Shown here in pieces: positions 1-64,000 of a stretch of DNA of 64,000 nucleotides. Made by a program: the position numbers and the translations under genes. The stretch lies in the NCBI GenBank assembly GCA_021821045.1, contig JAKACW010000017.1, positions 1-64,000 of the forward strand, in the 5' to 3' direction. Numbering within the stretch: the stretch's first letter is position 1; every line of letters starts with the position of its first letter. The notes under the pieces are model-generated. The model searched no databases. It saw nothing but the letters and a program-made list of their open reading frames with translations, and had not been told where the DNA came from. The DNA is from Pseudomonadota bacterium. GTDB lineage: Bacteria; Pseudomonadota; Gammaproteobacteria; JAADHS01.

Positions 1-812
1 GCATCGAGGCACTGGGCTACGATCCGGATCAACGGGAAATCATCGAAAAAACCATCTATCGCCCCTACGGCATGGTGCTCGTGACCGGACCGACCGGCTC
101 GGGCAAAACCGTGTCGCTCTACACGTGCCTAAACATACTGAACACCGACGATCGCAACATTTCGACAGCGGAAGATCCGGCGGAAATTAACTTGCCCGGT
201 ATTAATCAGGTCAACGTCAACGCCAGAGTCGGACTCACCTTTGCCGCGGCCCTGAAGGCCTTTTTGCGCCAGGATCCGGACATCATCATGGTCGGCGAAA
301 TTCGAGATCTGGAAACCGCCGAGATTTCCATCAAGGCGGCGCAAACCGGTCATATGGTGTTCTCGACACTGCACACCAACGACGCGCCTCAAACGTTGAG
401 CCGTTTACTCAACATGGGGGTGGCGCCGTTCAATATCGCGTCAGCTGTGTCGCTGGTCACCGCGCAACGCTTGGCGCGCCGCTTGTGCAACCACTGCAAG
501 CAACCCCTCAATGTTCCCGAGCCGGCGCTGCTGCAAGCGGGATTCAAGAAAGAGGAATTGCAGGATCTGGAACTGTTCGGCCCTGTCGGTTGCGACAAAT
601 GCAACGGCGGCTATAAGGGCCGGGTAGGGATTTACCAGGTTATGCCGGTCACCGAGGAGATTGGTAGACTGATCATGCAAGGCGGCAACGCTATTCAAGT
701 GGCTGACCTTGCTCGCGAACAAGGCGTGCGGGATTTGCGCACGTCGGGCTTGAGAAAAGTAAAACTGGGCGTCACCAGTTTGGAAGAAGTTAATCGCGTC
801 ATCACGGAATAG
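1..812 (+). CDS. pilB: Type IV pilus assembly ATPase PilB (C-terminal part)
   Basis: This is the secretion-superfamily hexameric ATPase that powers pilus extension in the cytoplasm. The gene is cut by the window edge: the frame is open from base 3 and about 270 codons remain. Visible are the Walker A loop GPTGSGKT, the acidic box around [10 protein letters not shown], a Walker B stretch with IIMVGEIRD, and a C-terminal four-cysteine zinc site (CNHC and CDKC pairs) typical of PilB/GspE and not of the retraction ATPase PilT. pilC follows after 3 bases and pilD further on, the standard pilBCD order. GspE is the alternative, but the pilBCD context favours PilB. Confidence 0.95.
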
Positions 813-815
813 GCT

Positions 816-2042
816 ATGGCTACTGCAAAACAACCCGCTCGAAAAATGGACGTCTTCCAATGGGAAGGCATGGACTCCCGCGGCAATCGCGTCAAGGGCG
901 AATCCCGCGGCGCCAACATGGCGCTGGTCAAAGCGGAGCTGCGCCGTCAGGGCGTCAACCCACTCAAGATCAAAAAGAAGGCGATCTCCCTCGGCTCCAA
1001 GAAGAAATCGATCACTCCCAAGGATATCGCTATTTTCAGCCGTCAGCTGGCCACCATGATGTCCTCCGGTGTGCCGCTGGTGCAGGCGTTTGAAATCATC
1101 GGCCGCGGCCATGAGAACCCGACCATGCAGGATCTGGTGTTGACCGTAAAGGCCGACGTCGAAAGCGGTAACTCCCTGGCCGATTCGTTGCGCAAGCATC
1201 CGCTCTATTTCGATGGCCTGTACTGCAATCTCGTAGCGGCGGGCGAGCAAGCCGGTATTCTGGAAACCTTGCTGCACAAGATCGCGCTGTACAAGGAAAA
1301 GATCGAAGCCATCAAGGGCAAGATCAAAAAGGCGATGTTTTACCCGACGGCGGTTGTCGTCGCGGCTTTCATCGTGACAGCGATCTTGATGATCTTCGTT
1401 GTGCCGCAGTTCCAGAGCTTGTTCCAAAACTTCGGCGCGGATTTGCCGGCGCTAACCAAACTGGTCATCGACGTGTCGGATATTTTCCAGAACTATTGGT
1501 GGGCCATTTTTGGCGGCGCGGGTGGAGGCGTCTATGCGTTGCTCCAGTTCAAGAAACGGTCCAAGGCCTTCCAGGAGTTCCTCGACAAGCTGTCCCTAAA
1601 GCTGCCCGTGCTCGGCGACATCGTCAATAAAGCCACGATCGCCCGTTACGCGCGGACGCTATCGACCATGTTCGCCGCCGGCGTACCACTGGTGGAAGCG
1701 CTGCAAACCGTCGCCGGCGCCTCCGGTAACATTATCTATGAACGGGCGATACTGAAGATGCGGGACGATGTCGCGACGGGTATTTCGCTGCAGATGGGCA
1801 TGAAACAAACCGGACTGTTCCCCCACATGGTCGTCCAAATGGTGGCCATCGGTGAAGAGGCCGGTTCACTCGACGCGATGCTGTCGAAAGTGGCCGACTT
1901 TTACGAAGAAGAAGTGGACAACTTGGTCGACGGCTTGAGCAGTTTGCTGGAACCGATCATCATGGCGGTGCTCGGCGTGCTCATCGGCGGTTTGGTTATC
2001 GCCATGTACCTGCCGATTTTCAAAATGGGCAGCGTGGTTTAA
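816..2042 (+). CDS. pilC: Type IV pilus inner-membrane platform protein PilC
   Basis: A 408-residue inner-membrane protein of the type IV pilus machine that couples the ATPase to pilin assembly. It has two repeated T2SF domains, at about residues 70-195 and 275-395. Each starts with an FSRQLATMM- or YARTLSTMF-like motif and ends in hydrophobic segments (about 170-190, 220-240 and 380-400). Length and layout match PilC/GspF. The ATG start lies 3 bases after the pilB stop, so the two are surely cotranscribed. A pair of REP units separates it from pilD. Confidence 0.95.
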   Translation: MATAKQPARKMDVFQWEGMDSRGNRVKGESRGANMALVKAELRRQGVNPLKIKKKAISLGSKKKSITPKDIAIFSRQLATMMSSGVPLVQAFEIIGRGHENPTMQDLVLTVKADVESGNSLADSLRKHPLYFDGLYCNLVAAGEQAGILETLLHKIALYKEKIEAIKGKIKKAMFYPTAVVVAAFIVTAILMIFVVPQFQSLFQNFGADLPALTKLVIDVSDIFQNYWWAIFGGAGGGVYALLQFKKRSKAFQEFLDKLSLKLPVLGDIVNKATIARYARTLSTMFAAGVPLVEALQTVAGASGNIIYERAILKMRDDVATGISLQMGMKQTGLFPHMVVQMVAIGEEAGSLDAMLSKVADFYEEEVDNLVDGLSSLLEPIIMAVLGVLIGGLVIAMYLPIFKMGSVV

Positions 2043-2091
2043 GCGCGCAAGCGCCACGGATGGCGAACATCATGCGACGCAGGCTTCCTAT

Positions 2092-2154
2092 TGTGGGAGC
2101 GGATTATTCCGCGATCGAGCCGGCATGGCATCGCGGTAGGAAACCGCTCCCACA
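2092..2154. repeat. REP pair (subtype A facing subtype B)
   Basis: Two inward-facing palindromic units lie between pilC and pilD. The left unit (2092-2115) reads GTGGGAGCGG, then ATTATT, then CCGCGAT. The right unit (2130-2154) is the reverse complement of GTGGGAGCGG, then TTTCCTA, then CCGCGAT. The pair can fold into one long stem. Confidence 0.85.
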
Positions 2155-2196
2155 GCGGAGTCGATTGCAGCGCATTAACCGAAGATTGTCTCGATC

Positions 2197-3084
2197 ATGA
2201 CCCTCATCGAATGGCTCCAAGCCAGCCCCATCGCGTTTACGATTGTGGTCCTCGTAACGGGCCTGATGATCGGCAGTTTTCTCAATGTCGTCATCCTACG
2301 CCTGCCGGTCATGATGGAACGGGAATGGCGCGCCCAATGCCACGAGTTTCTCCATCCGGATACGCCGCCGCCCGCGGAAGAACAGGCGGCAAAGAAACCC
2401 TTCAACATTGTTTTCCCGGCCTCGCACTGCCCGAAGTGTCAACACGCCATCGCGCCGTGGGATAACATCCCGGTCTTCAGCTATCTTCTGTTGCGCGGCA
2501 AGTGCCGCCACTGCCAAGCCAAGATTTCCGTGCGCTACCCGTTGGTCGAGGCCTTCACCGCCATCACTTCGGCTTGGGTTGCCTGGCGCTTCGGTTTTAC
2601 TTGGGAAACGGCTGCGGCCCTGTTTCTCACCTGGACGCTGATCGCCCTGAGCATGATCGACTTCGATCATCAGCTCCTGCCCGATTCCATGACGCTGCCA
2701 TTGGTGTGGATTGGACTGTTGCTGAGTCTGAGCGGGCTGTACACCGACCCTGCCTCCAGCATCATCGGTGGCGCCGCCGGCTACCTCAGCTTGTGGACGA
2801 TCTACCATCTGTTCAAACTCATCACCGGCAAGGAAGGCATGGGTTATGGCGACTTCAAGCTGTTTGCCGCCTTTGGCGCCTGGTTCGGCTGGCAGTGTCT
2901 GCCCGCGGTGATTCTGTTGTCATCCCTTGTCGGCGCCGTGGTGGGCATCAGCTTGATCCTCTTCCTCGGCCGCGATCGCAACGTTCCCATTCCTTTCGGC
3001 CCCTATCTCGCCGCCGCGGGCTGGGTGTACATGATTTGGGGCGACGCCATTACGCGGTGGTACTTGACGTCCCTAACACCCTAG
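2197..3084 (+). CDS. pilD: Prepilin leader peptidase / N-methyltransferase PilD
   Basis: An inner-membrane aspartic peptidase (family A24) that cleaves the prepilin leader and methylates the new N-terminus. It has 295 residues. A cytoplasmic zinc-binding loop carries CPKC (about residue 73) and CRHC (about residue 105). The first catalytic Asp lies in SMIDFDHQLLPD (about 152-163) and the second in the GYGD motif (about 219). Around eight hydrophobic segments fill the rest. It completes the pilBCD set; coaE follows 20 bases later, an arrangement conserved in gammaproteobacteria. Confidence 0.95.
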   Translation: MTLIEWLQASPIAFTIVVLVTGLMIGSFLNVVILRLPVMMEREWRAQCHEFLHPDTPPPAEEQAAKKPFNIVFPASHCPKCQHAIAPWDNIPVFSYLLLRGKCRHCQAKISVRYPLVEAFTAITSAWVAWRFGFTWETAAALFLTWTLIALSMIDFDHQLLPDSMTLPLVWIGLLLSLSGLYTDPASSIIGGAAGYLSLWTIYHLFKLITGKEGMGYGDFKLFAAFGAWFGWQCLPAVILLSSLVGAVVGISLILFLGRDRNVPIPFGPYLAAAGWVYMIWGDAITRWYLTSLTP

Positions 3085-3104
3085 CAAGCTGCTAGAATTC
3101 CGTC

Positions 3105-3707
3105 ATGCTAATCATTGGTCTCACCGGCGGCATCGCGAGCGGCAAGAGCACTGTCGCGCGTTTGTTTCGCGGCCTCGGCGTACCAATCATCGATGCCGAT
3201 GAAATCAGTCGTGAATTGGTCGAACCCGGATCGATTTGCCTGGACCAGATCGCGGCCGAATTCGGCAATGTCATCCTGGATTCAGACTCCCGACTCGACC
3301 GCCGAAAACTTCGCGAACTGATCTTCAACGATCCGTCGGCGAGACGCCGGCTCGAAGCAATTCTTCACCCCGCTATCCGCCGGGAAATGCAATGTCGAGT
3401 CGATAAACTGGACAGTCCGTATTGCATTTTGGTCATCCCGCTGCTGATCGAAGCCAATCAACGCGACCTCGTGGATCGGGTTCTGGTTGTGGATGTTGCG
3501 GTAGACGTTCAACGCCAGCGCTTGCGGGAGCGTGATCACGCGACGGAAACGTTGATCGACGCCATGCTGTCAGCCCAAACCGATCGGCAGACTCGCCTCG
3601 CCGCAGCCGAGGACGTACTGACAAACGACTCAAACCTTGCCGACCTGGACCAACAAGTCCGCAGTCTGCACCAACGCTATCAAACCCTCGCCGCATCCCA
3701 CGGCTAA
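3105..3707 (+). CDS. coaE: Dephospho-CoA kinase CoaE
   Basis: A cytoplasmic P-loop kinase that phosphorylates the ribose 3'-OH of dephospho-CoA, the last step of coenzyme A synthesis. It has 200 residues, the normal length. The P-loop is GGIASGKS (residues 8-15), followed by the typical DADEISRELVEPG stretch and a HP(A)IR motif near residue 88. It sits directly downstream of pilD and upstream of zapD-yacG, the classic gammaproteobacterial neighbourhood. coaD, the preceding step of the pathway, is also in this window. Confidence 0.95.
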   Translation: MLIIGLTGGIASGKSTVARLFRGLGVPIIDADEISRELVEPGSICLDQIAAEFGNVILDSDSRLDRRKLRELIFNDPSARRRLEAILHPAIRREMQCRVDKLDSPYCILVIPLLIEANQRDLVDRVLVVDVAVDVQRQRLRERDHATETLIDAMLSAQTDRQTRLAAAEDVLTNDSNLADLDQQVRSLHQRYQTLAASHG

Positions 3708-3719
3708 AAAACGTATCAC

Positions 3720-3773
3720 AAGCGTTTGTTAAAAAATCTGCTATTTTAAGTTTTAGTGACGTAGCAAACGCTT
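3720..3773. promoter_or_regulatory. Long-spaced inverted repeat in the coaE-zapD gap
   Basis: Perfect 9-base arms AAGCGTTTG (3720-3728) and CAAACGCTT (3765-3773) flank an AT-rich spacer of 36 bases. They sit between the coaE stop and the GTG start of zapD. The rest of this gap holds a possible -10 box TACAAT just upstream of zapD. The role is unknown; an operator or mRNA end structure is possible. Confidence 0.4.
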
Positions 3774-3837
3774 ATTCGCGGACGCGACAATGCTACAATA
3801 CCGCGCTCGGACTCGGGCAACACGATGGAATTAACGA

Positions 3838-4605
3838 GTGTCTGAAAAAGTTTATTACGAACAACCGCTTAACGAAAAGATCCGCAACTTACTTCGTCTT
3901 GAATTCCTGTTTGATCAGTTGTACGCGTCCCTCGACGGCAAGACGCCGTGGGACAGTCGCGCCGCCGTTGTCGGCCTGCTCGACGTCTACAGCATCATCT
4001 CGCGGGCGGACATCAAGTCGGAGCTGTTGAAGGAGCTGGAACGTTATTCCACTCTGCTCGAAGCGTTGGAGAAGAACCCTAACGTCGACAATTCCAAACT
4101 GTCATCCGTGTTGGATCAAATCGACGTCTATATCGATCGCCTGCACGGAATGACAGGCCCGGTCGCGGGCGAATTGCGGCAAAACGAGTTGCTCAACAGC
4201 GTCAGGCAGCGCATCAGCATCCCGGGCGGCGCCTGTGAATTCGACCTGCCGAGCTACCATTTTTGGTTATCGCGCCCCACTGAACAGCGCGTCGCCGACC
4301 TCAAGCAATGGCTCGCCCCGTTCGAGGTTATCCGCGCGTCCATTTCTCTGATCGTGCGATTGGTACGCGAAAGCACGCCGCCGACGCAGCAGACGGCCGT
4401 GGGCGGCTTCTACCAGCAAACCCTGGACCCGAACTCTCCGACCCAACTCATCCGCGTCGGACTGCCCCGCTCGTTTCCGTTGTACGCCGAGATCAGCGGC
4501 GGCAAGCATCGTTTTTCCATTCGTTTCATGAAACTGAACGTCTATGACCGCGACGTCGCCACCAATGATGACGTTGTGTTCGATCTTTTCTGCTGCACCA
4601 TATGA
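3838..4605 (+). CDS. zapD: Cell division protein ZapD
   Basis: A cytoplasmic FtsZ-binding protein that bundles FtsZ protofilaments at the division ring (formerly YacF). It has 255 residues, normal for the family, and opens with the typical [20 protein letters not shown]. Conserved patches include the GxCxFDLPxYHFWL region (about 137-150) and the C-terminal [12 protein letters not shown]. The start is a GTG, since no in-frame ATG lies near the conserved N-terminus. Its stop overlaps the yacG start (ATGA), so the two are translationally coupled. Confidence 0.93.
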
Positions 4606-4811
4606 CGCAAACGGTCAACTGCCCAACCTGCGGCAAAAAAGTTGTGTGGTCGGAGGCATCCCGCTTTCGGCCGTTTTGTTGCGAACGCTGCCGCCTTATT
4701 GACCTTGGCGCGTGGGCGGATGAGTCCCATCGCATCGCGGGGGAACCGCTGGAAGATGTTTCGTCGGAAGCGTCGGGCAATGAGCACTCACCGCGCGATA
4801 CGCCGCATTAG
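4602..4811 (+). CDS. yacG: DNA gyrase inhibitor YacG
   Basis: A 69-residue zinc-finger protein that in E. coli binds GyrB and inhibits gyrase. Four cysteines appear as CPTC (residues 7-10) and CCERC (residues 26-30), followed by the family signature [15 protein letters not shown]. The ATG overlaps the zapD TGA by 4 bases. A REP pair and then a convergent gene follow. The C-terminal tail after residue 55 is variable, as usual. Confidence 0.93.
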
Positions 4812-4839
4812 CCAACACTAGCGAATTAGAAGTCGCCGC

Positions 4840-4926
4840 TGTGGGAGCGGATCCTTCCGCGATTCTTTGCCCGAATGGCTGCAAGTGCCGAGTGTGTGAA
4901 GAATCGCGGTAAGAAACCGCTCCCAC
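4840..4926. repeat. REP pair (A and B units)
   Basis: The A unit at 4840-4864 (core ATCCTT) faces a B unit at 4901-4926 (core TAAGAAA) across a 36-base spacer. The pair sits between the convergent yacG and Nudix-ThiE genes, where it could also act as a bidirectional mRNA end. Confidence 0.85.
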
Positions 4927-4938
4927 AGCGAAAATAAT

Positions 4939-5883
4939 TTAACGGTCCATCCAAAAATCGCGAATGCCTGCTACGCCCTGGCCGCCGTGGTCCCAGGCGC
5001 GCGCGACGTCGGTGCGCGACATTCCGCCCAAGGCATAGACCGGGATATTCACCCGGCGCACTAACTCGCGAAAACCGGACCACCCGATCGGCTGCCGCCC
5101 GGGATGGCTTGACGTTGGCGCAACCGGTCCGAGCACGGCGAAATCCAACCCCAGTTTTTCCGCCAACGCCAACTCCCGCGCGTCGTGGCAAGACGCGCCC
5201 AACCAAAACGGCGCCGCTATCGGCCGATCGCTGAATGTAGTCAACAGCGCCGAGCTGAGATGGGCGCCGTCCGCACCCAGCGCCTGCGCCAACACAGGAT
5301 CGCAATTGAGCAATGCCCGCGCTCCGACGGCGTGACAACGGGCAACGAACTCGCGGGCCAACGTCGCGAATCGCGACGGATCCAACTGCTTGGCTCGCAG
5401 CTGCAGCAGTCGTTCACCTCGTTCCAGTGTGCGCTCCAGCGCGGCGAGGAATGTGGTCATGTCGCCAGGCTCTGGCGTTATACAGTAGGTGCTGGGCAAT
5501 TGCAGCGCGTTGACGATGGGAACATCAGCCGGCGGCAACTTCCACGACCCGAGTTGCGCCACATCCACCCATGCCCAGCGTTGACCCTCTTTGCCATGAG
5601 GATCACCGTGAAATCGATCGACTCGCCACACTTCCAAACGCACGGTCTTTTCCGCATAGGCATGTTCAACATCGATCAACGGCCGGCAGTGATCGATGTG
5701 CAGGCCGATCTCTTCAAATATTTCACGCTCGAGACCTTCAATGGATGTCTCATTGAGTTCGATCTTGCCGCCCGGAAACTCCCAATAGCCCGCCAAGTGT
5801 TTGCCTTGCGGCCGCTCCGTCAGCAGCACCCTTCCATCACGATCGACGATGGCCGCCGCGACTACATGAATCGCCCTGCTCAT
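4939..5883 (-). CDS. Nudix hydrolase fused to a ThiE/TenI-like domain
   Basis: A 314-residue two-domain protein. Residues 1-130 are a MutT-type Nudix domain with an intact Nudix box (GG...E-REIFEEIG, about residues 38-61), expected to clean up oxidised nucleotides such as 8-oxo-dGTP. Residues 135-310 resemble thiamin phosphate synthase/TenI: a QLRAK motif (about 171), a nucleotide-site NCDP (about 208) and a GPVAPTSSHPG phosphate-binding loop (about 265). Such MutT-ThiE fusions are known beside yacG in gammaproteobacteria; the function of the second domain is not settled. It is the last gene of a minus-strand run that starts near 7344. Confidence 0.85.
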   Translation of the reverse strand: MSRAIHVVAAAIVDRDGRVLLTERPQGKHLAGYWEFPGGKIELNETSIEGLEREIFEEIGLHIDHCRPLIDVEHAYAEKTVRLEVWRVDRFHGDPHGKEGQRWAWVDVAQLGSWKLPPADVPIVNALQLPSTYCITPEPGDMTTFLAALERTLERGERLLQLRAKQLDPSRFATLAREFVARCHAVGARALLNCDPVLAQALGADGAHLSSALLTTFSDRPIAAPFWLGASCHDARELALAEKLGLDFAVLGPVAPTSSHPGRQPIGWSGFRELVRRVNIPVYALGGMSRTDVARAWDHGGQGVAGIRDFWMDR

Positions 5884-5887
5884 GAAC

Positions 5888-6367
5888 TCAGCTTTCGCTC
5901 CAACACGCGGCGATTTCGGCCGGCGTGACCGTCGACGCTCGACCGAAGCCGCAAATCAATCGACCGCGTCGCGGTGTCAAGCGGAAGAACAAGAAGTCGC
6001 CCAGATCGAAGCGGGACTCCGCGACGGGAAAGCGCGCCAGATATTGCTGGCGGCAGCGAGCGAATTCGTCGTGATCGCGGCCGATCGGCGCCGCCTCGCA
6101 TTCGATACTGACTCGCGCCAGTTCTTGGGGATCATCGGTGACGGAGAGATACGGCTGCGCGATTACCAGACAACAGGCGCCGCGGCGTTGCAAGTGTCGG
6201 GTGTGCAGGGACAGCGTGCTCAGGTAAACAAGAAAACTTTGCTTGTCATGGTCCCATGCGACCGCAACCATGGCGCCATAGGGACCCTCTTCGCCTTGAG
6301 TTGCGATGGCGACCCACGGCTGCTCCAGCAGCAGTCGATGAAAGACCGCGCAATCTTCGGGTTTCAT
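5888..6367 (-). CDS. Pyridoxamine 5'-phosphate oxidase-like (HugZ-type) flavin split-barrel protein
   Basis: A 159-residue protein with the pattern of the FMN/heme-binding split beta-barrel family. After an N-terminal helix come LLLEQPWVAIATQ, then PYGAMVAVAWD, then STLSLHTRHLQRRGACCLVI. The spacing is typical of general-stress/HugZ-like members, in which the substrate is usually unknown. A C-terminal FRLTPRRGRLICGFGRA segment recalls HugZ. It ends 4 bases before the Nudix-ThiE start, so cotranscription is very likely. True pyridoxamine phosphate oxidase is longer and has a different C-terminus. Confidence 0.7.
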   Translation of the reverse strand: MKPEDCAVFHRLLLEQPWVAIATQGEEGPYGAMVAVAWDHDKQSFLVYLSTLSLHTRHLQRRGACCLVIAQPYLSVTDDPQELARVSIECEAAPIGRDHDEFARCRQQYLARFPVAESRFDLGDFLFFRLTPRRGRLICGFGRASTVTPAEIAACWSES

Positions 6368-6388
6368 GCCAAAGCCACCAAGCGCGGA

Positions 6389-6745
6389 TTACGCGTAGTA
6401 GTCGACGAGAAGCTGGCGAGAACCGCCCAGTGAGAGAGTGCTTGTTTCTTGATAAGCCGACAGCGCTTGGGCCGCATTGGCGCCGCGAGCCGCTTGCTGA
6501 CCGTTACGTTGAGCTTGAGAGTACACATGAAAACCGGCGTTGGCGGCGCTATGCTGTTCACCGCGCCGACCGAGCCATTCGCCTTCGACCGTGGCTTCCA
6601 CCGGAGGCGCCGCGCGACGGGATTGGGTCGATGAATTAAGTTGCTTGAATTGCTCTTCAACTTCGCGGCGGCGAGACGCATCGTGATTGACTGAAGTCAA
6701 GCCGAGTTCGCGCGCGTAGTGCCCAATCTTTCGTGCAACGTCCAT
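6389..6745 (-). CDS. Small protein of unknown function
   Basis: A 118-residue polar protein, probably real because it lies in frame between two recognisable genes of the same strand with short gaps (21 and 14 bases). The N-terminus is helical and charged, the middle is low-complexity with Ala, Arg and Gln, and the C-terminus reads ALSAYQETSTLS...LLVDYYA. That tail resembles small proteobacterial proteins ending in AYQ...D-YA whose role is unknown. There is no signal peptide, cysteine pair or membrane segment. Confidence 0.5.
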   Translation of the reverse strand: MDVARKIGHYARELGLTSVNHDASRRREVEEQFKQLNSSTQSRRAAPPVEATVEGEWLGRRGEQHSAANAGFHVYSQAQRNGQQAARGANAAQALSAYQETSTLSLGGSRQLLVDYYA

Positions 6746-6759
6746 GTTCTCTCAGCCAA

Positions 6760-7344
6760 TCAAAACAGAATCTTCATCCCCACCAGCCAGCCTTCCGCCA
6801 CAGTTGCGTCCTGACCGTTTTTAATGCCGGCTTCGATATTGCGGTACCCCAAGTATAGTTCGGCCTCCGGCAAAATCTCATAACCGAATCGGAAATCGCC
6901 GGCGAAAAAATCCTCGCCGTCATTAAACGTTACTATGTCTGGGGCGTAATATCCGCTAAGCGATCCATAGAAGCGGCTGAACGCGGGAGGCGCATAACGC
7001 ACACCGATTCCCAACGTCGCAGCGGCGACATCCTTTTGGTTAACATCGGCGACAAAAAGTTTCAGCCCCGCGCCAAATTCCAGCCCCGGCGCATCCGCTC
7101 CGGCAGCGCCTTGAACCTGCGCCCCCAGAGTGAAAAGCCAGTTATCGTCCCGTTCGGCTTCGTGGTAGAGCACGCCCAGATCCCAACTGCTGCGCCCGAA
7201 CCCGCCCCACGGCAACGGCAAAGCCAGCACGCCTTGGACCGTGTCATCGTTGAGATTGATATCGAGACTTTGCGCCGAGGTAACCGCGGGAAAGCCAAAC
7301 CCGAGGCTCAGCGTTAGACCTAGAACTTTTTTACGCCAGTCCAT
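6760..7344 (-). CDS. YfaZ-like outer-membrane beta-barrel protein
   Basis: A 194-residue exported protein. The chosen ATG has a GGAG ribosome site 6 bases upstream, which is better than an upstream ATG at 7374. Residues 1-22 form a signal peptide ending TSA-QS. The mature part alternates hydrophobic and polar residues (for example RSSWDLGVLYHEAERDDNWLF) and ends in aromatic Phe after GWLVGMKILF, an outer-membrane insertion signal. The overall pattern matches the YfaZ family, whose substrate is unknown. It is the first gene of the minus-strand run down to 4939. Confidence 0.7.
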   Translation of the reverse strand: MDWRKKVLGLTLSLGFGFPAVTSAQSLDINLNDDTVQGVLALPLPWGGFGRSSWDLGVLYHEAERDDNWLFTLGAQVQGAAGADAPGLEFGAGLKLFVADVNQKDVAAATLGIGVRYAPPAFSRFYGSLSGYYAPDIVTFNDGEDFFAGDFRFGYEILPEAELYLGYRNIEAGIKNGQDATVAEGWLVGMKILF

Positions 7345-7396
7345 TGAACTCCATTCCTTGTCAGCCCTGAACAAACGCTCAGCGGCTGCTTTTGCC

Positions 7397-7477
7397 GTGG
7401 GAGCGGATCATTCCGCGATGAGATTTGGCATCACCGACGAATCGGACGAAGAATCGCGGTAGGAAACCGCTCCCACA
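7397..7477. repeat. REP pair (A and B units)
   Basis: The A unit at 7397-7420 has the exact core ATCATT; the B unit spans about 7452-7477 with core TAGGAAA. They lie upstream of the YfaZ-like gene. The inter-unit spacer is about 31 bases. Confidence 0.85.
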
Positions 7478-7494
7478 ACCGCTGGCCATCCACC

Positions 7495-7517
7495 GTGGCA
7501 GCGGATCATTCCGCGAT
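7495..7517. repeat. Orphan single REP A unit
   Basis: A lone A unit, 17 bases after the preceding pair, with one change in the head (GTGGCAGCGG instead of GTGGGAGCGG). No partner B unit is visible before comF. Confidence 0.7.
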
Positions 7518-7586
7518 CATGGTGTCCGCCCGCCCAAATTTGCGCCCAAGAGTACCACAGAGCCGTGCGCGGCCCAACACGCCGCG

Positions 7587-8276
7587 TCATCGATTGGCGC
7601 GCGCGACCACCCACACCTGCACATGCTCGCAACCGGCGTGCTTCAACGTTTTCGCCAACTCGCCCACTGTGTTGCCGGTCGTCATCACGTCATCGACGAT
7701 CGCAACCCGCCGCCATGGCAAGCGCCTCACCGCGAACGCCCCGCGAATGTTCTGGCATCGGGCGTCCGCGTCCAACAGGGACTGCTCCTCTGTCGCCTTG
7801 ACGCGCGCCACCGCGTCGCCTGCCAACGGCAGATCGAGCTCGGTCGCCACGATCCGTGCGATCTCCAATGATTGATTGAAACCGCGCGCCCGCTGCCGTC
7901 GGCCATGCAGCGGGACCGGAATGATCGCCTGCGGCAGATCGGCGTCGCGACGCCGCCGAACGGCTGCGGCCAGCGCTTCGGCCAATACGCGTCCATATGA
8001 AAGTTTCTGATTGAACTTGAACCGCTGAATCATCCATGACACCGGCTCGGCGTAGCGAAACGCCGCAACGGTCCCATCGAAGTCAGGCGGAGCCGACAAA
8101 CACATGCAGCAATGTAAACCCGTGAGACCTTCATTGCCGCATCGGGGGCATGGGTTTTTAGGGCGGGACAAGTCGCCACTACAGCCGATGCACAGCGCTC
8201 CGACTCCTCCGACACGGCGACTACATAGAAGGCACACCCCATTGGGCAAGGCAAATTGTGCAAATTGTCGCCACAT
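7587..8276 (-). CDS. comF: ComF-family phosphoribosyltransferase-like protein
   Basis: A 229-residue protein of the ComF/GntX family linked to DNA uptake (natural transformation). The N-terminus has two cysteine pairs, CLLC...CIGC (about 15-32) and CPRC...CCMC (about 43-59), a likely zinc ribbon. The C-terminal phosphoribosyltransferase fold shows the PRPP-binding signature VAIVDDVMTTGNT (about 189-201). It is divergent from bioB, a conserved arrangement in gammaproteobacteria. The pilus genes at the window start may serve the same uptake process, but that is inference. Confidence 0.88.
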   Translation of the reverse strand: MWRQFAQFALPNGVCLLCSRRVGGVGALCIGCSGDLSRPKNPCPRCGNEGLTGLHCCMCLSAPPDFDGTVAAFRYAEPVSWMIQRFKFNQKLSYGRVLAEALAAAVRRRRDADLPQAIIPVPLHGRRQRARGFNQSLEIARIVATELDLPLAGDAVARVKATEEQSLLDADARCQNIRGAFAVRRLPWRRVAIVDDVMTTGNTVGELAKTLKHAGCEHVQVWVVARANR

Positions 8277-8300
8277 GTCTACTTTTTATCATTACCCACG

Positions 8301-8328
8301 TTGACAGACGGCGGCGAAACGTTAAGAT
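8301..8328 (+). promoter_or_regulatory. Likely sigma-70 promoter of the biotin operon
   Basis: TTGACA (8301-8306, perfect -35) and TAAGAT (8323-8328, 4 of 6 at -10) are 16 bases apart, about 38 bases before the bioB start. No canonical BirA operator (TTGTAAAC half-sites) is visible; only a short direct repeat GTTAAG (8321 and 8346) flanks the start site. Confidence 0.6.
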
Positions 8329-8365
8329 GCCATCTCCCCGCAATGTTAAGGAAAAAGGCCGCTCC

Positions 8366-9391
8366 ATGGATAACGCCGTTTATAGTCGCATCGATGAAAT
8401 CACCACGCGCATTCTAGCAGGCGGAGAAATGACCGGCGACGAAGGCCGCTGGATGATTCGCCTCGACGACACCTATGTTCCATGGCTCATGGCCGGCGCC
8501 GACCGGATTCGCAAAACCTATCGCGGCGATGAGGTCGAAGTCTGCGCGATCTCAAATGTGCGCTCGGGCAATTGCTCGGAAAACTGTTCGTTCTGCTCCC
8601 AAAGCGGTCACCATAAAACGGCCGCCCCTGTTTACGGTTACATTCCAGCGGAAGAATTGGCCAAACAGGCCAAGCGCGCGCGCGGTTGGGGCACCAGCGA
8701 TTTCGGCATCGTCTCCAAGGGTTGGGGCATTCGTTCCGACAAGGAGAAGAACCAACTCAAAGAATACCTGAACACTCTTGGCGAGCAGTCCGACATCGGC
8801 CGTTGCGCAAGCCTGGGCGTGCTGACCGAGGATTCGGCACAGTGGCTCAAACAAGCTGGTTTGGAGAATTACCACCACAATCTGGAAACCGCCGAGAGCT
8901 TCTTCGGCAACGTTTGCACCACCCACACCTATCAGGAAAACATCGACACCATCCGCCACGCCCGCGACGCCGGACTGCGGGTGTGCGCCGGCGGCATTCT
9001 CGGCATGGGCGAATCGGAAGATCAGCGCATTGAATTGGCGGAAACGCTGCGCAACCTGGGCGTCGAATCGGTGCCGCTTAATTTCCTGAATCCGCAGCCC
9101 GGCACGCCCATGGGCAATCGCCAACCGATGCAGCCGCTGGAGATTCTGCGCAACATCGCCGTGTTCCGATACATGCTGCCCAAAGCCGAGATTCGCATCG
9201 CCGGCGGTCGCCAATTCCTCGGCGATATGCAGAGCATGATATTCATGGCCGGCGCGTCCGGCATCATGATCGGCGACTATCTCACCACTAAGGGACGGCG
9301 GGTCGAGGATGATCTCAAAATGCTCGATGACTTGGGGCTCACGTTTCGCGGCGATACGCAGCAGCGGCGGGAAGCTCAAGGGGCACAGTAA
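8366..9391 (+). CDS. bioB: Biotin synthase BioB, anaerobe-type variant
   Basis: A radical SAM enzyme that inserts sulfur into dethiobiotin. From the chosen ATG it has 341 residues. The SAM cluster motif is CSENCSFC (about 67-74). Against classical BioB, two auxiliary-cluster cysteines (RCASLG and RVCAGG) and the Arg of AGGRQ are kept. The first auxiliary cysteine (RFC in E. coli) is glycine here (DFGIV), an extra cysteine appears in NVCTTHTYQ, and YNHNLD reads YHHNLE. These features recall BioB from anaerobes (type II, reported to use a different auxiliary cluster). An upstream ATG at 8327 is possible but lies at the promoter -10. First gene of bioBFHCD; a REP pair separates it from bioF. Confidence 0.92.
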   Translation: MDNAVYSRIDEITTRILAGGEMTGDEGRWMIRLDDTYVPWLMAGADRIRKTYRGDEVEVCAISNVRSGNCSENCSFCSQSGHHKTAAPVYGYIPAEELAKQAKRARGWGTSDFGIVSKGWGIRSDKEKNQLKEYLNTLGEQSDIGRCASLGVLTEDSAQWLKQAGLENYHHNLETAESFFGNVCTTHTYQENIDTIRHARDAGLRVCAGGILGMGESEDQRIELAETLRNLGVESVPLNFLNPQPGTPMGNRQPMQPLEILRNIAVFRYMLPKAEIRIAGGRQFLGDMQSMIFMAGASGIMIGDYLTTKGRRVEDDLKMLDDLGLTFRGDTQQRREAQGAQ

Positions 9392-9394
9392 AGG

Positions 9395-9465
9395 AATCGC
9401 GGTAGGAAACCGCTCCCACAATCGACGGCCGCCTTATCGTGGGAGTGGGTTGTTCCGCTCCCACA
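9395..9465. repeat. REP pair, one unit degenerate
   Basis: A B unit at 9395-9420 starts 3 bases after the bioB stop. It is followed by a degenerate unit at 9439-9465 (GTGGGAGTGG, then GTTGTT, then CCGCTCCCAC) that is itself nearly palindromic. The pair interrupts the biotin operon between bioB and bioF. Confidence 0.75.
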
Positions 9466-9495
9466 ACGCTACATACATAGCATTCAACAACCGCA

Positions 9496-10647
9496 ATGCA
9501 TGAATCCCTCAAGGCAAACCTGCGCGAAATCGAACAAGCACAACGCTGGCGCCGGCGCCGAATCCTGACGTCGCCACAAGGCGCCCAGATCACGGTCGAC
9601 GGCCGGCCGTTCCTCAGCTTCTGCAGCAACGACTATCTCGGCTTGGCGAATCACCCCGAGGTCGTGGCCGCAGCCCAGGAAGGGATCGCCCGTTACGGTG
9701 TTGGCTCCGGCGCGGCTCATTTGGTCAGCGGCCATTTCGAACCCCACCACGCGCTGGAGGAGGAATTAGCCCGGTTCACCGGGCGCAAGCGGGCGGTGCT
9801 GTTTTCCACCGGCTATATGGCAAATCTGGGCATCATTAGCGCCTTGGTACGGCGGGCCGAGGGGATTCTGCAGGATCGACTTAACCACGCATCGTTAATC
9901 GACGGCGCGATCCTGGCGCGGGCGCGGCTCAGACGCTACCGACATCGCGACATCGCCCAGGTAGAACGCCGGCTCGCGGCGGCGGGAAAAGCCATTCGTT
10001 TGGTCGTCACCGATGGTGTCTTCAGCATGGATGGCGATATGGCACCGCTGCCCGCGCTCGCCAAGCTGTGTCGCGAGCACGATGCGTGGCTGATCGTGGA
10101 CGACGCCCACGGCCTGGGCGTACTGGGCGAGACTGGGCGCGGCTCCTTGGAACATTTCGGACTTAGCGCCGTTGACGTACCCGTTCTAATGGGTACGCTG
10201 GGCAAAGCCTTCGGAACGTTTGGCGCCTTCGTCGCCGGCGGCGATGACTTGATCGAGACATTGATTCAGCAGGCACGCACCTACATTTATACTACGGCGG
10301 TGCCGCCGGCCATCGCGCTTGCCACGGTGGCGAGCCTGCGGGTGGCGCAGCAAGAAACATGGCGGCGTGAACGGCTGCAGGAATTGGTGCGGCACTTCCG
10401 CGACAAGGTTGCGCCACTGGGATTCGCCCTGACCGACTCAAACACGCCGATCCAACCCTTGATCATCGGCGACTCTGCCCAAGCCGTCGCGCTCAGCGCG
10501 CGCCTGGAACAGCACGACATCCTCGTGCCCGCCATTCGGCCGCCGACGGTGCCCGAAGGCAGCGCGCGACTGCGCATCACCTTCAGCGCCGCCCACGAAC
10601 TCGAACATGTCGACCGTTTGATCGATGCCCTCGGGGCTTGCGCATGA
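9496..10647 (+). CDS. bioF: 8-amino-7-oxononanoate synthase BioF
   Basis: A PLP enzyme joining pimeloyl-ACP and L-alanine to form 8-amino-7-oxononanoate in biotin synthesis. It has 383 residues, normal length. Visible are the N-terminal SFCSNDYLGLANHP motif (about 41-54), the GSGAAHLVSG segment, the PLP-interacting DDAHGLGVLG (about 201-210) and the Schiff-base lysine in MGTLGKAFGTFG (about 231-242). It overlaps bioH by 4 bases (ATGA), so they are translationally coupled. Confidence 0.96.
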   Translation: MHESLKANLREIEQAQRWRRRRILTSPQGAQITVDGRPFLSFCSNDYLGLANHPEVVAAAQEGIARYGVGSGAAHLVSGHFEPHHALEEELARFTGRKRAVLFSTGYMANLGIISALVRRAEGILQDRLNHASLIDGAILARARLRRYRHRDIAQVERRLAAAGKAIRLVVTDGVFSMDGDMAPLPALAKLCREHDAWLIVDDAHGLGVLGETGRGSLEHFGLSAVDVPVLMGTLGKAFGTFGAFVAGGDDLIETLIQQARTYIYTTAVPPAIALATVASLRVAQQETWRRERLQELVRHFRDKVAPLGFALTDSNTPIQPLIIGDSAQAVALSARLEQHDILVPAIRPPTVPEGSARLRITFSAAHELEHVDRLIDALGACA

Positions 10648-11420
10648 CCCTACAGGTTTCCGTCTCGGGCAGTGGAACCCCGCTCGTGCTGCTGCACGGA
10701 TGGTTGTTTCCCGGCGCGGTGTGGGAGCCGTTGGCGGCGGAATTGGCGCAGCACTTTCGGGTTCATGTGGTCGATCTTCCCGGTTACGGCCGCAACGTTA
10801 ACTACGTCTGCGAACCCTACGACATGGAACAATTGATTGCAGCGATTTCATCGTCTGTGCCCCGCGACAGCGTCGCGATCGGCTGGTCCCTGGGCGCGTT
10901 GATTGCAATTGACTGGGCGCTGCTGCGGCCGGAGCAGCTACGCGCAGTGGTGCTCATCGGCGGCACACCCCGCTTCACCACAGCCCCAGACTGGCCGTTC
11001 GGAACGCCGCCGGAGCAGCTCGCCGCGTTCACCCAAGCGTGCCAGGATGACATGGCCGGAACGATCAAGCGCTTTGCCAGCTCGCAAGCGAAGGGCATTC
11101 CGCAACCCAACGCGACGATCCGCTTTCTCAATCGCGTGCTGGCGCAGAATCCACCGCCGGCGGATGATGCGCTGGTGGGCGGACTGCATTTGCTCAGAGA
11201 CGTGGACTGCCGCGACAAACTCGGCGAGATCTCGCTGCCGACCTTGGTGATACACGGCGGTGAAGACAGCGTCATTCCCGTTCAAGCGGGGGAAACGCTG
11301 GCACGTCACATTCCCGATGCGCGCTGGGCGTGTTTCGCCGACAGCGGTCATGTGCCCTTTTTGGTCAAGCCGCGCGCGGTTGCCGACACGATTCAGGAAT
11401 TCTGCGATGAACTCGGTTGA
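10644..11420 (+). CDS. bioH: Pimeloyl-ACP methyl ester esterase BioH
   Basis: An alpha/beta hydrolase that removes the methyl group from pimeloyl-ACP methyl ester, ending the BioC-BioH route to the pimelate moiety. It has 258 residues. The HGW oxyanion region is near residue 20, the nucleophile Ser lies in GWSLGA (about 80), the Asp in HGGEDSVIP and the His in DSGHVPF (about 235). The ATG overlapping the bioF stop is preferred to a TTG two codons earlier. Its 3' end overlaps bioC by 14 bases. Confidence 0.93.
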   Translation: MTLQVSVSGSGTPLVLLHGWLFPGAVWEPLAAELAQHFRVHVVDLPGYGRNVNYVCEPYDMEQLIAAISSSVPRDSVAIGWSLGALIAIDWALLRPEQLRAVVLIGGTPRFTTAPDWPFGTPPEQLAAFTQACQDDMAGTIKRFASSQAKGIPQPNATIRFLNRVLAQNPPPADDALVGGLHLLRDVDCRDKLGEISLPTLVIHGGEDSVIPVQAGETLARHIPDARWACFADSGHVPFLVKPRAVADTIQEFCDELG

Positions 11421-12303
11421 CGATAGCGGCTTTTCGGTCGACAAGCGCTTGCTGAAGTCCGCCTTCAACAGCGCCGCAGAAACTTACGACAAATATGCCG
11501 TACTGCAAAAGGAAGTCGGCGCCCGGCTGTTGGAACGCTTCGACTTGGTCAAGGTGACACCCGAGCGCATCCTGGACATCGGCTCCGGCACCGGACGCAT
11601 CAGCCGCGCCATGCGCCAACGTTATACGGATTCCCATGTCGTCAGCCTCGATCTTGCCGTCGAAATGCTACGCAAGGCACGCTCCCAAACCGGATGGTGG
11701 CAAAAGTGGCGCAAACCAACTTACTGGATTTGCGCCGACGCCCAACGCATCCCCCTGCGCGACGACAGCATGGACATCGTGGTGTCCAATTTGACGCTGC
11801 AGTGGTGCACGGACCCCGAGGCGACATTTCGCGAGCTCCGCCGCGTACTGAAACCCAACGGCCTGCTCATGTTCAGCAGCTTAGGGCCGGACACCTTGAA
11901 GGAATTGCGCGCGTGCTGGCGCGAGGTGGACGACTACAATCACGTAAACGCATTCATCGACATGCACGACGTCGGCGATGCGCTGATTCGCGCCGGCTTC
12001 ACCACACCGGTGATGGATCAGGAAAACATCACCCTGCTGTTCCCGGATGTGATGCAGCTTATGCGCGAACTCAAAGCCATCGGCGCCCACAACATCACCG
12101 CGGGCCGCCGCCGCGGGCTACTTGGACGCCGCCAGCTTGCGGCACTGACCGCCGCCTACGAGAAGTATCGCGTCGATGGCAAACTGCCCTGCACCTACGA
12201 AGTCGTCTACGGTCACGCTTGGGCGCCCGCCGTCAAGCAGACCCGCGACGGTGAGACGCGCATTCCGCTTACCAAAATTCAACGCCGCGGGATGGCACCA
12301 TAA
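11407..12303 (+). CDS. bioC: Malonyl-ACP O-methyltransferase BioC
   Basis: A SAM-dependent methyltransferase that methylates malonyl-ACP to start pimelate synthesis. From the ATG that overlaps the bioH end it has 298 residues. The family N-terminus KSAFNSAAETYDKYAVLQ is present, as are SAM motif I DIGSGTGRIS (about 61-70), an acidic SLDLA motif II and the NLTLQWCTDPEA segment typical of BioC. A longer in-frame reading starts inside bioH but would add 49 residues without family similarity. The stop overlaps the bioD ATG by one base. Confidence 0.93.
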   Translation: MNSVDDSGFSVDKRLLKSAFNSAAETYDKYAVLQKEVGARLLERFDLVKVTPERILDIGSGTGRISRAMRQRYTDSHVVSLDLAVEMLRKARSQTGWWQKWRKPTYWICADAQRIPLRDDSMDIVVSNLTLQWCTDPEATFRELRRVLKPNGLLMFSSLGPDTLKELRACWREVDDYNHVNAFIDMHDVGDALIRAGFTTPVMDQENITLLFPDVMQLMRELKAIGAHNITAGRRRGLLGRRQLAALTAAYEKYRVDGKLPCTYEVVYGHAWAPAVKQTRDGETRIPLTKIQRRGMAP

Positions 12304-12977
12304 TGCGCGGCTGGTTCGTTGCCGGCACAGACACCGGCGTGGGCAAGACCTACTGCTGCGAGCTGTTGATCGGACAGTTGGTCGCTGAGGCAAAGAATGT
12401 TGCCGCATTCAAACCCGTCGCCAGCGGCGCAACCGTCCTCGACGGCAAAGTTCGCAATGACGACGCCCTCCGCTTGATGCGCGCAGCCAACAGCGGATTG
12501 CATTACGAAGACATCAATCCCTATTGCTTCGCCGATCCCATCTCGCCCCACTGGGCCGCGGCCAAAGCCGGCATGATCATCGACATCCCGCGCTTGGCGA
12601 TCCATATCCACGCCAAAGCACGCGGTGCGGATTTCACGATTGTGGAAGGCGTCGGCGGCTGGTACGCGCCATTAACAGAAAATGAGACCGCGGCGGACTT
12701 GGCGCAAGCGCTGGGTCTGCCGGTGATTCTGGTGGTAGGTTTGCGCGTCGGCTGCTTGAACCACGCGTTGCTGACAGCCGATGCGATAGTATCTAGCGGC
12801 GCGCTGCTGGCGGGTTGGATCGGCAATGTTATCGATCCCGACTACGGCAACGTTGCGGAGACTGAAGCGTATCTCACGCCTCGCTTGGGCGCGCCGTATT
12901 TGGGCATCGTACCCTATGGCCCGTCCGATGCCGCGTTGAAGGCCGGATTGCGCCTCGAACTCGGGAAGCTGAAGTAA
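12303..12977 (+). CDS. bioD: Dethiobiotin synthetase BioD
   Basis: An ATP-dependent carboxylase closing the ureido ring of dethiobiotin, the substrate of BioB. It has 224 residues. The P-loop is GTDTGVGKTY (about 7-16), FKPVASG carries the substrate lysine (about 37), and VEGVGGWYAPL (about 115-125) is the second conserved loop. It is the last gene of the bioBFHCD operon and is followed by a REP pair. bioA, needed between BioF and BioD, is not in the window. Confidence 0.95.
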   Translation: MRGWFVAGTDTGVGKTYCCELLIGQLVAEAKNVAAFKPVASGATVLDGKVRNDDALRLMRAANSGLHYEDINPYCFADPISPHWAAAKAGMIIDIPRLAIHIHAKARGADFTIVEGVGGWYAPLTENETAADLAQALGLPVILVVGLRVGCLNHALLTADAIVSSGALLAGWIGNVIDPDYGNVAETEAYLTPRLGAPYLGIVPYGPSDAALKAGLRLELGKLK

Positions 12978-12986
12978 ACAAAGACA

Positions 12987-13052
12987 ATCGCGGAATGATC
13001 CGCTCCCACGACGGGATCGATCATGCGGTGTGGGAGCGGATCATTCCGCGAA
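12987..13052. repeat. REP pair (two A-type units)
   Basis: Units at 12987-13009 and 13029-13051 are reverse complements of each other and both have the A core (ATCATT), unlike the A/B mix elsewhere. They lie between the convergent bioD and rpoH genes. Confidence 0.85.
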
Positions 13053-13063
13053 GCTAACCAGGA

Positions 13064-13924
13064 TTAGGCAATCAGCGCCGCCTTCAACTGCTTCATCGCC
13101 GCGTTTTCGATCTGACGAATACGCTCCGCGGAGACGTTGTACTCGCGGGCAAGATCGTGCAGTGTGGCTTTGTCGTCGGTGAGCCAGCGCCGCTCGACGA
13201 TAGCGCGGCTGCGGTCATTCAACTGCGCCAGCGCATGATGCAGGCGATCGCGCTCGCTGGATTCCCATTCATCGTCTTCGCAGTCGGCGGCCGGATCGTA
13301 ACGGTTGTCCGCCAAGTAGGATGACGGGGCCAGTTGGGTCGAACCGCCGTCGCTATCGTCGGCGTCCGAATAGGGATCGAAGGACGTATCGCGATGGCTC
13401 ATCCGCGCTTCCATTTCCAACACGGTCTCCGGCTTTACGCCCAGGTCCTTCGCCACGGCAGCGACTTCTTCGCCGTTCAACCAACCCAAACGGCGCTTGC
13501 TGCGCCGCAAGTTGAAGAACAGCTTGCGCTGAGCCTTGGTCGTCGCGACCTTAACAATGCGCCAATTGCGCAAAATGAATTCATGTATTTCGGCGCGAAT
13601 CCAGTGCACGGCGAAGGACACCAGTCGCACGTTGAGTTCAGGATCGAAGCGCTTGACGGCTTTCATCAGGCCGATGTTGCCTTCTTGAATCAGGTCGCCT
13701 TCGTTCAAACCGTAGCCGCGGTAACCGCGCGCGACATGCACAACGAAGCGCAGGTGAGACAACACCAACTGGCGGGCGGCATCCAAGTCGTTGGCATCGC
13801 GGAAACGGCGGGCCAGCGCCTGCTCGTCCTCGGCGCTGAGCACCGGCACGCGCAATACTTGCTGGGTGTAGGCCTCCAGACTGCCAATCGGCGTGGCCAA
13901 CTCAAACGTCGCTAGATGTCCCAT
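13064..13924 (-). CDS. rpoH: Heat-shock sigma factor RpoH (sigma-32)
   Basis: An alternative sigma factor that directs RNA polymerase to heat-shock promoters. It has 286 residues, the usual length. Region 2 is clear ([13 protein letters not shown], then [20 protein letters not shown]), and the RpoH box QRKLFFNLR (about 132-140) separates it from the vegetative sigma factor. Region 4.2 holds the helix-turn-helix ([20 protein letters not shown]). A CIRCE operator with an overlapping promoter lies about 90 bases upstream. It is adjacent to ftsX, as in many gammaproteobacteria. Confidence 0.96.
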
Positions 13925-14006
13925 ACCTTGCCCTCATCTCGTTTCTACGCGCAGGATACGCTTATTTGATGCTGATTCGCAGATCGTAACGACCTGACTT
14001 TTTAAA

Positions 14007-14036
14007 ATTTTAGCACTCGGGTCGTTCGAGTGCCAA
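14007..14036 (-). promoter_or_regulatory. CIRCE element (HrcA operator) within the rpoH promoter
   Basis: On the plus strand 14010-14036 reads TTAGCACTC, 9 bases, then GAGTGCCAA, one mismatch from the CIRCE consensus TTAGCACTC-N9-GAGTGCTAA. On the minus strand the same DNA supplies a sigma-70 promoter: TTGGCA (14036-14031), an 18-base spacer filled by the operator, and TAAAAT (14012-14007). A repressor bound here would cover the polymerase site. The predicted leader to rpoH is about 75 bases. Confidence 0.8.
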
Positions 14037-14084
14037 TTTTATGGCAAAGTTCCAGTGCCGGGCGCTCGCAGTTTAAGTTATTGA

Positions 14085-15092
14085 TTAATCTAGATGTATC
14101 TGCCTGAGTTGGCGGCCGGCGGCGAATCGTGCCCCCAGCCAACCCAGACCGGTCACGCCAGCGACAAGGGCCAGAGTCTCCCACCACAACAATCCGCGCA
14201 GGCTTAAATCCCCCATTTGCGCGACAAGATTGCCTAACGGGGCCTGCATGGCGCCATACAGACCGTGCACGATTATGGCCGCCACGACCCCGCCGGTAAT
14301 CCCGAACCATATCCCCGTGTAGACGAATGGCCGGCGGATAAACCGCGCGCTGGCCCCAATCAGTTGGCAAAGCGCCACCTCGTCGCGGCGATTCTCGACG
14401 GCCAGCCGAATGGTGTTGCTGATGGTTAGCAGCGCGGCTACGCACAACAATCCAGCCAGCAAAACCAGCCCACGTTGACCGACCGCGATGAGCGCGTACA
14501 AACGCCCCACCCACTCCACATCGGCGTGCAGTTTATCGGTCGCGCCGTCGACGCGAAGTGTTTCGCTCAAAGCGGCGACCGGCGGGGGACCGTCGAGCGT
14601 CGCTTTCGGCCATACCCGCAACACATGAGGAAATGGGTTCTCCTCCAGCGCCTCGACGGCCGCGACATCACCGCCCATCGCGGCGTATTCGCGCAAGGCA
14701 TCATCCGGCGTGAGGTGATCGACACGCTCGACGTCATCACGCGCGCGCAACCGTGCCAGCAGCCCATCCCGCGCATCCTCGGTCGCATTCTGCTTGAGAA
14801 AAACGGTGATCTGCGGGCTGGGCGACCAGCGCTGCGCGTAGTCAACGCCGTTGGCCAACAAAACGTACAATACGGCGGGCAACGCGACGATCACGCCGAT
14901 GGCGCTCACGGTCATCAATGTCGCAACCGGCGCGCGCGCGAGTCGCACCAGACTCTCGACCGCCGCTTGCCTGTGAGCGCGAAAGTAGTTTCTCAGCCGT
15001 AAGCGCCAGCCTCCGGGTTGGGCGACCACGGCGCCGCTTTTCTGCTTGCCGCGCCGCGGCTGCAGCGCTTTGACGGTCGCGCCGGGCTTCAC
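14085..15092 (-). CDS. ftsX: Cell division protein FtsX
   Basis: The membrane subunit of the FtsEX ABC complex, which activates septal peptidoglycan hydrolases. From the GTG overlapping the ftsE stop (GTGA) it has 335 residues. A basic cytoplasmic N-terminus is followed by a first membrane segment ([20 protein letters not shown]), a periplasmic loop of about 130 residues, and three membrane segments in the C-terminal half: the FtsX/MacB permease pattern. An upstream ATG at 15149 would need a 61-base overlap with ftsE and is less likely. Confidence 0.93.
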
Positions 15093-15763
15093 TGCGTCGG
15101 TCCCGCCGTATCTGCGAGGCTGCCGTGTTCCAGGCTCAGCACGCGGCAATTCATTTCCGCGATTAGTTCCACGTCGTGGCTCGCCACCAGAACCGTAACG
15201 CCAACCCGATTGAACTGCTCGAACAGATGCATGATCTCGCGGGACAAATCCGGATCCAGATTGCCGGTGGGCTCGTCGGCGATCAACAGCATGGGTCGAT
15301 TCACGACGGCCCGGGCGATGCCCACCCGCTGCTGTTCGCCGCCCGAGAGCGTGGCGGGGTAATCCTTTTCGCGCTCTAAAAGGCCGACCTTGTCCAGCGC
15401 CGCGCGCACCCGCCGGCCGATCTCGCGCGGCTCGTAGGTGCCGGAAATAATCATCGGCAGGGCGACGTTGTCGAACACGGTTCGGTCCGGCAGCAGCCGG
15501 TAGTCCTGAAAGATCATCCCGATGCGCCGACGCAGTTGCGGCACGGCGCCGCGGCGCAAATCGGCGACGCTCTGGCCATTGACAATGATCTGCCCCGATG
15601 TCGGCTCTTCGATGCGCGGAATCAAGCGCAACAGCGTGCTCTTGCCGGCGCCGGAATGTCCGGTGAGGAACGCCATCTCGCCGCGCGCCAAACTAAAGCT
15701 CACGCCAACCAGTGCATCATGCCCCGCCGAATATCGCTTGCTAACGTTATTAAATTCGATCAT
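15089..15763 (-). CDS. ftsE: Cell division ATP-binding protein FtsE
   Basis: The cytoplasmic ABC ATPase partner of FtsX. It has 224 residues. Walker A is GHSGAGKST (about 35-43), the Q-loop lies in IFQDYRLL, the signature is [14 protein letters not shown] (about 140) and Walker B is [16 protein letters not shown] (about 162). The start codon is an ATG about 95 bases downstream of ftsY; a REP pair lies in that gap. It is coupled to ftsX by a 4-base overlap. Confidence 0.95.
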
Positions 15764-15801
15764 GACTCAGACAACGGCGCGACGACCAACCTTACCCAAA
15801 G

Positions 15802-15861
15802 AATCGCGAAAGTAATTCGCTCCCACGTCGAGGCACTCCGTCGGTGGGAGCGGTTTCCTAA
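15802..15861. repeat. REP pair abutting the ftsY stop codon
   Basis: A variant unit at 15802-15826 (core GAAAGTAATT) faces a truncated B-like unit at 15844-15861 that stops after GTGGGAGCGG and TTTCCTA. Its missing CCGCGAT end coincides with the ftsY stop codon (15858-15860), so the unit runs into the coding end. Confidence 0.7.
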
Positions 15862-16835
15862 GCCGACTCTTCGATACCCAACAACGCGTCGACAAATTGC
15901 TCGGCGTCGAAATCGCGCAAATCGTCGATACTTTCACCGACGCCGATGTAACAGATCGGCAGACCAAGTTGCTTAGCGATGGCGAACACAATGCCGCCCT
16001 TGGCCGTGCCGTCGAGTTTGGTTAGCACCAAGCCGGTCACACCGACGGCTTCGTGGAACTGCTTGGCCTGAGTCAGCGCGTTTTGCCCGATGCCGGCATC
16101 GATCACCAGAAACACGTCGTGAGGCGAATCGGGGTCGAGTTTGCCCGCCACCCGTTTCACTTTCTTCAATTCTTCCATCAGATTGGTCTGGGTGTGCAAA
16201 CGCCCAGCGGTATCCACCAACAACACATCCGCCTTGCGCGCCCGGGCCGCTTCCATCGCATCGTAAACCACCGACGCCGGATCGGAGGTGCGCTGCTGGG
16301 CGATGACGGTGACGCCGTTGCGTTCGCCCCACGTCTGCAATTGCTCCACCGCCGCGGCGCGAAACGTGTCTCCCGCCGCCAACATGACGCTCAAATCGCT
16401 TTGCTGAAATCGCTTGGCCAGCTTGCCAATGGAGGTCGTCTTGCCGGCGCCGTTGATGCCGACCATCATGATCACATACGGTCGCGGTTCATCCGGCACA
16501 GCGAAACGCCGCGCCACGGGGGCAAGGATTTTGACCATGTCTTCACGCAGCGCGGCAAGCAGGGCATCGACATCACTCAATTGTTTGCGCGCCACCCGTT
16601 GCGTCAGATCGGTAATGATTTCCCGGGTTGCGTCGACGCCGACATCCGCCATGAGCAGACGCGTCTCCAATTCCTCGAGAATGTCATCGTCGATTTGCTT
16701 TTTGCCGCGAAACAGACTGGCCAACCCGTCGGTCAACCCCTCGCGGGTGCGCGCTAAACCGCTCTTCAGGCGTTGCCACAGCCCGGGCGCGGGTTTTTTG
16801 TCCTTGTCGTCGGTCGATTTTCTGAAACCAAACAT
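15858..16835 (-). CDS. ftsY: Signal recognition particle receptor FtsY
   Basis: The membrane-associated GTPase receptor that docks SRP-ribosome complexes for co-translational insertion. It has 325 residues with a short acidic/basic A domain, then the NG domain: G1 GINGAGKTTSIGKLA (about 111-125), DTFRAAA (about 146), DTAGR (about 201), DAGIGQNA (about 242) and TKLDGTAKGG (about 268). The ATG at 16835 has an AAAGGA site 7 bases upstream and is preferred to a start 11 codons earlier. It precedes ftsE-ftsX on the same strand and is divergent from the M16 peptidases. Confidence 0.95.
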   Translation of the reverse strand: MFGFRKSTDDKDKKPAPGLWQRLKSGLARTREGLTDGLASLFRGKKQIDDDILEELETRLLMADVGVDATREIITDLTQRVARKQLSDVDALLAALREDMVKILAPVARRFAVPDEPRPYVIMMVGINGAGKTTSIGKLAKRFQQSDLSVMLAAGDTFRAAAVEQLQTWGERNGVTVIAQQRTSDPASVVYDAMEAARARKADVLLVDTAGRLHTQTNLMEELKKVKRVAGKLDPDSPHDVFLVIDAGIGQNALTQAKQFHEAVGVTGLVLTKLDGTAKGGIVFAIAKQLGLPICYIGVGESIDDLRDFDAEQFVDALLGIEESA

Positions 16836-16879
16836 GGGGGTCCTTTGTCCAAAAGCCAGTCGCCCCACCCTTCAATGGG

Positions 16880-16885
16880 TATAAT
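16880..16885 (+). promoter_or_regulatory. Consensus -10 box before the M16 peptidase pair
   Basis: A perfect TATAAT lies 35 bases upstream of the first M16 peptidase start, in the 84-base divergent gap with ftsY. No strong -35 is seen at the right distance. Confidence 0.4.
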
Positions 16886-16919
16886 GGCGACAATTAAAAT
16901 CTAACATGGATTACGGTGC

Positions 16920-18293
16920 ATGAAACAAAAATCCCTGATCGCGTTTGTCGCAGCGCTGGTTTGGCTGACGCCCGCCATGGCCGCCACTGTCCACGAATAC
17001 GCGCTGGACAACGGCATGAAAATTCTTATCAAAGAAGATCATCGCGCTCCGGTGGTGGTATCCCAGGTCTGGTACGGCGTCGGCTCGGCCTATGAACCCA
17101 TGGGCACCACCGGCATGTCCCACGTTCTCGAACACATGATGTTCAAAGGCACCGAGAAGCACGGCCCGGGGGAATTTTCCCGCGTCATCGCCGCCCACGG
17201 CGGCCAGGAAAACGCCTTCACCAGCCGGGATTATACCGCCTACTATCAACAGTTGGAGAAAAGCCGCTTACCGATCAGCTTCGAAATGGAAGCCGATCGC
17301 ATGCGCAACCTGCGCTTGACCGCCGAAGAGTTCGCTAAGGAAGTCAACGTCGTCATGGAAGAACGCCGGCTGCGCGTCGAGGATGATCCCCAATCCATCG
17401 CCGTCGAACAGTTTTTTGCCACGGCGTTCGTCAACAACCCCTATCGCATCCCCGTGATCGGCTGGATGGAAGACTTGCAGCAAATGACCGTCGAGGATTT
17501 GCGCCACTGGTATCAAACCTGGTACGCGCCCAACAACGCCACCTTGGTGGTGGTCGGCGACGTCGAGCCGAAAGAAGTGCTCGAACTGGCGAAAAAGTAC
17601 TACGGCCCACTCAAACCGAGCAATGTGCCACCCGTCAAGAGCCGGCCGGAAATCAAACAGCGCGGCACCAAGCGCATCACCGTCAAGGTGCCCGCCGAAC
17701 TGCCCTTCGTCATCATGGGTTACCACGTGCCGACGCTTAAAACAGCGGCTGAAGACTGGGAGCCGTACGCGCTAGAGGTACTCAGTGCGGTATTGGACGA
17801 CGGCGACAGCGCCCGCTTCGCCAATGAGCTGATTCGCGGCCAACAGATCGCCGCCAGCGCGGACGCCGGGTACAGCCTCTATAGCCGCTTCAGCAACACG
17901 TTTACGCTGGACGGGGTGCCAACACCAGGACACACCATCGCGGAGTTAGAGCAAGCGTTGCGGGATCAAGTCAAGAAGATTCAAGACGCGCCGCCGAGTG
18001 CGGACGAACTCGCGCGGGTTAAAGCGCAGGTCGTCGCCCGCGACGTGTACGAACGGGATTCGGTGTTTTATCAGGCAATGCGCTTGGGGTCATTGACGAC
18101 CATGGGATTGGACTGGAAGGTCTTGGATGAATACGTCGATCGCATCCGCGCCATTACACCCGAGCAGGTGCAGCAAGTCGCGCAGAAGTACCTCACGGAC
18201 GATCAACTCACCATAGCAATCTTGGAGCCACTACCCTTGTCCCAAATGGCGTCGGTTCCGCAACGGTCCACCGGGGGCGCTCATGTTCATTAA
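16920..18293 (+). CDS. M16 zinc peptidase (pitrilysin family), catalytic member
   Basis: A 457-residue periplasmic peptidase. Residues 1-21 are a signal peptide ending AMA. The inverted zinc motif HVLEH is at about residues 66-70, followed by MFKGT, with the distal glutamate in the NVVMEERR segment (about 145). The two-lobe M16 pattern covers the whole protein. It pairs with the next gene, which lacks the zinc motif, so the two likely form the heterodimer typical of bacterial M16B peptidases. Substrates are unknown. Confidence 0.9.
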   Translation: MKQKSLIAFVAALVWLTPAMAATVHEYALDNGMKILIKEDHRAPVVVSQVWYGVGSAYEPMGTTGMSHVLEHMMFKGTEKHGPGEFSRVIAAHGGQENAFTSRDYTAYYQQLEKSRLPISFEMEADRMRNLRLTAEEFAKEVNVVMEERRLRVEDDPQSIAVEQFFATAFVNNPYRIPVIGWMEDLQQMTVEDLRHWYQTWYAPNNATLVVVGDVEPKEVLELAKKYYGPLKPSNVPPVKSRPEIKQRGTKRITVKVPAELPFVIMGYHVPTLKTAAEDWEPYALEVLSAVLDDGDSARFANELIRGQQIAASADAGYSLYSRFSNTFTLDGVPTPGHTIAELEQALRDQVKKIQDAPPSADELARVKAQVVARDVYERDSVFYQAMRLGSLTTMGLDWKVLDEYVDRIRAITPEQVQQVAQKYLTDDQLTIAILEPLPLSQMASVPQRSTGGAHVH

Positions 18294-18300
18294 AGGAACC

Positions 18301-19638
18301 ATGCAACGCGCCATTGTCGTCTTCGTACTTTTCACCGGGCTGGCGACCGGCGGTGTCATTGCGGCCGAGACCCATGGCGTGAAAATCAATCATTGGACGA
18401 CGGACCAAGGCGTGCGCGTTTATCACGTCGAGGCGCCGGAAATTCCAATGGTGGAGTTTGAGCTGCAGTTCGACGCCGGAGCGGCCCGCGACGGCGAGCT
18501 GGGCGGACTGGCCATGCTGACCAATGGCCTCATCGCTGAAGGCGCGGCCGACTTGGACGCCTCCGCCATTGCCGCCCGCTTCGAGTCCGTCGGCGCGATC
18601 TACGGCAACAGTTCCCAGCGCGACGCGGCATCCCTGAGTCTGCGCTCTCTCACAGATCCTCCATTGCTGAACCAGGCGCTGGAAACGTTCGTACTCGTGC
18701 TCGGCAAGCCGACTTTTCCGCAAGACAGTCTGGAACGGGAGCGCAGCCGAATGCTGGTGGGACTGCAGTCCGAGCAAGAATCGTTGGAGAGTTTGTCAGA
18801 AAAAGCATTCTACAAAGCCCTCTACAACAGCCATCCCTACGCCGCCCCCGAGCGCGGAACTGAGGCTACCGTCAAAGCCATCAAACGCGAGGACGTGCAA
18901 AGGTTCTTCAACGATTACTACGTCGCCAGCAACGCGGTTCTAGCCATCGTCGGCGCCGTCACAGAAGAGGAAGCGCGTAGCCTGGCGGGAAAAATCGGCT
19001 CCGCGTTAAAGAAGGGACAACCGGCCCCGGCGCTGCCCCCAGTGGCGTCCCTCGAGAAGCCGAATACGGTGAGGCTGAATCATCCGTCGCAACAGGCGCA
19101 CATCCTCATGGGTCAACCGGGCGTGCGCCGCGGCGATCCGGATTATTTTGCGCTCTACGTCGGTAACCACATCTTGGGCGGTAGCGGCTTGGTGTCACGC
19201 CTGGCGGAAGAAATTCGCGAGAAACGTGGTTTGTCCTATAGTCAGTACAGCTACTTTGCGCCCATGCGACTCGAAGGGCCGTATATCCTCGGCCTGCAAA
19301 CCAAGGTCGAGCAGGCCGAACAAGCGCGCCAATTGCTGCACGATGAGCTGAAGAAATTCATTGCCGAGGGACCCACCGACGCCGAATTGCAGGCTGCCAA
19401 GCAGAACATCACCGGCGGGTTTCCGTTGCGCATTGCCGGCAACAGCAAAATCGTCGGTTATCTGGGCATGATCGGTTTTTACAAACTGCCGCTCGATTAT
19501 TTGGAGACGTTCAATGCCAACATCGAGGCCGTCACCAAAGAGCAGATCAAGGCCGCCTTCGCCAAGCGCGTCAATCCGGAGAAGCTAGTGACCGTCGTGG
19601 CAGGCGGGGAAGCCGCGGCACCGGATGCAGGGGGCTAA
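18301..19638 (+). CDS. M16 peptidase-like protein, non-catalytic partner
   Basis: A 445-residue exported homologue of the preceding peptidase without an HxxEH motif; the corresponding region reads GGLAMLTNGLIAEG. It keeps the Arg/Tyr substrate-binding patch of M16B partner subunits (REKRGLSYSQYSY, about 310). The ATG at 18301 has an AAAGGA ribosome site 6 bases upstream and starts a normal signal peptide; an ATG at 18283 is possible. It begins 7 bases after its partner and overlaps rsmD by 14 bases. Confidence 0.88.
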   Translation: MQRAIVVFVLFTGLATGGVIAAETHGVKINHWTTDQGVRVYHVEAPEIPMVEFELQFDAGAARDGELGGLAMLTNGLIAEGAADLDASAIAARFESVGAIYGNSSQRDAASLSLRSLTDPPLLNQALETFVLVLGKPTFPQDSLERERSRMLVGLQSEQESLESLSEKAFYKALYNSHPYAAPERGTEATVKAIKREDVQRFFNDYYVASNAVLAIVGAVTEEEARSLAGKIGSALKKGQPAPALPPVASLEKPNTVRLNHPSQQAHILMGQPGVRRGDPDYFALYVGNHILGGSGLVSRLAEEIREKRGLSYSQYSYFAPMRLEGPYILGLQTKVEQAEQARQLLHDELKKFIAEGPTDAELQAAKQNITGGFPLRIAGNSKIVGYLGMIGFYKLPLDYLETFNANIEAVTKEQIKAAFAKRVNPEKLVTVVAGGEAAAPDAGG

Positions 19639-20200
19639 CAAAGTCCGCATCGTCGGCGGGCAGTGGCGCGGTTCTCGACTCACGTTCCCGTCCCTGCCCG
19701 ATCTGCGCCCAACCCCCGACCGGGTCCGGGAAACACTGTTCAATTGGCTGCAGCACCACATCGAGTTTGCCGCTTGTCTCGACTTGTTCGCCGGCAGCGG
19801 CGCCCTCGGCTTCGAAGCACTGTCGCGTGGCGCGCGCAGCGTCGTATTCGTCGATACCCATCCGCAGGTTCTCGCCCAGCTGCAGCAGAACGCAACTCGC
19901 CTGAACGCGGACGGTGCCCAGATTCTTCGCGCCAGCGCGCAAGAGTTTGTCGCCCGGGCGGGCCACCCGTTCGACATCATTTTCCTCGATCCGCCCTTTC
20001 GCTTCGATTTGCTGGAAACCATCGGCCAGCAGCTCGAATGCGGGGGATGGTTGAGCCCCTCGGCATGGATTTACGTCGAATCGCCCGCGGACAAGGAACC
20101 GCCGGCGTTTCCGCCGAGCTGGCTGTTGCACCGGGACAAACAGACTGGCGCGGTGCGTTATCAACTCTATAAACGCGACGCCGCGGCAACCACGGTATAA
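19625..20200 (+). CDS. rsmD: 16S rRNA (guanine-966-N2) methyltransferase RsmD
   Basis: A SAM-dependent enzyme that methylates G966 of 16S rRNA. It has 191 residues. The N-terminal RIVGGQWRGSRL and RPTPDRVRETLFNWL motifs are family signatures, SAM motif I is LDLFAGSGALGFEALSRGA (about 52-70), and the catalytic IFLDPPF lies at about 119-125. The start overlaps the M16 gene by 14 bases. coaD follows after 35 bases, as usual in proteobacteria. Confidence 0.94.
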   Translation: MQGANKVRIVGGQWRGSRLTFPSLPDLRPTPDRVRETLFNWLQHHIEFAACLDLFAGSGALGFEALSRGARSVVFVDTHPQVLAQLQQNATRLNADGAQILRASAQEFVARAGHPFDIIFLDPPFRFDLLETIGQQLECGGWLSPSAWIYVESPADKEPPAFPPSWLLHRDKQTGAVRYQLYKRDAAATTV

Positions 20201-20235
20201 TCGGCGCGACCGCCCCAGGCAAGGAGTCGCGCTGC

Positions 20236-20721
20236 ATGACCCGACAGATCACCGCCATCTACCCCGGCACGTTCGACCCGATCACCAACGGCCACACTGA
20301 TTTGGTTGGGCGCGCGGCGACCCTTTTCGACCGCGTCATTGTCGCGATTGCCGCCAACCCAACCAAAGCGCCGGTGTTTTCACTGGACGACCGCGTCAAG
20401 CTGGCTCGCACCGCATTGCAGGGCCACGCCAACGTCGACGTGGGGGCGATCGGAAATCTGCTCGTGGAGTTTGCCCAGCAGAAAAACGCCAAGGTGATTC
20501 TGCGCGGCTTGCGGGCGGTGGCCGATTTCGAATTCGAATTCCAGCTCGCGGGCATGAACCGCAACCTTGCGCCGGGAATCGAAACCCTGTTTCTCATGCC
20601 GGCCGAGCACTATACCTATTTGTCGTCCAGTCTGATTCGCGAAGTCTCCAAACTGGGAGGAAAAGTGAGCGATTTCGTTCATCCCGCCGTGGAAGCTGCG
20701 CTGCGGGAACGAGTTAAATAG
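20236..20721 (+). CDS. coaD: Phosphopantetheine adenylyltransferase CoaD
   Basis: Transfers AMP from ATP to 4'-phosphopantetheine to give dephospho-CoA, the substrate of CoaE. It has 161 residues, a standard length. The nucleotidyltransferase motif YPGTFDPITNGH (about 9-20) and the second motif YLSSSLIREV (about 127-136) are intact. A strong AAGGAG site lies 10 bases upstream of the ATG. It sits between rsmD and the ferredoxin gene, the conserved order. Confidence 0.96.
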   Translation: MTRQITAIYPGTFDPITNGHTDLVGRAATLFDRVIVAIAANPTKAPVFSLDDRVKLARTALQGHANVDVGAIGNLLVEFAQQKNAKVILRGLRAVADFEFEFQLAGMNRNLAPGIETLFLMPAEHYTYLSSSLIREVSKLGGKVSDFVHPAVEAALRERVK

Positions 20722-20733
20722 AATGGGCACTAA

Positions 20734-21036
<303 letters not shown>

Positions 21037-21144
21037 GCACGTGCGGAGCGAATCAATCAACGAAACGACCTTGCGCCGAAGGCCGTTATTGCAACGCATT
21101 GCCCGCCTGTGGGCAACGATAAGTCCGCAATGTGGCCAATGTAG

Positions 21145-21294
21145 AATCGCGGTAGGAAACCGCTCCCACAGCGAGTCTGCCGAGGTGGTGTGGGAGCGGA
21201 TCATTCCGCGATTGACCCGGCGGCGCATCGCGGTAGGAAACCGCTCCCACGGAGAATCTGCCGTCTTTTTGTGGGAGCGGATCATTCCGCGATT
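21145..21294. repeat. REP array of four alternating units (B-A-B-A)
   Basis: Units lie at 21145-21170 (B), 21189-21212 (A), 21226-21250 (B) and 21270-21294 (A). The spacers inside each B-A pair share TCTGCCG, so the array arose by tandem duplication of a block of about 80 bases. The ferredoxin-ggt gap of about 330 bases holds essentially only this array. Confidence 0.85.
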
Positions 21295-21367
21295 CTTTGG
21301 CCGATACGCAGCTGACGCCAACCGGGGTCGCGGCAGCCATCACACACAACCGGCACCGTTTGGGGTC

Positions 21368-23044
21368 ATGGCGCTACTCGGCGCGGCGTTACTGGCGGTC
21401 GCGACCCCGATTGCTGTTCTGGCGCAGACACTGCCTTCGCAGTCAGCCATCGCCAGCGCCCACCCGTTGGCAACGCAAGCCGGTCACGAGATTCTGGCCG
21501 CCGGCGGTAATGCCTTCGATGCTGCCGTCGCGGTCGCCAGCGCCTTGGCCGTGGTCGAACCGGCAGGCTCCGGATTGGGCGGCGGCGGCTTTTTCTTGCT
21601 GCATCGGGCGAAAGATGGGTTTCAGACCATGGTCGACGCGCGGGAAACGGCGCCCGGGGCCGCCACCGCCACCATGTATCTCGACGACGAGGGCAAACCG
21701 ATTCCTCGAGCGTCCATCGACGGACCATTGGCAGCCGGGATTCCCGGCACGCCGGCCGCCCTGGATCACTTGGCAAAAAAGTACGGCAAACTCCCCCTCG
21801 CCAGTTCGCTGGCCCCGGCCACTCGACTTGCTGAGCAAGGTTTTGCCACCGATGACCGTTTCGCGATGTTGGCCAAATGGCGCCTGGACGCGTTGCGGGC
21901 GTCGCCGGCCGCGGCGGCCATCTTCCTCAACAACAATGACGTTCCCGAGCCGGGCCATATGCTCCGCCAAGCCGATCTCGCGCAAACATTGCGCGCCTTG
22001 GCTGGCGGCGCAGTCCATTTCTACACTGGCGAGATCGCCCGACGCTTGGTCGAGGGAAGCCGCGTCGCAGGCGGTATTTGGACGCTCGATGACCTGGCGG
22101 GCTATAAAATCGTGGAACGTGAGCCGATTCGGGGCAAGTTCGGCGACATCAACATCGTCTCCGTACCGCCGCCCTCGGCCGGCGGCATCGCCCTCGTCAC
22201 CATGCTAAATATCCTGGACGGTTATCCCTGGGACGAACTCTCCGAAACGCAAAGGCATCATGTGCTCATCGAAGCCATGCGCCGCGCCTACCGGGATCGC
22301 ACCCAGTACTTCGGTGACCCGGATTTCGTAAAAATTCCCGTTGAGCGGCTCACCCATCCGTTTTACTCCGACGGGCTGCGCAACAGCATCCGCATGGACC
22401 GCGCCACGCCGAGCGCGGTGCTCCCCGGGGCTCCGGCGGTCGCGCAGGGCCAGGACACCACCCACTTTTCGATCCTCGACCAGGAAGGCAACATGGTTGC
22501 GGCCACCCTCTCGGTAAACCTGCCCTACGGCAGCGGTTTCGTTCCGCCCGGCACTGGCGTCCTGCTCAATAACGAAATGGACGATTTTTCCATCAAACCC
22601 GGCACGCCCAACGCCTATGGTTTGGTGGGACATCCGGCCAACGAGATTGCACCCAATAAGCGCCCCCTTTCCTCAATGTCACCGACGCTGCTCATGGGGC
22701 CGGATCGGGTCGGCATCCTGGGCACGCCCGGCGGCAGTCGCATTATCACCATGGTGTTGCTGGGTGCTCTTTCGTTTGCCGACGGGCACAACGCCTCAGA
22801 CTGGGTGAGCCGGCCGCGTTTTCACCATCAGTTTCTCCCCGACGAGGTTCAATTCGAGGCAGACGCACTATCCCCTGAGCTTCAGGGGGCATTGCAGGCG
22901 CTGGGCCACCAGCTCAAACCCTCGTCACGTCAGTACGGCAATATGCAGGCGGTAGCATGGGACCTTCGTAGCGGCGCGGTAACTGCAGCCAGCGACCCCC
23001 GTGGCGGGGGCGGTGCAATAACCAAAACACATGCCACAAAGTAA
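21368..23044 (+). CDS. ggt: Gamma-glutamyltransferase (Ntn hydrolase)
   Basis: A periplasmic enzyme that cleaves the gamma-glutamyl bond of glutathione and related peptides. From the chosen ATG it has 558 residues with a signal peptide of about 20 residues (ending VLA-Q). The autoprocessing site and nucleophile Thr lie in QDTTHFSIL (about 363). Downstream are LLNNEMDDFS, PNKRPLSSMSPT and the GTPGGS oxyanion motif (about 460). The reading frame stays open upstream through the REP array and ferredoxin region, but the signal peptide fixes the start here. Confidence 0.92.
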   Translation: MALLGAALLAVATPIAVLAQTLPSQSAIASAHPLATQAGHEILAAGGNAFDAAVAVASALAVVEPAGSGLGGGGFFLLHRAKDGFQTMVDARETAPGAATATMYLDDEGKPIPRASIDGPLAAGIPGTPAALDHLAKKYGKLPLASSLAPATRLAEQGFATDDRFAMLAKWRLDALRASPAAAAIFLNNNDVPEPGHMLRQADLAQTLRALAGGAVHFYTGEIARRLVEGSRVAGGIWTLDDLAGYKIVEREPIRGKFGDINIVSVPPPSAGGIALVTMLNILDGYPWDELSETQRHHVLIEAMRRAYRDRTQYFGDPDFVKIPVERLTHPFYSDGLRNSIRMDRATPSAVLPGAPAVAQGQDTTHFSILDQEGNMVAATLSVNLPYGSGFVPPGTGVLLNNEMDDFSIKPGTPNAYGLVGHPANEIAPNKRPLSSMSPTLLMGPDRVGILGTPGGSRIITMVLLGALSFADGHNASDWVSRPRFHHQFLPDEVQFEADALSPELQGALQALGHQLKPSSRQYGNMQAVAWDLRSGAVTAASDPRGGGGAITKTHATK

Positions 23045-23132
23045 CGCTTGATCAAATTCGGAGCATCCTTTAGACTGCTTTTGTCGCTGTCCCGCCACGG
23101 GCGCGCAAGTACATGATTGAGGGGAGGAATCT

Positions 23133-23240
23133 ATGTTTCCAAGCATTTTAGTACCGATCGTTCTGTTCTTTGGTTTGACTGTATTCGCGGCAAACGCGAT
23201 TACTTCGGCCGCGTTGGACGGTTTACACAAGAAGAAATAA
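23133..23240 (+). CDS. 35-residue single-helix membrane protein
   Basis: A tiny open frame with a very strong GGGAGG ribosome site 6 bases before its ATG. It encodes MFPSILVPIVLFFGL, then a hydrophobic stretch to residue 28, and a basic tail HKKK. Size and shape resemble small accessory subunits of heme-copper oxidases (CcoQ-like), but similarity cannot be asserted. It stands between ggt and the mini-oxidase-like gene at 23345. A hairpin and a terminator follow, so it may be transcribed with ggt or alone. Confidence 0.6.
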   Translation: MFPSILVPIVLFFGLTVFAANAITSAALDGLHKKK

Positions 23241-23254
23241 GTATCGATAACGTT

Positions 23255-23280
23255 TCAGCATTGGGTCTTTTCAATGCTGA
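23255..23280 (+). other. Stable hairpin after the 35-residue gene
   Basis: A perfect 9-base stem (TCAGCATTG with CAATGCTGA) surrounds an 8-base loop. It is not followed by a T-run, so it is probably a stability or pause element before the terminator at 23308. Confidence 0.6.
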
Positions 23281-23307
23281 GCTGAGACTAGATTGATTCA
23301 ACAAGAG

Positions 23308-23330
23308 AGCCCGGTTTCCCGGGCTTTTTT
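23308..23330 (+). terminator. Rho-independent terminator
   Basis: A 7-base GC-rich stem (AGCCCGG with CCGGGCT), a 4-base loop and a T6 run. It ends the transcription unit of ggt and/or the 35-residue gene, just before the gene at 23345. Confidence 0.9.
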
Positions 23331-23344
23331 GTCCGCACCGCATC

Positions 23345-23854
23345 ATGATAAATAATTATAATTTCAATTACTTACTTAAATTTGTCGCCACATCGGCTTT
23401 GTCCTTTTTCGTCGGATCCATCCATGGGGTGTTACAGGTCATGCCGGCGGTGCGGGCGTGGCTTGACTCCATCGGCAGTCCCTATGGCGGTCCAGGCCAT
23501 ATGATCGACCCCCTGGCCCATGCTCACATCAATTTGATCGGCGGTGTGACGCTGCTGTGCATCGCCACCAGTTACTTTCTGCTGACGATCATTCGCCAGC
23601 AGGCCATTTACTCGCTACGCCTGGCCAATCTGTCGTTCTGGTTTACCACCATCGGCATCTATTCCTTTTACAGCGTCCTTATCGGATTCGGCATCAAGGA
23701 AGGGGTCATGCTGCTCGCGATGGACCCGGGGCTGGACAGTTTTCACAGTCGCGTTGCCGTCCCGCTGATCGCCCTTACCGCTACCATAATGGGCATCGGT
23801 TTGTGGATGTTCCTCCTCAATGTCGCGCTGACGTTTCGCCAAAAACGCCAATGA
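23345..23854 (+). CDS. Mini heme-copper-oxidase-like membrane protein (CcoN C-terminal fold only)
   Basis: A 169-residue protein with about four membrane segments. Residues 57-168 align with the last three helices of the CcoN encoded at 36727-38133: AHAHINLIGG (His59 and His61) corresponds to the AHAHLALLG heme-ligand motif, and AIYSLRLANLSFWF to KLYSLTLANFHFWF. Helices I-IX, with the copper-ligating histidines and catalytic tyrosine, are missing. One extra His (residue 27) lies in the first helix. It is therefore unlikely to reduce oxygen by itself; it could bind a single heme or act in sensing or assembly. A paralogue lies at 40196. Coupled to the next gene (ATGA). Confidence 0.7.
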   Translation: MINNYNFNYLLKFVATSALSFFVGSIHGVLQVMPAVRAWLDSIGSPYGGPGHMIDPLAHAHINLIGGVTLLCIATSYFLLTIIRQQAIYSLRLANLSFWFTTIGIYSFYSVLIGFGIKEGVMLLAMDPGLDSFHSRVAVPLIALTATIMGIGLWMFLLNVALTFRQKRQ

Positions 23855-24357
23855 TTCTGGAGTGCGGTTGCCCGGATGACTACCCGGGGTGGAACGACGA
23901 AGATATCGATCTCGGCGGAACCTGCGTTCATAGTCTGCCGATCCCCACCCTGTTGCACATGCCACTGGCTTATGAAGCCTACCTGCAGCGTCAGCAGCAC
24001 GAAATCACGCGACTTGAGCTGCCGGAGAAATGGCCAGGCTTCGCTTTGACGAAAACCGGTTGGTTGCGCGGCAGGATCATTCGTTTACTGAACAACGTTC
24101 AGTCGCCGTCGCGCTTCGTCAGCTTCTTGCCTAAACCGTTCAACGTTCGCGCCAAACTGCACAGCGGCGACATCGGTACCATCCGCACGGCGGTCCAAGA
24201 AATCCAGACCAAGCTCCTGAACGATGGCAAGATGCCAAAAGAGCTTTACCTGTGCTATTTGACCTGTCCGCGGTGCCAAGACGCACGGGGCGGAGCCCGC
24301 ATTCTGCTCCTTCGTCGTTGGGAATTTAGCAAGCACCTGCAAAAGCGGGCCACCTAG
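23851..24357 (+). CDS. Unknown protein with possible metal-binding cysteines
   Basis: A 168-residue soluble protein that I do not recognise. The N-terminus has CGC (residues 5-7) followed by acidic DDYPGWNDEDIDLGG and CVH (about 25); the C-terminus has CYLTCPRC (about 133-140). These suggest a zinc or iron site. The middle is basic with hydrophobic strands. Its ATG overlaps the stop of the mini-oxidase-like gene, implying a joint function. No signal peptide or membrane segment is visible. Confidence 0.6.
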   Translation: MILECGCPDDYPGWNDEDIDLGGTCVHSLPIPTLLHMPLAYEAYLQRQQHEITRLELPEKWPGFALTKTGWLRGRIIRLLNNVQSPSRFVSFLPKPFNVRAKLHSGDIGTIRTAVQEIQTKLLNDGKMPKELYLCYLTCPRCQDARGGARILLLRRWEFSKHLQKRAT

Positions 24358-24459
24358 CCCACAATTATCAGCACTTTTATCCGCTCAAATGCCGGCGCGC
24401 GGCGCCGATAGCGTGGGTACGACGCCGCTGGCATCGCGCCTATTCTCTCCGGACTGAAC

Positions 24460-25305
24460 ATGGTTTTTTCCACCGACGAATTCAAATTCATCGCCGACAT
24501 GGTCTACAAGCAGGCCGCCATTGTTCTCGATGAAAAGAAAAAGTATCTCGTCGAAGCGCGCTTGTCCAAAGTCATGAACGACGAATTTCTTTGGTCTCCG
24601 AACGAACTCATTACCAAACTCCAAGACTCGGCCAGCACCAAACTGCGCGCCAAAGTCGTGGACGCGATGACCATCAATGAGACGTCATTTTTCCGCGATG
24701 GCCATCCCTATGAAGAACTGCGTCAAAGCTTGATCCCGACCCTGATCAAGACACGCGCCGCGGAGAAGCAGATCAACATCTGGTGCGCTGCCGGCTCGAC
24801 CGGCCAAGAGCCCTACTCCATCGCGATGACCTTGCGCCAGCACTTTCCCGAACTGGCCGCGTGGCGAATAAAGATTATCGCCAGTGACATTTCCGATCGC
24901 GTGCTTGAGCAGGCGCGCTCCGGCCGCTACAGCCAGCTTGAAGTCAACCGTGGGCTCAGTCCGGCTCTGCTTAGCCGCTTCTTTACCCGCGACAAAGACC
25001 ACTGGGTCGCCAACAAGGAACTGAAGGATCTGATCGAATTCAGAAAGGTGAATCTTGTCGAACCGCTCGTCGGCCTGCCAAAGTTTGATCTGATCTTCAT
25101 CCGCAATGTTTTGATCTATTTCAACGTCGGCACCAAAAAGGAAATCCTCGCCAAGATCGCCAAGACCATGCGCCCGGACGGGGCCCTCGTCCTGGGCACC
25201 GCTGAAACGATGCTCGGCGTCACTGATGAGTTCGAGCGTCGAAGCGGCACACGTACCGCGCTTTACACGCTCAAGGCCCAATGCGCAGCAGGGGGTGTGT
25301 CGTGA
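24460..25305 (+). CDS. cheR: Chemotaxis protein methyltransferase CheR
   Basis: A cytoplasmic SAM-dependent methyltransferase that methylates glutamates on chemoreceptors. It has 281 residues: an N-terminal helical CheR_N domain (1-75), then the catalytic domain with NETSFFRDG (about 70), SAM motif I IWCAAGSTGQEPYSIAM (about 107-123), IIASDIS and FIRNVLIYF (about 213-221). No other chemotaxis genes are in the window. The stop overlaps the next gene (GTGA), so CheR and the HDOD protein are coupled, which is unusual for a classical chemotaxis operon. Confidence 0.93.
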   Translation: MVFSTDEFKFIADMVYKQAAIVLDEKKKYLVEARLSKVMNDEFLWSPNELITKLQDSASTKLRAKVVDAMTINETSFFRDGHPYEELRQSLIPTLIKTRAAEKQINIWCAAGSTGQEPYSIAMTLRQHFPELAAWRIKIIASDISDRVLEQARSGRYSQLEVNRGLSPALLSRFFTRDKDHWVANKELKDLIEFRKVNLVEPLVGLPKFDLIFIRNVLIYFNVGTKKEILAKIAKTMRPDGALVLGTAETMLGVTDEFERRSGTRTALYTLKAQCAAGGVS

Positions 25306-26129
25306 TTGATTTAGAGAAACTCATCGCCAGCGCCAACAAACTCGATCCGCTCCCGGATGCGGTTTTGCGACTTGTCGAGCTGCTGCAGAAGCCGGAAGTG
25401 GAACTCAAGGAGATTGAACGCGCCTTCGCCGCGGACGGCGCACTCACAGCGCAATTGCTGCGCCAGGCCAACTCCGCCAGCAGTGCCGCCGTCAACAAAA
25501 TCGGCACGGTGGAGGCTGCCATCGTGCGCCTCGGCCTGGACAGCGTTCTGGCCCTGGCCGTGGGTGCCGCGGCGCAAACCCATCTCAATGCCGCGGCCGC
25601 GCAGTACGGACTGTCCGAGGGAGAGCTATGGCGTCACGGGCAGTACGCGCGGCTGGCGATTGACGGCATGCGCCGGCTGTTGCGCGTAAAAATTCCGCCG
25701 GAAGCCCAGACCGCGGCCCTGCTGCACGATATCGGCAAGGTCGTCATGGCCCGGTTTCTCAAACCGGAAGTGCTAGCTATTCTCCATGAGGCGGACAACA
25801 GCGATGTCGCCGTCAGCCTGGCGGCCGAACGGGAAGTGCTCCAAGTTCATCATGGCGAACTCGGCGGCCTGATCGCCCAACGCTGGCAGCTGCCGGACCA
25901 AATCGTGCGCGGCATTATTTATCATCACACGCCGGAAGAATGTACCGAGATCGACAACAGAATCTGCCACTTGGTATGCATGGCCAATTGGATTGCCAAC
26001 GCCGCAGCGGCGACCCATGCGAATCAAGCTATCGCCGAGCCGATCCCCGCGTCAGCGGAGGTTCTGAAGATCTCCCGCGAGCAAGCGGACCAGTTGATCC
26101 AGTACGTGTTGCGGGAATACGCGGGCTGA
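25302..26129 (+). CDS. HDOD-domain signalling protein
   Basis: A protein of about 275 residues made mostly of an HDOD domain (about residues 8-210). Visible are the N-terminal helical repeat LPDAVLRLVELLQKPE, the VEAAIVRLGLDSVLALAV segment, and LLHDIGKVVMARF, a partial HD motif. HDOD proteins usually signal rather than catalyse. The GTG overlapping the cheR stop is the best start, with no separate ribosome site needed. It is convergent with the oxidase locus that begins at 26152. Confidence 0.88.
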   Translation: MIDLEKLIASANKLDPLPDAVLRLVELLQKPEVELKEIERAFAADGALTAQLLRQANSASSAAVNKIGTVEAAIVRLGLDSVLALAVGAAAQTHLNAAAAQYGLSEGELWRHGQYARLAIDGMRRLLRVKIPPEAQTAALLHDIGKVVMARFLKPEVLAILHEADNSDVAVSLAAEREVLQVHHGELGGLIAQRWQLPDQIVRGIIYHHTPEECTEIDNRICHLVCMANWIANAAAATHANQAIAEPIPASAEVLKISREQADQLIQYVLREYAG

Positions 26130-26151
26130 GCGTTCCGTGCCAGGTCCGCGG

Positions 26152-26556
26152 TTAGCTTTGGTCGTTTAGTTGCGGCTCAACGTCCAGCCCAAAGGTCAGC
26201 TCAGCTTGCTCTTTGCCAACACGCAACTGAACGACCAACGGTTGACGAATAGGATCCTCGACGCGAATCGCGCGCCGATAAACACCCGTATGTCCATCCT
26301 GAATCGCTTGACTCCAAGTCGCGCTCGCCGCGCGAACAGACACCACCGCGTTAGGCACCGGAATGCCGCGGGCATCGTTCAGAATCACCCAAAACTCGTT
26401 CATACCCGCCACGGGCGGCGCCGGACGGGATTCAATGCGAACCGTAATGTCACGCCATTTTTGGCTCGGTATAACGTAACGTGGGCCGTCCTCGCCGCAT
26501 CCGACAAGCGCCACACACATCATCGCCATGAGCGCAGAAATGCCTAGAATTCGCAT
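26152..26556 (-). CDS. FixH/YtkA-like lipoprotein of the oxidase locus
   Basis: A 134-residue exported lipoprotein: signal peptide with lipobox ALVGC (Cys20), then an immunoglobulin-like domain (about 35-130) with the FixH/YtkA pattern MNEFWVILND...GIPVPNAVVSV...GVYRRAIRV. FixH/CcoH helps cbb3 oxidase assembly; a YtkA-like role in metal or membrane-protein handling is the alternative. It is the last gene of the minus-strand unit that starts at 34762, and its ATG overlaps the stop of the preceding cytochrome by one base. Confidence 0.6.
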   Translation of the reverse strand: MRILGISALMAMMCVALVGCGEDGPRYVIPSQKWRDITVRIESRPAPPVAGMNEFWVILNDARGIPVPNAVVSVRAASATWSQAIQDGHTGVYRRAIRVEDPIRQPLVVQLRVGKEQAELTFGLDVEPQLNDQS

Positions 26557-26873
26557 CAGTCCGGTTTAGCGTGATTTTGCAGGTATTCAATCACCCGCTT
26601 GAATTCGGGCTCCAACAACCCACCGTAGCCCTTAACCACTCGGTAGTTTTGCATACGGTGAACGATACCGGGCCACTCCGATCGCGTGTGCATATCGGGC
26701 CGGGGGGGAACGTGACACCCAATGCACTTGCTCATCACCAGTTTCGCGCCCGCCGACTCGGGTTCGGGCAAGTCAATATCAATCGGCGCGCGCTGCTCGG
26801 CGGTTGGCTTCTCGCAGCCGGCGAGGACCACTGTCAGTAGAATTACTGCTATCCGATGCGTCACTTTAGTCAA
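26556..26873 (-). CDS. Small one-heme cytochrome c lipoprotein
   Basis: A 105-residue lipoprotein cytochrome. The lipobox VLAGC (Cys20) anchors it on the periplasmic side. A single CIGCH motif (about 50-54) binds heme c, and the distal ligand may be Met in HRMQNYRV (about 73). The reading begins with TTG overlapping the previous stop (TTGA); a GTG three codons later is the alternative. It probably passes electrons within the oxidase complex. It is one of four stand-alone c-type cytochromes in the locus. Confidence 0.85.
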   Translation of the reverse strand: MTKVTHRIAVILLTVVLAGCEKPTAEQRAPIDIDLPEPESAGAKLVMSKCIGCHVPPRPDMHTRSEWPGIVHRMQNYRVVKGYGGLLEPEFKRVIEYLQNHAKPD

Positions 26874-27298
26874 TCCGTGGATGAATGGTCGGACGCTCCG
26901 TCACCGCGCTTGTCATCCGACGACTTGCGCGGCGGCACGCTGAACAAACGCACCATGTAGTAAACGAAGATCGAACCGACCGTCACATAAACGATCGCCG
27001 CACCGAAGCCCCAATTGATCCACTCGCGCTCATAGCCGGGGCGATCGCCCCAGAACGGGAAACTCAAGCCGATGGCAACTAACAGCACGACGACAATGAC
27101 GGCGATAAACCACTTGGGAATGTTGTGCTGGGACTCGGGCACCTTTTCGAGAAGCTCCCAATCCTCCAGCCCGCGTTTGGTTAAGCGCTCTTCGTCAGAA
27201 GCATAACCAAAATGATCCTTGCTCTCTTCGCCCCATTGAACTTCCGTGGGTTTCAATTGCTCTTTAACCGTTCCCGCGTTGCGCGCCGACAATTTCAT
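26870..27298 (-). CDS. Two-helix membrane protein resembling the heme-less N-terminus of CcoP
   Basis: A 142-residue protein with a charged cytoplasmic N-terminus (1-60) and two membrane segments (about 62-82 and 98-118). NIPKWF at the start of helix 1 recalls the PLPKWW signature of cbb3 subunit CcoP, and FPFWGDRPGY follows the helix. No CxxCH motif is present, so it carries no heme. The gene at 35111 has a similar layout (PLWGQRP after its first helix). It may be a structural replacement for CcoP, with hemes provided by separate cytochromes. Confidence 0.5.
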   Translation of the reverse strand: MKLSARNAGTVKEQLKPTEVQWGEESKDHFGYASDEERLTKRGLEDWELLEKVPESQHNIPKWFIAVIVVVLLVAIGLSFPFWGDRPGYEREWINWGFGAAIVYVTVGSIFVYYMVRLFSVPPRKSSDDKRGDGASDHSSTD

Positions 27299-27300
27299 GA

Positions 27301-28626
27301 CTACCGTCCCCCGATAAAGTGATGCACCCGAAAGGTATCCTGCCAGCCGTCATCCGTCGTCACCCGCACGAGGAAAGGCGTCAGCCCATCCCGCAACTGC
27401 TGTGAATCAAGATTGAGTGTGACGTCGGTTCGGCCCGCGGTTGCGAATTCCACGCGTTCGCGATCGAGCGTGTACGCGCCGTCGGGCAGCCCTTCCACGC
27501 TGATTCGAGCCGCCGTCGGATAATAAAACTTGGAAGCCAGATTGATCCGATACTCGTTGATCTGCGCGCCATGGTGCACCTCGGAGCGATACACGGTGTA
27601 GTGATAGCCCTCGTATGTGCCCAAGCCCCACACGAACATCACCGCCCCCAAAGCCATCCACGGCGACGTCCATATCAATCGATTCTTCAGTCCCGACAGA
27701 CCAGTGCGGGCGTTGGCGATATCATCCCGGCGATTCGGACCAAACGCGAAGCTGAGCAACCCCGGGCCGCCGTTTTTCTTGGCCTGCAGCGTGCTGCACG
27801 CCGTAACGCACTCGCCGCAGTTGATGCAGGTATCGAAAACGTTGGTCTTGCGCGGATCGATATCGATAAAACACGACGTCACGCAGTAGTTGCACTTGCG
27901 GCAAGCGTCGGAGCGGGACTCATCGTAGGCGATGTGCAAAGTCTCTTTGGTTTTGAAAATGTGCTGCCAGACCTTGTAAATGCACATGAAGCGGCACATG
28001 AAGTGCCGGATGAACACGATGTCGAGAAAAATGATCAGCACGAAAACCGTGTAGATCCAGTGCAGGGAACCGGCCAGGCGCGCGTCGTCTTGAAACGTGA
28101 TAAACGACCACACCACGTCCGGCGTATAAAAGTAGAACAGCGGAATCAGCGCCAGCGCCATCGATACCGACAAGAAAATGAGGCCGAGGGCGAACCAATT
28201 GAACCAGCGATCTTTGTCGCGGGAGATCTTCATGGGCTGGCCGTCCAGCATCACTTCGGCTCGCTTTCCCAGCAGCCGTCGCGTTAGCAGGTTGGCCCAT
28301 TCGGAAAACGTATTCTGCGGGCACGCCCACCCGCAAAACACGGTGCCGGCGATCGAGTACAGCGCCACCAGCGCCGAGGCGACGAAGAACCAGAATCCGA
28401 ACACGATGAAGAAGTCTGAAAACCAAATCTGGCGGTCGAGCACCACGAAAGCGCCGTCAACCGGGTCGATGCGAAACAGCCCCGTAATCGGGATCAACAG
28501 GGCCAGCAAAATCATGCCCCACTGCACGCTGCGGCGATACCAATGTAGACGCTGCGATGGTTGCCGCGGCGCCTGCACCGCAACCACCGGAATTTGCGCT
28601 AAAGTCTTGTTAATATTAGAAGTCAT
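27301..28626 (-). CDS. ccoG: CcoG/RdxA/FixG-type membrane ferredoxin
   Basis: A 441-residue inner-membrane protein of the cbb3 assembly family that handles copper or electrons. It has about five membrane segments. CGWACPQNTFSEW (about 97) and two [4Fe-4S] sites CRKCNYCVTSC (about 241) and CINCGECVTAC (about 268) match the family, as does a C-terminal immunoglobulin-like domain from about residue 345 to 440. In classical operons ccoG leads ccoGHIS; here it is followed by heme-less, cytochrome and FixH-like genes, and no ccoI is seen. Confidence 0.92.
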   Translation of the reverse strand: MTSNINKTLAQIPVVAVQAPRQPSQRLHWYRRSVQWGMILLALLIPITGLFRIDPVDGAFVVLDRQIWFSDFFIVFGFWFFVASALVALYSIAGTVFCGWACPQNTFSEWANLLTRRLLGKRAEVMLDGQPMKISRDKDRWFNWFALGLIFLSVSMALALIPLFYFYTPDVVWSFITFQDDARLAGSLHWIYTVFVLIIFLDIVFIRHFMCRFMCIYKVWQHIFKTKETLHIAYDESRSDACRKCNYCVTSCFIDIDPRKTNVFDTCINCGECVTACSTLQAKKNGGPGLLSFAFGPNRRDDIANARTGLSGLKNRLIWTSPWMALGAVMFVWGLGTYEGYHYTVYRSEVHHGAQINEYRINLASKFYYPTAARISVEGLPDGAYTLDRERVEFATAGRTDVTLNLDSQQLRDGLTPFLVRVTTDDGWQDTFRVHHFIGGR

Positions 28627-28676
28627 GGTGTTTTCTCGTCCCGCAAGACTACCACAATTTGCAGGGCTTTTGATAG

Positions 28677-31343
28677 CTAGCCTTCGGCGCTTTTGCCGCC
28701 GGGCGACTCTGGCGTCAGCCTGCGCAGAGGATCAATACGCTGCAGTCGCTGCAAAACCTCGGCGGCGGGCTCGCTTCGGCCCAAGCCCTCCAAGGTGCGC
28801 CACAACGCTTCCAGAACCTCGGGATGCTCCGGCGCTACCTTGAGGATCGCCTCGATGGCGTCCAGGCGCCCGATGTCGGGACCCGTTTCCGATACTACGC
28901 TGAGCAGCATCTCATCCGCCAGCTGATATGAGATCCACTGATCCGCCGGATTCGCCTCATAGGCAAGGCGGAGTAATCTCAACGCTTCGCCTTGCCGACC
29001 GCTGAGCCGCATGTGCCAACTTCGCACCGCCAAATCCGTTCCGATGAAGGCGCGCTCGAACGGTTCGCGTGCAGCCTCGGGCAAATCAAACTCCTCCACA
29101 ACGTTCCTCAATAGCGGACGCTGCTTGAGCAGAAAATCAAGAACGCTTTTGACGTCAATCGCCCCACCGTAGCGGGCGGCGGGCAAGCGGTACTCGACTT
29201 GCGGCCACCACTCGTCTTGTATGGGCCCTGAATCGGTGACGATAGTTCCCCAATACCGGCCAAGCCACGTCCAAGGACCTTCTCCACCGGTAGCGCCGGC
29301 GATCTGCTCCGTCGACATCCGCGAGAGCGCACCCTGCATCGCCCTTCCCCAGTCGACGTCCGCACCATTGGTTCCCACCATGGCCAGGCGAAATCCGTCG
29401 ACAAAAAGCGCGTTGCGTGGGAAGGCCTGCGCAAAACTTCGCAGCACAATTTCGAGCGACTTAACGTCGAACTGGTTAACAGCCAACCACTGGGCAAACA
29501 CGCCGTTCTCGTTGAGATGATCACGGGCGCGCTCGAACTGTTGAACGGAAAGCAGGGTGCTGCGCCCAACCAGATCGGGATGGAACAGATCGCCGACGAT
29601 GACGTCGAAGCGCCCGGCGTCGGACTTTAGGAACCGGCGGGCATCGTCGCGAACGATCTCGGCCTTTTCCATAACACCACGGTTGCTCGTCGCGAAGTAA
29701 GTTCCAGCCGCTTCGATCGCGCCGGCGGCAAGCTCCACGGCGGTGATGTTAAGTCCGTCGAAGTCCAACGCGGCGGACGCCGAGATTCCAGTTCCCAATC
29801 CGAGCAGCAACACGTCCCGGGGTTGTGGGTGCAGCAGCAACGGGAGTCTGACTTGGTTGCGCTGCGAGGTCACCGCGCTCGGCGCCGTGGACGCATCCAT
29901 GCGCTGCAGGTCCGACAACAGCAGGCGCTGGCCGTCGGCCTGTTCGACGACGTGAGTCACGGCGATCGCATCCTCGTTGACCCAGCGTTGTTCAGTGCCG
30001 GCAAGGGTATGCGGCAACAGTTTCGCCGCAGCGGGCAGCGACACGACCGGCACCGCGATTGCAACGAGGGGAACCGCCCCAAGCCACAACCTTCTGTCGT
30101 CAACCCAGTACATGCCGGCGGCGAACAGGATCAGGCTCGCGATGACGATGGACGCGGCGCTGCCCACTCCCGGCAATAGAGCGAACGCTGTCACCGCCGC
30201 GCCCAAGGCGCCACCCAGACAGTTCGCACCATAAAGCTGCGCCGCCGCCCGCGGTGAATCGCCGCTGCGCCGCACCAGCAGCGGGAGCCAGGCACCAAGC
30301 ACCAAGGTTACCGGCAAGGTCACCAGCATCAACAGCCCGCCCTGCGCCATGAGCGCACCATCCAGAGTTTGAAATTCCGCGCCATCGGCCCAAGTCCCGA
30401 CGGCGGGCAGCACCCACAGGCTTAACAGTGCGAAGGAACTTGCGATCAGCGGGAAAATCACTCCCCACCGTTCCACCCAGGGTCGCCGGGCCAGAAAACT
30501 GCCCAAACCGATGCCAATAAGATAGACGCTGAGGATCACCGCCAGCACGTATTCCGTGCGCAGCAGCACCATGCCGTAAAGACGCACCCACGCCACTTCC
30601 AGCACAAGCGCCGCGCAGCCAATGCAACCGTAGGCGATCAAGGTGCCGATGGCCGGATGAGAGTCCGAGTTCGTCGCGCCATTGGCTGAAGCCGCTCGCT
30701 GCTCCGGCCGATCGATCCGCCGACTCAAGGCCAGCGCGCCAATCCCAATGCACACCCCGGCACCCGCGGTACCGATGACACTGACCGTCCATCCCAGGCC
30801 CGGCAGCAACACCAGAGGCACCAATGCTCCGAGCGCGGCGCCGACGGTATTGGCGCCGTAGACATCGGCCAGGGGCAACTCAACGGAGCGCGCGGCCGAT
30901 ACCACCATGGGAAACACAAAGCCCATCCCAAACGTCGGCACGCTGAGCACCAGCACAGCGGCGATCGCTTGGGCGCCGTGCCACAGACCGACCGAGCCGC
31001 CGCTGGTGAGTTGGAATAGCCCGGCGTCGAGCGAAGACTGAATCGGCGGCAGCAACAGGGCGAAGAAGGCGATGGCGATCTCGATGACGCCGAATAGAAA
31101 AAGCGGCTTTGCGATCCCGCCCACGCGACGCTGGGCCACGATACTGCCCGCGCCCAACCCCAACATGAAGGCAATGGTCGTAACGGCCACGCCGAAAATA
31201 CTGACCCCAAATACCGTGGCCAGCCAGCGCGCCCACAGCACTTGGTAAACCAGCGCGACGGCGCCGGAGACAAAGTAGAGACTCAGCAAACCAAGTCGGC
31301 TGACTAGGGCGGAAGGGGGCGCGACGACTAAGGCGTGGTTCAC
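28677..31343 (-). CDS. Multi-pass membrane protein fused to a spermidine-synthase-like domain
   Basis: An 888-residue protein starting with GTG. Residues 1-480 contain about 12-14 membrane segments of the type that precedes spermidine-synthase-like domains. Residues about 510-690 are a Rossmann methyltransferase-like domain with the SAM loop LLLGLGTGISASAALDF (about 537) and IVGDLFHP (about 603). The C-terminal 150 residues look helical, TPR-like. Such proteins are widespread but their substrate is not established; polyamine synthesis is unproven. It sits inside the oxidase unit, 28 bases after 31372-31761 and 50 bases before ccoG. Confidence 0.75.
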   Translation of the reverse strand: MNHALVVAPPSALVSRLGLLSLYFVSGAVALVYQVLWARWLATVFGVSIFGVAVTTIAFMLGLGAGSIVAQRRVGGIAKPLFLFGVIEIAIAFFALLLPPIQSSLDAGLFQLTSGGSVGLWHGAQAIAAVLVLSVPTFGMGFVFPMVVSAARSVELPLADVYGANTVGAALGALVPLVLLPGLGWTVSVIGTAGAGVCIGIGALALSRRIDRPEQRAASANGATNSDSHPAIGTLIAYGCIGCAALVLEVAWVRLYGMVLLRTEYVLAVILSVYLIGIGLGSFLARRPWVERWGVIFPLIASSFALLSLWVLPAVGTWADGAEFQTLDGALMAQGGLLMLVTLPVTLVLGAWLPLLVRRSGDSPRAAAQLYGANCLGGALGAAVTAFALLPGVGSAASIVIASLILFAAGMYWVDDRRLWLGAVPLVAIAVPVVSLPAAAKLLPHTLAGTEQRWVNEDAIAVTHVVEQADGQRLLLSDLQRMDASTAPSAVTSQRNQVRLPLLLHPQPRDVLLLGLGTGISASAALDFDGLNITAVELAAGAIEAAGTYFATSNRGVMEKAEIVRDDARRFLKSDAGRFDVIVGDLFHPDLVGRSTLLSVQQFERARDHLNENGVFAQWLAVNQFDVKSLEIVLRSFAQAFPRNALFVDGFRLAMVGTNGADVDWGRAMQGALSRMSTEQIAGATGGEGPWTWLGRYWGTIVTDSGPIQDEWWPQVEYRLPAARYGGAIDVKSVLDFLLKQRPLLRNVVEEFDLPEAAREPFERAFIGTDLAVRSWHMRLSGRQGEALRLLRLAYEANPADQWISYQLADEMLLSVVSETGPDIGRLDAIEAILKVAPEHPEVLEALWRTLEGLGRSEPAAEVLQRLQRIDPLRRLTPESPGGKSAEG

Positions 31344-31371
31344 GGCGTTCCCCGAAAAAATGCGGCGCGGA

Positions 31372-31761
31372 CTAGTACGGATAGAACCAGACGACGGCCA
31401 CCACCGAATGCGCGATCGCCAGTGTAACGCTCAGGCCGGCACAGACCATGTGGGGAACAAACAGTGGTTTGCCATAAACGCCAGTGGCAATTCCAAAGTA
31501 TGCGGTCAAAAGGAGCAGCACCAGCAGCGAGATGCCCATCAGAAACATGATCTGGTGCTTTTCTTTCGTCGTCAGTTCATTGGATTGACGACGCTCTTCT
31601 TCAATCGCGTGAAACCCCTCCAACACCTGGGCCGCTTCCGCGGCCGTTTGGCCCTCTTCCTTCGCGGTTGCTTTTGCGGGTAATACCATCGCGCCTAAAC
31701 ATAGAGCAACGAGGACCAAGAAAGTAGAAAAATTGAATCCGCCGGTTCTTATGAATGACAT
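31372..31761 (-). CDS. Three-helix membrane protein with a histidine pair
   Basis: A 129-residue protein that I do not recognise. A signal-anchor (about 10-30) is followed by an acidic, helical linker (35-70) and two membrane segments (about 69-90 and 98-127). The last helix carries His at both ends, HMVCAGLSVTLAIAH, spaced 14 residues apart, a pattern compatible with heme b ligation but not proof of it. It is between the 95-residue gene and the spermidine-synthase-like gene in the same unit. Confidence 0.6.
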   Translation of the reverse strand: MSFIRTGGFNFSTFLVLVALCLGAMVLPAKATAKEEGQTAAEAAQVLEGFHAIEEERRQSNELTTKEKHQIMFLMGISLLVLLLLTAYFGIATGVYGKPLFVPHMVCAGLSVTLAIAHSVVAVVWFYPY

Positions 31762-31771
31762 GCCGGATCCG

Positions 31772-32059
31772 TCACCGGTTAAGGGTTTCGTCAGGCTCGG
31801 GCGGCTGCGCTTGTTTGGGCTGTTCGGCGCGCCGGGTTGCGAACCGCCAGTACAGAAACGCCATCAGAATGAAGGGCGATAACACCACTGGGAGCAAAAA
31901 GAGAAAGATGGCCCACGGGGTTTCGATCGTCACATGCAGGTAGCGATAACTGTCGAACGCGAAAGCCTCACTCGATGTCAAAACAAGAACCAATGCCATA
32001 GCGGATGGCGGCAACCGAAGGCCGCGACGAGATATGGGAGATTGTTTGGCAAACAACAT
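31772..32059 (-). CDS. Small membrane protein of the oxidase locus
   Basis: A 95-residue protein: N-terminal signal segment (about 18-34, ending AFA), a short periplasmic stretch YLHVTIETPW, one membrane helix (about 48-68, FLFLLPVVLSPFILMAFLYW) and a proline-rich cytoplasmic tail. A GGAG site lies 9 bases upstream. No family is recognised. It sits 5 bases from the FGE-fold gene and 10 bases from the next gene, so it belongs to the same transcript. Confidence 0.6.
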   Translation of the reverse strand: MLFAKQSPISRRGLRLPPSAMALVLVLTSSEAFAFDSYRYLHVTIETPWAIFLFLLPVVLSPFILMAFLYWRFATRRAEQPKQAQPPEPDETLNR

Positions 32060-32064
32060 ACAAC

Positions 32065-33150
32065 CTACTCCGTTTTAGAAATCTCAGATGTCTGTGCGGC
32101 GTCGGCCGCGCAACGAAAGCCGAAAAAGTCCGACGCGTAGTGCGGCCATGAGTAATTGCGATGATAAGCCGCACTTGAAAACGGATCGCTCTTCCAGGAT
32201 CCGCCGCGCAGAACCTTGTAACGCTCATTGGTCGGGACCAGGTCGACAACCTTCATCGCCTGGTCGTGCGGGGTATTGGCCACGGCCACCTTGCCCTGAA
32301 ACAAACTGGCCGGCGCCGCCGATCCCTCGTAAGGCGTAAAGTCGTCAGCCATCCACTCATTGACATTGCCCGACATATCCATCACGCCATACGGACTTGC
32401 GCCTTGCGGATACCGAGTAACATCGGTGGCCGAACCCACGTTGTAATACGTGTTGAGTCGCTGGACATCCATTGTATCGCCCCACGGCCAGCGGCGCCCG
32501 TCGCTACCGCGCGCGGCCTTCTCCCACTCTTTCTCGGTGGGCAGACGTTTGCCGACAAACTGACAATAGCGTGATGCGTCGTACCAGGACACCATGGTTA
32601 CGGGTTGCAGCTCTTGCCCCTGACGGATCTTACCGCTCTCCCAATTCAAGGGTGGTCTATGTCCTGCGCGCACCACAAACCGCGCGTACTGCGCGTTGGT
32701 CACCGGATATTTATCGATGCGATACGCGTCAGTCGTCGCGACATGTTGCGGCTTATTCTCTTCGTTGGATCGGGCGAAATCCGTTCCCATGATGAACTCG
32801 CCGGCGGGAATATCGACAAGCGCGTCCAGATCCGCCCACATATCAGCGGGCAATAATGTATCAACCTCGTCGATCGAATACCCGACGACGGTGCGCGATG
32901 CAAACTCGTGGAGATCCTGGCGCTGTAGTTCTTCGCCCGCGGCGCGAATCTTGCTCGGCATTTCCGCCAGATCGTAGCCCGCCTTGCTCTTCATTTCCTC
33001 CATGCGATTAGACCCAAGCTTAACCACATGAATGGCGCCGCCGATCATGGCGGCCGCAACGCAAGTCACCAACGTTGCAGTCAAGTAACGCTTGCGCTGC
33101 TGGCGGGCGCCTTCGCTCTGGGGAACTCGGTAATTGGTCGTCAGTGCCAT
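32065..33150 (-). CDS. Membrane-anchored FGE/SUMF1-fold protein without catalytic cysteines
   Basis: About 361 residues. One N-terminal membrane anchor (about 24-42) places the FGE-sulfatase domain (about 110-355) in the periplasm. Signatures are DIPAGEFIMGTD, DKYPVTNAQYARFV, RLPTEKEWEKAARG, DMSGNVNEWMAD and LRGGSW...FGFRCAAD. The tyrosine/cysteine-rich active-site segment of true formylglycine-generating enzymes is replaced by KSDPFSSAAYHRNYSW without cysteine, so a binding or assembly role is more likely. Related NirV proteins accompany nitrite reductases. An alternative start at 33168 adds six residues. Confidence 0.85.
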   Translation of the reverse strand: MALTTNYRVPQSEGARQQRKRYLTATLVTCVAAAMIGGAIHVVKLGSNRMEEMKSKAGYDLAEMPSKIRAAGEELQRQDLHEFASRTVVGYSIDEVDTLLPADMWADLDALVDIPAGEFIMGTDFARSNEENKPQHVATTDAYRIDKYPVTNAQYARFVVRAGHRPPLNWESGKIRQGQELQPVTMVSWYDASRYCQFVGKRLPTEKEWEKAARGSDGRRWPWGDTMDVQRLNTYYNVGSATDVTRYPQGASPYGVMDMSGNVNEWMADDFTPYEGSAAPASLFQGKVAVANTPHDQAMKVVDLVPTNERYKVLRGGSWKSDPFSSAAYHRNYSWPHYASDFFGFRCAADAAQTSEISKTE

Positions 33151-33177
33151 AACTGTGAATACCCGCATCGAGGGGCG

Positions 33178-33648
33178 TCAGGCGGCGTCATTCTCGCCGA
33201 CTTCAGTCGTCGCCGCTTTTTTTTTGTAAACCAAATGCCGGGGCCGCCGGCCATACGTCTTTTTCGCAACGATTTCTCCGAACACGCCGCCGATGGCCGC
33301 GGCTTCAATGGCCACGATCACCAGCAGAATCCAATAGGGGATGGGCAGCAACATCATGCCATCGGGCACGCCCGACCCGTAGACGGCATCGAGGTAGCTC
33401 ACAACGCGCACAATGAGGGGAGAAAAGTAACACCAAATCTTCCCTCCCAAACCATAAATCAGAGAGACGGTTAGCCCCGCGAAGACGGGAACGAGAAAAA
33501 GATCGAGGATCCAGGCGGCGGAAAACGTGTAAGGGCCCATAAAAAACTCAAGCCGAACCCCCAAAAGACGATCTCCGAGGTAATTGACCAAAGCCCCAGC
33601 GCCAATGGACACGCAAATCATCACAACATTGAGTACGCGCTGGTTCAT
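33178..33648 (-). CDS. Four-helix membrane protein, unknown
   Basis: A 156-residue integral membrane protein with segments at about 5-25, 39-62, 65-85 and 100-122 and a basic C-terminal tail rich in Lys/Arg. No cysteine pair or clear heme-ligand pattern is visible. The ATG at 33648 has GGGGAG 9 bases upstream and is preferred to the adjacent GTG. Position between the cytochrome at 33655 and the FGE-fold protein suggests a membrane subunit or assembly factor of the oxidase. I do not recognise a family. Confidence 0.6.
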   Translation of the reverse strand: MNQRVLNVVMICVSIGAGALVNYLGDRLLGVRLEFFMGPYTFSAAWILDLFLVPVFAGLTVSLIYGLGGKIWCYFSPLIVRVVSYLDAVYGSGVPDGMMLLPIPYWILLVIVAIEAAAIGGVFGEIVAKKTYGRRPRHLVYKKKAATTEVGENDAA

Positions 33649-33654
33649 CACAAT

Positions 33655-34155
33655 TTACTCCCCGCTCTCCCCGTTTAGACTCTTGCCCGTTAATTTTTCA
33701 AACTCTCGATTCCGAGTCTCCTCAAGATACCAGTCCTCAACCTTGAGCGTGGCCATGTACGCGGCCAGGGTGCGGCGCTCCGTTTCTGGCATGTGCGCGA
33801 ATGACGGCATTCGATATTCCGCTTTCAACCGCGAAGGCAGTATTGCTTGCGGATCCGGCGCCGAAAAATAAGTATAGAACCACGTCTCGTCCTTCAGCGA
33901 CCCTAAACCGTCAAGCGGTGGCGCCGGCACAGCCTGCATCGGATCACGAATCGTCCACATCGCGTGGCACTTGCGGCATTCCAAATCCTTGATCAGCTTC
34001 TCGCCCGCCGCCCGTAGCTCAGGACTGGCAGTCGTATAAAAAGGAATCCGCCCTTGCTCTGGGTCAAAGTGCGAGGCCTTGAACGCATTGACAATCACGC
34101 CGCCGACGACCAACAACGCCACGCCGCCGAATATTACCTTCTCGCCCTTCTTCAT
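33655..34155 (-). CDS. Membrane-anchored one-heme cytochrome c
   Basis: A 166-residue cytochrome with an N-terminal membrane anchor (about 8-24) preceded by KKGEKVIFGG. The heme motif is CRKCH (60-64) and the distal Met is in YRMPSF (about 114), a class I cytochrome c pattern. Its anchor motif GEK-V-I-F-G recurs in the cytochrome at 40704 (QGEKILFG), so these two are probably paralogues. They could supply the heme c groups that CcoP carries in ordinary cbb3 oxidases. The gene is coupled to the CcoS-like gene by an ATGA overlap. Confidence 0.88.
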   Translation of the reverse strand: MKKGEKVIFGGVALLVVGGVIVNAFKASHFDPEQGRIPFYTTASPELRAAGEKLIKDLECRKCHAMWTIRDPMQAVPAPPLDGLGSLKDETWFYTYFSAPDPQAILPSRLKAEYRMPSFAHMPETERRTLAAYMATLKVEDWYLEETRNREFEKLTGKSLNGESGE

Positions 34156-34424
34156 TCTCGCCGTTGCTTTTCTTCTTCTTTTTGTTTGAGTACTTCTTCA
34201 CGCCGCTTCATCTGTTTCTCCAGAACCTCGCGGGACTTTTTGTACTCTTCGGGCGACATCTTATCCTTATCGTTTTCATCGAACACCAGATATTTGATGT
34301 CCTCATCAAACTGCTCATTTTTAGCTGCCCACCGAATGCCAATAATGGCCGCGATGACGATCAGGGCACCGGCAACCAGCCAGATGTAGATTGTCCAGCC
34401 GTCGGGCAGATTGTCTAGATTCAT
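34152..34424 (-). CDS. CcoS/FixS-like oxidase assembly protein with a charged tail
   Basis: A 90-residue protein with one membrane helix (about 12-30). The segment IIGIRWAAKNEQFDEDIKYL, followed by VFDEND, matches the CcoS/FixS pattern (W-A-xx-GQFDDL...IL-DD), a protein needed to insert cofactors into cbb3 oxidase. A 45-residue charged coiled-coil-like tail (EEYKKSREVLEKQMKRREE) is an addition to the usual 45-60-residue family. A GAGGGAG ribosome site lies 8 bases upstream of the ATG. CcoI, the usual neighbour, is not seen. Confidence 0.55.
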   Translation of the reverse strand: MNLDNLPDGWTIYIWLVAGALIVIAAIIGIRWAAKNEQFDEDIKYLVFDENDKDKMSPEEYKKSREVLEKQMKRREEVLKQKEEEKQRRE

Positions 34425-34435
34425 GAGTTCTCCCT

Positions 34436-34762
34436 CTAAAAGAGTTGACCGTGCAGCAACTGGGTTGCGCCCATTATGATGGCCGCCACTATACCCAAAA
34501 ATATCCAGGCAAACATAATCTTCTCACCCAGCTTCAATTTCTTACCCTTGCCGGTGAGCATGAACTTCACCACAATCGCCGTAAAAACGATGATAGAAAT
34601 AATGAGGAAAATAAAAATCCCGACGCTAAACTCCTGGCTGCGAGTTCCCTCTATCCCCCATTCCTGCTCCGTCTCCTCTACCATGGTGGCTGTTGATGCC
34701 GGAACTTGCGTGGTATCGGACTGCGCGAGCAGCAGAGGTACAACTTGATTTAGTTCAGACAT
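34436..34762 (-). CDS. Two-helix membrane protein, first gene of the downstream unit
   Basis: A 108-residue protein with an acidic N-terminal region (1-42) and two membrane helices (about 46-68 and 83-102). The loop between them, GKKLKLGEKIMFAW, carries the same GEK-hydrophobic-F motif found before the anchors of the cytochromes at 33655 and 40704, hinting at a shared membrane interface. No family recognised. It is the first gene after the terminator at 34853, so a promoter should lie in 34763-34850; I see no convincing -35/-10 pair there. Confidence 0.6.
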   Translation of the reverse strand: MSELNQVVPLLLAQSDTTQVPASTATMVEETEQEWGIEGTRSQEFSVGIFIFLIISIIVFTAIVVKFMLTGKGKKLKLGEKIMFAWIFLGIVAAIIMGATQLLHGQLF

Positions 34763-34852
34763 GTATCACTCGAGTCAATTAGACCTTAGTCCCCTTCCCG
34801 GGTTCACAGTGCGACAACCGCTCGAACTGCAACAGTACAGGGGGGAAAGGGG

Positions 34853-34880
34853 AAAAAAAACGCCGCTTTTAGGGCGGCGT
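34853..34880 (-). terminator. Strong rho-independent terminator of the ccoN unit
   Basis: Read on the minus strand: stem ACGCCGC with GCGGCGT, a 7-base loop, then eight T. It separates the ccoN-ccoO unit (38629 to 34956) from the downstream unit starting at 34762. Confidence 0.9.
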
Positions 34881-34916
34881 CCGATGCTCACAGTCTATCG
34901 TTGTTATTATTCGGGT

Positions 34917-34942
34917 GGTAGCGGAGCGAGTCCTCCGCTACC
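34917..34942 (-). other. Perfect hairpin just before the terminator
   Basis: A 10-base perfect stem (GGTAGCGGAG with CTCCGCTACC) and a 6-base loop, 13 bases after the stop of the 41-residue gene. It lacks a T-run and may protect the 3' end of the ccoN mRNA. Confidence 0.6.
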
Positions 34943-34955
34943 GAGTCCCAACCAC

Positions 34956-35081
34956 CTAGGTCTTGATTTGGGGGCTTTCTTTATCGTAGTTGTCGATAAA
35001 GAAGCTATAAATAAACGGTGCGGTGAACACGAATATTATGATCCCCAACATACAGAGCGGCGGATTATCGATATCAATCAT
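34956..35081 (-). CDS. 41-residue single-helix protein in the ccoN unit
   Basis: A tiny gene with a strong AGAAGGAGA ribosome site 6 bases before the ATG. It encodes MIDIDNPPLCMLG, a hydrophobic helix (about 11-28) and a polar tail FIDNYDKESPQIKT. Size and single helix suit a CcoQ-like small subunit. It is the last gene before the terminator and follows the 208-residue gene at 35111. Family assignment is not possible by eye. Confidence 0.65.
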   Translation of the reverse strand: MIDIDNPPLCMLGIIIFVFTAPFIYSFFIDNYDKESPQIKT

Positions 35082-35110
35082 TTCAGTTCTCCTTCTAACC
35101 TGTTATCCGA

Positions 35111-35737
35111 TCAATGGCCGGCGTGGGTCGGAACCCAGCTGAACTCGGGCAAACGCTTGACAGCGATCACAACCGCGACACAGAAGTAGATCACGTAAAA
35201 GACGTCGATCGTGTACCCCTTGTCCCAATGTGGCTGCTTGCGGATCGTGGAGCCGTCGGGCTTCTTCTCGCCTTCAAAATTGGCAAGCGTAACCCACGGA
35301 CCGATGATGGTGTACTCCTCAAGGTCAACACCCTTCCGCTCAAGCTCGATGACCTGATCCTTAATAAGCATCAGATCGTCCCACTCGACAGGATGACGCT
35401 CTTGCAGTGCCTCGTACTTCGAGCCTTTGGACTTAACCGCATTCACGATGTACTCGACCTTGCCGTTTGGATCGGCAATGCTTTGTACCTGTGGGTCATC
35501 CATCAGAGCAACGTACTCTTGATAAATGGCCGCTTGCGGTCGTTGACCCCACAAAGGCGCGGTAATGAGAAACGCCGTTAGGATCGTCAGTGCCAAGAGC
35601 CAAATTACCGGGCGCGGAAGGCGATTGTTGTCTTCCTTAATACCGCCCAGACTCTCTCTTGCCCACAACTCTTTGGCCGCTTTGTTTTGTGCGTCATCGG
35701 TTAATGACACAAGCGGTGCATCAAATCTCCAACCCAT
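35111..35737 (-). CDS. CcoP-like two-helix protein without heme motifs
   Basis: A 208-residue protein. A cytoplasmic N-terminus (1-40) leads to helix 1 (about 43-62) introduced by NRLPRPVIW, with PLWGQRP at its end. A soluble domain of about 110 residues follows, then a second helix (about 176-194, VFYVIYFCVAVVIAV). The P-R/K-P-W entry and position after ccoN-ccoO suggest the slot of CcoP, but no CxxCH is present. The protein at 26870 has the same helix-1 exit motif. A GGGGA site precedes the ATG. Confidence 0.55.
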   Translation of the reverse strand: MGWRFDAPLVSLTDDAQNKAAKELWARESLGGIKEDNNRLPRPVIWLLALTILTAFLITAPLWGQRPQAAIYQEYVALMDDPQVQSIADPNGKVEYIVNAVKSKGSKYEALQERHPVEWDDLMLIKDQVIELERKGVDLEEYTIIGPWVTLANFEGEKKPDGSTIRKQPHWDKGYTIDVFYVIYFCVAVVIAVKRLPEFSWVPTHAGH

Positions 35738-35751
35738 GTTAATCCCCTCCC

Positions 35752-36702
35752 CTATTTGAGACTCAGAACGAAGTCCATCAGATACCGAATGTCGCTCTTA
35801 GGCGCATAGTCCGGTACTTCCGGTGGATAAACGCGCTCGCCTGCGGCGTACTTGGTGTACTCCGCACGCCATTGATCGAAATCGATCGGCTTGCCGTTTG
35901 CGTCGTTCTTACCCCACAGGTAGTCGAAGCGGGGCATAATGGAGTGAGGCTGAACCAAACGTGGATTGAAGAAGTGCATCATCATCCACTCTTTGGAAGA
36001 GTTGCGTGATCCGACGTGCAGCAAGTCGGGCGCCTTTCGGTCCGAACCAAACGCGGTCGGTGATTCACTGTTGAAGTCACCGAGACGTGGCGGAACGCCG
36101 AACACCTGCCAGTCCTGAGTTTGCTCAGGCAGCAAGGTATGGCACCACCAGCACCCTTCGCGGACGAACATGATTTTGCCCGATCCCACGTAGGCTGAGT
36201 TTTCATCCCCTGCAGCGTCGAGCACCTGCTGTGGATTCCAGTTTCGAGTGACGCTCGCGTTTTCGATGTAAGCCGTCACTTCTCCACCAGCTTCCGCGTG
36301 GGCAACTACGAACACAGCGCCTTTCTGGTGATCAGCTTCGTTGATGCGACCTTTGGTCGTGCTCAACTCGGCTACCACTTTGCCTGCCGTGCGCGGATGG
36401 TTGATCGCGCTGGGGAACGGAACCCCAGGCGGATAAACATACGCGTGGATCGGATCGATTGGCTGATTGGTTGCCGGATCCTTGTCCAATGTCACGGTGA
36501 CAGGTTTGCCTTCGCCTCTCATGAGCGGATCCTCGTATGAGAATCCGCCGATTCGACCGTAGGAAAGCGCCTTTTGAAGACCCCACTCCGTAGATCCGAC
36601 GAGTACGATGTCAGACGTCGGGAAGTACAGGGTGATCATCATGGAGCCACCCAAAGCGGCACCAAACATTCGTGCCCCAATTTTATACTCTCTAAATGCC
36701 AC
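35752..36702 (-). CDS. ccoO: CcoO-like one-heme cytochrome c subunit, long form
   Basis: The membrane-anchored cytochrome c subunit that feeds electrons to CcoN. It has 316 residues against about 200 for ordinary CcoO. One anchor helix lies at about 12-35; the heme motif CWWCH is at 184-188, preceded by FVREG as in CcoO, and the distal Met is in IMPRFDYLW. Conserved KAPDLLHVG and FFNPRLVQPHS also match CcoO. The extra 120 residues lie between the anchor and the heme domain and look like beta structure. The start is a GTG with GGGAGG 9 bases upstream, 24 bases after ccoN. Confidence 0.88.
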   Translation of the reverse strand: MAFREYKIGARMFGAALGGSMMITLYFPTSDIVLVGSTEWGLQKALSYGRIGGFSYEDPLMRGEGKPVTVTLDKDPATNQPIDPIHAYVYPPGVPFPSAINHPRTAGKVVAELSTTKGRINEADHQKGAVFVVAHAEAGGEVTAYIENASVTRNWNPQQVLDAAGDENSAYVGSGKIMFVREGCWWCHTLLPEQTQDWQVFGVPPRLGDFNSESPTAFGSDRKAPDLLHVGSRNSSKEWMMMHFFNPRLVQPHSIMPRFDYLWGKNDANGKPIDFDQWRAEYTKYAAGERVYPPEVPDYAPKSDIRYLMDFVLSLK

Positions 36703-36726
36703 GTTAAATTCCTCCCTAGTAAGTTC

Positions 36727-38133
36727 TTATCGCTCGTACGCCAATTCGTGCGGCAAACGACCCACTGGGATTTCCGTGCCTACGCGCGCGGTCATCCACA
36801 TGTTGTAGAGCCACACAACGTTGCCGGTGAATACCATGGTGCCGCCAACCCATCGTGCGATCATGTAAGGATGCTCGGCGATGACGACGTCGATGTAAGG
36901 TACTTCGTAGATCTTGCCCGCGCCTTGAATCAGACCAGCGATGGTCATGGAGATCCAGTAGGTGCAGAACCCGATCAGGAGGAACCAGAAGTGGAAGTTA
37001 GCAAGCGTCAGCGAGTACAGCTTACGACGCAACAGCGTTTGGATGCCGTAGTAGACCGCCGCGCCTTCCAGGAAGGTCGAGAAACCCAGCAACGCCAAGT
37101 GAGCGTGTGCCACGATCCAGCCCGTTCCATGAATGTACCAGTTGATGGCGCGAGTCTGTTGGAAGCCACCCTGCATGTTGAGCGGAATCGCCAACAGAAC
37201 ACCAGTGATGGTGAACTTGATCTCGACGTTCTCAACGAACATGTGCCACTTGCCGGTCATGGTGAGCAGCAGGTTGGACACGAACGCAATCGCCGGTACC
37301 AGAATCAACACGCCTTCGACAGATGCGAACGACTTGAGCCATTCCGGCAGCGGAGCGGACATCAGGTGGTGAGCAGCTGGGGTCGAGTAGAAAATTACAA
37401 CCGACCAGAAGTGCAAGTGACCGATACGGTGGGAGTAGAGGGGATTACCGGTAACCTTCGGAACCGTGTAATACGCAATAGCAGCGGCAACGGGCGTGAT
37501 CCACAGACCCAACACGTTATGCGCAAACCACCATGTCATGTACGCTTCGCTAAGGCCGGTCAAGTTGAAGAACTCGGGCGAGTTACCAACCAGGAACACG
37601 ATGATCACCATGAAGATACCGGTACCGAAGAACCAGTTCGTGGTGTAGATCCCCTGGGTACGGCGAGTAACGATGGTCATCCACACGTTGGCGCCGAGCG
37701 GGAACAGAACACCGAAGATGATCGCCAAGTCGATCGGCCAGATGATGTCCGAGTACTCACGACCAGAGCTGATACCCATCCACAGCAGCGTGAGCGCAAG
37801 GGACAGACCTACGTTCCAGATCAGAACGTTCCACACCCCAAGTTTCTCGGACCACAATCGGGTGTTGCCGAGTGCGGGGGTGATGTAAGTCATGGCCATG
37901 GCGAACGCCATCGAGATCCATCCGAGAATTACGGCCAGTACGTGAACCTGCCGCATTTTGCCGAATGCAAAATACTCGTAGCCGGTAACGAAGTCCGGAA
38001 ACGCCAGTTTAGCTGCGTTAAACGAACCAATCCCGGTTCCGATTACGAACCAAATGATGGAAGAAAAACCGAAGAAAATCGCCGTTGTGCCTGGCGGTAT
38101 GTCTTCGTTCTTCGCGAACAAATACTTCAACAT
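36727..38133 (-). CDS. ccoN: cbb3-type heme-copper oxidase subunit I (CcoN), divergent
   Basis: The catalytic 12-helix subunit, 468 residues. Ligands are all present: His64 and His345 for the low-spin heme, His343 for the high-spin heme (assignment by motif AHAH), and His205, His255 and His256 for CuB. The cross-linking tyrosine Tyr249 stands six residues before the HH pair, as in C-family oxygen reductases. The Glu of the FEGPMM motif of typical CcoN is Gln321 (MQGGFQQ) here, and GPHH is AAHH. Heme and copper sites favour oxygen reduction; the changed acid could alter proton transfer. NO reduction is a less likely alternative. GAGGAAG ribosome site. Confidence 0.92.
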   Translation of the reverse strand: MLKYLFAKNEDIPPGTTAIFFGFSSIIWFVIGTGIGSFNAAKLAFPDFVTGYEYFAFGKMRQVHVLAVILGWISMAFAMAMTYITPALGNTRLWSEKLGVWNVLIWNVGLSLALTLLWMGISSGREYSDIIWPIDLAIIFGVLFPLGANVWMTIVTRRTQGIYTTNWFFGTGIFMVIIVFLVGNSPEFFNLTGLSEAYMTWWFAHNVLGLWITPVAAAIAYYTVPKVTGNPLYSHRIGHLHFWSVVIFYSTPAAHHLMSAPLPEWLKSFASVEGVLILVPAIAFVSNLLLTMTGKWHMFVENVEIKFTITGVLLAIPLNMQGGFQQTRAINWYIHGTGWIVAHAHLALLGFSTFLEGAAVYYGIQTLLRRKLYSLTLANFHFWFLLIGFCTYWISMTIAGLIQGAGKIYEVPYIDVVIAEHPYMIARWVGGTMVFTGNVVWLYNMWMTARVGTEIPVGRLPHELAYER

Positions 38134-38190
38134 GTGAACTTCCTCCCCCTATCTCCACTCTAAACCGAACATCATAGACTTGCGCCCTTG

Positions 38191-38283
38191 CTAGCTATGG
38201 TCACCGGGCATCATGAGATACCACGCGAACCACATACTAGAAAAAGCCAACAAAATCCCGCAGATGCTAGCGAACATAGCCAT
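38191..38283 (-). CDS. 30-residue single-helix protein upstream of ccoN
   Basis: A tiny gene with the excellent ribosome site AAGGGGAGG, 8 bases before its ATG, between the 98-residue gene and ccoN. It encodes MAMFASICGILLAFS, continuing as a hydrophobic helix rich in Trp and Met to about residue 25, then PGDHS. It is probably a small structural subunit of the oxidase (CcoQ/CcoM-like in size). Confidence 0.7.
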   Translation of the reverse strand: MAMFASICGILLAFSSMWFAWYLMMPGDHS

Positions 38284-38332
38284 TCGAAGATCCTCCCCTT
38301 GAACTGAAAATCTAAAACAGAATCACGATTTT

Positions 38333-38629
38333 TTAGTGTGCAGAACCGGTCCGTGCAGCAGCCGCTTCGAGCTCACCGTGACGATTTGCAGCAATCATCA
38401 TGATGGCCATGAATGCGACGCCGAAAACGATCATGCACCAATCGACGAAACCATTGAACGTAGTTGGGTCGTAGGAGTCTATTCCCCATCCACCCCAGTT
38501 CTCGAATCGACCACGCCCCAAAGCACACATCAGAGCCGCTCCAAACACGCTTCCGTTGCCCATTCCGGTGGTGACACCGGCGATGAGACTGACAAGAAAC
38601 GTCTTGGATGGCGTTAAGTTATTGACCAT
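38333..38629 (-). CDS. Two-helix membrane protein, first gene of the ccoN unit
   Basis: A 98-residue protein. The ATG at 38629 has a GGAGGGGAG ribosome site and is chosen over an in-frame start 19 codons upstream. Helix 1 covers about residues 8-32 with glycine-rich GVTTGMGNGSVFGAAL; helix 2 about 60-78 (WCMIVFGVAFMAIMMIA). It is unrelated by eye to known cbb3 subunits. As the promoter-proximal gene before the 30-residue gene and ccoN, it is likely a structural or assembly component. Confidence 0.65.
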   Translation of the reverse strand: MVNNLTPSKTFLVSLIAGVTTGMGNGSVFGAALMCALGRGRFENWGGWGIDSYDPTTFNGFVDWCMIVFGVAFMAIMMIAANRHGELEAAAARTGSAH

Positions 38630-38946
38630 GACTCCCCTCCACAGCGATTTGAGAAAGCACCCAAAGAATAAACAACTTAGTTTCACCCGAGCGGCGTGCT
38701 CGTTGTTAATCCAATTTCGTCACGCGGGTAAATTTCTGGAAAAAGATGGTTGCATAGGGATAGGGCATAGTCAAGTAGTTTCAAGTAAACTGATGGAGAA
38801 AATTAATACCTGATTGCACAGGTAAAGTTCTCACTCAGAAGCGCTTTGAAACGCGTTGAATTTGTCTCGGAGCGCACCGATACGCTGTACCGAAATCGTA
38901 CGTTGAAAACAATTGCAAACGAAAACAGATAGGTAAGAACAGCGAA
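38630..38946. promoter_or_regulatory. Divergent intergenic region upstream of the ccoN unit
   Basis: 317 AT-rich bases without a credible gene. It must hold the promoter of the ccoN unit (minus) and of the 65-residue gene (plus). Candidate minus-strand elements are TTGAAA or TTGACT followed by TATCCC-like boxes near 38770, none convincing. I see no FNR/ANR-type TTGAT-N4-ATCAA site. Confidence 0.4.
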
Positions 38947-39144
38947 ATGAAAGAGCTAATTATTTTTGGGATTGCCGGCCTTGGATCTCTTTTTATTCTT
39001 GGCTATTCGGTCCACATGTTTGTCGGTGGGCTGGTGGACCCAATGGTGGAGAAATCGCTCATCGCGGTGGCGTGCACAATCGGCGCAGCGGTGATTGGCT
39101 TCATGGCTTGGGATGTAATTAAACGACGTCGTGGGGGTGGTTAG
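38947..39144 (+). CDS. 65-residue two-helix membrane protein on the opposite strand
   Basis: The only plus-strand gene inside the oxidase locus. Helix 1 spans about 4-24 (IIFGIAGLGSLFILGYSVHMFVGG), helix 2 about 36-57, with a basic tail KRRRGGG. A weak AAGAA-type ribosome site lies upstream. It points toward the thioredoxin-side unit and converges with it. It has no obvious family; a small oxidase-associated protein is a guess from context. Coding is supported by the clean two-helix pattern and positive-inside tail. Confidence 0.55.
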   Translation: MKELIIFGIAGLGSLFILGYSVHMFVGGLVDPMVEKSLIAVACTIGAAVIGFMAWDVIKRRRGGG

Positions 39145-39224
39145 CGACGTCGCGGGCAACCGGTGGAACTCAGCAACCCCTCAGACAAGGCACCATGGTC
39201 CGCGATCGCAATGCGCCTCGCGAG

Positions 39225-39683
39225 TTAGCGAAAGACGCTGAGCAACGATTTTGCGTCGCGGAATGTCGTTTCCTGACCGAACTGCGACTTGTGAAAGACG
39301 TACTGCCGCCGTTTTCCGGAGAGATCCATTCCGGATAATCCAAATGACTTGCCGGCATAGTCGGAAAAAAAGCGCAATTCTTTTACCAAATCCACGGTCT
39401 GCCCATTACGCAACTGCAGCTTTACCCCCTGCTTGCTCACGTCAAGGGACAGAGGAGAATTTGGCAGCATCATGAGCCGACTCCCGAAAATTCGGTTCGC
39501 TCCAGCAATGGCAAAAAAAGTGGCCAAGAACACCAGGAGGTAAGACCAAGTCTGCTTGTCGGGACTGTACCAGAACTTGAGCGCAATCAGCCCAAGGAAA
39601 AACACCGTTGGAACATATAGCGCGACATCCCACAGGACGCCGCGACGATCAGGCTGCAATGTGAAATGACTCTGATCAGCCAT
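39225..39683 (-). CDS. Membrane protein with a C-terminal soluble domain, unknown
   Basis: A 152-residue protein with two membrane helices (about 20-38 and 46-64, the second YLLVFLATFFAIAGA) and a soluble beta-rich C-terminal half (PLSLDVSKQGVKLQLRNGQTVDLVKELR...). The layout recalls small PH-like or DUF membrane proteins but I cannot assign one. It is the last gene of the unit that begins at 41294, 7 bases after the thioredoxin-like gene. Confidence 0.6.
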   Translation of the reverse strand: MADQSHFTLQPDRRGVLWDVALYVPTVFFLGLIALKFWYSPDKQTWSYLLVFLATFFAIAGANRIFGSRLMMLPNSPLSLDVSKQGVKLQLRNGQTVDLVKELRFFSDYAGKSFGLSGMDLSGKRRQYVFHKSQFGQETTFRDAKSLLSVFR

Positions 39684-39690
39684 GGTTTAG

Positions 39691-40203
39691 CTAGCCTTTC
39701 TGATTCGACTTCAATACAGATTGTATCGCGGCATCGAATTCGCCATACAGCATTCGACCCGGCTGCTTGAATCGCACCACATTGTTCGGGTCGATCAGAT
39801 ATGTCCAAGGATCTCCCATGACCTTGAATGCTTTGAATGCTTCAGGGTTCTGATACTGATCCATGTGCAGAAAGATCACCCGATCCTGGTACTCGGTGAC
39901 CAGCGCCTTGAGAATTTGGAGTTGCTTGTCACATACCGTGCAGTGACCCGGCGTCGCAAACTCAACAAGTATTGGCTTTCCTGACTTGAGCGCCTCATCC
40001 AGGGATACCTGGTACATCCGTTCGTCTGGGTAACGATAACTCGTTATCCTGCTAAAATCGCCCCCGACATCTTGCAGCGTTTTTGTTTTCACGGCCGGGG
40101 CTGTCTGCCCCACCTTCAGGGTGCTCCCGTCCTCATAACAGCCTCCGGCCAGCAACACCCCAGCTGCCAACAAGACCCCCGAAAACCAAGACGGCTTAAC
40201 CAT
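39691..40203 (-). CDS. Thioredoxin-fold lipoprotein with a CxxC motif
   Basis: A 170-residue lipoprotein: signal peptide with lipobox LLAGGC (Cys22), then a thioredoxin-fold domain (about 65-168). PILVEFATPGHCTVCDKQL carries the redox motif CTVC (about 88-91), and a cis-Pro region follows (GDPWTYLID). Candidates for its job are reducing heme-attachment cysteines or delivering copper, as TlpA- and Sco-like proteins do. Sco proteins would have CxxxC plus a distal His, which is not the pattern here. It overlaps the mini-oxidase-like gene by 8 bases. Confidence 0.8.
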   Translation of the reverse strand: MVKPSWFSGVLLAAGVLLAGGCYEDGSTLKVGQTAPAVKTKTLQDVGGDFSRITSYRYPDERMYQVSLDEALKSGKPILVEFATPGHCTVCDKQLQILKALVTEYQDRVIFLHMDQYQNPEAFKAFKVMGDPWTYLIDPNNVVRFKQPGRMLYGEFDAAIQSVLKSNQKG

Positions 40204-40711
40204 TTTTGTTCCACCCCGCGCAGGTTCGAAACAAATTATAGGCCCAAATGAAGTTTGCCAAGAGCACCAACGTGCCGAACATGCCCATCATCGCCAGCGT
40301 CGGCCGGACAATCATCTCCACCTGGTCGGGTGTCATGTGTGCACTCGCGACCCCGCCGTCAACGCCCGCTTTGGTAAACAGTACGACCATCCCAATCAAG
40401 CCGACGTTGTGAATCCAGAAATGGGCCTTGACGAGCTTAATGCTAAAGATCGGCCGGCGCACCAAACGCGGGATTATGTAATAAACCGCGGCGAAGATAG
40501 CCATCTCCACCCAGCCTAACAAGTTGATGTGAGTGTGGGCCCGAACGATCAAATTACCGTGCATACGGTGATCGACGAAATGTCGAAACTCCGCGATTCC
40601 ACCCATCAGCGCGCCCCACGTGAATCCGATGATGCTGTAGATGATGCACGCGTAAACGAACCAAAGCGTGTATTTGACGTAGACTCGATCTGTTACCCAC
40701 GGCTCATTCAC
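40196..40711 (-). CDS. Mini heme-copper-oxidase-like protein (CcoN C-terminal fold only)
   Basis: A 171-residue, four-helix protein starting with GTG behind a strong AGAAGGAGA site. From residue 55 it aligns with the CcoN C-terminus: RAHTHINLLGW (His59, His61) with AHAHLALLG, then AVYYIIPRLVRRPIFS with AVYYGIQTLLRRKLYS, and KAHFWIHNVGLIG with ANFHFWFLLIGFC. The copper ligands and Tyr of CcoN have no counterpart. A role in heme binding, electron entry or complex assembly is open. It overlaps both neighbours (a cytochrome c and a thioredoxin-like lipoprotein) by 8 bases. Paralogue at 23345. Confidence 0.72.
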   Translation of the reverse strand: MNEPWVTDRVYVKYTLWFVYACIIYSIIGFTWGALMGGIAEFRHFVDHRMHGNLIVRAHTHINLLGWVEMAIFAAVYYIIPRLVRRPIFSIKLVKAHFWIHNVGLIGMVVLFTKAGVDGGVASAHMTPDQVEMIVRPTLAMMGMFGTLVLLANFIWAYNLFRTCAGWNKNG

Positions 40712-41294
40712 GGAGCTCTCCTTCTTCTGCGGGGGTCGCCTTTTCTCTTATGTCCGTATATTTTTCCTTCCACCAATCGGGCGCCCAGGTCTTGACCATG
40801 CTATCAATAAATTCGGATCGCCCTTCCGGCGGCATTGGCGAGGACGGCGAACCCTGTTCGGCCGTAAGTTCGGACAGAAACGCAGCGATTGCGCTCAGGT
40901 CCGCGGAAGCCATATTCATGACGTACGCCGCTTCCTTCGGAGCATCTCCGTGATCGATCGTCACGGTTTCGTAGGTTTGCTCTGGTTTGCGCAGAAAGCG
41001 TTCCAACCAGTCACGGGTACGCTTGCTTCCCACGCCGTCTAGCGACAGACCCATATTCGTGCCGTTGCGCATGGCGCGATGGCACGCCGTGCACTGGGAC
41101 TCTCGAAAAATCCTAGATCCGCGATGTCCCTCTTCCGAGAGACTGTAATTCGTCTTAGACGCGAACATTGGCTCGTCGGAAGTCATTCGCACCGTTTCCA
41201 TCGCAACGAAACCAATTGTTGCCAGGACTACGAAAATACCAACGATTCCGAAGAGGATCTTTTCACCCTGCTTTAGGGGTTGCTTTGCTGCCAT
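40704..41294 (-). CDS. Membrane-anchored one-heme cytochrome c, long C-terminal tail
   Basis: A 196-residue protein. An anchor helix (about 14-32) is introduced by LKQGEKILFG; the heme motif is CTACH (68-72), and the distal Met may be in VMNMASADL (about 125). A 55-residue tail after the cytochrome fold contains WAPDWWKEKY. It resembles the cytochrome at 33655 in its anchor. It is the first gene of the unit 41294 to 39225, which lies after the terminator of the two-heme cytochrome; a possible promoter TTGTTT-N16-CAAAAT sits near 41385-41412. Confidence 0.85.
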   Translation of the reverse strand: MAAKQPLKQGEKILFGIVGIFVVLATIGFVAMETVRMTSDEPMFASKTNYSLSEEGHRGSRIFRESQCTACHRAMRNGTNMGLSLDGVGSKRTRDWLERFLRKPEQTYETVTIDHGDAPKEAAYVMNMASADLSAIAAFLSELTAEQGSPSSPMPPEGRSEFIDSMVKTWAPDWWKEKYTDIREKATPAEEGELRE

Positions 41295-41422
41295 ATGATT
41301 TGAGACTACTAGCTTGGATTATTTTCTGGTAGCGCATCTCGCGCGCCCCACCCCGCGGGATTGGACCGCGACACACATCCATTGTTCTGCTTATTTTGAA
41401 AAAGTTTTCCGCCAAAACAAAG

Positions 41423-41444
41423 AAGGGCGGTATTCGCCGCCCTT
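41423..41444 (-). terminator. Rho-independent terminator after the two-heme cytochrome gene
   Basis: Stem AAGGGCGG with CCGCCCTT, a 6-base loop, followed on the minus strand by CTTTGTTTT. It separates the two-heme cytochrome gene from the unit starting at 41294. Confidence 0.85.
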
Positions 41445-41502
41445 CCTTGAGACTATCCAAATTCCCACCGTCGGATCACGACGGCGAACGTAAACTTCCC
41501 GA

Positions 41503-42252
41503 TCAATGATCGAAAGGTTTGTGTTCGGCTGGCGCCCGGGGATTACCCATGGTCAGAGGCGATGCACCGGACAGGTACGCTGCCGCATTTAAAATGTCAT
41601 CATCGGACAGCTTGCGCGCTACCGCTTGCATCTGACCCATGGGGTCGTTTGCACGGCTACCGTCACGCCACTTCTTAAGCTGGTTTACCAGGTAGGTGAA
41701 TTTTTGCTGGTTGATGTTCGGATAGACCGGATCCGTACCGCGGCCATTGTAACCGTGGCAAGAAGCGCACGCCGGAACACCTTTATCCAACAGACCATAG
41801 TTCACGATTGCCTTGCCGAGGTGCGTCTGACCAACTTGAGTTCCGCTATCGGACAGCTCCTTCAGGTTTGACAGCTTCGAACCACTGACTGCCAGCGAAT
41901 TCGCATAGGCCGCCACGTCCATTCGATCTTGCGGGGTCAGCCCCTTGGCGTTGGCGTTCATCACGAACATCGTAGTGTCTTGGCGTTTGTCGGTGGCAAA
42001 ATCCTCGAGTTGCTTAACGAGGAACTGATAAACCTGACCAGCAAGTCGCGGCGTGCCCATCGCATCGTCACCCATACCCTCTGCACCGTGGCATGAGGTA
42101 CACGCAGGGACGTCGCCCTTACCTTCGTTAAAAATCTTTTGACCATTTGCAACGTTGACGCTTATACCGGCAGCCATCGAAACCGCCGAAGCCCCGACCA
42201 TTGCAGCCGCCCCCAACGACGTGGTCAGTAATTTGAAAATTGACCTTTGCAT
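41503..42252 (-). CDS. Two-heme cytochrome c (c4-like)
   Basis: A 249-residue periplasmic protein: signal peptide of about 28 residues (ending SMA-AG), then two cytochrome c domains. The motifs are CTSCH (about 50) and CASCH (about 160), each followed by a distal Met candidate, MFVMNA in the first domain and MGQMQAV in the second. The two-domain layout fits cytochrome c4, a common electron donor of cbb3 oxidases. The ATG at 42252 has GGAGGG 9 bases upstream; an ATG six codons earlier is less likely. It ends at the terminator 41423. Confidence 0.9.
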   Translation of the reverse strand: MQRSIFKLLTTSLGAAAMVGASAVSMAAGISVNVANGQKIFNEGKGDVPACTSCHGAEGMGDDAMGTPRLAGQVYQFLVKQLEDFATDKRQDTTMFVMNANAKGLTPQDRMDVAAYANSLAVSGSKLSNLKELSDSGTQVGQTHLGKAIVNYGLLDKGVPACASCHGYNGRGTDPVYPNINQQKFTYLVNQLKKWRDGSRANDPMGQMQAVARKLSDDDILNAAAYLSGASPLTMGNPRAPAEHKPFDH

Positions 42253-42456
42253 CTCCAGACACCCTCCCAAAAAAGTTACCGATCAGCGCCACCCAGCGGG
42301 GCAGACCTACTAACTTGAACCCTTCCCAATACCAACCCTACGCGTACGCGCAAGGCATACCCAAACAAAACGACCCGAAGCATACGTAATGCGGGCGTAG
42401 AACGCCCTGAGACATTTCGCACCGCCGTCAATTCGGCAAATGCGCTCCCTCTCTTA

Positions 42457-42549
42457 TTACGAATTCATTTTGAATAATACGATCGCCAAACCAAATGCAA
42501 ACGGAAACCACAGAGCGTAAAGCGTGAGAACTTCACTCGTTTCTAACAT
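42457..42549 (-). CDS. 30-residue single-helix protein at the head of the oxidase locus
   Basis: A tiny gene with the ribosome site CGGAGGTG 5-6 bases before the ATG and a likely promoter just upstream. It encodes MLETSEVLTLYALW, continuing as a hydrophobic helix to about residue 26, then KMNS. It precedes the two-heme cytochrome by about 200 bases, with which it may be cotranscribed. The gap 42253-42456 shows no further gene. Confidence 0.6.
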   Translation of the reverse strand: MLETSEVLTLYALWFPFAFGLAIVLFKMNS

Positions 42550-42592
42550 AAAGCACCTCCGTTGTTTTAGGTCTTATATCTGGGGTAGGGCA

Positions 42593-42622
42593 TGTATAGC
42601 ATGAGCAAATGCAGCAATGCAA
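42593..42622 (-). promoter_or_regulatory. Likely promoter of the 30-residue gene and the two-heme cytochrome
   Basis: On the minus strand TTGCAT (42622-42617), an 18-base spacer and TATACA (42598-42593), about 44 bases before the ATG at 42549. The -10 box matches 5 of 6 consensus bases. Confidence 0.5.
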
Positions 42623-42957
42623 CCCGCCCCCAATGTTTTCTATTTAAACTTGCTAATTTTACTCAACAATTCTTGACGGTTCCACGCGTTAGAAACCGCA
42701 TTGAGGCGACATTGTAAACACACATTCGCGCCTCGTACAGGGGGAATTGCGCGCCTTCAACAAAAATCCGTGTCCCATCGCGCCTGGTACATCGATCGCC
42801 TCACCGAGAACATGCCAACGGGGCGCAGTTTTTGGCGACTCCTCCGCGATTCCCGGTACAATATGCACCCCGCTGCCGCGCCCCACCTCGAAGGCGCGCG
42901 ACAGATTCGAAAAACCGGCAGACAAACGAGAACAATGAGTTTCGGGAGGTCCCTTTG
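42623..42957. other. Non-coding gap between divergent genes
   Basis: 335 bases with an AT-rich left half. Short open frames occur on both strands but have no ribosome site or family pattern. It must contain the promoter of the plus-strand membrane protein at 42961. Confidence 0.5.
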
Positions 42958-42960
42958 GTG

Positions 42961-44412
42961 ATGGAACGATTTGCCCGCTATCAGTGGCTGATCGCGTTGG
43001 CGGTGTGGATTGGTGTGTGCGTTACGCTCGAACTGCTGCGGTTCACACCCTACGGCATCGACGAGGCCGCGGCGCGCTCCTTGCTGATCAACTGGACCGT
43101 CGCCGAACAAATCGCCAATCCAATTCTGGTGCTCGGAACACCGGACTTTCGCAGCCTGCTCTTCCTTCCAATGGGCGCGTACTGGCCGGGAAGCATGGTA
43201 GCGGTCAAAGTCTTCACCGCCATATTGTTCTTTCTCGCCGTAACCATGATCTACTTCTGGGCGAAGGAGAAGCTGTCTTCGGAAGCCGCCCTCATCGCAT
43301 GCGGACTGCTCCTTATCAATCCGGTGTCACTGCAGCAAATTAACGCGCTCGGCCCGGCACCTTATCTCCTGCTGCTGTTCGCCGTCGGCGTGTGGGCCGA
43401 TAAACGCTACCGCGCCGCCAACAGGCAATTGGCGGGATGGTATTTCCTGCAAATCTTCATTGCACTAACCGCGGTCAGTATCCACCCCCTCGGCCTGGGT
43501 TATCCGCTCGGACTGGCCTGGGAATGGTGGCGCAATCCCGTAGACCGCCGTCAACAGCGCCAATTCTTCATCGGCCTCGGCATTGCATCGCTCCTCATCC
43601 TTGTGTTGCGATTCGGCTGGCCGCAGCTGGAGTGGCTGCACAATCCGCTGCGCTCTTTGGGCATGCTGCTGGTCGCTGACGTACCGGACGCACCGACACC
43701 GCTATCGGCGTGGTGGGGTGCGTTGCCTGTCCTGGCCCTCGCGGCAACGCTTGTTTTTTGCTGGCGCGATCTGAGCTCGACACTTTGGGGGCGGATTTTA
43801 ATCACAGCACTGGTCGCCGGCATTATCACGGCCGATGCGGCCTGGGCCATGTGCGCACTGTTGGTGATCTTGCTTTTCGGCTTTTCGAAACTATTAAAGG
43901 CAACCAGCGGCAGCGGCGCAAGCTTCGTCAGCCAGCGCGGGTTCGCCTTTGGCATTATTTTCATTCTCACGACGACATCCATGATCGGCGACAAGAACTA
44001 TCGCGCCGTCTACGCCCGTGACGGACACTCGCCACAGGATCGAGCGATACACCTGCTGGCCAGCGAAATGATCGACGCCGAGGAGGCGGTGCATATCGGG
44101 AGCCAGTGGCCCGGACGCACCATGCTGGCGACGCACCAACCCTCGTTCCCTCTGCCGCCGGCTGATCGCGGCGAGCAACTGGTCTCCGATGCGGCGGCGC
44201 TCGACTATTTGATTTTCAATCCCTATGAGCCTGACAACAAGGCGCTCACCGACGCAATTTCCGATGCCACCGCGTTGTTCGAAACCGTTTCGGTGGACGA
44301 TCGCGTAGTCCTCATTCGGGTACGCAAGGAGAGTCCGGCACCGCAAGATGCTAGTGCTGGCAGCGGGGACAGTAATACGTCGAGCGCTGCCCCAAACGGA
44401 TCAGGCGAATAG
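42961..44412 (+). CDS. Polytopic membrane protein of the glycosyltransferase-39/ArnT type
   Basis: A 483-residue protein with about ten membrane segments between residues 8 and 345 and a periplasmic C-terminal domain. The first loop GIDEAAARSLLINWTVAEQIANPILVL...GAYWPGSMVAVKVFTA resembles PMT/GT39 enzymes, where an acidic pair (here DEA) follows helix 1; these transfer sugars from lipid carriers. The acceptor is unknown. GGGAGGT lies 11 bases before the ATG; a GTG one codon earlier is possible. Its last 62 bases overlap the 3' end of mutM on the other strand. Confidence 0.6.
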   Translation: MERFARYQWLIALAVWIGVCVTLELLRFTPYGIDEAAARSLLINWTVAEQIANPILVLGTPDFRSLLFLPMGAYWPGSMVAVKVFTAILFFLAVTMIYFWAKEKLSSEAALIACGLLLINPVSLQQINALGPAPYLLLLFAVGVWADKRYRAANRQLAGWYFLQIFIALTAVSIHPLGLGYPLGLAWEWWRNPVDRRQQRQFFIGLGIASLLILVLRFGWPQLEWLHNPLRSLGMLLVADVPDAPTPLSAWWGALPVLALAATLVFCWRDLSSTLWGRILITALVAGIITADAAWAMCALLVILLFGFSKLLKATSGSGASFVSQRGFAFGIIFILTTTSMIGDKNYRAVYARDGHSPQDRAIHLLASEMIDAEEAVHIGSQWPGRTMLATHQPSFPLPPADRGEQLVSDAAALDYLIFNPYEPDNKALTDAISDATALFETVSVDDRVVLIRVRKESPAPQDASAGSGDSNTSSAAPNGSGE

Positions 44413-45166
44413 GCGTTGAGCAGCGCCTGCACGGCTCGCCGGCACGGTCGTACACCAACAGGCTCTGCTTGAAATAGCCGGGCTGGCCGTCCCCGCCGAC
44501 GAAGTCGCGCAAGGTCGTGCCGCCGACCGTGATGGCGTTCTCGAGCACGGTCTTGATAGAGGCTGCCAGCGCGTCGTAGCGAGACCTCGAGACACGCCCC
44601 GCCGCGCGGCGGGGCGAAATGCCGGCCATGAACAACGCCTCATTGGCGTATATATTTCCTACGCCCACCACCACTTGAGCATCCATGATCAGCAGTTTCA
44701 CGGCGCAGCGGCGTCCCCGCGCCCGCGACGCCAAGTATTCGCCATTGAAGTCCTCGCTCAACGGCTCGACGCCCAAAGACTCAAGCAGCGGGTGATCGAG
44801 GCCGTGACCGTCCCACCAAGTCACGATGCCGAAGCGACGCGGATCGTGATAACGCAGACATCGCCCGTCGGCGAATTCGATTTGGATATGGTCATGGGTG
44901 CGGCGCGGAACATCCGCCGTGACGACCCGCAAACTGCCCGACATGCCAAGGTGCACCAGCAATGTCCCGCGCTGCAGCCGAAGCAGCAAATATTTCCCCC
45001 GCCGCTCGATTGCCGTTACCGTTTGGCCGCGCAGAGTTTGCGCCAAGTCCGCCGGAACCGGATAGCGCAATCGGGGTTGCCACACGTCCACGCGCCGGAT
45101 GCGATTGTCTGTCACCGTCGCGGATATGCCGCGACGCGTGGTTTCCACTTCGGGAAGTTCGGGCAT
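44351..45166 (-). CDS. mutM: Formamidopyrimidine-DNA glycosylase MutM/Fpg
   Basis: A base-excision repair enzyme that removes 8-oxoguanine and formamidopyrimidines. It has 271 residues. The catalytic N-terminus MPELPEVETTRRG gives the Pro2 nucleophile and Glu3. ERRGKYLLL holds the conserved Lys (about 58), MDAQVVVGVGNIYANE is the helix-two-turn-helix (about 165-180), and the C-terminal zinc finger CRRC...CPRC is complete. Its 3' end overlaps the plus-strand membrane protein. The Nudix domain at 4939 would serve the same oxidised-guanine defence. Confidence 0.96.
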   Translation of the reverse strand: MPELPEVETTRRGISATVTDNRIRRVDVWQPRLRYPVPADLAQTLRGQTVTAIERRGKYLLLRLQRGTLLVHLGMSGSLRVVTADVPRRTHDHIQIEFADGRCLRYHDPRRFGIVTWWDGHGLDHPLLESLGVEPLSEDFNGEYLASRARGRRCAVKLLIMDAQVVVGVGNIYANEALFMAGISPRRAAGRVSRSRYDALAASIKTVLENAITVGGTTLRDFVGGDGQPGYFKQSLLVYDRAGEPCRRCSTPIRLIRLGQRSTYYCPRCQH

Positions 45167-45197
45167 CGCAGCTACCGCAACACTTTCATGAACTGCA

Positions 45198-46550
45198 CTA
45201 AGTACGGCGCCGCGACCACCATACCCATCCAGCCCACAGCGCCCAACACAGCGGGATAGCCACCAGGAAGCCGAACCCGATCAACCCAAGATGGGTCGGC
45301 GTCAGCTCAAGGCGCGAATCCCGCACCGCATCGGATGACACCGCCAGCAACGCATCATCGGCCGCAACCCAATCCAACCAGCGCGTGGCCAACTCCTTGT
45401 TGCCGCCGTTGCCGATAAACGTGTTGGAGAGAAAATCTCCATCGCCCACCACCACAATCCGTTGCAGCACACCCTCTGCACCGCCTTCCTGCAACGGCTT
45501 GGGCCGCGTCAACGCGGACGCGATAACCACCGGGCCGGGAGCATCCACACCGTCATCGAAGCGCGCTTCGCCGTCCAGCGCCGACGACTCGACCCAAGTC
45601 TCGGCGGCGCTGACGACAAGTTTGCTAGCCTGCCACGGGGAATTAGGTCGGGCGTCCGCGGATGTGGCATACGGAAACACGGTCAGCAATTTGAACCCAG
45701 CCAGACTGGGGTGATCACCGTAGTCGGCCGCCAATGCAAAAGCGGGATTGGTTACGCCGACGCGCTGTGCCGTTGGATCAAGCACCGTCCCGACCGGCGG
45801 CGCCAGTCCCAATTCCTGCGCCAGGCGATCAAGCCCGGCCTCACTGCCCGGCTCGCGCAGCCAAAGCAGATTGCCACCGTTGGCGACATAGGTCATAACC
45901 GCCTCGACTTCGCCCGGCAGGTAATCCACTTGCGGGCTGGCAATCACCAGCGCCGCGGTGTTGTGAGGAATCATCGGCACGCGGCTCAGGTTCAGCATTT
46001 GCACCGGCCAGCCACGGGCCTTCAACATCTCGCCCCAAGTACCCGCATCATGATTGGCCTTGCCCGATGGCGATCGCTCGGCGTGGCCGGACAGAAACAA
46101 AATCCAGCGATCCGATGCGCGCTGCAGCTTAAACAACCCCGCCGTCAACTTCTCCTCACTCAGACCGGTCAACCGCTGGCGACGACCGGCGTACTCGGCG
46201 ATGATCTCGCCGGACGCGCTGACGCCATACGCTTCCGCTTCCTGCGGCTGCTGGGCCGGATCGATGAAGCGCAGCCGCAACTGCGGATAGTAGCGCTGAT
46301 AACGGGCGATGAAGCGCTCGACCTGATAACGCAAGTCCGGCTGCTCGCCGACGAAAAGCGTGACTAAGATCTCGCCGTCAAACCGCTTGAGCAAGTCGAT
46401 GCTCGCCGGCGTCAGCGAGTGCCGGCCGCTGGCGGTCCAGTCCCAACCGTCGCGGTAGGGATAACTCAACCACGCCAAGCCGACGATGATGCCGATCCAC
46501 AATACGGTGACGATCCGTGCACGCAATCTACTAAACATGCGATTGTCCAT
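45198..46550 (-). CDS. Gld-type ABC exporter auxiliary protein
   Basis: A 450-residue protein with one N-terminal membrane helix (about 11-28), a large periplasmic part and one C-terminal helix (about 423-445). The segment HSLTPASIDLLKRFDGEILVTLF is typical of the GldG/DUF4350-like family that accompanies ABC-2 permeases. A ThuA/GATase-like fold is suggested by ALVIASPQVDYLPGEVEAVMTYVANGGNLLWL (about 195-228). Exported substrate unknown. It starts 33 bases after the permease gene and belongs to the same three-gene operon. Confidence 0.8.
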   Translation of the reverse strand: MDNRMFSRLRARIVTVLWIGIIVGLAWLSYPYRDGWDWTASGRHSLTPASIDLLKRFDGEILVTLFVGEQPDLRYQVERFIARYQRYYPQLRLRFIDPAQQPQEAEAYGVSASGEIIAEYAGRRQRLTGLSEEKLTAGLFKLQRASDRWILFLSGHAERSPSGKANHDAGTWGEMLKARGWPVQMLNLSRVPMIPHNTAALVIASPQVDYLPGEVEAVMTYVANGGNLLWLREPGSEAGLDRLAQELGLAPPVGTVLDPTAQRVGVTNPAFALAADYGDHPSLAGFKLLTVFPYATSADARPNSPWQASKLVVSAAETWVESSALDGEARFDDGVDAPGPVVIASALTRPKPLQEGGAEGVLQRIVVVGDGDFLSNTFIGNGGNKELATRWLDWVAADDALLAVSSDAVRDSRLELTPTHLGLIGFGFLVAIPLCWALWAGWVWWSRRRT

Positions 46551-46583
46551 CAGGCGATTGCGCTGCGCTCATCCGCGTGGTCC

Positions 46584-47339
46584 CTAGTCGAATCGTCTTT
46601 GTGCTTCCAATCGGCGCACGGTCAGACCGAGAAACAGCGCGCAAACAAGCACGAAGTACATCACGTCCGCCACGACGATCTGGCCCTGGATAAAAGGCTG
46701 AAAATGACGAAACAACGAAACATAGGCAAACACGGCGCGAGATCCGGTGATGTCGTCTGTAACGGTCCACTCCAACAACCACAACAAGAGCAAAATACCA
46801 AACGTGCTGAAGGCGGCAGTGGAGGGCTGACGCGTCAGCGACGACATGTACAAGCCGATGGCGGCAAACGCCATCAATAGCAAGAACAAACCGAGCATGG
46901 CCGCCGCAATCAGTCCAAAGTCGGCCGTCGTGCCAAGGTGAAGCGAAATCGGCATAAGCGCGGCCGTGGCAACGATCAATCCGATAACCGCCAGGATGCC
47001 GATGAATTTTCCAAGAACGATCTGAAGGCTGCTGGCGGGTGCGGACAACAGCAGCGACATCGTACCGCCGCGCCACTCGTCACTGAAGGATTTCATCGTG
47101 ATCAGCGGCAGAGCGGCCAGCATAACGATCGATGCAATGGCCAGCCATTGGGTAACGACCCACTGCGTCGCACCCGGAGAATTGGGCAGCGCCGCCAATT
47201 CCGCCTGTCGAACGAGAAAGCTGTCCACATAGCTCAGAAAAAGATACGCTAATAGCAGTTGGCAAAAGGCCAGAAGAACCGGGCCGAACGGCGTTAGTGC
47301 GAAGCCACCGAACTCGCGCCGCGCGATGATCAATATCAT
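46584..47339 (-). CDS. ABC-2 type permease (GldF-like)
   Basis: A 251-residue inner-membrane permease with six hydrophobic segments. The opening MILIIARREFGGF is typical of ABC-2 permeases with an amphipathic first helix, and SDEWRGGTMSLLLSAPASSLQIVLGKF (about 85-111) is the conserved cytoplasmic coupling region of this family. It is coupled to the ATPase gene by an ATGA overlap and followed by the auxiliary gene. The three form an exporter of the Gld/copper-processing (NosFY-like) group; the substrate is not evident. Confidence 0.85.
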   Translation of the reverse strand: MILIIARREFGGFALTPFGPVLLAFCQLLLAYLFLSYVDSFLVRQAELAALPNSPGATQWVVTQWLAIASIVMLAALPLITMKSFSDEWRGGTMSLLLSAPASSLQIVLGKFIGILAVIGLIVATAALMPISLHLGTTADFGLIAAAMLGLFLLLMAFAAIGLYMSSLTRQPSTAAFSTFGILLLLWLLEWTVTDDITGSRAVFAYVSLFRHFQPFIQGQIVVADVMYFVLVCALFLGLTVRRLEAQRRFD

Positions 47340-48295
47340 GCCCGCACCTCCGCTTCTGCTGCAGCGGCAATCTCATCTCGAGTAACGATTTCCATGAACA
47401 AGTGCTCCAGCGAAGGCTCCATGGGCTGCCAGGAGCGTACCGCCAGCCCTTCGCTCACCGCCGTCGCCAGCGCCCGCTGCGCCGCGGCATCGTCGACGAA
47501 TTGCAGCTCCCAGTGCTGAGGACTGCGCGCTTTCGCTGCGGTGAGCCCTTGCAGCTCGGTAAAGTGCTCGGCGCTCACCGCTTGGCTGAAGCGCGCGTCG
47601 ACAATCCGAGCGGATTGAGCCGCCGACTCGGCAACAGGCGGACCGTCATAGACGAGTTGGCCGCGGTTGATGATCAACACCCGATCGCACACCGCCTGCA
47701 CCTCGGGCAGGATGTGGGTCGAGATCAAGACACCGTAATCGTCGCCCAGTCGGCGGATCAGACGGCGGATCTCCAATATTTGCAGGGGATCGAGCCCAAT
47801 GGTCGGCTCGTCCAGCACCACGACTTGCGGCTGGTGCACGATGGCCTGCGCGATGCCCACCCGCTGCAGCATGCCTTTTGACAGTTGGCCAATGAGCCGT
47901 CGCCGCACGTCGCCCAGACCGCAGCGCTCGATGACATCGGCCACTCGTTTTGCCACGTCGCGCCCGGCAACGCGGCGCAACCGCGCGCAATGGGTCAAGT
48001 ACTCGACGACGCGCATTTCGGGGTAGACAGGCGGCGTGTCCGCCAAATACCCCAACCTCTGCTTGGCGCGCAAAGGATGTTTCGCCAGCGAAACGCCATC
48101 GATCGCAATTTCGCCGCTGGTCGGCGCGAGAACGCCGCAAACCATCTGCAGAGTTGTGGACTTGCCCGCACCGTTGGGCCCCAGCAAACCCAACACCTGT
48201 CCACGCTGCAACGTGAAACTCAACTCGTGCACGGCGGTGAGGCGGCCGTACTGTCGCCGCACCTTGTCGACGCTTATCAATGCGCTTGCGCTCAT
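47336..48295 (-). CDS. ABC transporter ATP-binding protein (GldA-like)
   Basis: A 319-residue ATPase. Walker A is GPNGAGKST (about 38-46), the Q-loop region YLADTPPVYPEMRV, the signature LSKGMLQRVGIAQA (about 135) and Walker B VVVLDEPTIGLDP (about 153). About 90 extra C-terminal residues follow the core, as in the GldA/CcmA-like subfamily that pairs with ABC-2 permeases. First gene of the operon, divergent from the hydantoinase-like gene. Confidence 0.9.
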   Translation of the reverse strand: MSASALISVDKVRRQYGRLTAVHELSFTLQRGQVLGLLGPNGAGKSTTLQMVCGVLAPTSGEIAIDGVSLAKHPLRAKQRLGYLADTPPVYPEMRVVEYLTHCARLRRVAGRDVAKRVADVIERCGLGDVRRRLIGQLSKGMLQRVGIAQAIVHQPQVVVLDEPTIGLDPLQILEIRRLIRRLGDDYGVLISTHILPEVQAVCDRVLIINRGQLVYDGPPVAESAAQSARIVDARFSQAVSAEHFTELQGLTAAKARSPQHWELQFVDDAAAQRALATAVSEGLAVRSWQPMEPSLEHLFMEIVTRDEIAAAAEAEVRA

Positions 48296-48358
48296 AGGAC
48301 GTTATTATAGTAGACATCGCCGGCAATGACCGGATGCATCAACAACCAAACACGACCC

Positions 48359-50332
48359 ATGGCTCACTATTTACTCGGCGTCGATACTGGCGGCACATTT
48401 ACGGATTTTGTGTTGTACGACGGGGCAACACTGCGAGTACACAAACGTTTGTCGACGCCGCACGCGCCGGAAGAAGCGATTCTTGCCGGAATCACTGAAC
48501 TGGGCGTGCCGCTGAACGAACTCACCGTGGTACATGGTTCGACGGTCGCCACCAACGCGGCACTGGAAAACAAGGGCGTCAAAACCGCCTACGTCACAAA
48601 CTACGGTTTCGGCGACGTGTTGACCATCGGCCGCCAAGCGCGCGATCAACTCTACTCACTACAGCCCGAACCGCGCCAGCCGCCCGTGCCGGCACAGCTA
48701 TGCTTTGAAACCGGGGGGCGGGTCGGCGCCGACGGGTGCGCAATCGAACCCCTGACTACCGCTGAACTGGCACGGCTGCGTGAGCAAATCGTCGCCAGCG
48801 GCGTCGAAGCGGTCGCCATCAATCTATTGTTCTCCCATTTGGACGATCGCTTCGAAAAAGCTATTGCCGCCGTCATTCCGCCGGACATTTTCGTTTCCCG
48901 GTCGTCCGCCGTACTCCCTGAGTACAAGGAGTACGAGCGCGGCATCACCACCTGGCTCAATGCATGGATCGGACCGGTCGCCCAGCGTTATCTCATGCGC
49001 CTGCAGTCGTCGCTTGCCGGGCGCCCGCTGTGCATCATGCAAAGTAACGGCGGAACCATGAGCGCGGAGCACGCCGCGGAATACGCCGTCCACATGCTGC
49101 TGTCGGGGCCGGCCGGCGGAATTGCCGCGGCGCGTTACATCGGCGACATGATCGGGCAACGCAAGCTGATGACCTTTGACATGGGCGGAACGTCGACCGA
49201 CGTCTCGCTGTACGACGTCGAATTGCGTCTGACCACCGAGGGACGCATCGGCCCCTACCCCGTCGGCATCGCCATGGTGGACATTCACACAATCGGCGCC
49301 GGCGGCGGTTCGCTAGCCTATGTCGACGCGGGCGGTTTGCTCCATGTCGGCCCGGAGTCCGCCGGCGCCGACCCCGGACCTGCATGCTACGGCCGCGGCG
49401 GAACGCTGCCCACCGTCACCGACGCCAACGTGGTGCTTGGCCGCTTGCCCGCGACCGCAACCTTGGCCGGAAATCTGGCGTTGGATAATGCGTCGGCGCG
49501 AAACGCCGTTGCGTCCTGCGCGCGAGACCTCAACGTAACCATTGAAGAAGCGGCCCAGGGCATTCTCGACATCGCCAACGAGCACATGCGTCAAGCACTG
49601 CGGCTGATTTCAGTGCAGCGCGGTTTCGACCCCCAGCAATTCACCCTGCTGTGTTTCGGCGGCGCCGGCGGACTGCACGTTTGCGATTTGGCCGACGGGC
49701 TGAACATGACCCGCGCCCTGGTCCCCGCTCATGCGGGGGTGTTCTCCGCTTTCGGCATGCTCGCGGCGCCGCGGGTGCGCCATTTATCGCGCACTCACTC
49801 CAGCCTGTTAGAGACGGTCAGTGAGGCCGCGCTCGATGGCGGATTTGCTGAACTTGCGACCGAAGGCCGCGCCGCGCTGATGGCCGAGGGCCTCGAGGAG
49901 AACGCCATTCGGATCGCGCGACGGGTCGATCTGCGCTACCAAGGTCAAAGCCACTCGCTGACTTTGGACTGGCGACCGGGCACCGACATGGACGCCGCCT
50001 TTCACCTCGCGCACGAACTGCGTTTTGGTCATCGCCTGGCGCTGCCGGTCGAGCTGGTGACGCTGCGCGTGGCGGCGATGGGTCCGCAACCGAAGATCGA
50101 GCTGGGGCAACAAGAAGTCGCGCAATCCGGCGTCACTCGGCCCGATTATGCGCAGGTGCACGGCATCGCCCAGCCGGTCCCGATTTATCGCCGCGCCGAC
50201 GTGGATCAAGCGGGCGTCGATGGACCGGCCATCGTCGTCGACGCGGTGTCGACCACGTACATCAATTCAGGCTGGCACGGCGCATTGGATGCGATCGGGA
50301 ATTTGGTGCTCAACAAACACCCATCCAACTAA
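48359..50332 (+). CDS. Hydantoinase/oxoprolinase A-type ATPase, without a B subunit gene
   Basis: A 657-residue protein of the HyuA family, which hydrolyses cyclic amides with ATP. The N-terminal actin-like phosphate loop GVDTGGTFTDFVLYDG (about 7-22) is clear, as are HGSTVATNAALE (about 60), the middle domain MTFDMGGTSTDVSLYD (about 271) and IGAGGGSLAYVD (about 310). The partner subunit HyuB, usually adjacent, is absent here, so the substrate is uncertain. The ATG at 48359 begins directly before the conserved domain. The last bases overlap the ptsI 3' end by 4. Confidence 0.85.
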   Translation: MAHYLLGVDTGGTFTDFVLYDGATLRVHKRLSTPHAPEEAILAGITELGVPLNELTVVHGSTVATNAALENKGVKTAYVTNYGFGDVLTIGRQARDQLYSLQPEPRQPPVPAQLCFETGGRVGADGCAIEPLTTAELARLREQIVASGVEAVAINLLFSHLDDRFEKAIAAVIPPDIFVSRSSAVLPEYKEYERGITTWLNAWIGPVAQRYLMRLQSSLAGRPLCIMQSNGGTMSAEHAAEYAVHMLLSGPAGGIAAARYIGDMIGQRKLMTFDMGGTSTDVSLYDVELRLTTEGRIGPYPVGIAMVDIHTIGAGGGSLAYVDAGGLLHVGPESAGADPGPACYGRGGTLPTVTDANVVLGRLPATATLAGNLALDNASARNAVASCARDLNVTIEEAAQGILDIANEHMRQALRLISVQRGFDPQQFTLLCFGGAGGLHVCDLADGLNMTRALVPAHAGVFSAFGMLAAPRVRHLSRTHSSLLETVSEAALDGGFAELATEGRAALMAEGLEENAIRIARRVDLRYQGQSHSLTLDWRPGTDMDAAFHLAHELRFGHRLALPVELVTLRVAAMGPQPKIELGQQEVAQSGVTRPDYAQVHGIAQPVPIYRRADVDQAGVDGPAIVVDAVSTTYINSGWHGALDAIGNLVLNKHPSN

Positions 50333-52062
50333 TTTTCGCGATTCAAATCCTCGACCAATTTGAGCACAGCGGAGGTATTCGCAAAAGTCAAAACGGGTTT
50401 TACGCGGCTGATCAAATCGTCGATGTCGCTGATTGTGATCAGCCGCTTGATCTCCAGCAGCAACGCCGGATGCATGCTGAATTCGCGCAGCCCCATGCCC
50501 AGAAGCAGGCGGGTAAAGCGGCTGTCACCGGCCATTTCGCCGCACATGGCCACCGGTATGCCGGCGCGTTGTCCGGCGTGAATCGCCATGGAGATGAGAC
50601 GCAACACCGCCGGATGCAGCGGATCGTAGAGATAATTGACCGCGTCGTCCATGCGATCGGCGGCGACCGTGTACTGAATCAGATCGTTCGTTCCAATCGA
50701 CAAGAAATCAAGATGGGCCGCCAATTGCTCAGCAATGAGCGCGGCCGCAGGGACCTCGATCATGCCGCCCAGAGGAACGTGGGGGCTCAACGGATGGCCT
50801 TCCCTTTCCAATTCGGCGCGCGCCTCGTCGATCAACAGTCGCGTCTGCTTGACCTCGCTCACGGCGCACACCATGGGCAGCATCATCCGCACCTGCCCGT
50901 AATGAGAAGCGCGCAAAATGGCCCGCAACTGCGCGCGGAACACGTCGGGCTCGCGCAAGCACCATCGAATGCCGCGCAGACCGAGAGCTGGGTTCAGCGT
51001 TCCCGCGGGATTCCATGGCGTCGACTTATCCGCGCCGACGTCCAAAGTACGAATCGTCACCGGTAAGCCATTCAGCGCCTCGACAACTTCGCGGTAAGCA
51101 ACAAACTGCTCCTCCTCGCTCGGCGGTTTCTCGCGGTTCAAGAACAGCAGCTCCGTGCGGTATAAGCCGATCCCCTCCGCGCCGACCCGTCGGATGGACA
51201 GAATCTCCTCGGCCAATTCCGCGTTGGCGAACAGCTCGACCTTCTTTTTGTCGCGGGAAATCGACGGTTGACCGCGCAGCGTGTCCAGACTCTGCGCGTG
51301 CGCGGCCTCCGAATGCCGCCGCTGCTGATAGAACTTGATGATCGTTTCATCGGGAGCCGCCAGCACGACGCCATAGCGGCCGTCGACCACCAGCATCTCG
51401 TCTTTCGCGATGAGACGCCGGGCGCCGTGAATACCCACCACGGCCGGAATACCCAGGCTTTTGGCCAGGATGGCGGTGTGGGACGTTGTGCCGCCGAATT
51501 CCGTCACGAAACCGGACACACCTTGGTGCTGGAGCATGACCGTGTCCGCCGGCGAGAGGTCGTCCGCCACCACGATCGCGCCTTTGAGGCCGTCGGTCGA
51601 CAGGTCGGGAGCGTCGCCCCGCTCCCGCATCAGCATACGCAGAATCTGGTTGACGACGTAACTGACGTCGTCGCTGCGACCGCGCAGATAAGGATCCTCG
51701 ATCTGCTCGAATACGTTGACCAACGCATCGCGCTGCAGCTTCACGGCCCACTCGGCGTTGCAGCGGCGAATGCGAATGATGTCGATGGGCACTTGCGCCA
51801 ATGCCGGATCATCGAGCATCAGCAAGTGGGTGTCGATGAAGGCGCGGATGTCCGCCGGGGTATTGGTCGGGATCTGATACTGAATTTGCCGCAGGTGGTC
51901 GCGGGCGGCTTCAAGCGACACTTTGAAGCGATCGATCTCGGTCTCAACGCCGGCCGCGTTAACTTTATACTCCGTGACCGCCAACTCATCGCGCGCCAGA
52001 ACGTAGGCGCGACCGATTGCCAAGCCGCGCGAAACGCCCAAGCCATGCAGGGCGGCCGTCAT
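50329..52062 (-). CDS. ptsI: PTS enzyme I (phosphoenolpyruvate-protein phosphotransferase)
   Basis: The first enzyme of the phosphotransferase chain: phosphate from PEP goes to its histidine and then to HPr. It has 577 residues and no N-terminal GAF domain, so it is a PtsI and not a PtsP. The phospho-His is in GGTTSHTAILAKSLGIPAVVG (about 188-208; His near 193). The PEP-binding C-terminus has EGIGLYRTELLFL, the IGTNDLIQYT segment and the catalytic Cys in AMCGEMAGD. It ends a minus-strand group including HPr, EIIA-Man, rapZ and hprK, with no sugar permease. Confidence 0.93.
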   Translation of the reverse strand: MTAALHGLGVSRGLAIGRAYVLARDELAVTEYKVNAAGVETEIDRFKVSLEAARDHLRQIQYQIPTNTPADIRAFIDTHLLMLDDPALAQVPIDIIRIRRCNAEWAVKLQRDALVNVFEQIEDPYLRGRSDDVSYVVNQILRMLMRERGDAPDLSTDGLKGAIVVADDLSPADTVMLQHQGVSGFVTEFGGTTSHTAILAKSLGIPAVVGIHGARRLIAKDEMLVVDGRYGVVLAAPDETIIKFYQQRRHSEAAHAQSLDTLRGQPSISRDKKKVELFANAELAEEILSIRRVGAEGIGLYRTELLFLNREKPPSEEEQFVAYREVVEALNGLPVTIRTLDVGADKSTPWNPAGTLNPALGLRGIRWCLREPDVFRAQLRAILRASHYGQVRMMLPMVCAVSEVKQTRLLIDEARAELEREGHPLSPHVPLGGMIEVPAAALIAEQLAAHLDFLSIGTNDLIQYTVAADRMDDAVNYLYDPLHPAVLRLISMAIHAGQRAGIPVAMCGEMAGDSRFTRLLLGMGLREFSMHPALLLEIKRLITISDIDDLISRVKPVLTFANTSAVLKLVEDLNREN

Positions 52063-52102
52063 GCGCTGTCACTCACGATGGTCGGACCCACGCGTGGCAT
52101 GT

Positions 52103-52372
52103 TCACTCATCCTCGCCAAAACGCTTTGCTACCAGTTCGCCCAGCATAGTCAACGCCTCGTCCTCGTCCTCGCCGCTAGCGATGATCTCCAGTTCACTGC
52201 CCTTGCCCGCCGCGAGCATCATGACCCCCATGATGCTTTTGCCGTTGACCACGCGATCGGCCTTACGAAGCTGAATCTCGCTCTTGAATACGCTCGCCAT
52301 CGTCACAAACTTGGCCGCGGCTCGAGCATGCAGACCGAGCTTGTTAACAATGGTGACACTGCGTTGATTCAT
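52103..52372 (-). CDS. ptsH: Phosphocarrier protein HPr
   Basis: An 89-residue phosphocarrier between enzyme I and the EIIA proteins. His15 lies in NKLGLHARAAAKF and the regulatory Ser46 in NGKSIMGVMML, the site phosphorylated by HPr kinase, whose gene is nearby. Length and spacing of both sites are exact. It could also be called Npr/PtsO; the two cannot be told apart here because there is a single HPr and a single enzyme I in the window. 40 bases separate it from ptsI. Confidence 0.94.
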   Translation of the reverse strand: MNQRSVTIVNKLGLHARAAAKFVTMASVFKSEIQLRKADRVVNGKSIMGVMMLAAGKGSELEIIASGEDEDEALTMLGELVAKRFGEDE

Positions 52373-52387
52373 AAGGTGTCGCTCACG

Positions 52388-52777
52388 CTATTTCTTGCAG
52401 GCCATGACGCCTTCCCTGCCTCCTTCGACGGCTTTCTCGACCATCTGATCGAGCTCCAGGCGCGGGTAGTTCATGATTCGGATCAACATCGGCAAATTCA
52501 TGCCGGCGATTGCCCGCACCCCCGGCTGATCGATCAACGCCGCCGCGATATTGCTCGGCGTAGAGCCGTACATGTCGGTCAAGACCAGCACGCCGCGCTC
52601 TTGATCGAGATTGCGGATCAACTGCCGCGCGCGCGCGATCAACGCTTCGGGGTCGTCTCCCCGGTGCACCGCAAGGATCTCGATCCGCAGCGGACACATG
52701 CCGAGCATGGCGGTCGCGGTTTCGAGCAGCGCCTTGCCCACGCCGTCGTGAGTCACTATGAGCACCCCAACGCTCAT
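52388..52777 (-). CDS. PTS EIIA component, mannose type
   Basis: A 129-residue soluble protein of the EIIA-Man fold. The phospho-His is His10 in VLIVTHDGVGKALLE, followed by VLTDMYGSTPSN (about 66-77), the second family motif. There is no EIIB/EIIC gene nearby, so it most likely serves in regulation and not in mannose uptake. It overlaps the rapZ end by 4 bases and lies 15 bases before HPr. Confidence 0.9.
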   Translation of the reverse strand: MSVGVLIVTHDGVGKALLETATAMLGMCPLRIEILAVHRGDDPEALIARARQLIRNLDQERGVLVLTDMYGSTPSNIAAALIDQPGVRAIAGMNLPMLIRIMNYPRLELDQMVEKAVEGGREGVMACKK

Positions 52778-53631
52778 GGCAGCTCCCTGTGGCGCACCAC
52801 GACATTGTTGCGCATGGGTAGAAAACGCGCAGCAAGCTGCTCGACCATGTACACGGAACGGTGCTGCCCGCCCGTGCAGCCGATCGCAACGGTCATATAG
52901 CTGCGGTTCTCCTGTTCATAGCACGGCAACCACTGGGCAACAAAGTTGCCGATATCTTGACACATTTTTTCAACCGCCGGCTGGGCTCGCAGAAACTCGA
53001 TCACTTCGGGATCGCGACCCGTCTTGGTTCGCATGGCCGGATCCCAGTGAGGATTCGGCAGACAGCGCACGTCGAACAGACTGTCCGCGTCGGATGGCAG
53101 CCCATACTTGAATCCAAACGAGAGAAACATCAGCGCCAGACCCGATTCGCTCACCGTCGCGACGCGAGTTCGCACTAAATCGCGCAACTGGTGAATCGTG
53201 GTGCGCGTGGTATCGACATGCAAATCGGCGCGCTCGGCGATGGGGCGCAGCAACTTGCGCTCGGCCTCGATGGCCTCCCGCAATGAGGTGCCCTTCTTGG
53301 TCAAAGGATGACGGCGGCGCGTTTCGCTGAAGCGCTTGAGCAGCGACGGCGTGTCGGCGTCAAGAAAGATCAACTCGCAGACAAAACCCTGCGCTTTGAT
53401 GTTGTCTAGGATAGCGCCGAATTCAGCGAAATCGCCCACCAGATTCCGCGCGTCGATCCCGACAGCGGCGTCGCCGTAGCCTCGGCCAGACGCCGCCGTG
53501 AGTTGCACGACAAAAGAAGGCAACAGGGCCACGGGCAGATTGTCGATGCAGTAAAAACCCATGTCCTCGAGCACCTGCAAGGCAATGGTCTTGCCCGCGC
53601 CCGACGTCCCGCTTACGATCACCAGCCTCAT
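52774..53631 (-). CDS. rapZ: RNase adapter protein RapZ (YvcJ family)
   Basis: A 285-residue protein. The P-loop GTSGAGKTIALQVLEDMGF (about 9-27) and DNLPVALLPSF match the family, and the C-terminus has GCTGGQHRSVYMVEQLA (about 252-268), the RNA/metabolite-binding RapZ domain. In enteric bacteria RapZ presents small RNAs to RNase E and controls glucosamine-6-phosphate synthase. Its genomic link with rpoN, ptsN and HPr is widespread. It overlaps hprK and EIIA by 4 bases on each side. Confidence 0.95.
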   Translation of the reverse strand: MRLVIVSGTSGAGKTIALQVLEDMGFYCIDNLPVALLPSFVVQLTAASGRGYGDAAVGIDARNLVGDFAEFGAILDNIKAQGFVCELIFLDADTPSLLKRFSETRRRHPLTKKGTSLREAIEAERKLLRPIAERADLHVDTTRTTIHQLRDLVRTRVATVSESGLALMFLSFGFKYGLPSDADSLFDVRCLPNPHWDPAMRTKTGRDPEVIEFLRAQPAVEKMCQDIGNFVAQWLPCYEQENRSYMTVAIGCTGGQHRSVYMVEQLAARFLPMRNNVVVRHRELP

Positions 53632-54581
53632 ACACCGCCTTGTGCCATGATGCGCTTCTGTCGCGCGATAAATTCTTCACTCGCATTGTAGCCGGAGCGC
53701 AACAGCAAATGATTGCGCACCGCGCCCTCCACCACCACCGCCAAATGCCCGCCCATCAAAACGGGAACGGTAATTTCCGGAATGTCCACGCCGAGGACTT
53801 TCACCAAGCGCGTGTCCCCTTGCAGGCGATCCATCTTCAACACGTCGCTCTCCACCATGCGCGTTAGCCGCACGATCAGACGTAGGATTTCGCTGTGCTT
53901 GATGGCATTGTCGCCGAACATGGCGCGGATATCCAAAATTCCCAACCCCCTCACCTCGAGAAAGTCCTGCAGCGGCTTGGGACAGTTGCCGCGAATGGTA
54001 TCGGGAACAGCCCGCCCAAACTCCGGCGCATCGTCGGCGATCAACCGGTGGCCACGGGTAATCAATTCAAGGGCCAGTTCGCTCTTACCGACTCCGCTCG
54101 ATCCCGCCAAGAGCACGCCGATGCCCATGACTTCCATGAAAACCCCGTGAAGTGTCTCGCGCCGGCCACCGAACTCATCCAAGAAATGCGTCAGCACGTC
54201 AACGACCTTCTCACCAGAAACATTCGAGGTAAACAACGGCACGCCGCTGGCTTGCGCCGACAATCGAAGCTCCTCCGTGACAGGAAGATCGTCGGCAACG
54301 GCCACTGCCACGGTGCTTTCACTGCATAAGCGCCGCAATGTCTCAAGCCGCACCGGTATGCTAAGTTCGGATAGGTAAGTGAGTTCCGTCGCGCCGAGCA
54401 CCTGCAACTGGTTCGTGCGAATAAGATTCAGAAATCCAACGGGAGAGGACAGCGGGGAGTCGACGGATGGGACGGCAAAACGGAAAGGCCGGTCGCGGCC
54501 GCTTTCGCCCGCCGCCCATGCCAACCCAAGACGCTCGCGCAGTGTGTCGAATATCGATTGCGCGGTCAGCGTCTGGGTCAT
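53628..54581 (-). CDS. hprK: HPr kinase/phosphorylase HprK
   Basis: A bifunctional enzyme that phosphorylates and dephosphorylates Ser46 of HPr. The ATG at 54581 gives 317 residues; a longer in-frame reading starts inside ptsN. The N-terminal DRTGG-like domain is followed by the P-loop LAGSSGVGKSELALELI (about 154-170), the ADDAPEF segment and the family signature EVRGLGILDIRAMFG (about 208-222). In this group of bacteria HprK works without a sugar PTS and probably sets the phosphorylation state of the regulatory chain. Confidence 0.94.
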   Translation of the reverse strand: MTQTLTAQSIFDTLRERLGLAWAAGESGRDRPFRFAVPSVDSPLSSPVGFLNLIRTNQLQVLGATELTYLSELSIPVRLETLRRLCSESTVAVAVADDLPVTEELRLSAQASGVPLFTSNVSGEKVVDVLTHFLDEFGGRRETLHGVFMEVMGIGVLLAGSSGVGKSELALELITRGHRLIADDAPEFGRAVPDTIRGNCPKPLQDFLEVRGLGILDIRAMFGDNAIKHSEILRLIVRLTRMVESDVLKMDRLQGDTRLVKVLGVDIPEITVPVLMGGHLAVVVEGAVRNHLLLRSGYNASEEFIARQKRIMAQGGV

Positions 54582-54603
54582 TCTAGGACACCTTAGTGAC
54601 TCG

Positions 54604-55092
54604 TCAATTGCCCGAGGAAGCCATGCGCGGCACTTCACCGGATGACCAACGGCGCAGAACCTCCGCCAGCGCCTCGGGGGTTTTCGCCTCCCGCAGCATC
54701 TGCCGCGCCTGGGGCTGTTTGAACATTTCCGCAAGTGCGGCCAAGGTCTGTAGATGATCGTCGGTGGCCTCCTGCGGCACCAGCAGAGCGAACATCAAAT
54801 CGACGGGTTGTCTATCAACGGCGTCAAAATCGACGCCCTGCGCCAGCTGCACAAAAGCGCCAACGGCTTTCTTGACCTGATCCGTACGCCCGTGTGGAAT
54901 GGCGACGCCGAAACCCAGCCCCGTGCTGCCGAGCCGCTCTCGCGCCAACAAGCTGTCGAAAACGACGTTTTGAGTCAACTCATCATCCGACGATGCGATG
55001 AGCTGAGCCAAGAGTTCGAGCGCCCGCTTTTTGCTTGCCGCGTCGGCACCGCAGGCAATGCGGGATTCACCTAATAAATCGATAATTTTCAT
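54604..55092 (-). CDS. ptsN: Nitrogen-regulatory EIIA protein PtsN (EIIA-Ntr)
   Basis: A 162-residue EIIA of the fructose/Ntr fold that accepts phosphate from HPr and controls potassium and nitrogen responses. The phospho-His is His67 in GVAIPHGRTDQVK. LFALLVPQEATDDHLQTLA follows, as in the family. It sits between hpf and hprK, the conserved rpoN-hpf-ptsN order, 22 bases before hprK. With a second EIIA (mannose type) and HPr Ser kinase, it allows several outputs from one chain. Confidence 0.95.
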   Translation of the reverse strand: MKIIDLLGESRIACGADAASKKRALELLAQLIASSDDELTQNVVFDSLLARERLGSTGLGFGVAIPHGRTDQVKKAVGAFVQLAQGVDFDAVDRQPVDLMFALLVPQEATDDHLQTLAALAEMFKQPQARQMLREAKTPEALAEVLRRWSSGEVPRMASSGN

Positions 55093-55137
55093 AGCATCCA
55101 GGCCGCGCGCGGGTGTGCGGCGGCGACTCCTCCATGT

Positions 55138-55431
55138 TTACCCACGGTGGTCGCTGATTTTTTCCTTGTGCTTTTTCAATTGGCGATCAAGCTTATCCAC
55201 CAATAGGTCGATCGCGGCGTACATATCCTCCGACTCCGCATCGGCAAATACTTTTGCCTTGGCGAGAAAAATCGTCGCCTCGGCCATTTGACGCAGTTTC
55301 TCCACCGTCAGCACGACGTGCGCTTCGGCCACTTTTTCGTTGTGACGCTCCAAACGCTCGAACTTGTTGTTGACGTAGTCGCGCAACGCGGACGTGAGGT
55401 CAACATGATGGCCGGTGAGTTGTATTTGCAT
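55138..55431 (-). CDS. hpf: Ribosome hibernation promoting factor Hpf (short form)
   Basis: A 97-residue ribosome-binding protein that stabilises inactive 100S ribosomes. The sequence MQIQLTGHHVDLTSALRDYV and the K-F-ERLERH helix match the short HPF/YhbH family, followed by beta strands VAEAHVVLTVEKL and a second helix. No long C-terminal dimerisation domain is present. It lies between rpoN and ptsN, 45 bases from each, as in E. coli and relatives. Confidence 0.94.
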   Translation of the reverse strand: MQIQLTGHHVDLTSALRDYVNNKFERLERHNEKVAEAHVVLTVEKLRQMAEATIFLAKAKVFADAESEDMYAAIDLLVDKLDRQLKKHKEKISDHRG

Positions 55432-55476
55432 GAATCCTCCCTCTCTACTGTAAATTTCTATTCATTCGACCAGCCG

Positions 55477-56973
55477 CTACGCCAAACGTTTTCGTTCGTT
55501 TGACGGCGGGATGGCCATGGCTTCACGGTACTTGGCGACGGTTCGTCGCGCCACATTAATGCCTTGTTCGGAAAGCACATCGGCGATTTTGCTGTCGCTC
55601 AGCGGCTTGTCGGGCAACTCAGCCGCGATGAGCTTTTTGATCAAGGCGCGAATGGCAGTGGCCGAAGCCGCGCCGCCGTCCGCCGTCGAGACATGACTCG
55701 AAAAGAAATACTTGAGCTCAAAAATTCCGCGGGGCGTGTGCATGTACTTTTGAGTCGTCACCCGGGAAATGGTCGACTCGTGCATTCCAACGGCTTCCGC
55801 CACATCGTGCAGAACGAGTGCTTTCATGGCCTCGTCGCCGTGTTCAAGAAAGCCCTGCTGGCGTTCCACGATGCAGGTGGCCACCTTGAGCAAGGTTTCG
55901 TTGCGGCTCTGCAGGCTCTTGATGAACCAGCGGGCCTCTTGAAGGTTGTTCTTTAGAAAAGTGTTATCCGTGCTGTTGTCGGCGCGACGGATCATATTGG
56001 CGTAAACCGGATTGATGCGCAGCCGCGGCAGCGCCTCGGGATTTAACTCGACCCGCCACGCGCCTTGCTCCTTGTACACGATCACGTCAGGAATGACGTA
56101 CTCCGCGGGCGCCGGGTTGATTAAGCTTCCTGGACGCGGATTCAACGTCTGAATGAATGCCACGATTTCCTGCAACTCGTCCTTGCTGATACCGAGGCTT
56201 CTGATGAGTTGATTGTAGTCGCGATCGCCCAGCAGTTCGAGGTGGCGTTCCACCAACTCCCAGGCGCGCCGATGCACATCGCAGCAGGTTTCGCTTTCGG
56301 TAAATGGGCGCAGCTGCAACAACAAGCACTCGCGCAAGTCACGCGCGCCCACGCCGACCGGATCGAATGCTTGAATGCGACGCAACACGACCTCGACTTC
56401 GTCGAATTCGAGATCGGGAAGTTCGCCGCGCAACCCCTCGACGATCGTCTCCAAGGGCGAGGCGAGATAGCCGTCGTCGCTGATGGCATCGATAATGGAT
56501 TCGGCAATCGTTTGATCGCGCTTGCTAAAGGGCGTCATCTGCATTTGCCACAACAGATGCTCCTGCAACGTCTCACCGCCGCCGGCAGATTGGGTTTCGT
56601 AGCTGCCGCTGTCGCTGTCCCCGCTGGACGCCGAGCTGGTGGAAAAGTCGTAGATGTCGTCCCAACTGCTATCAACAGGCAAATTTTCGGGGATTTCCGG
56701 CATCTGCATTTCGGCTTCGCCGTTTTTCTTTTCCTCCGCGACGGGCTCCGTCGCGACCGCCGCGACGGTCTCGCCCTCGCCGGCCGTCCATTCCGATTCT
56801 TCGCCGGGAAATTCATCGCCTTCGGCCAACTCCAGCATCGGATTGGATTCAAGCAGTTCCTGGACTTCGGCTTGGAGGTCCAACGTCGACAACTGCAACA
56901 GTTTGATGGCCTGTTGCAATTGGGGCGTCATGGTCAGACTTTGACCAAGCCGCAATTGAAGCGATTGTTTCAT
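55477..56973 (-). CDS. rpoN: RNA polymerase sigma-54 factor RpoN
   Basis: An alternative sigma factor for enhancer-dependent promoters. It has 498 residues. The glutamine-rich region I ([27 protein letters not shown]) is followed by an acidic spacer (about 45-120), the core-binding region, the helix-turn-helix ([21 protein letters not shown]) and the C-terminal RpoN box [12 protein letters not shown] (about 476-487). It starts the minus-strand block rpoN-hpf-ptsN-hprK-rapZ-EIIA-HPr-ptsI. An unusual 478-base gap separates it from lptB. Confidence 0.96.
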
Positions 56974-57451
56974 GATTCAGCTAACCGCCCGTCTAATTTT
57001 TACGGAAGGTGTGGTCCATTGATGGGGGCATAGGCGGTCAAAGCGCGGGCGAGCCGAAATCCATCCGACGGCAGGGCTGGCAATGCTCGCCCACTCAGCA
57101 CGGTTTCATTCCTACTCACCAACTTTCCCTCTCCATCTGTATACACCGCAAGGTTCACGAACGCCGAGCGACCCTAAAACGGGCCCTCAGTACCTAGTCA
57201 TCCTCGCGACGAACAAGTCCACACAGCCTTGCATCGATTCCGGTTGTTGTTACGCAATAGCGCATTTGGATTCGCCAAATGTCGCAGGCTGTAAATCGTG
57301 GTTAAGAGACGCGGACAATTTTAGCGCAATCCCTTTGCAATTACAGCGCCACAACAATAAACACTCGAATTCTGGCAGTTTTAAAACGCATCACACCACG
57401 CCCTTTGATATGTCGGACAAGGCCAAAAAGGCTGGAGTGCCGCCGCCTCCG
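56974..57451. other. Long gap between rpoN and lptB
   Basis: 478 bases without a credible gene. In most gammaproteobacteria lptB and rpoN are almost adjacent. Frames of up to about 140 codons on the plus strand have no ribosome site and no protein-like pattern. The region may hold an rpoN promoter or leader; weak minus-strand boxes occur near 57330-57350. No repeat or terminator stem was found. Confidence 0.45.
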
Positions 57452-58177
57452 CTACATGCGAAAGTGCTCGCCCAAGTAGACTTGCCGCACCCGGGTATCG
57501 GCCAATAGTTGATCGGGCTGACCCTCGGCGATGACCTGGCCCTCGCTCACGATATAACCCCGGTGGCAAATCCCAAGGGTTTCCCGTACGTTATGGTCCG
57601 TAATCAAAATGCCGATGCCGCTTTCGCAAAGTTGACGCACGATGTTTTGGATATCGAGCACCGACAGCGGATCCACCCCCGCGAACGGCTCGTCCAAGAG
57701 CAAAAACTTCGGTCGGGTGGCCAGAGAACGCGCGATTTCGACCCGCCGCCGCTCGCCGCCCGAAAGACTCATCCCTAACGTCTCCCGGATATGGGTGATG
57801 TGGAGTTCCTGCAGCAGTTCTTCAAGCCGCGCGCTCCGCTCCTCAGCCGTCAACTTGGGAATAGTTTCTAGAATCGCCATAACGTTTTCGGCAACAGTGA
57901 GTTTCCGAAACACCGACGCCTCTTGGGGTAAATAACCCACGCCGCGGCGCGCCCGCAAATGCATCGGAAAGCCGGTGACGTCCTCGCCGTCCAGGGTAAT
58001 CGCCCCACTGTCAGCGCGAATCAAACCCACCATCATGTAAAAGCACGTCGTCTTGCCGGCGCCGTTGGGGCCAAGCAGACCAACGATCTCTCCGCTGTCG
58101 ACGTGCAGCGACACACCGTTTACCACCCGACGAGCCCGGTATCGCTTGACCAACTCTTTTGCGGCGAACCGGCTCAC
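57452..58177 (-). CDS. lptB: LPS export ABC ATPase LptB
   Basis: The ATPase that powers extraction of lipopolysaccharide from the inner membrane. It has 241 residues and starts with GTG overlapping the lptA stop (GTGA). Walker A is GPNGAGKTT (about 36-44), the Q-loop [12 protein letters not shown], the signature [16 protein letters not shown] (about 139) and Walker [20 protein letters not shown] and the SVFR segment are LptB hallmarks. Last gene of the kdsD-kdsC-lptC-lptA-lptB block. Confidence 0.96.
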
Positions 58178-58716
58178 TGTTTAGGGGGCTCGGCGCACGG
58201 ATCGGTTCGAGGGCTATCGCCGCGCGGTTGGATCACGACTTGCACCCGTTCGCCGGTTTCCTGGTCCTTGGTGGCCCGTACCATTTCTTCGCCGACGAAA
58301 TATTCGAGGACACTACCGGAAAACTCGTTGCCGCACTGCGATACATTGGCGCTGCCGCTGAGCATCAAATATTGATCGAGCGCGCGGTATTCCATGTGCT
58401 GTCCGCGACCCTTGATGAGCTGCTGATTGCTTTCCATTCGCTGCTCGAATGTCACCGGATCACCATCGGCGAGCACTTTTTCCACTTCGCGATTGGTGTT
58501 GGTGAAGATCTGCACCTCGTCAGCGACCATCACAATACTGCCCTGAACGTAACGCACATTGCCGCGATAAACGCTGATGCCTTTGGCGTCATCGACATCG
58601 AGCCGGTCCGCTTCGATTTGAATGGGCTGATCGCGATCGCTATCCAGCGCCGAAACCGGCGCGGCAAGCATAACTGCAATCAACATTCCAATGGCCCTAT
58701 CTAACTGGCGGCTCAT
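58174..58716 (-). CDS. lptA: LPS periplasmic bridge protein LptA
   Basis: A periplasmic protein that forms the beta-jellyroll bridge for LPS transport. From the ATG with a GAGGT site it has 180 residues; a start 14 codons upstream is inside lptC. A signal peptide (about 1-24, ending VSALD) is followed by the OstA domain [31 protein letters not shown] and MRIEAD-like repeats of beta strands. The proline-rich C-terminal tail is unremarkable. It overlaps lptC (20 bases) and lptB (4 bases). Confidence 0.94.
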
Positions 58717-59281
58717 ATTGACCTCGCACTTGCGCCAACAGCGTGAAACGCTTCTCATCCAGCCAGCCCTGCAGTCCCAACCCCGTCGTCACCCCCTGCG
58801 CGTGGCGAACGGTGACGACCTGGCTGGTCTCTGTGTAGTTACGGTTCGGTTCGACAAACAGATCGCTGGTTTCGATCACCAACGGCGGCCCATCGGGGGG
58901 CTTTCGCTCGGCCCGAACATCCCCGAGCAACCACACCGTGTCTTTATCCAATTGCACCACCGCGGTTCGCGCCGTCACATCCCACGGCGCGTCGTCCGCT
59001 TCAAAGATCAATAGCCGCGGAGCAATCAACTCCGCCGTGTTGGTAGCGGGAAAGTGGTTCATTCGCTCACCCGTAAGACGGTGACTGGGTTGACCCGTCT
59101 GACTCATGGTCGTTAGCGTGAAATTATCAAAAAAAGCGTCGGGCTGTTGAATCGCCGCCGGTGCGGGAGCGCGCTTTTCCTTTTGCGCACTTTCGAGCCA
59201 CCACCATGTCACCGATACCGTCGCAATCAACAGCGCGATGGTAATGAGTTCTCGTGGTCGGCGGCGGCGTTGGAGGGTCAC
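58697..59281 (-). CDS. lptC: LPS export protein LptC
   Basis: A 194-residue bitopic protein that passes LPS from the LptB2FG transporter to LptA. One N-terminal membrane helix (about 10-28, LITIALLIATVSVTWWWL) is followed by a periplasmic jellyroll domain with PDAFFDNFTLTTMSQTGQPSHRLTGERMNHFP, the family signature. The start is a GTG, 13 bases after the kdsC stop. It overlaps lptA at the 3' end. Confidence 0.92.
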   Translation of the reverse strand: MTLQRRRRPRELITIALLIATVSVTWWWLESAQKEKRAPAPAAIQQPDAFFDNFTLTTMSQTGQPSHRLTGERMNHFPATNTAELIAPRLLIFEADDAPWDVTARTAVVQLDKDTVWLLGDVRAERKPPDGPPLVIETSDLFVEPNRNYTETSQVVTVRHAQGVTTGLGLQGWLDEKRFTLLAQVRGQYEPPVR

Positions 59282-59293
59282 GCGAACATCCGC

Positions 59294-59860
59294 TTATTGG
59301 ACTTCCGGCAAGTACGAACGCAAAATCCGCTCGTACGTTCCTTGGGTCTTCATAATGAGTTCCGCCACATCCCGCGCCGCGCCGCGCCCCCCCGGCAATT
59401 GTGTGCACCAATGCGCCCGCGCCAGCACCTCCGGATGTGCATCGGCCGGTGCGATCGCCAGCCCGGCCCGCAGCATCACCGGCAGGTCGACCACATCGTC
59501 GCCCATATAGGCCGCTTGCGACGCATTCAGCCCGGTCGCCGCCAAGACATGGTGAAAAGCCGGCAGTTTTTCCTGCTGTCCCTGATACACATGCACCAGC
59601 CCAAGGTTGGCCATGCGATGGGCGACCGCTTGTGAGCTGCGCGCGGTGATGACCGCCACTTCCACGCCGCTGTTGCGCAGCATCTTCAGCCCGTGGCCAT
59701 CGCGGGAATGGAACACTTTGTACTCGCGACCGTCGTGCCCGAAAAACAGGCTGCCATCGGTCAGCACGCCGTCCACATCGAAAATGACCAGCCGTATTGC
59801 GTTTACCCGTTCCCGCAAATCCGCCGGCAAATCGTCCGCCGCAATGAATCGCGCCGACAT
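59294..59860 (-). CDS. kdsC: 3-deoxy-manno-octulosonate-8-phosphatase KdsC
   Basis: A HAD-family phosphatase that converts Kdo-8-phosphate to Kdo for the LPS core. It has 188 residues with the catalytic motif FDVDGVLTDGSLFF (about 29-42), the Lys region VAVITARSS (motif II), and MGDDVVDLPVM (motif III, about 121). There is no cap domain, as is normal for KdsC. The ATG at 59860 overlaps the kdsD stop (TGATG); a TTG one codon upstream is possible. Confidence 0.94.
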   Translation of the reverse strand: MSARFIAADDLPADLRERVNAIRLVIFDVDGVLTDGSLFFGHDGREYKVFHSRDGHGLKMLRNSGVEVAVITARSSQAVAHRMANLGLVHVYQGQQEKLPAFHHVLAATGLNASQAAYMGDDVVDLPVMLRAGLAIAPADAHPEVLARAHWCTQLPGGRGAARDVAELIMKTQGTYERILRSYLPEVQ

Positions 59861-60843
59861 CAAACGACCCCCGCCCGCAGCAAGTCGTGCATGTTGAGCG
59901 CGCCCACCAATTTGTTGCCTTCGCCGACGACCAACAGGCCGTTGATCTTACGCGTCTCCATGATCTGCAGCGCCTCCGCGGCCAGTTTGTCCTCATGAAT
60001 GGTGATGCACCCCGGCGTCATCAACTCGCCCATTCGGGCGCGATGAATATCCACCCCCTGGTCGAGCCGGCGCCGCAAATCGCCGTCGGTGAAAATACCC
60101 GCCAGCGTGCCGTGTTCGTCGACGACGGCGGTCATGCCCAACCCCTTCTTGCTGATCTCGAGCAAACCGTCCTTGAGCATGGCGTTCAGTCCCACCTTGG
60201 GCATGGCATCCCCGCGGTGCATGACATCGGCGATCTTGAGCAGCAAGCGTCGACCGAGGCGACCGCCGGGATGAGAGCGGGCAAAATCCTCCACCGTGAA
60301 TCCGCGCGCCTCGAGCAGCGCCACGGCCATCGCATCGCCCATGGCTAACGTCGCCGTCGTACTGGCCGTGGGCGCCAGCCCAAGGGGACACGCTTCCTGG
60401 GCCACCGAAACGTCGATATGGACACTCGCCGCCTGCGCGATACGCGACAAAGGATTGCCCGTCAACGCGATGAAAGGGACGTTGAGGCGCTTAATTATGG
60501 GCAGGATTGTGATGATCTCTTCGGTCTCGCCCGAGTTCGACAAGGCGAGCACGACATCCTTTTCCGTGATCATTCCCAAGTCACCGTGGCTTGCTTCACC
60601 GGGGTGGACGAAAAATGCCGGGCTGCCGGTGCTCGCCAGCGTAGCCGCCACTTTGCTGCCCACGTGCCCCGACTTCCCCATGCCAAGCACGACGATGCGT
60701 CCCTGACAATGCAACATGAATTCGCAGGCGCGGACGAAACTGTCATCGACCCGCGGAATCAAGTCAGCAACCGCCTTTGCTTCAATATTCAATACCGCTG
60801 CACCCAGTTCGCGGAGCTTTTGGGCTTGGACTTCACGTGTCAA
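59860..60843 (-). CDS. kdsD: Arabinose-5-phosphate isomerase KdsD
   Basis: Converts ribulose-5-phosphate to arabinose-5-phosphate, the first step of Kdo synthesis. It has 327 residues: an SIS sugar-isomerase domain (about 35-175, with GMGKSGHVGSKVAATLASTG and LSNSGETEEI) and two CBS domains (about 205-325, with GIFTDGDLRRRLDQG). The start is TTG, since the family N-terminus begins there and no nearby ATG fits. It opens the minus-strand kds-lpt block; a 162-base gap to ubiA precedes it. Confidence 0.94.
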   Translation of the reverse strand: MTREVQAQKLRELGAAVLNIEAKAVADLIPRVDDSFVRACEFMLHCQGRIVVLGMGKSGHVGSKVAATLASTGSPAFFVHPGEASHGDLGMITEKDVVLALSNSGETEEIITILPIIKRLNVPFIALTGNPLSRIAQAASVHIDVSVAQEACPLGLAPTASTTATLAMGDAMAVALLEARGFTVEDFARSHPGGRLGRRLLLKIADVMHRGDAMPKVGLNAMLKDGLLEISKKGLGMTAVVDEHGTLAGIFTDGDLRRRLDQGVDIHRARMGELMTPGCITIHEDKLAAEALQIMETRKINGLLVVGEGNKLVGALNMHDLLRAGVV

Positions 60844-61005
60844 ATGTCACTTCCTATTTAATTCGCGCAACCGCGCCATTTTACGTCGTTTAGCCATGAC
60901 TTCTCTACGTTCGCGTGATACGCCGACTCAAACAACGTCGACTGACTCACACCCAAAGCATTAACAAAACTATGCTGTTTAACGTCGACAGCCGCGCGGG
61001 CATTG

Positions 61006-61980
61006 TCACGTGCCGAGCAGAACGCCAAAAAACACGGCCAAGCCGAACCAACTGTTGTTGAGAAACGCTTTAAAGCACTTCTCCGGTTCGCGGCCCCTGA
61101 TGAGCGCTTGTTGATAGACGGCCAACGCAGCGGCGATGGCGAGTCCAAGCCAGTAGCCGGGCGCAAGGTGAGCATGGTCCCCCGCCATGCTCAACACAAC
61201 CAGAACGCCCAGTTGAATTGCGCCGATGATGATCCGATCAAGGTCGCCGAAGAGTATCGCGGTGGATTTCACGCCGATTTTGATGTCATCAGCGCGATCG
61301 ACCATCGCATACATCGTATCGTAGGCCACCGCCCACAGCACGGTCGCCAAGAACAGTAACCATGCCACGGCGGGAACAGTCCCGGTTTCGGCGGCGAACG
61401 CCATGGGGACAGCCCACCCAAAGGCCATGCCCAGCACCACTTGCGGCATATACGTGTAGCGTTTCATGAAGGGGTAGACGGCCGCCAGCGCCGCGCCGAC
61501 GAACGACAGCGCCACCGTCAGCGCATTGGTCAGCAGGACCAGGCCAAAGGCAATCGAGCACAGCACGGCGAAAAGACTGAGCGCCTCCCGCGGCCGCACT
61601 TTGCCGCTGGCCACGGGCCGGTCCCGGGTGCGACTGACGTGGGGATCGAAGCCACGATCGGCATAGTCGTTGATCACGCAGCCGGCGGAACGCATCAGGA
61701 TCACGCCCAAGACGAAGATCACGACATTTTTCATATGAGGACGACCGCCGCCGGCAATCCACAATGCCCACAGCGTGGGCCACAACAACAACAAGATCCC
61801 GATCGGGCGATCCAAGCGCATCAACACGGCGTAGGTGTGGACGCGCTCCAGCAGGCGACTGCGATCCGGCGCCGGCACCGCGCCAGACCATTGCGCACGC
61901 CAAGCTTCGGCGCGCCGCTGCAGCCGTTCAAGCCACACTTTCAACTGACCTCCACGTCCATCTGGGCGCACCCGCATCAT
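61006..61980 (-). CDS. ubiA: 4-hydroxybenzoate polyprenyltransferase UbiA
   Basis: An inner-membrane prenyltransferase that adds the polyprenyl tail to 4-hydroxybenzoate in ubiquinone synthesis. From the ATG overlapping the recG stop (ATGA) it has 324 residues; an added 35-residue basic N-terminus precedes the family core. The two Asp-rich motifs NDYADRGFD (about 108-116) and DRADDIKIG are intact, and about nine membrane segments follow the family pattern. ubiC is not in the window. It supplies quinone for aerobic respiration. Confidence 0.92.
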
Positions 61981-64000
61981 GCTACGTTCGCATCGGTTGC
62001 GCCGCGACCCCAACGCGCGATCAACAAACGCGCCTCGCGAGGCCCGGCCCGCGCCACGCGCTCGGCCGCTTGCGCAATCCCTTTTAGCATAGATTCGTCG
62101 CGCGACAAGTCGGCGACCTTGAACGGCAGCGCGCCGCTCTGCCGATAACCTTGCAGCTCCCCCGGTCCGCGCTGAATCAGATCCTGCTCGGCGATCGCGA
62201 AACCATCGTGGCATTGGCGCAGCACCGCGAGCCGGTCGCGGGCCGATTCCGAGAGCGGCGCTCCGAACAGCAACACGCAGGCGCCTTCTTTCGCGCCACG
62301 CCCGACACGCCCGCGCAACTGGTGCAGTTGAGCCAAACCGAGCAGTTCGGCATTCTCGATCACAATCCGGGTGGCGTTGGGCACATCCACGCCAACTTCC
62401 ACCACGGTGGTCGCGACCAACAGTTGCGTCGCGCCGGACTGGAAAGCGCTCATGGCCACCGCCTTCTCGTCGGGCCGCATGCGGCCGTGGACGACGTCTA
62501 TCGTCACCTGTGGCAGCAGCCGGCGCAACACCGCGGCGACTTCATCGACCGACACTCTCTTGGCGTCCTCGCGTTCGACAATAGCGGGACAGATCCAATA
62601 GGCTTGTTCGCCGCGGGCGCACGCTTGCGCAATGCGCGCCGCGACCTGCGCGCGCCGTGATGCCGGCATCGCCGCAGTCACCACCGGCGTTCTTCCCGGC
62701 GGCGTTTCGTCCAACGTGGTCACATCCAAATCGGCGTGCTGCGTCAGCGCCAGCGTCCGTGGAATGGGCGTCGCCGACATCAGCAGCATGTGTGGAGACC
62801 TGCCCTGCCCCTCACCCTTGGCGCGCAGGGCCATGCGTTGCCCGACGCCGAAGCGGTGCTGTTCATCCACGATCACCAAACCAAGCCGAGCAAACCGCGC
62901 GGCTTCCTGAACCAGCGCATGGGTTCCCGTCACGATCATCGGCGCGCCGGCGATCATTCGCTCCAGCGCAGCGGCCCGTTGCGGTGCGGTCACACTCGAT
63001 GACAGCAGGGCGACGTCGACGCCCAACGGTTCGAACCACGCGCGCAAAGTCGCGAAATGCTGTCCGGCCAGCAGCTCGGTCGGCGCCATGACGGCCGCTT
63101 GACTTCCCGCCTCTACCGCCCGCAGGGCCGCCAGCGCGGCGACCACGGTTTTGCCGCTGCCCACATCGCCCTGGAGCAAACGCTGCATGGGATAACATTT
63201 GCCGAGATCGGCGAATAATGCATCGCGGGCCTTTTCCTGCGCGGCGGTCAGACGGAACGGCAGTAACGCGCGAAATTTCGACTCCAGCGACGTCTCGACT
63301 GTCATGGGCCAAGCGCGCTTGCCGCGCAGCGCGTTGCGGCGCTCGTGACGGTCCAGATAGACGCCGACCAACTCATCAAGCGCAAGCCGGCGCCGGGCGC
63401 GTTCCAAGTCGTCGGCATGGACGGCACGGTGCGCCAAACGCAATGCCGCCCAGAATCCCAACTCTTCATGGACCTCGTCCAACACTTCCGCGGTCTCATT
63501 GTCGGCACACATTTCCAATGCGCGATCGATCAAACGGCGAAACGTCGCCTGCCCAATGCCGCCCAAGCGCGGATATACGGCGGTGAGACTCGCGGCGAAC
63601 GGCGAATCCTCCGTTACCACAGTCGTCTGGGGATGAATGATCTCGAGTCCAAGCGAGCCCTGGCGCAAGGTGCCGTAACAGCGCAAACGCGTGTCCGGCG
63701 CAAAGCGAATTTTGAATCCCTTGCCGGCTTGAAAGAAACGCAGATGCACGGGCTGGGCGTCCGTGATGAGTTTAACCGCCCAACTGCGCCGCCGACCGAA
63801 GCGCGGAAAGACTTTCTCCACGTGCCCCTCGATAAAGACCGGGCAATCGGGACGCTGCTGCTCGAGCGGGGTAAGGCGGGTCTTATCCTCGTAACGCAAT
63901 GGCAAATGCAGGAGCAAATCAAAGACCGTATGGATCCCGTTCTGCGCCAACGCCGCCGCGGTGCGCGCCCCGACGCCCTTCAGAACGGCGACGGGAACGG
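61977..64000 (-). CDS. recG: ATP-dependent DNA helicase RecG (partial)
   Basis: A junction-specific helicase that remodels stalled forks. The gene runs off the right edge: upstream of the first in-window start-like codon at 63950 the frame stays open and reads [17 protein letters not shown], the conserved RecG N-terminus. About 674 codons are visible. Helicase motif I is [11 protein letters not shown] (about residue 270), motif [13 protein letters not shown], and the C-terminal QLRGRVGRG marks the RecG/Mfd family. It overlaps ubiA at the stop (ATGA), the recG-ubiA order seen in some gammaproteobacteria. Confidence 0.95.

Follow-up and report, generated by a model that had tools for sequence, protein, structure and literature searches.

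A single-repeat CcoN-like membrane protein at the edge of a cbb3-like oxidase locus

The window analyzed here is a 64,000-nucleotide stretch of one contig. It contains a cbb3-like oxidase locus and, beyond the end of that locus, a short gene resembling part of ccoN. This gene, referred to as mini2, raises the question of whether it encodes a working protein or is what is left of a larger one, and of what such a protein might do for the oxidase. The first-pass annotation had described it as a second mini-oxidase protein outside the main locus, coupled to an unknown Cys-rich protein. The features discussed are given in Table 1.

Table 1. Features of the window discussed in the text
Feature	Position	Strand	Description
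sm35	23133-23240	+	35-aa single-helix membrane peptide MFPSILVPIVLFFGLTVFAANAITSAALDGLHKKK; purine-rich ribosome-binding stretch upstream
Hairpin	23306-23331	+	GC-rich stem then T run, terminator-like, between sm35 and mini2
mini2	23345-23854	+	169-aa four-helix single-repeat CcoN-like protein
Partner	23851-24357	+	168-aa soluble protein, PF20603, predicted GyrI/BmrR-C/SOUL-like fold
CheR methyltransferase and HDOD protein	24460-26129	+	Between the mini2 unit and the oxidase genes, outside the unit
cbb3-like oxidase locus	26152-38133	-	Co-occurs with mini2; contains the genes from CcoG to CcoN below and others
CcoG	27301-28626	-	Oxidase locus
Spermine-synthase-domain protein	28677-31343	-	Large membrane protein
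FGE-sulfatase protein	32065-33168	-	Formylglycine-generating-like
FixS-like	34152-34424	-	Oxidase locus
FixP_N-like	35111-35737	-	Oxidase locus
CcoO	35752-36702	-	Oxidase locus
CcoN	36727-38133	-	Oxidase locus
mini1	40196-40711	-	First single-repeat CcoN-like paralogue

The mini2 protein and its relation to CcoN

mini2 has His27 in its first helix, His52, an HAH motif at residues 59-61 and the segment IYSLRLANLSFWF at 88-100. The predicted model (pLDDT 90.9) has four long helices (8-30, 56-84, 91-124 and 130-166) and a short one (34-42). The first-pass description of the protein held when checked against the sequence, namely an HxH pair at 59 and 61, His27 in helix 1, the likeness of IYSLRLANLSFWF to LYSLTLANFHFWF of CcoN, and the lack of CuB ligands, which are missing because helices VI and VII are absent. 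The described layout was also confirmed. The partner start at 23851 lies inside the mini2 stop (ATGA), the partner contains CGC (residues 5-7) and CYLTCPRC (135-142), and the oxidase genes lie on the opposite strand with 2.3 kb to 26152. The HAH end probably faces the periplasm as in CcoN, as the charge distribution would place Arg84, Arg92 and the basic C-terminus inside. Only two other genes of the source genome matched mini2, mini1 and ccoN, both inside the window. No match to mini2 was found on plasmids.

The Pfam family COX1 (PF00115) matched mini2 with an E value of 1.9e-8 and 34.0 bits, just below the cut-off of 34.8, at profile positions 309-412, which are the C-terminal helices. COX1 was matched by all 70 aligned mini2 homologues, with a best E value of 2.6e-15. 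The CcoN equivalog TIGR00780 gave an E value of 2.5e-7 and 30.0 bits, far under its curated cut-off of 583. The catalytic subunits of PF00115 are defined by twelve helices and six conserved histidines, which serve two hemes and CuB, and mini2, with 169 aa and four helices, keeps the helix-X pair alone. As one four-helix repeat with no CuB ligands and no catalytic Tyr it cannot be an oxidase by itself.

The helices of heme-copper oxidases are arranged with pseudo-threefold symmetry. When the mini2-family profile was searched against solved structures CcoN was found (best E value 7e-11). Three stretches of 9g6b_A aligned with the profile. One covered helices IX/X-XII, another the VI-VII junction, and in the third, at residues 16-173, the mini2 HAH region was matched to that of the helix-II His. 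Profile-profile comparison (hhalign) of mini2 with CcoN of these genomes gave 98.9% for helices IX-XII, 96.2% for V-VIII and 90.5% for I-IV. The values for mini1 were 99.6, 95.7 and 94.8%, respectively. As controls, the mini2 profile in reverse and six membrane profiles of unrelated genes in those loci reached 16% or less. mini1 and mini2 match all three CcoN repeats and therefore each is a free-standing single heme-copper oxidase repeat. The result of these profile comparisons is that a free single repeat matches each third of CcoN in sequence. Since the last third is the strongest match, derivation from the C-terminal part of CcoN is at least as likely as the survival of an ancestral unit.

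The best matches of the mini2 model among known structures were CcoN chains, with TM-scores of 0.71-0.74 over the whole of mini2 and Foldseek E values of only 0.009-0.09. With the CcoN of cbb3 (C-type) oxidases (PF00115; 8smr_E, 3mk7_A, 9g6b_A) mini2 shares the sequence and fold of helices IX-XII, the helix-X His-x-His and the YSLxLAN...FWF segment. Unlike CcoN it is approximately one third of the length and lacks the CuB ligands, the cross-linked Tyr and the helix-II His, while His27 and His52 are its own.

In mini1, His51, HTH at 59-61, His97 and His101 were invariant in 13 rows. DUF2871 (PF11070), a family of small membrane proteins of unknown function, resembles mini1 and mini2 in being a single small polytopic protein. 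It matched mini1 weakly over nearly the full length (E value 6.6e-4, 20.4 bits, under the cut-off of 27.4) and did not match mini2, so neither was assigned to it.

The match to all three repeats, with TM2 aligned to ligand-bearing helices and with no match from the reversed and unrelated membrane profiles, would also be in keeping with mini1 and mini2 forming an oligomeric b-type cytochrome of their own, separate from the oxidase. Four-helix repeats would be arranged around a threefold axis and neighboring repeats would share each heme, one supplying His59 and the other His61, in the way that helices II and X of oxidases are bridged by the low-spin heme. This is improbable, and the strict linkage to one oxidase described below speaks against an independent complex. 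A version in which the oligomer rebuilds the heme-copper fold from unfused repeats, as a symmetric multi-heme membrane cytochrome serving the oxidase, is likewise a long shot. If true, the oligomer would offer a present-day model for the four-helix unit that gave rise to the three-repeat oxidase subunit, whether by retention or by secondary simplification.

Conservation of mini2 and linkage to the oxidase

A genome scan with an alignment of ten relatives confirmed 218 stretches encoding mini2, and the best 80 loci of the 218, all in other genomes, were taken. The sources include Mariprofundus and other Zetaproteobacteria, Gallionella, Gallionellaceae, Candidatus Nitrotoga, Candidatus Tenderia and uncultured Gammaproteobacteria including Chromatiaceae. 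In these best 80 of 218 the mini2 frame was stop-free throughout, with no broken copy or frameshift. His52, His59 and His61 were present in 81 of 81 rows and His27 in 80 of 81, and Asp55 and Asn63 were likewise invariant. His27 is replaced by Gln in L011 and also in the more distant form of mini2 (L012/L156). Pairwise dN/dS had a median of 0.22 and a maximum of 0.51 (pairs with dS 0.1-1.5). A tree of third-repeat sequences, with modest basal support and some long branches, placed mini1 and mini2 in separate groups, both apart from CcoN. mini2 is a real family under purifying selection and is distinct from mini1.

The first-pass annotation had favored a functional family over a decayed fragment. 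It had proposed that substitution patterns be compared among homologues and had named truncated or frameshifted remnants, or loss of the His pair, as the contrary outcome. Neither remnants nor loss of the pair were seen in the best 80 of 218 loci, and the substitution pattern was one of purifying selection. That mini2 is most similar to helices IX-XII could be taken as a sign of a decayed C-terminal fragment of a duplicated ccoN. However, the gene is intact and conserved across Beta-, Gamma- and Zetaproteobacteria, and the invariant histidines, a dN/dS of about 0.2 and the separate tree group leave this reading with almost no credence; a ccoN remnant was ruled out on these grounds.

The gene order around mini2 is also conserved. 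A homologue of the gene at 26152 was located within approximately 10 kb of mini2 in 59 of the best 80 loci of 218, usually convergent and adjacent. In the same 80, CcoG was found near mini2 in 55 and the gene at 28677 in 50. The usual order is mini2 (with the partner) followed by a convergent 26152-26870-CcoG series, and contig ends account for many of the remaining loci. CheR was found in none of these 80 related loci (best 80 of 218) and the HDOD protein gave one weak match. The location outside the main locus is therefore not the rule. In most relatives mini2 is a conserved edge of the oxidase locus, and the CheR-HDOD pair intervenes only here. G037 has a more distantly related mini2 whose gene directly precedes ccoN and ccoO in the same orientation.

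A number of other features of these loci were observed. The product of 35111-35737 has a weak FixP N-terminal match and no CxxCH motif and is possibly a CcoP-like subunit without heme c. The FGE-sulfatase protein was in the oxidase locus in 38 of the best 80 loci of 218. A relative of the spermine-synthase-domain protein adjoins a very distant mini2-like gene (L157:6210-6700, G076), in which the first His of the pair is apparently replaced (LALGHIFN) and beside which no ccoN match was found. Two genomes (L093 with L097, L094 with L114) have a second mini2 beside a LysR-type regulator with no partner or oxidase genes nearby. Another free-standing small heme-copper oxidase-like protein, with the motif IHGHVMLLGF in a 154-codon open frame, was seen in L159 (G021), and its sequence suggests that single-repeat proteins may be a wider class.

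In a set of 76 relative genomes, nearly every one of a different family, mini2, the partner and mini1 had strong matches only in the same nine. The oxidase-specific marker 35111 was found in eight of these; in the ninth, G035 (86% complete), a 217-codon open frame indicates that CcoN is cut by a contig end. In a sample of 299 genomes mini2 and oxidase markers were found together in 37, mini2 only in eight and oxidase only in four, or 24, two and one, respectively, at a completeness of at least 90%; the Fisher value for this sample is not independent evidence because nearly all positives are from one family. Twelve genomes were reached through mini2 loci. mini1 was present in all twelve and a long CcoN of the same type in 11, while the twelfth, a fragmented MAG (G377), had mini1 and mini2 only. 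In Zetaproteobacteria, Gallionella, Ca. Nitrotoga, Ca. Tenderia and related Gammaproteobacteria the co-occurrence of mini2, mini1 and this CcoN is nearly perfect. The co-occurrence that the first-pass annotation proposed to look for, of the mini2-partner pair with the oxidase, was thus borne out for mini2. The partner does not go with mini2 in every genome: it was missing from seven of seven betaproteobacterial genomes examined, all of which keep mini2 and mini1.

The soluble partner and the upstream peptide

The partner was present in all five gamma- and zetaproteobacterial genomes of the same comparison. In one genome (G002) partner and mini2 are on different contigs. As an obligatory component the partner is ruled out by its absence from the seven betaproteobacterial genomes. 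At L122:10483-11022 the partner gene has an in-frame stop or frame break and mini2 is intact. At L123:7188-10722 hemA and prfA, with which a heme biosynthesis operon begins, come immediately before mini2 and the partner; this may be coincidence.

The first-pass annotation was right about the cysteine motifs: Cys5, Cys7, Cys139 and Cys142 were found in 57 of 57 rows. "Unknown" no longer applies in full, as the model (pLDDT 93.4) has a GyrI/BmrR-C/CTR107/SOUL-like fold. PF20603 (Bact_hydrolase) matched the partner with 30.1 bits, over the cut-off of 27, and matched 55 of 55 homologues at E values up to 0.1. No solved relatives were found by sequence search and the fold search alone gave matches. 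These were the EcmrR C-terminal domain, CTR107, the Lin2189 hydrolase and BmrR, with E values from 1e-4. The heme-binding proteins p22HBP and SOUL had probabilities of 0.95-0.97 but weak E values of 0.08-0.1, and ranked behind the GyrI/BmrR-type entries. The predicted fold is similar to that of the GyrI-like/BmrR C-terminal/SOUL-HBP group (CTR107, EcmrR, Lin2189 hydrolase, p22HBP) at a TM-score of approximately 0.6. In contrast to those entries the partner has no DNA-binding domain and carries four invariant cysteines close to its ends.

BmrR-type regulators contain GyrI-like domains. Together with the translational coupling of mini2 to the partner and the CheR-HDOD neighbors in this genome, the partner fold could indicate a gas or redox sensor in which mini2, as a heme-bound membrane receptor, would signal to the partner. 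However, the partner lacks a DNA-binding domain and is absent in Betaproteobacteria, and the CheR-HDOD neighbors are peculiar to this genome. A sensor is very unlikely.

The peptide sm35, encoded upstream of mini2, and the hairpin that follows it were overlooked in the first-pass annotation. An sm35 profile gave 39 matches among 27,733 small frames (loci and window), of which 35 were directly upstream of mini2 on the same strand and four elsewhere; 12 of the matched sites were used to build the profile and were found by construction. The profile did not find sm35 in zetaproteobacterial loci. Hairpins comparable to the one between sm35 and mini2 were present in 26 of 34 homologous gaps compared to 54 of 680 random stretches. 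A simple single-window scan found hairpin sites no commoner than in shuffles and listed this stem on the minus strand only, so the hairpin claim rests on the gap comparison. The mini2 start is approximately 14 bases past the T run with no room for a promoter of its own. mini2 is therefore probably expressed by read-through at a reduced level.

Possible function of mini2

The reading preferred, tentatively and from sequence and predicted structure, is that mini2 ligates heme and serves this cbb3-like oxidase, a type used by iron-, nitrite- and cathode-oxidizing Proteobacteria, as its dedicated accessory or assembly protein. Its histidines, placed as in CcoN near the periplasmic helix ends, would hold heme b, with the site formed by mini2 alone or in a homo- or hetero-oligomer with mini1. 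It would act in biogenesis of the oxidase, either by holding and handing over heme b or by stabilizing nascent CcoN through mimicry of helices IX-XII. In genomes that have it, the cytosolic partner would assist without being required, and its GyrI/SOUL-like cradle may bind heme, a heme precursor or another hydrophobic ligand. The evidence consistent with this includes the homology and fold match to CcoN IX-XII, the histidines (52, 59 and 61 invariant, His27 in 80 of 81), the absence of broken copies, the median dN/dS of 0.22, the co-occurrence with the oxidase, the synteny with the CcoG side of its locus, the mini2-like gene directly upstream of ccoN in G037, and the partner fold of GyrI/BmrR-C/CTR107 type with its weaker p22HBP/SOUL matches. 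Some points count against it. The partner is the main hint of heme handling but is absent from Betaproteobacteria, and it is cytosolic whereas the predicted cofactor sites are near the periplasm. GyrI-like domains bind many ligands and the SOUL/HBP matches are weak (E value approximately 0.1). The positives of the 299-genome sample are nearly all from one family and are not independent events.

A subunit would show the same strict co-occurrence, and the G037 operon position would suit it equally. Together with mini1 and the 35-aa peptide, mini2 could be a permanent extra part of the enzyme which brings in one or more additional b hemes or packs on CcoN at the site of CcoP/CcoH in canonical cbb3 oxidases. 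The near one-to-one co-occurrence with the oxidase, the G037 gene order cyt-mini-ccoN-ccoO, the invariant His set and a single-helix peptide of the size of small oxidase subunits all agree with this, and a subunit role is the main rival, somewhat less likely than the preferred reading. Against it, mini2 is encoded at the far end of the locus and on the other strand, beside maturation genes and behind a terminator-like hairpin, and nothing in CcoN needs complementing because CcoN has all its ligands by sequence. Complementation of a defective CcoN by mini2 was ruled out, as the His of helix II, the His of helix VI, Tyr...HH and HAH are all present in the sequence of this CcoN. What tilts the balance towards an assembly helper is the hairpin, the maturation genes around mini2, and the ligand-binding fold of the cytosolic partner. 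A mini2 level below that of the upstream peptide, as read-through of the hairpin would give, would be more in keeping with a helper than with a stoichiometric subunit.

Proximal and distal cbb3 oxidases (the forms of Ducluzeau et al.) with a Cyc1-type cytochrome nearby are described for Sideroxydans ES-1, Gallionellaceae and Zetaproteobacteria in the portions available of three reports (PMC8788666, PMC10734462, PMC7029218). Those oxidases appear to share with this locus the organism groups, CcoN and CcoO, and the nearby Cyc1-type cytochrome. Excerpts of further reports give a single cbb3-type oxidase for Ca. Nitrotoga fabula (PMC6050957) and several oxidase-like gene groups for Ca. Tenderia, with "complex IV-2" among the most highly expressed (PMC5371394). 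As an identity for the locus, the undecaheme Uet system of Tenderia was considered and dropped, since it is described as a porin-multiheme system (PMC10734462). No mention of free-standing single-repeat proteins was found in the available text of these reports, supplementary tables aside, nor of sm35 or the partner in that of the three on iron-oxidizer cbb3 oxidases.

The terminal oxidase of neutrophilic iron oxidizers and Ca. Nitrotoga is described in the available text as a cbb3 oxidase with CcoN and CcoO. To its gene set the present analysis adds two CcoN-like proteins, each a single repeat and conserved along with the other, and a small membrane peptide found in many of the genomes. mini1, mini2 and the peptide may explain what is special in this oxidase and provide genetic markers of it. 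A natural single-repeat protein would also allow a laboratory test of the origin of heme-copper oxidases from a triplicated four-helix unit.
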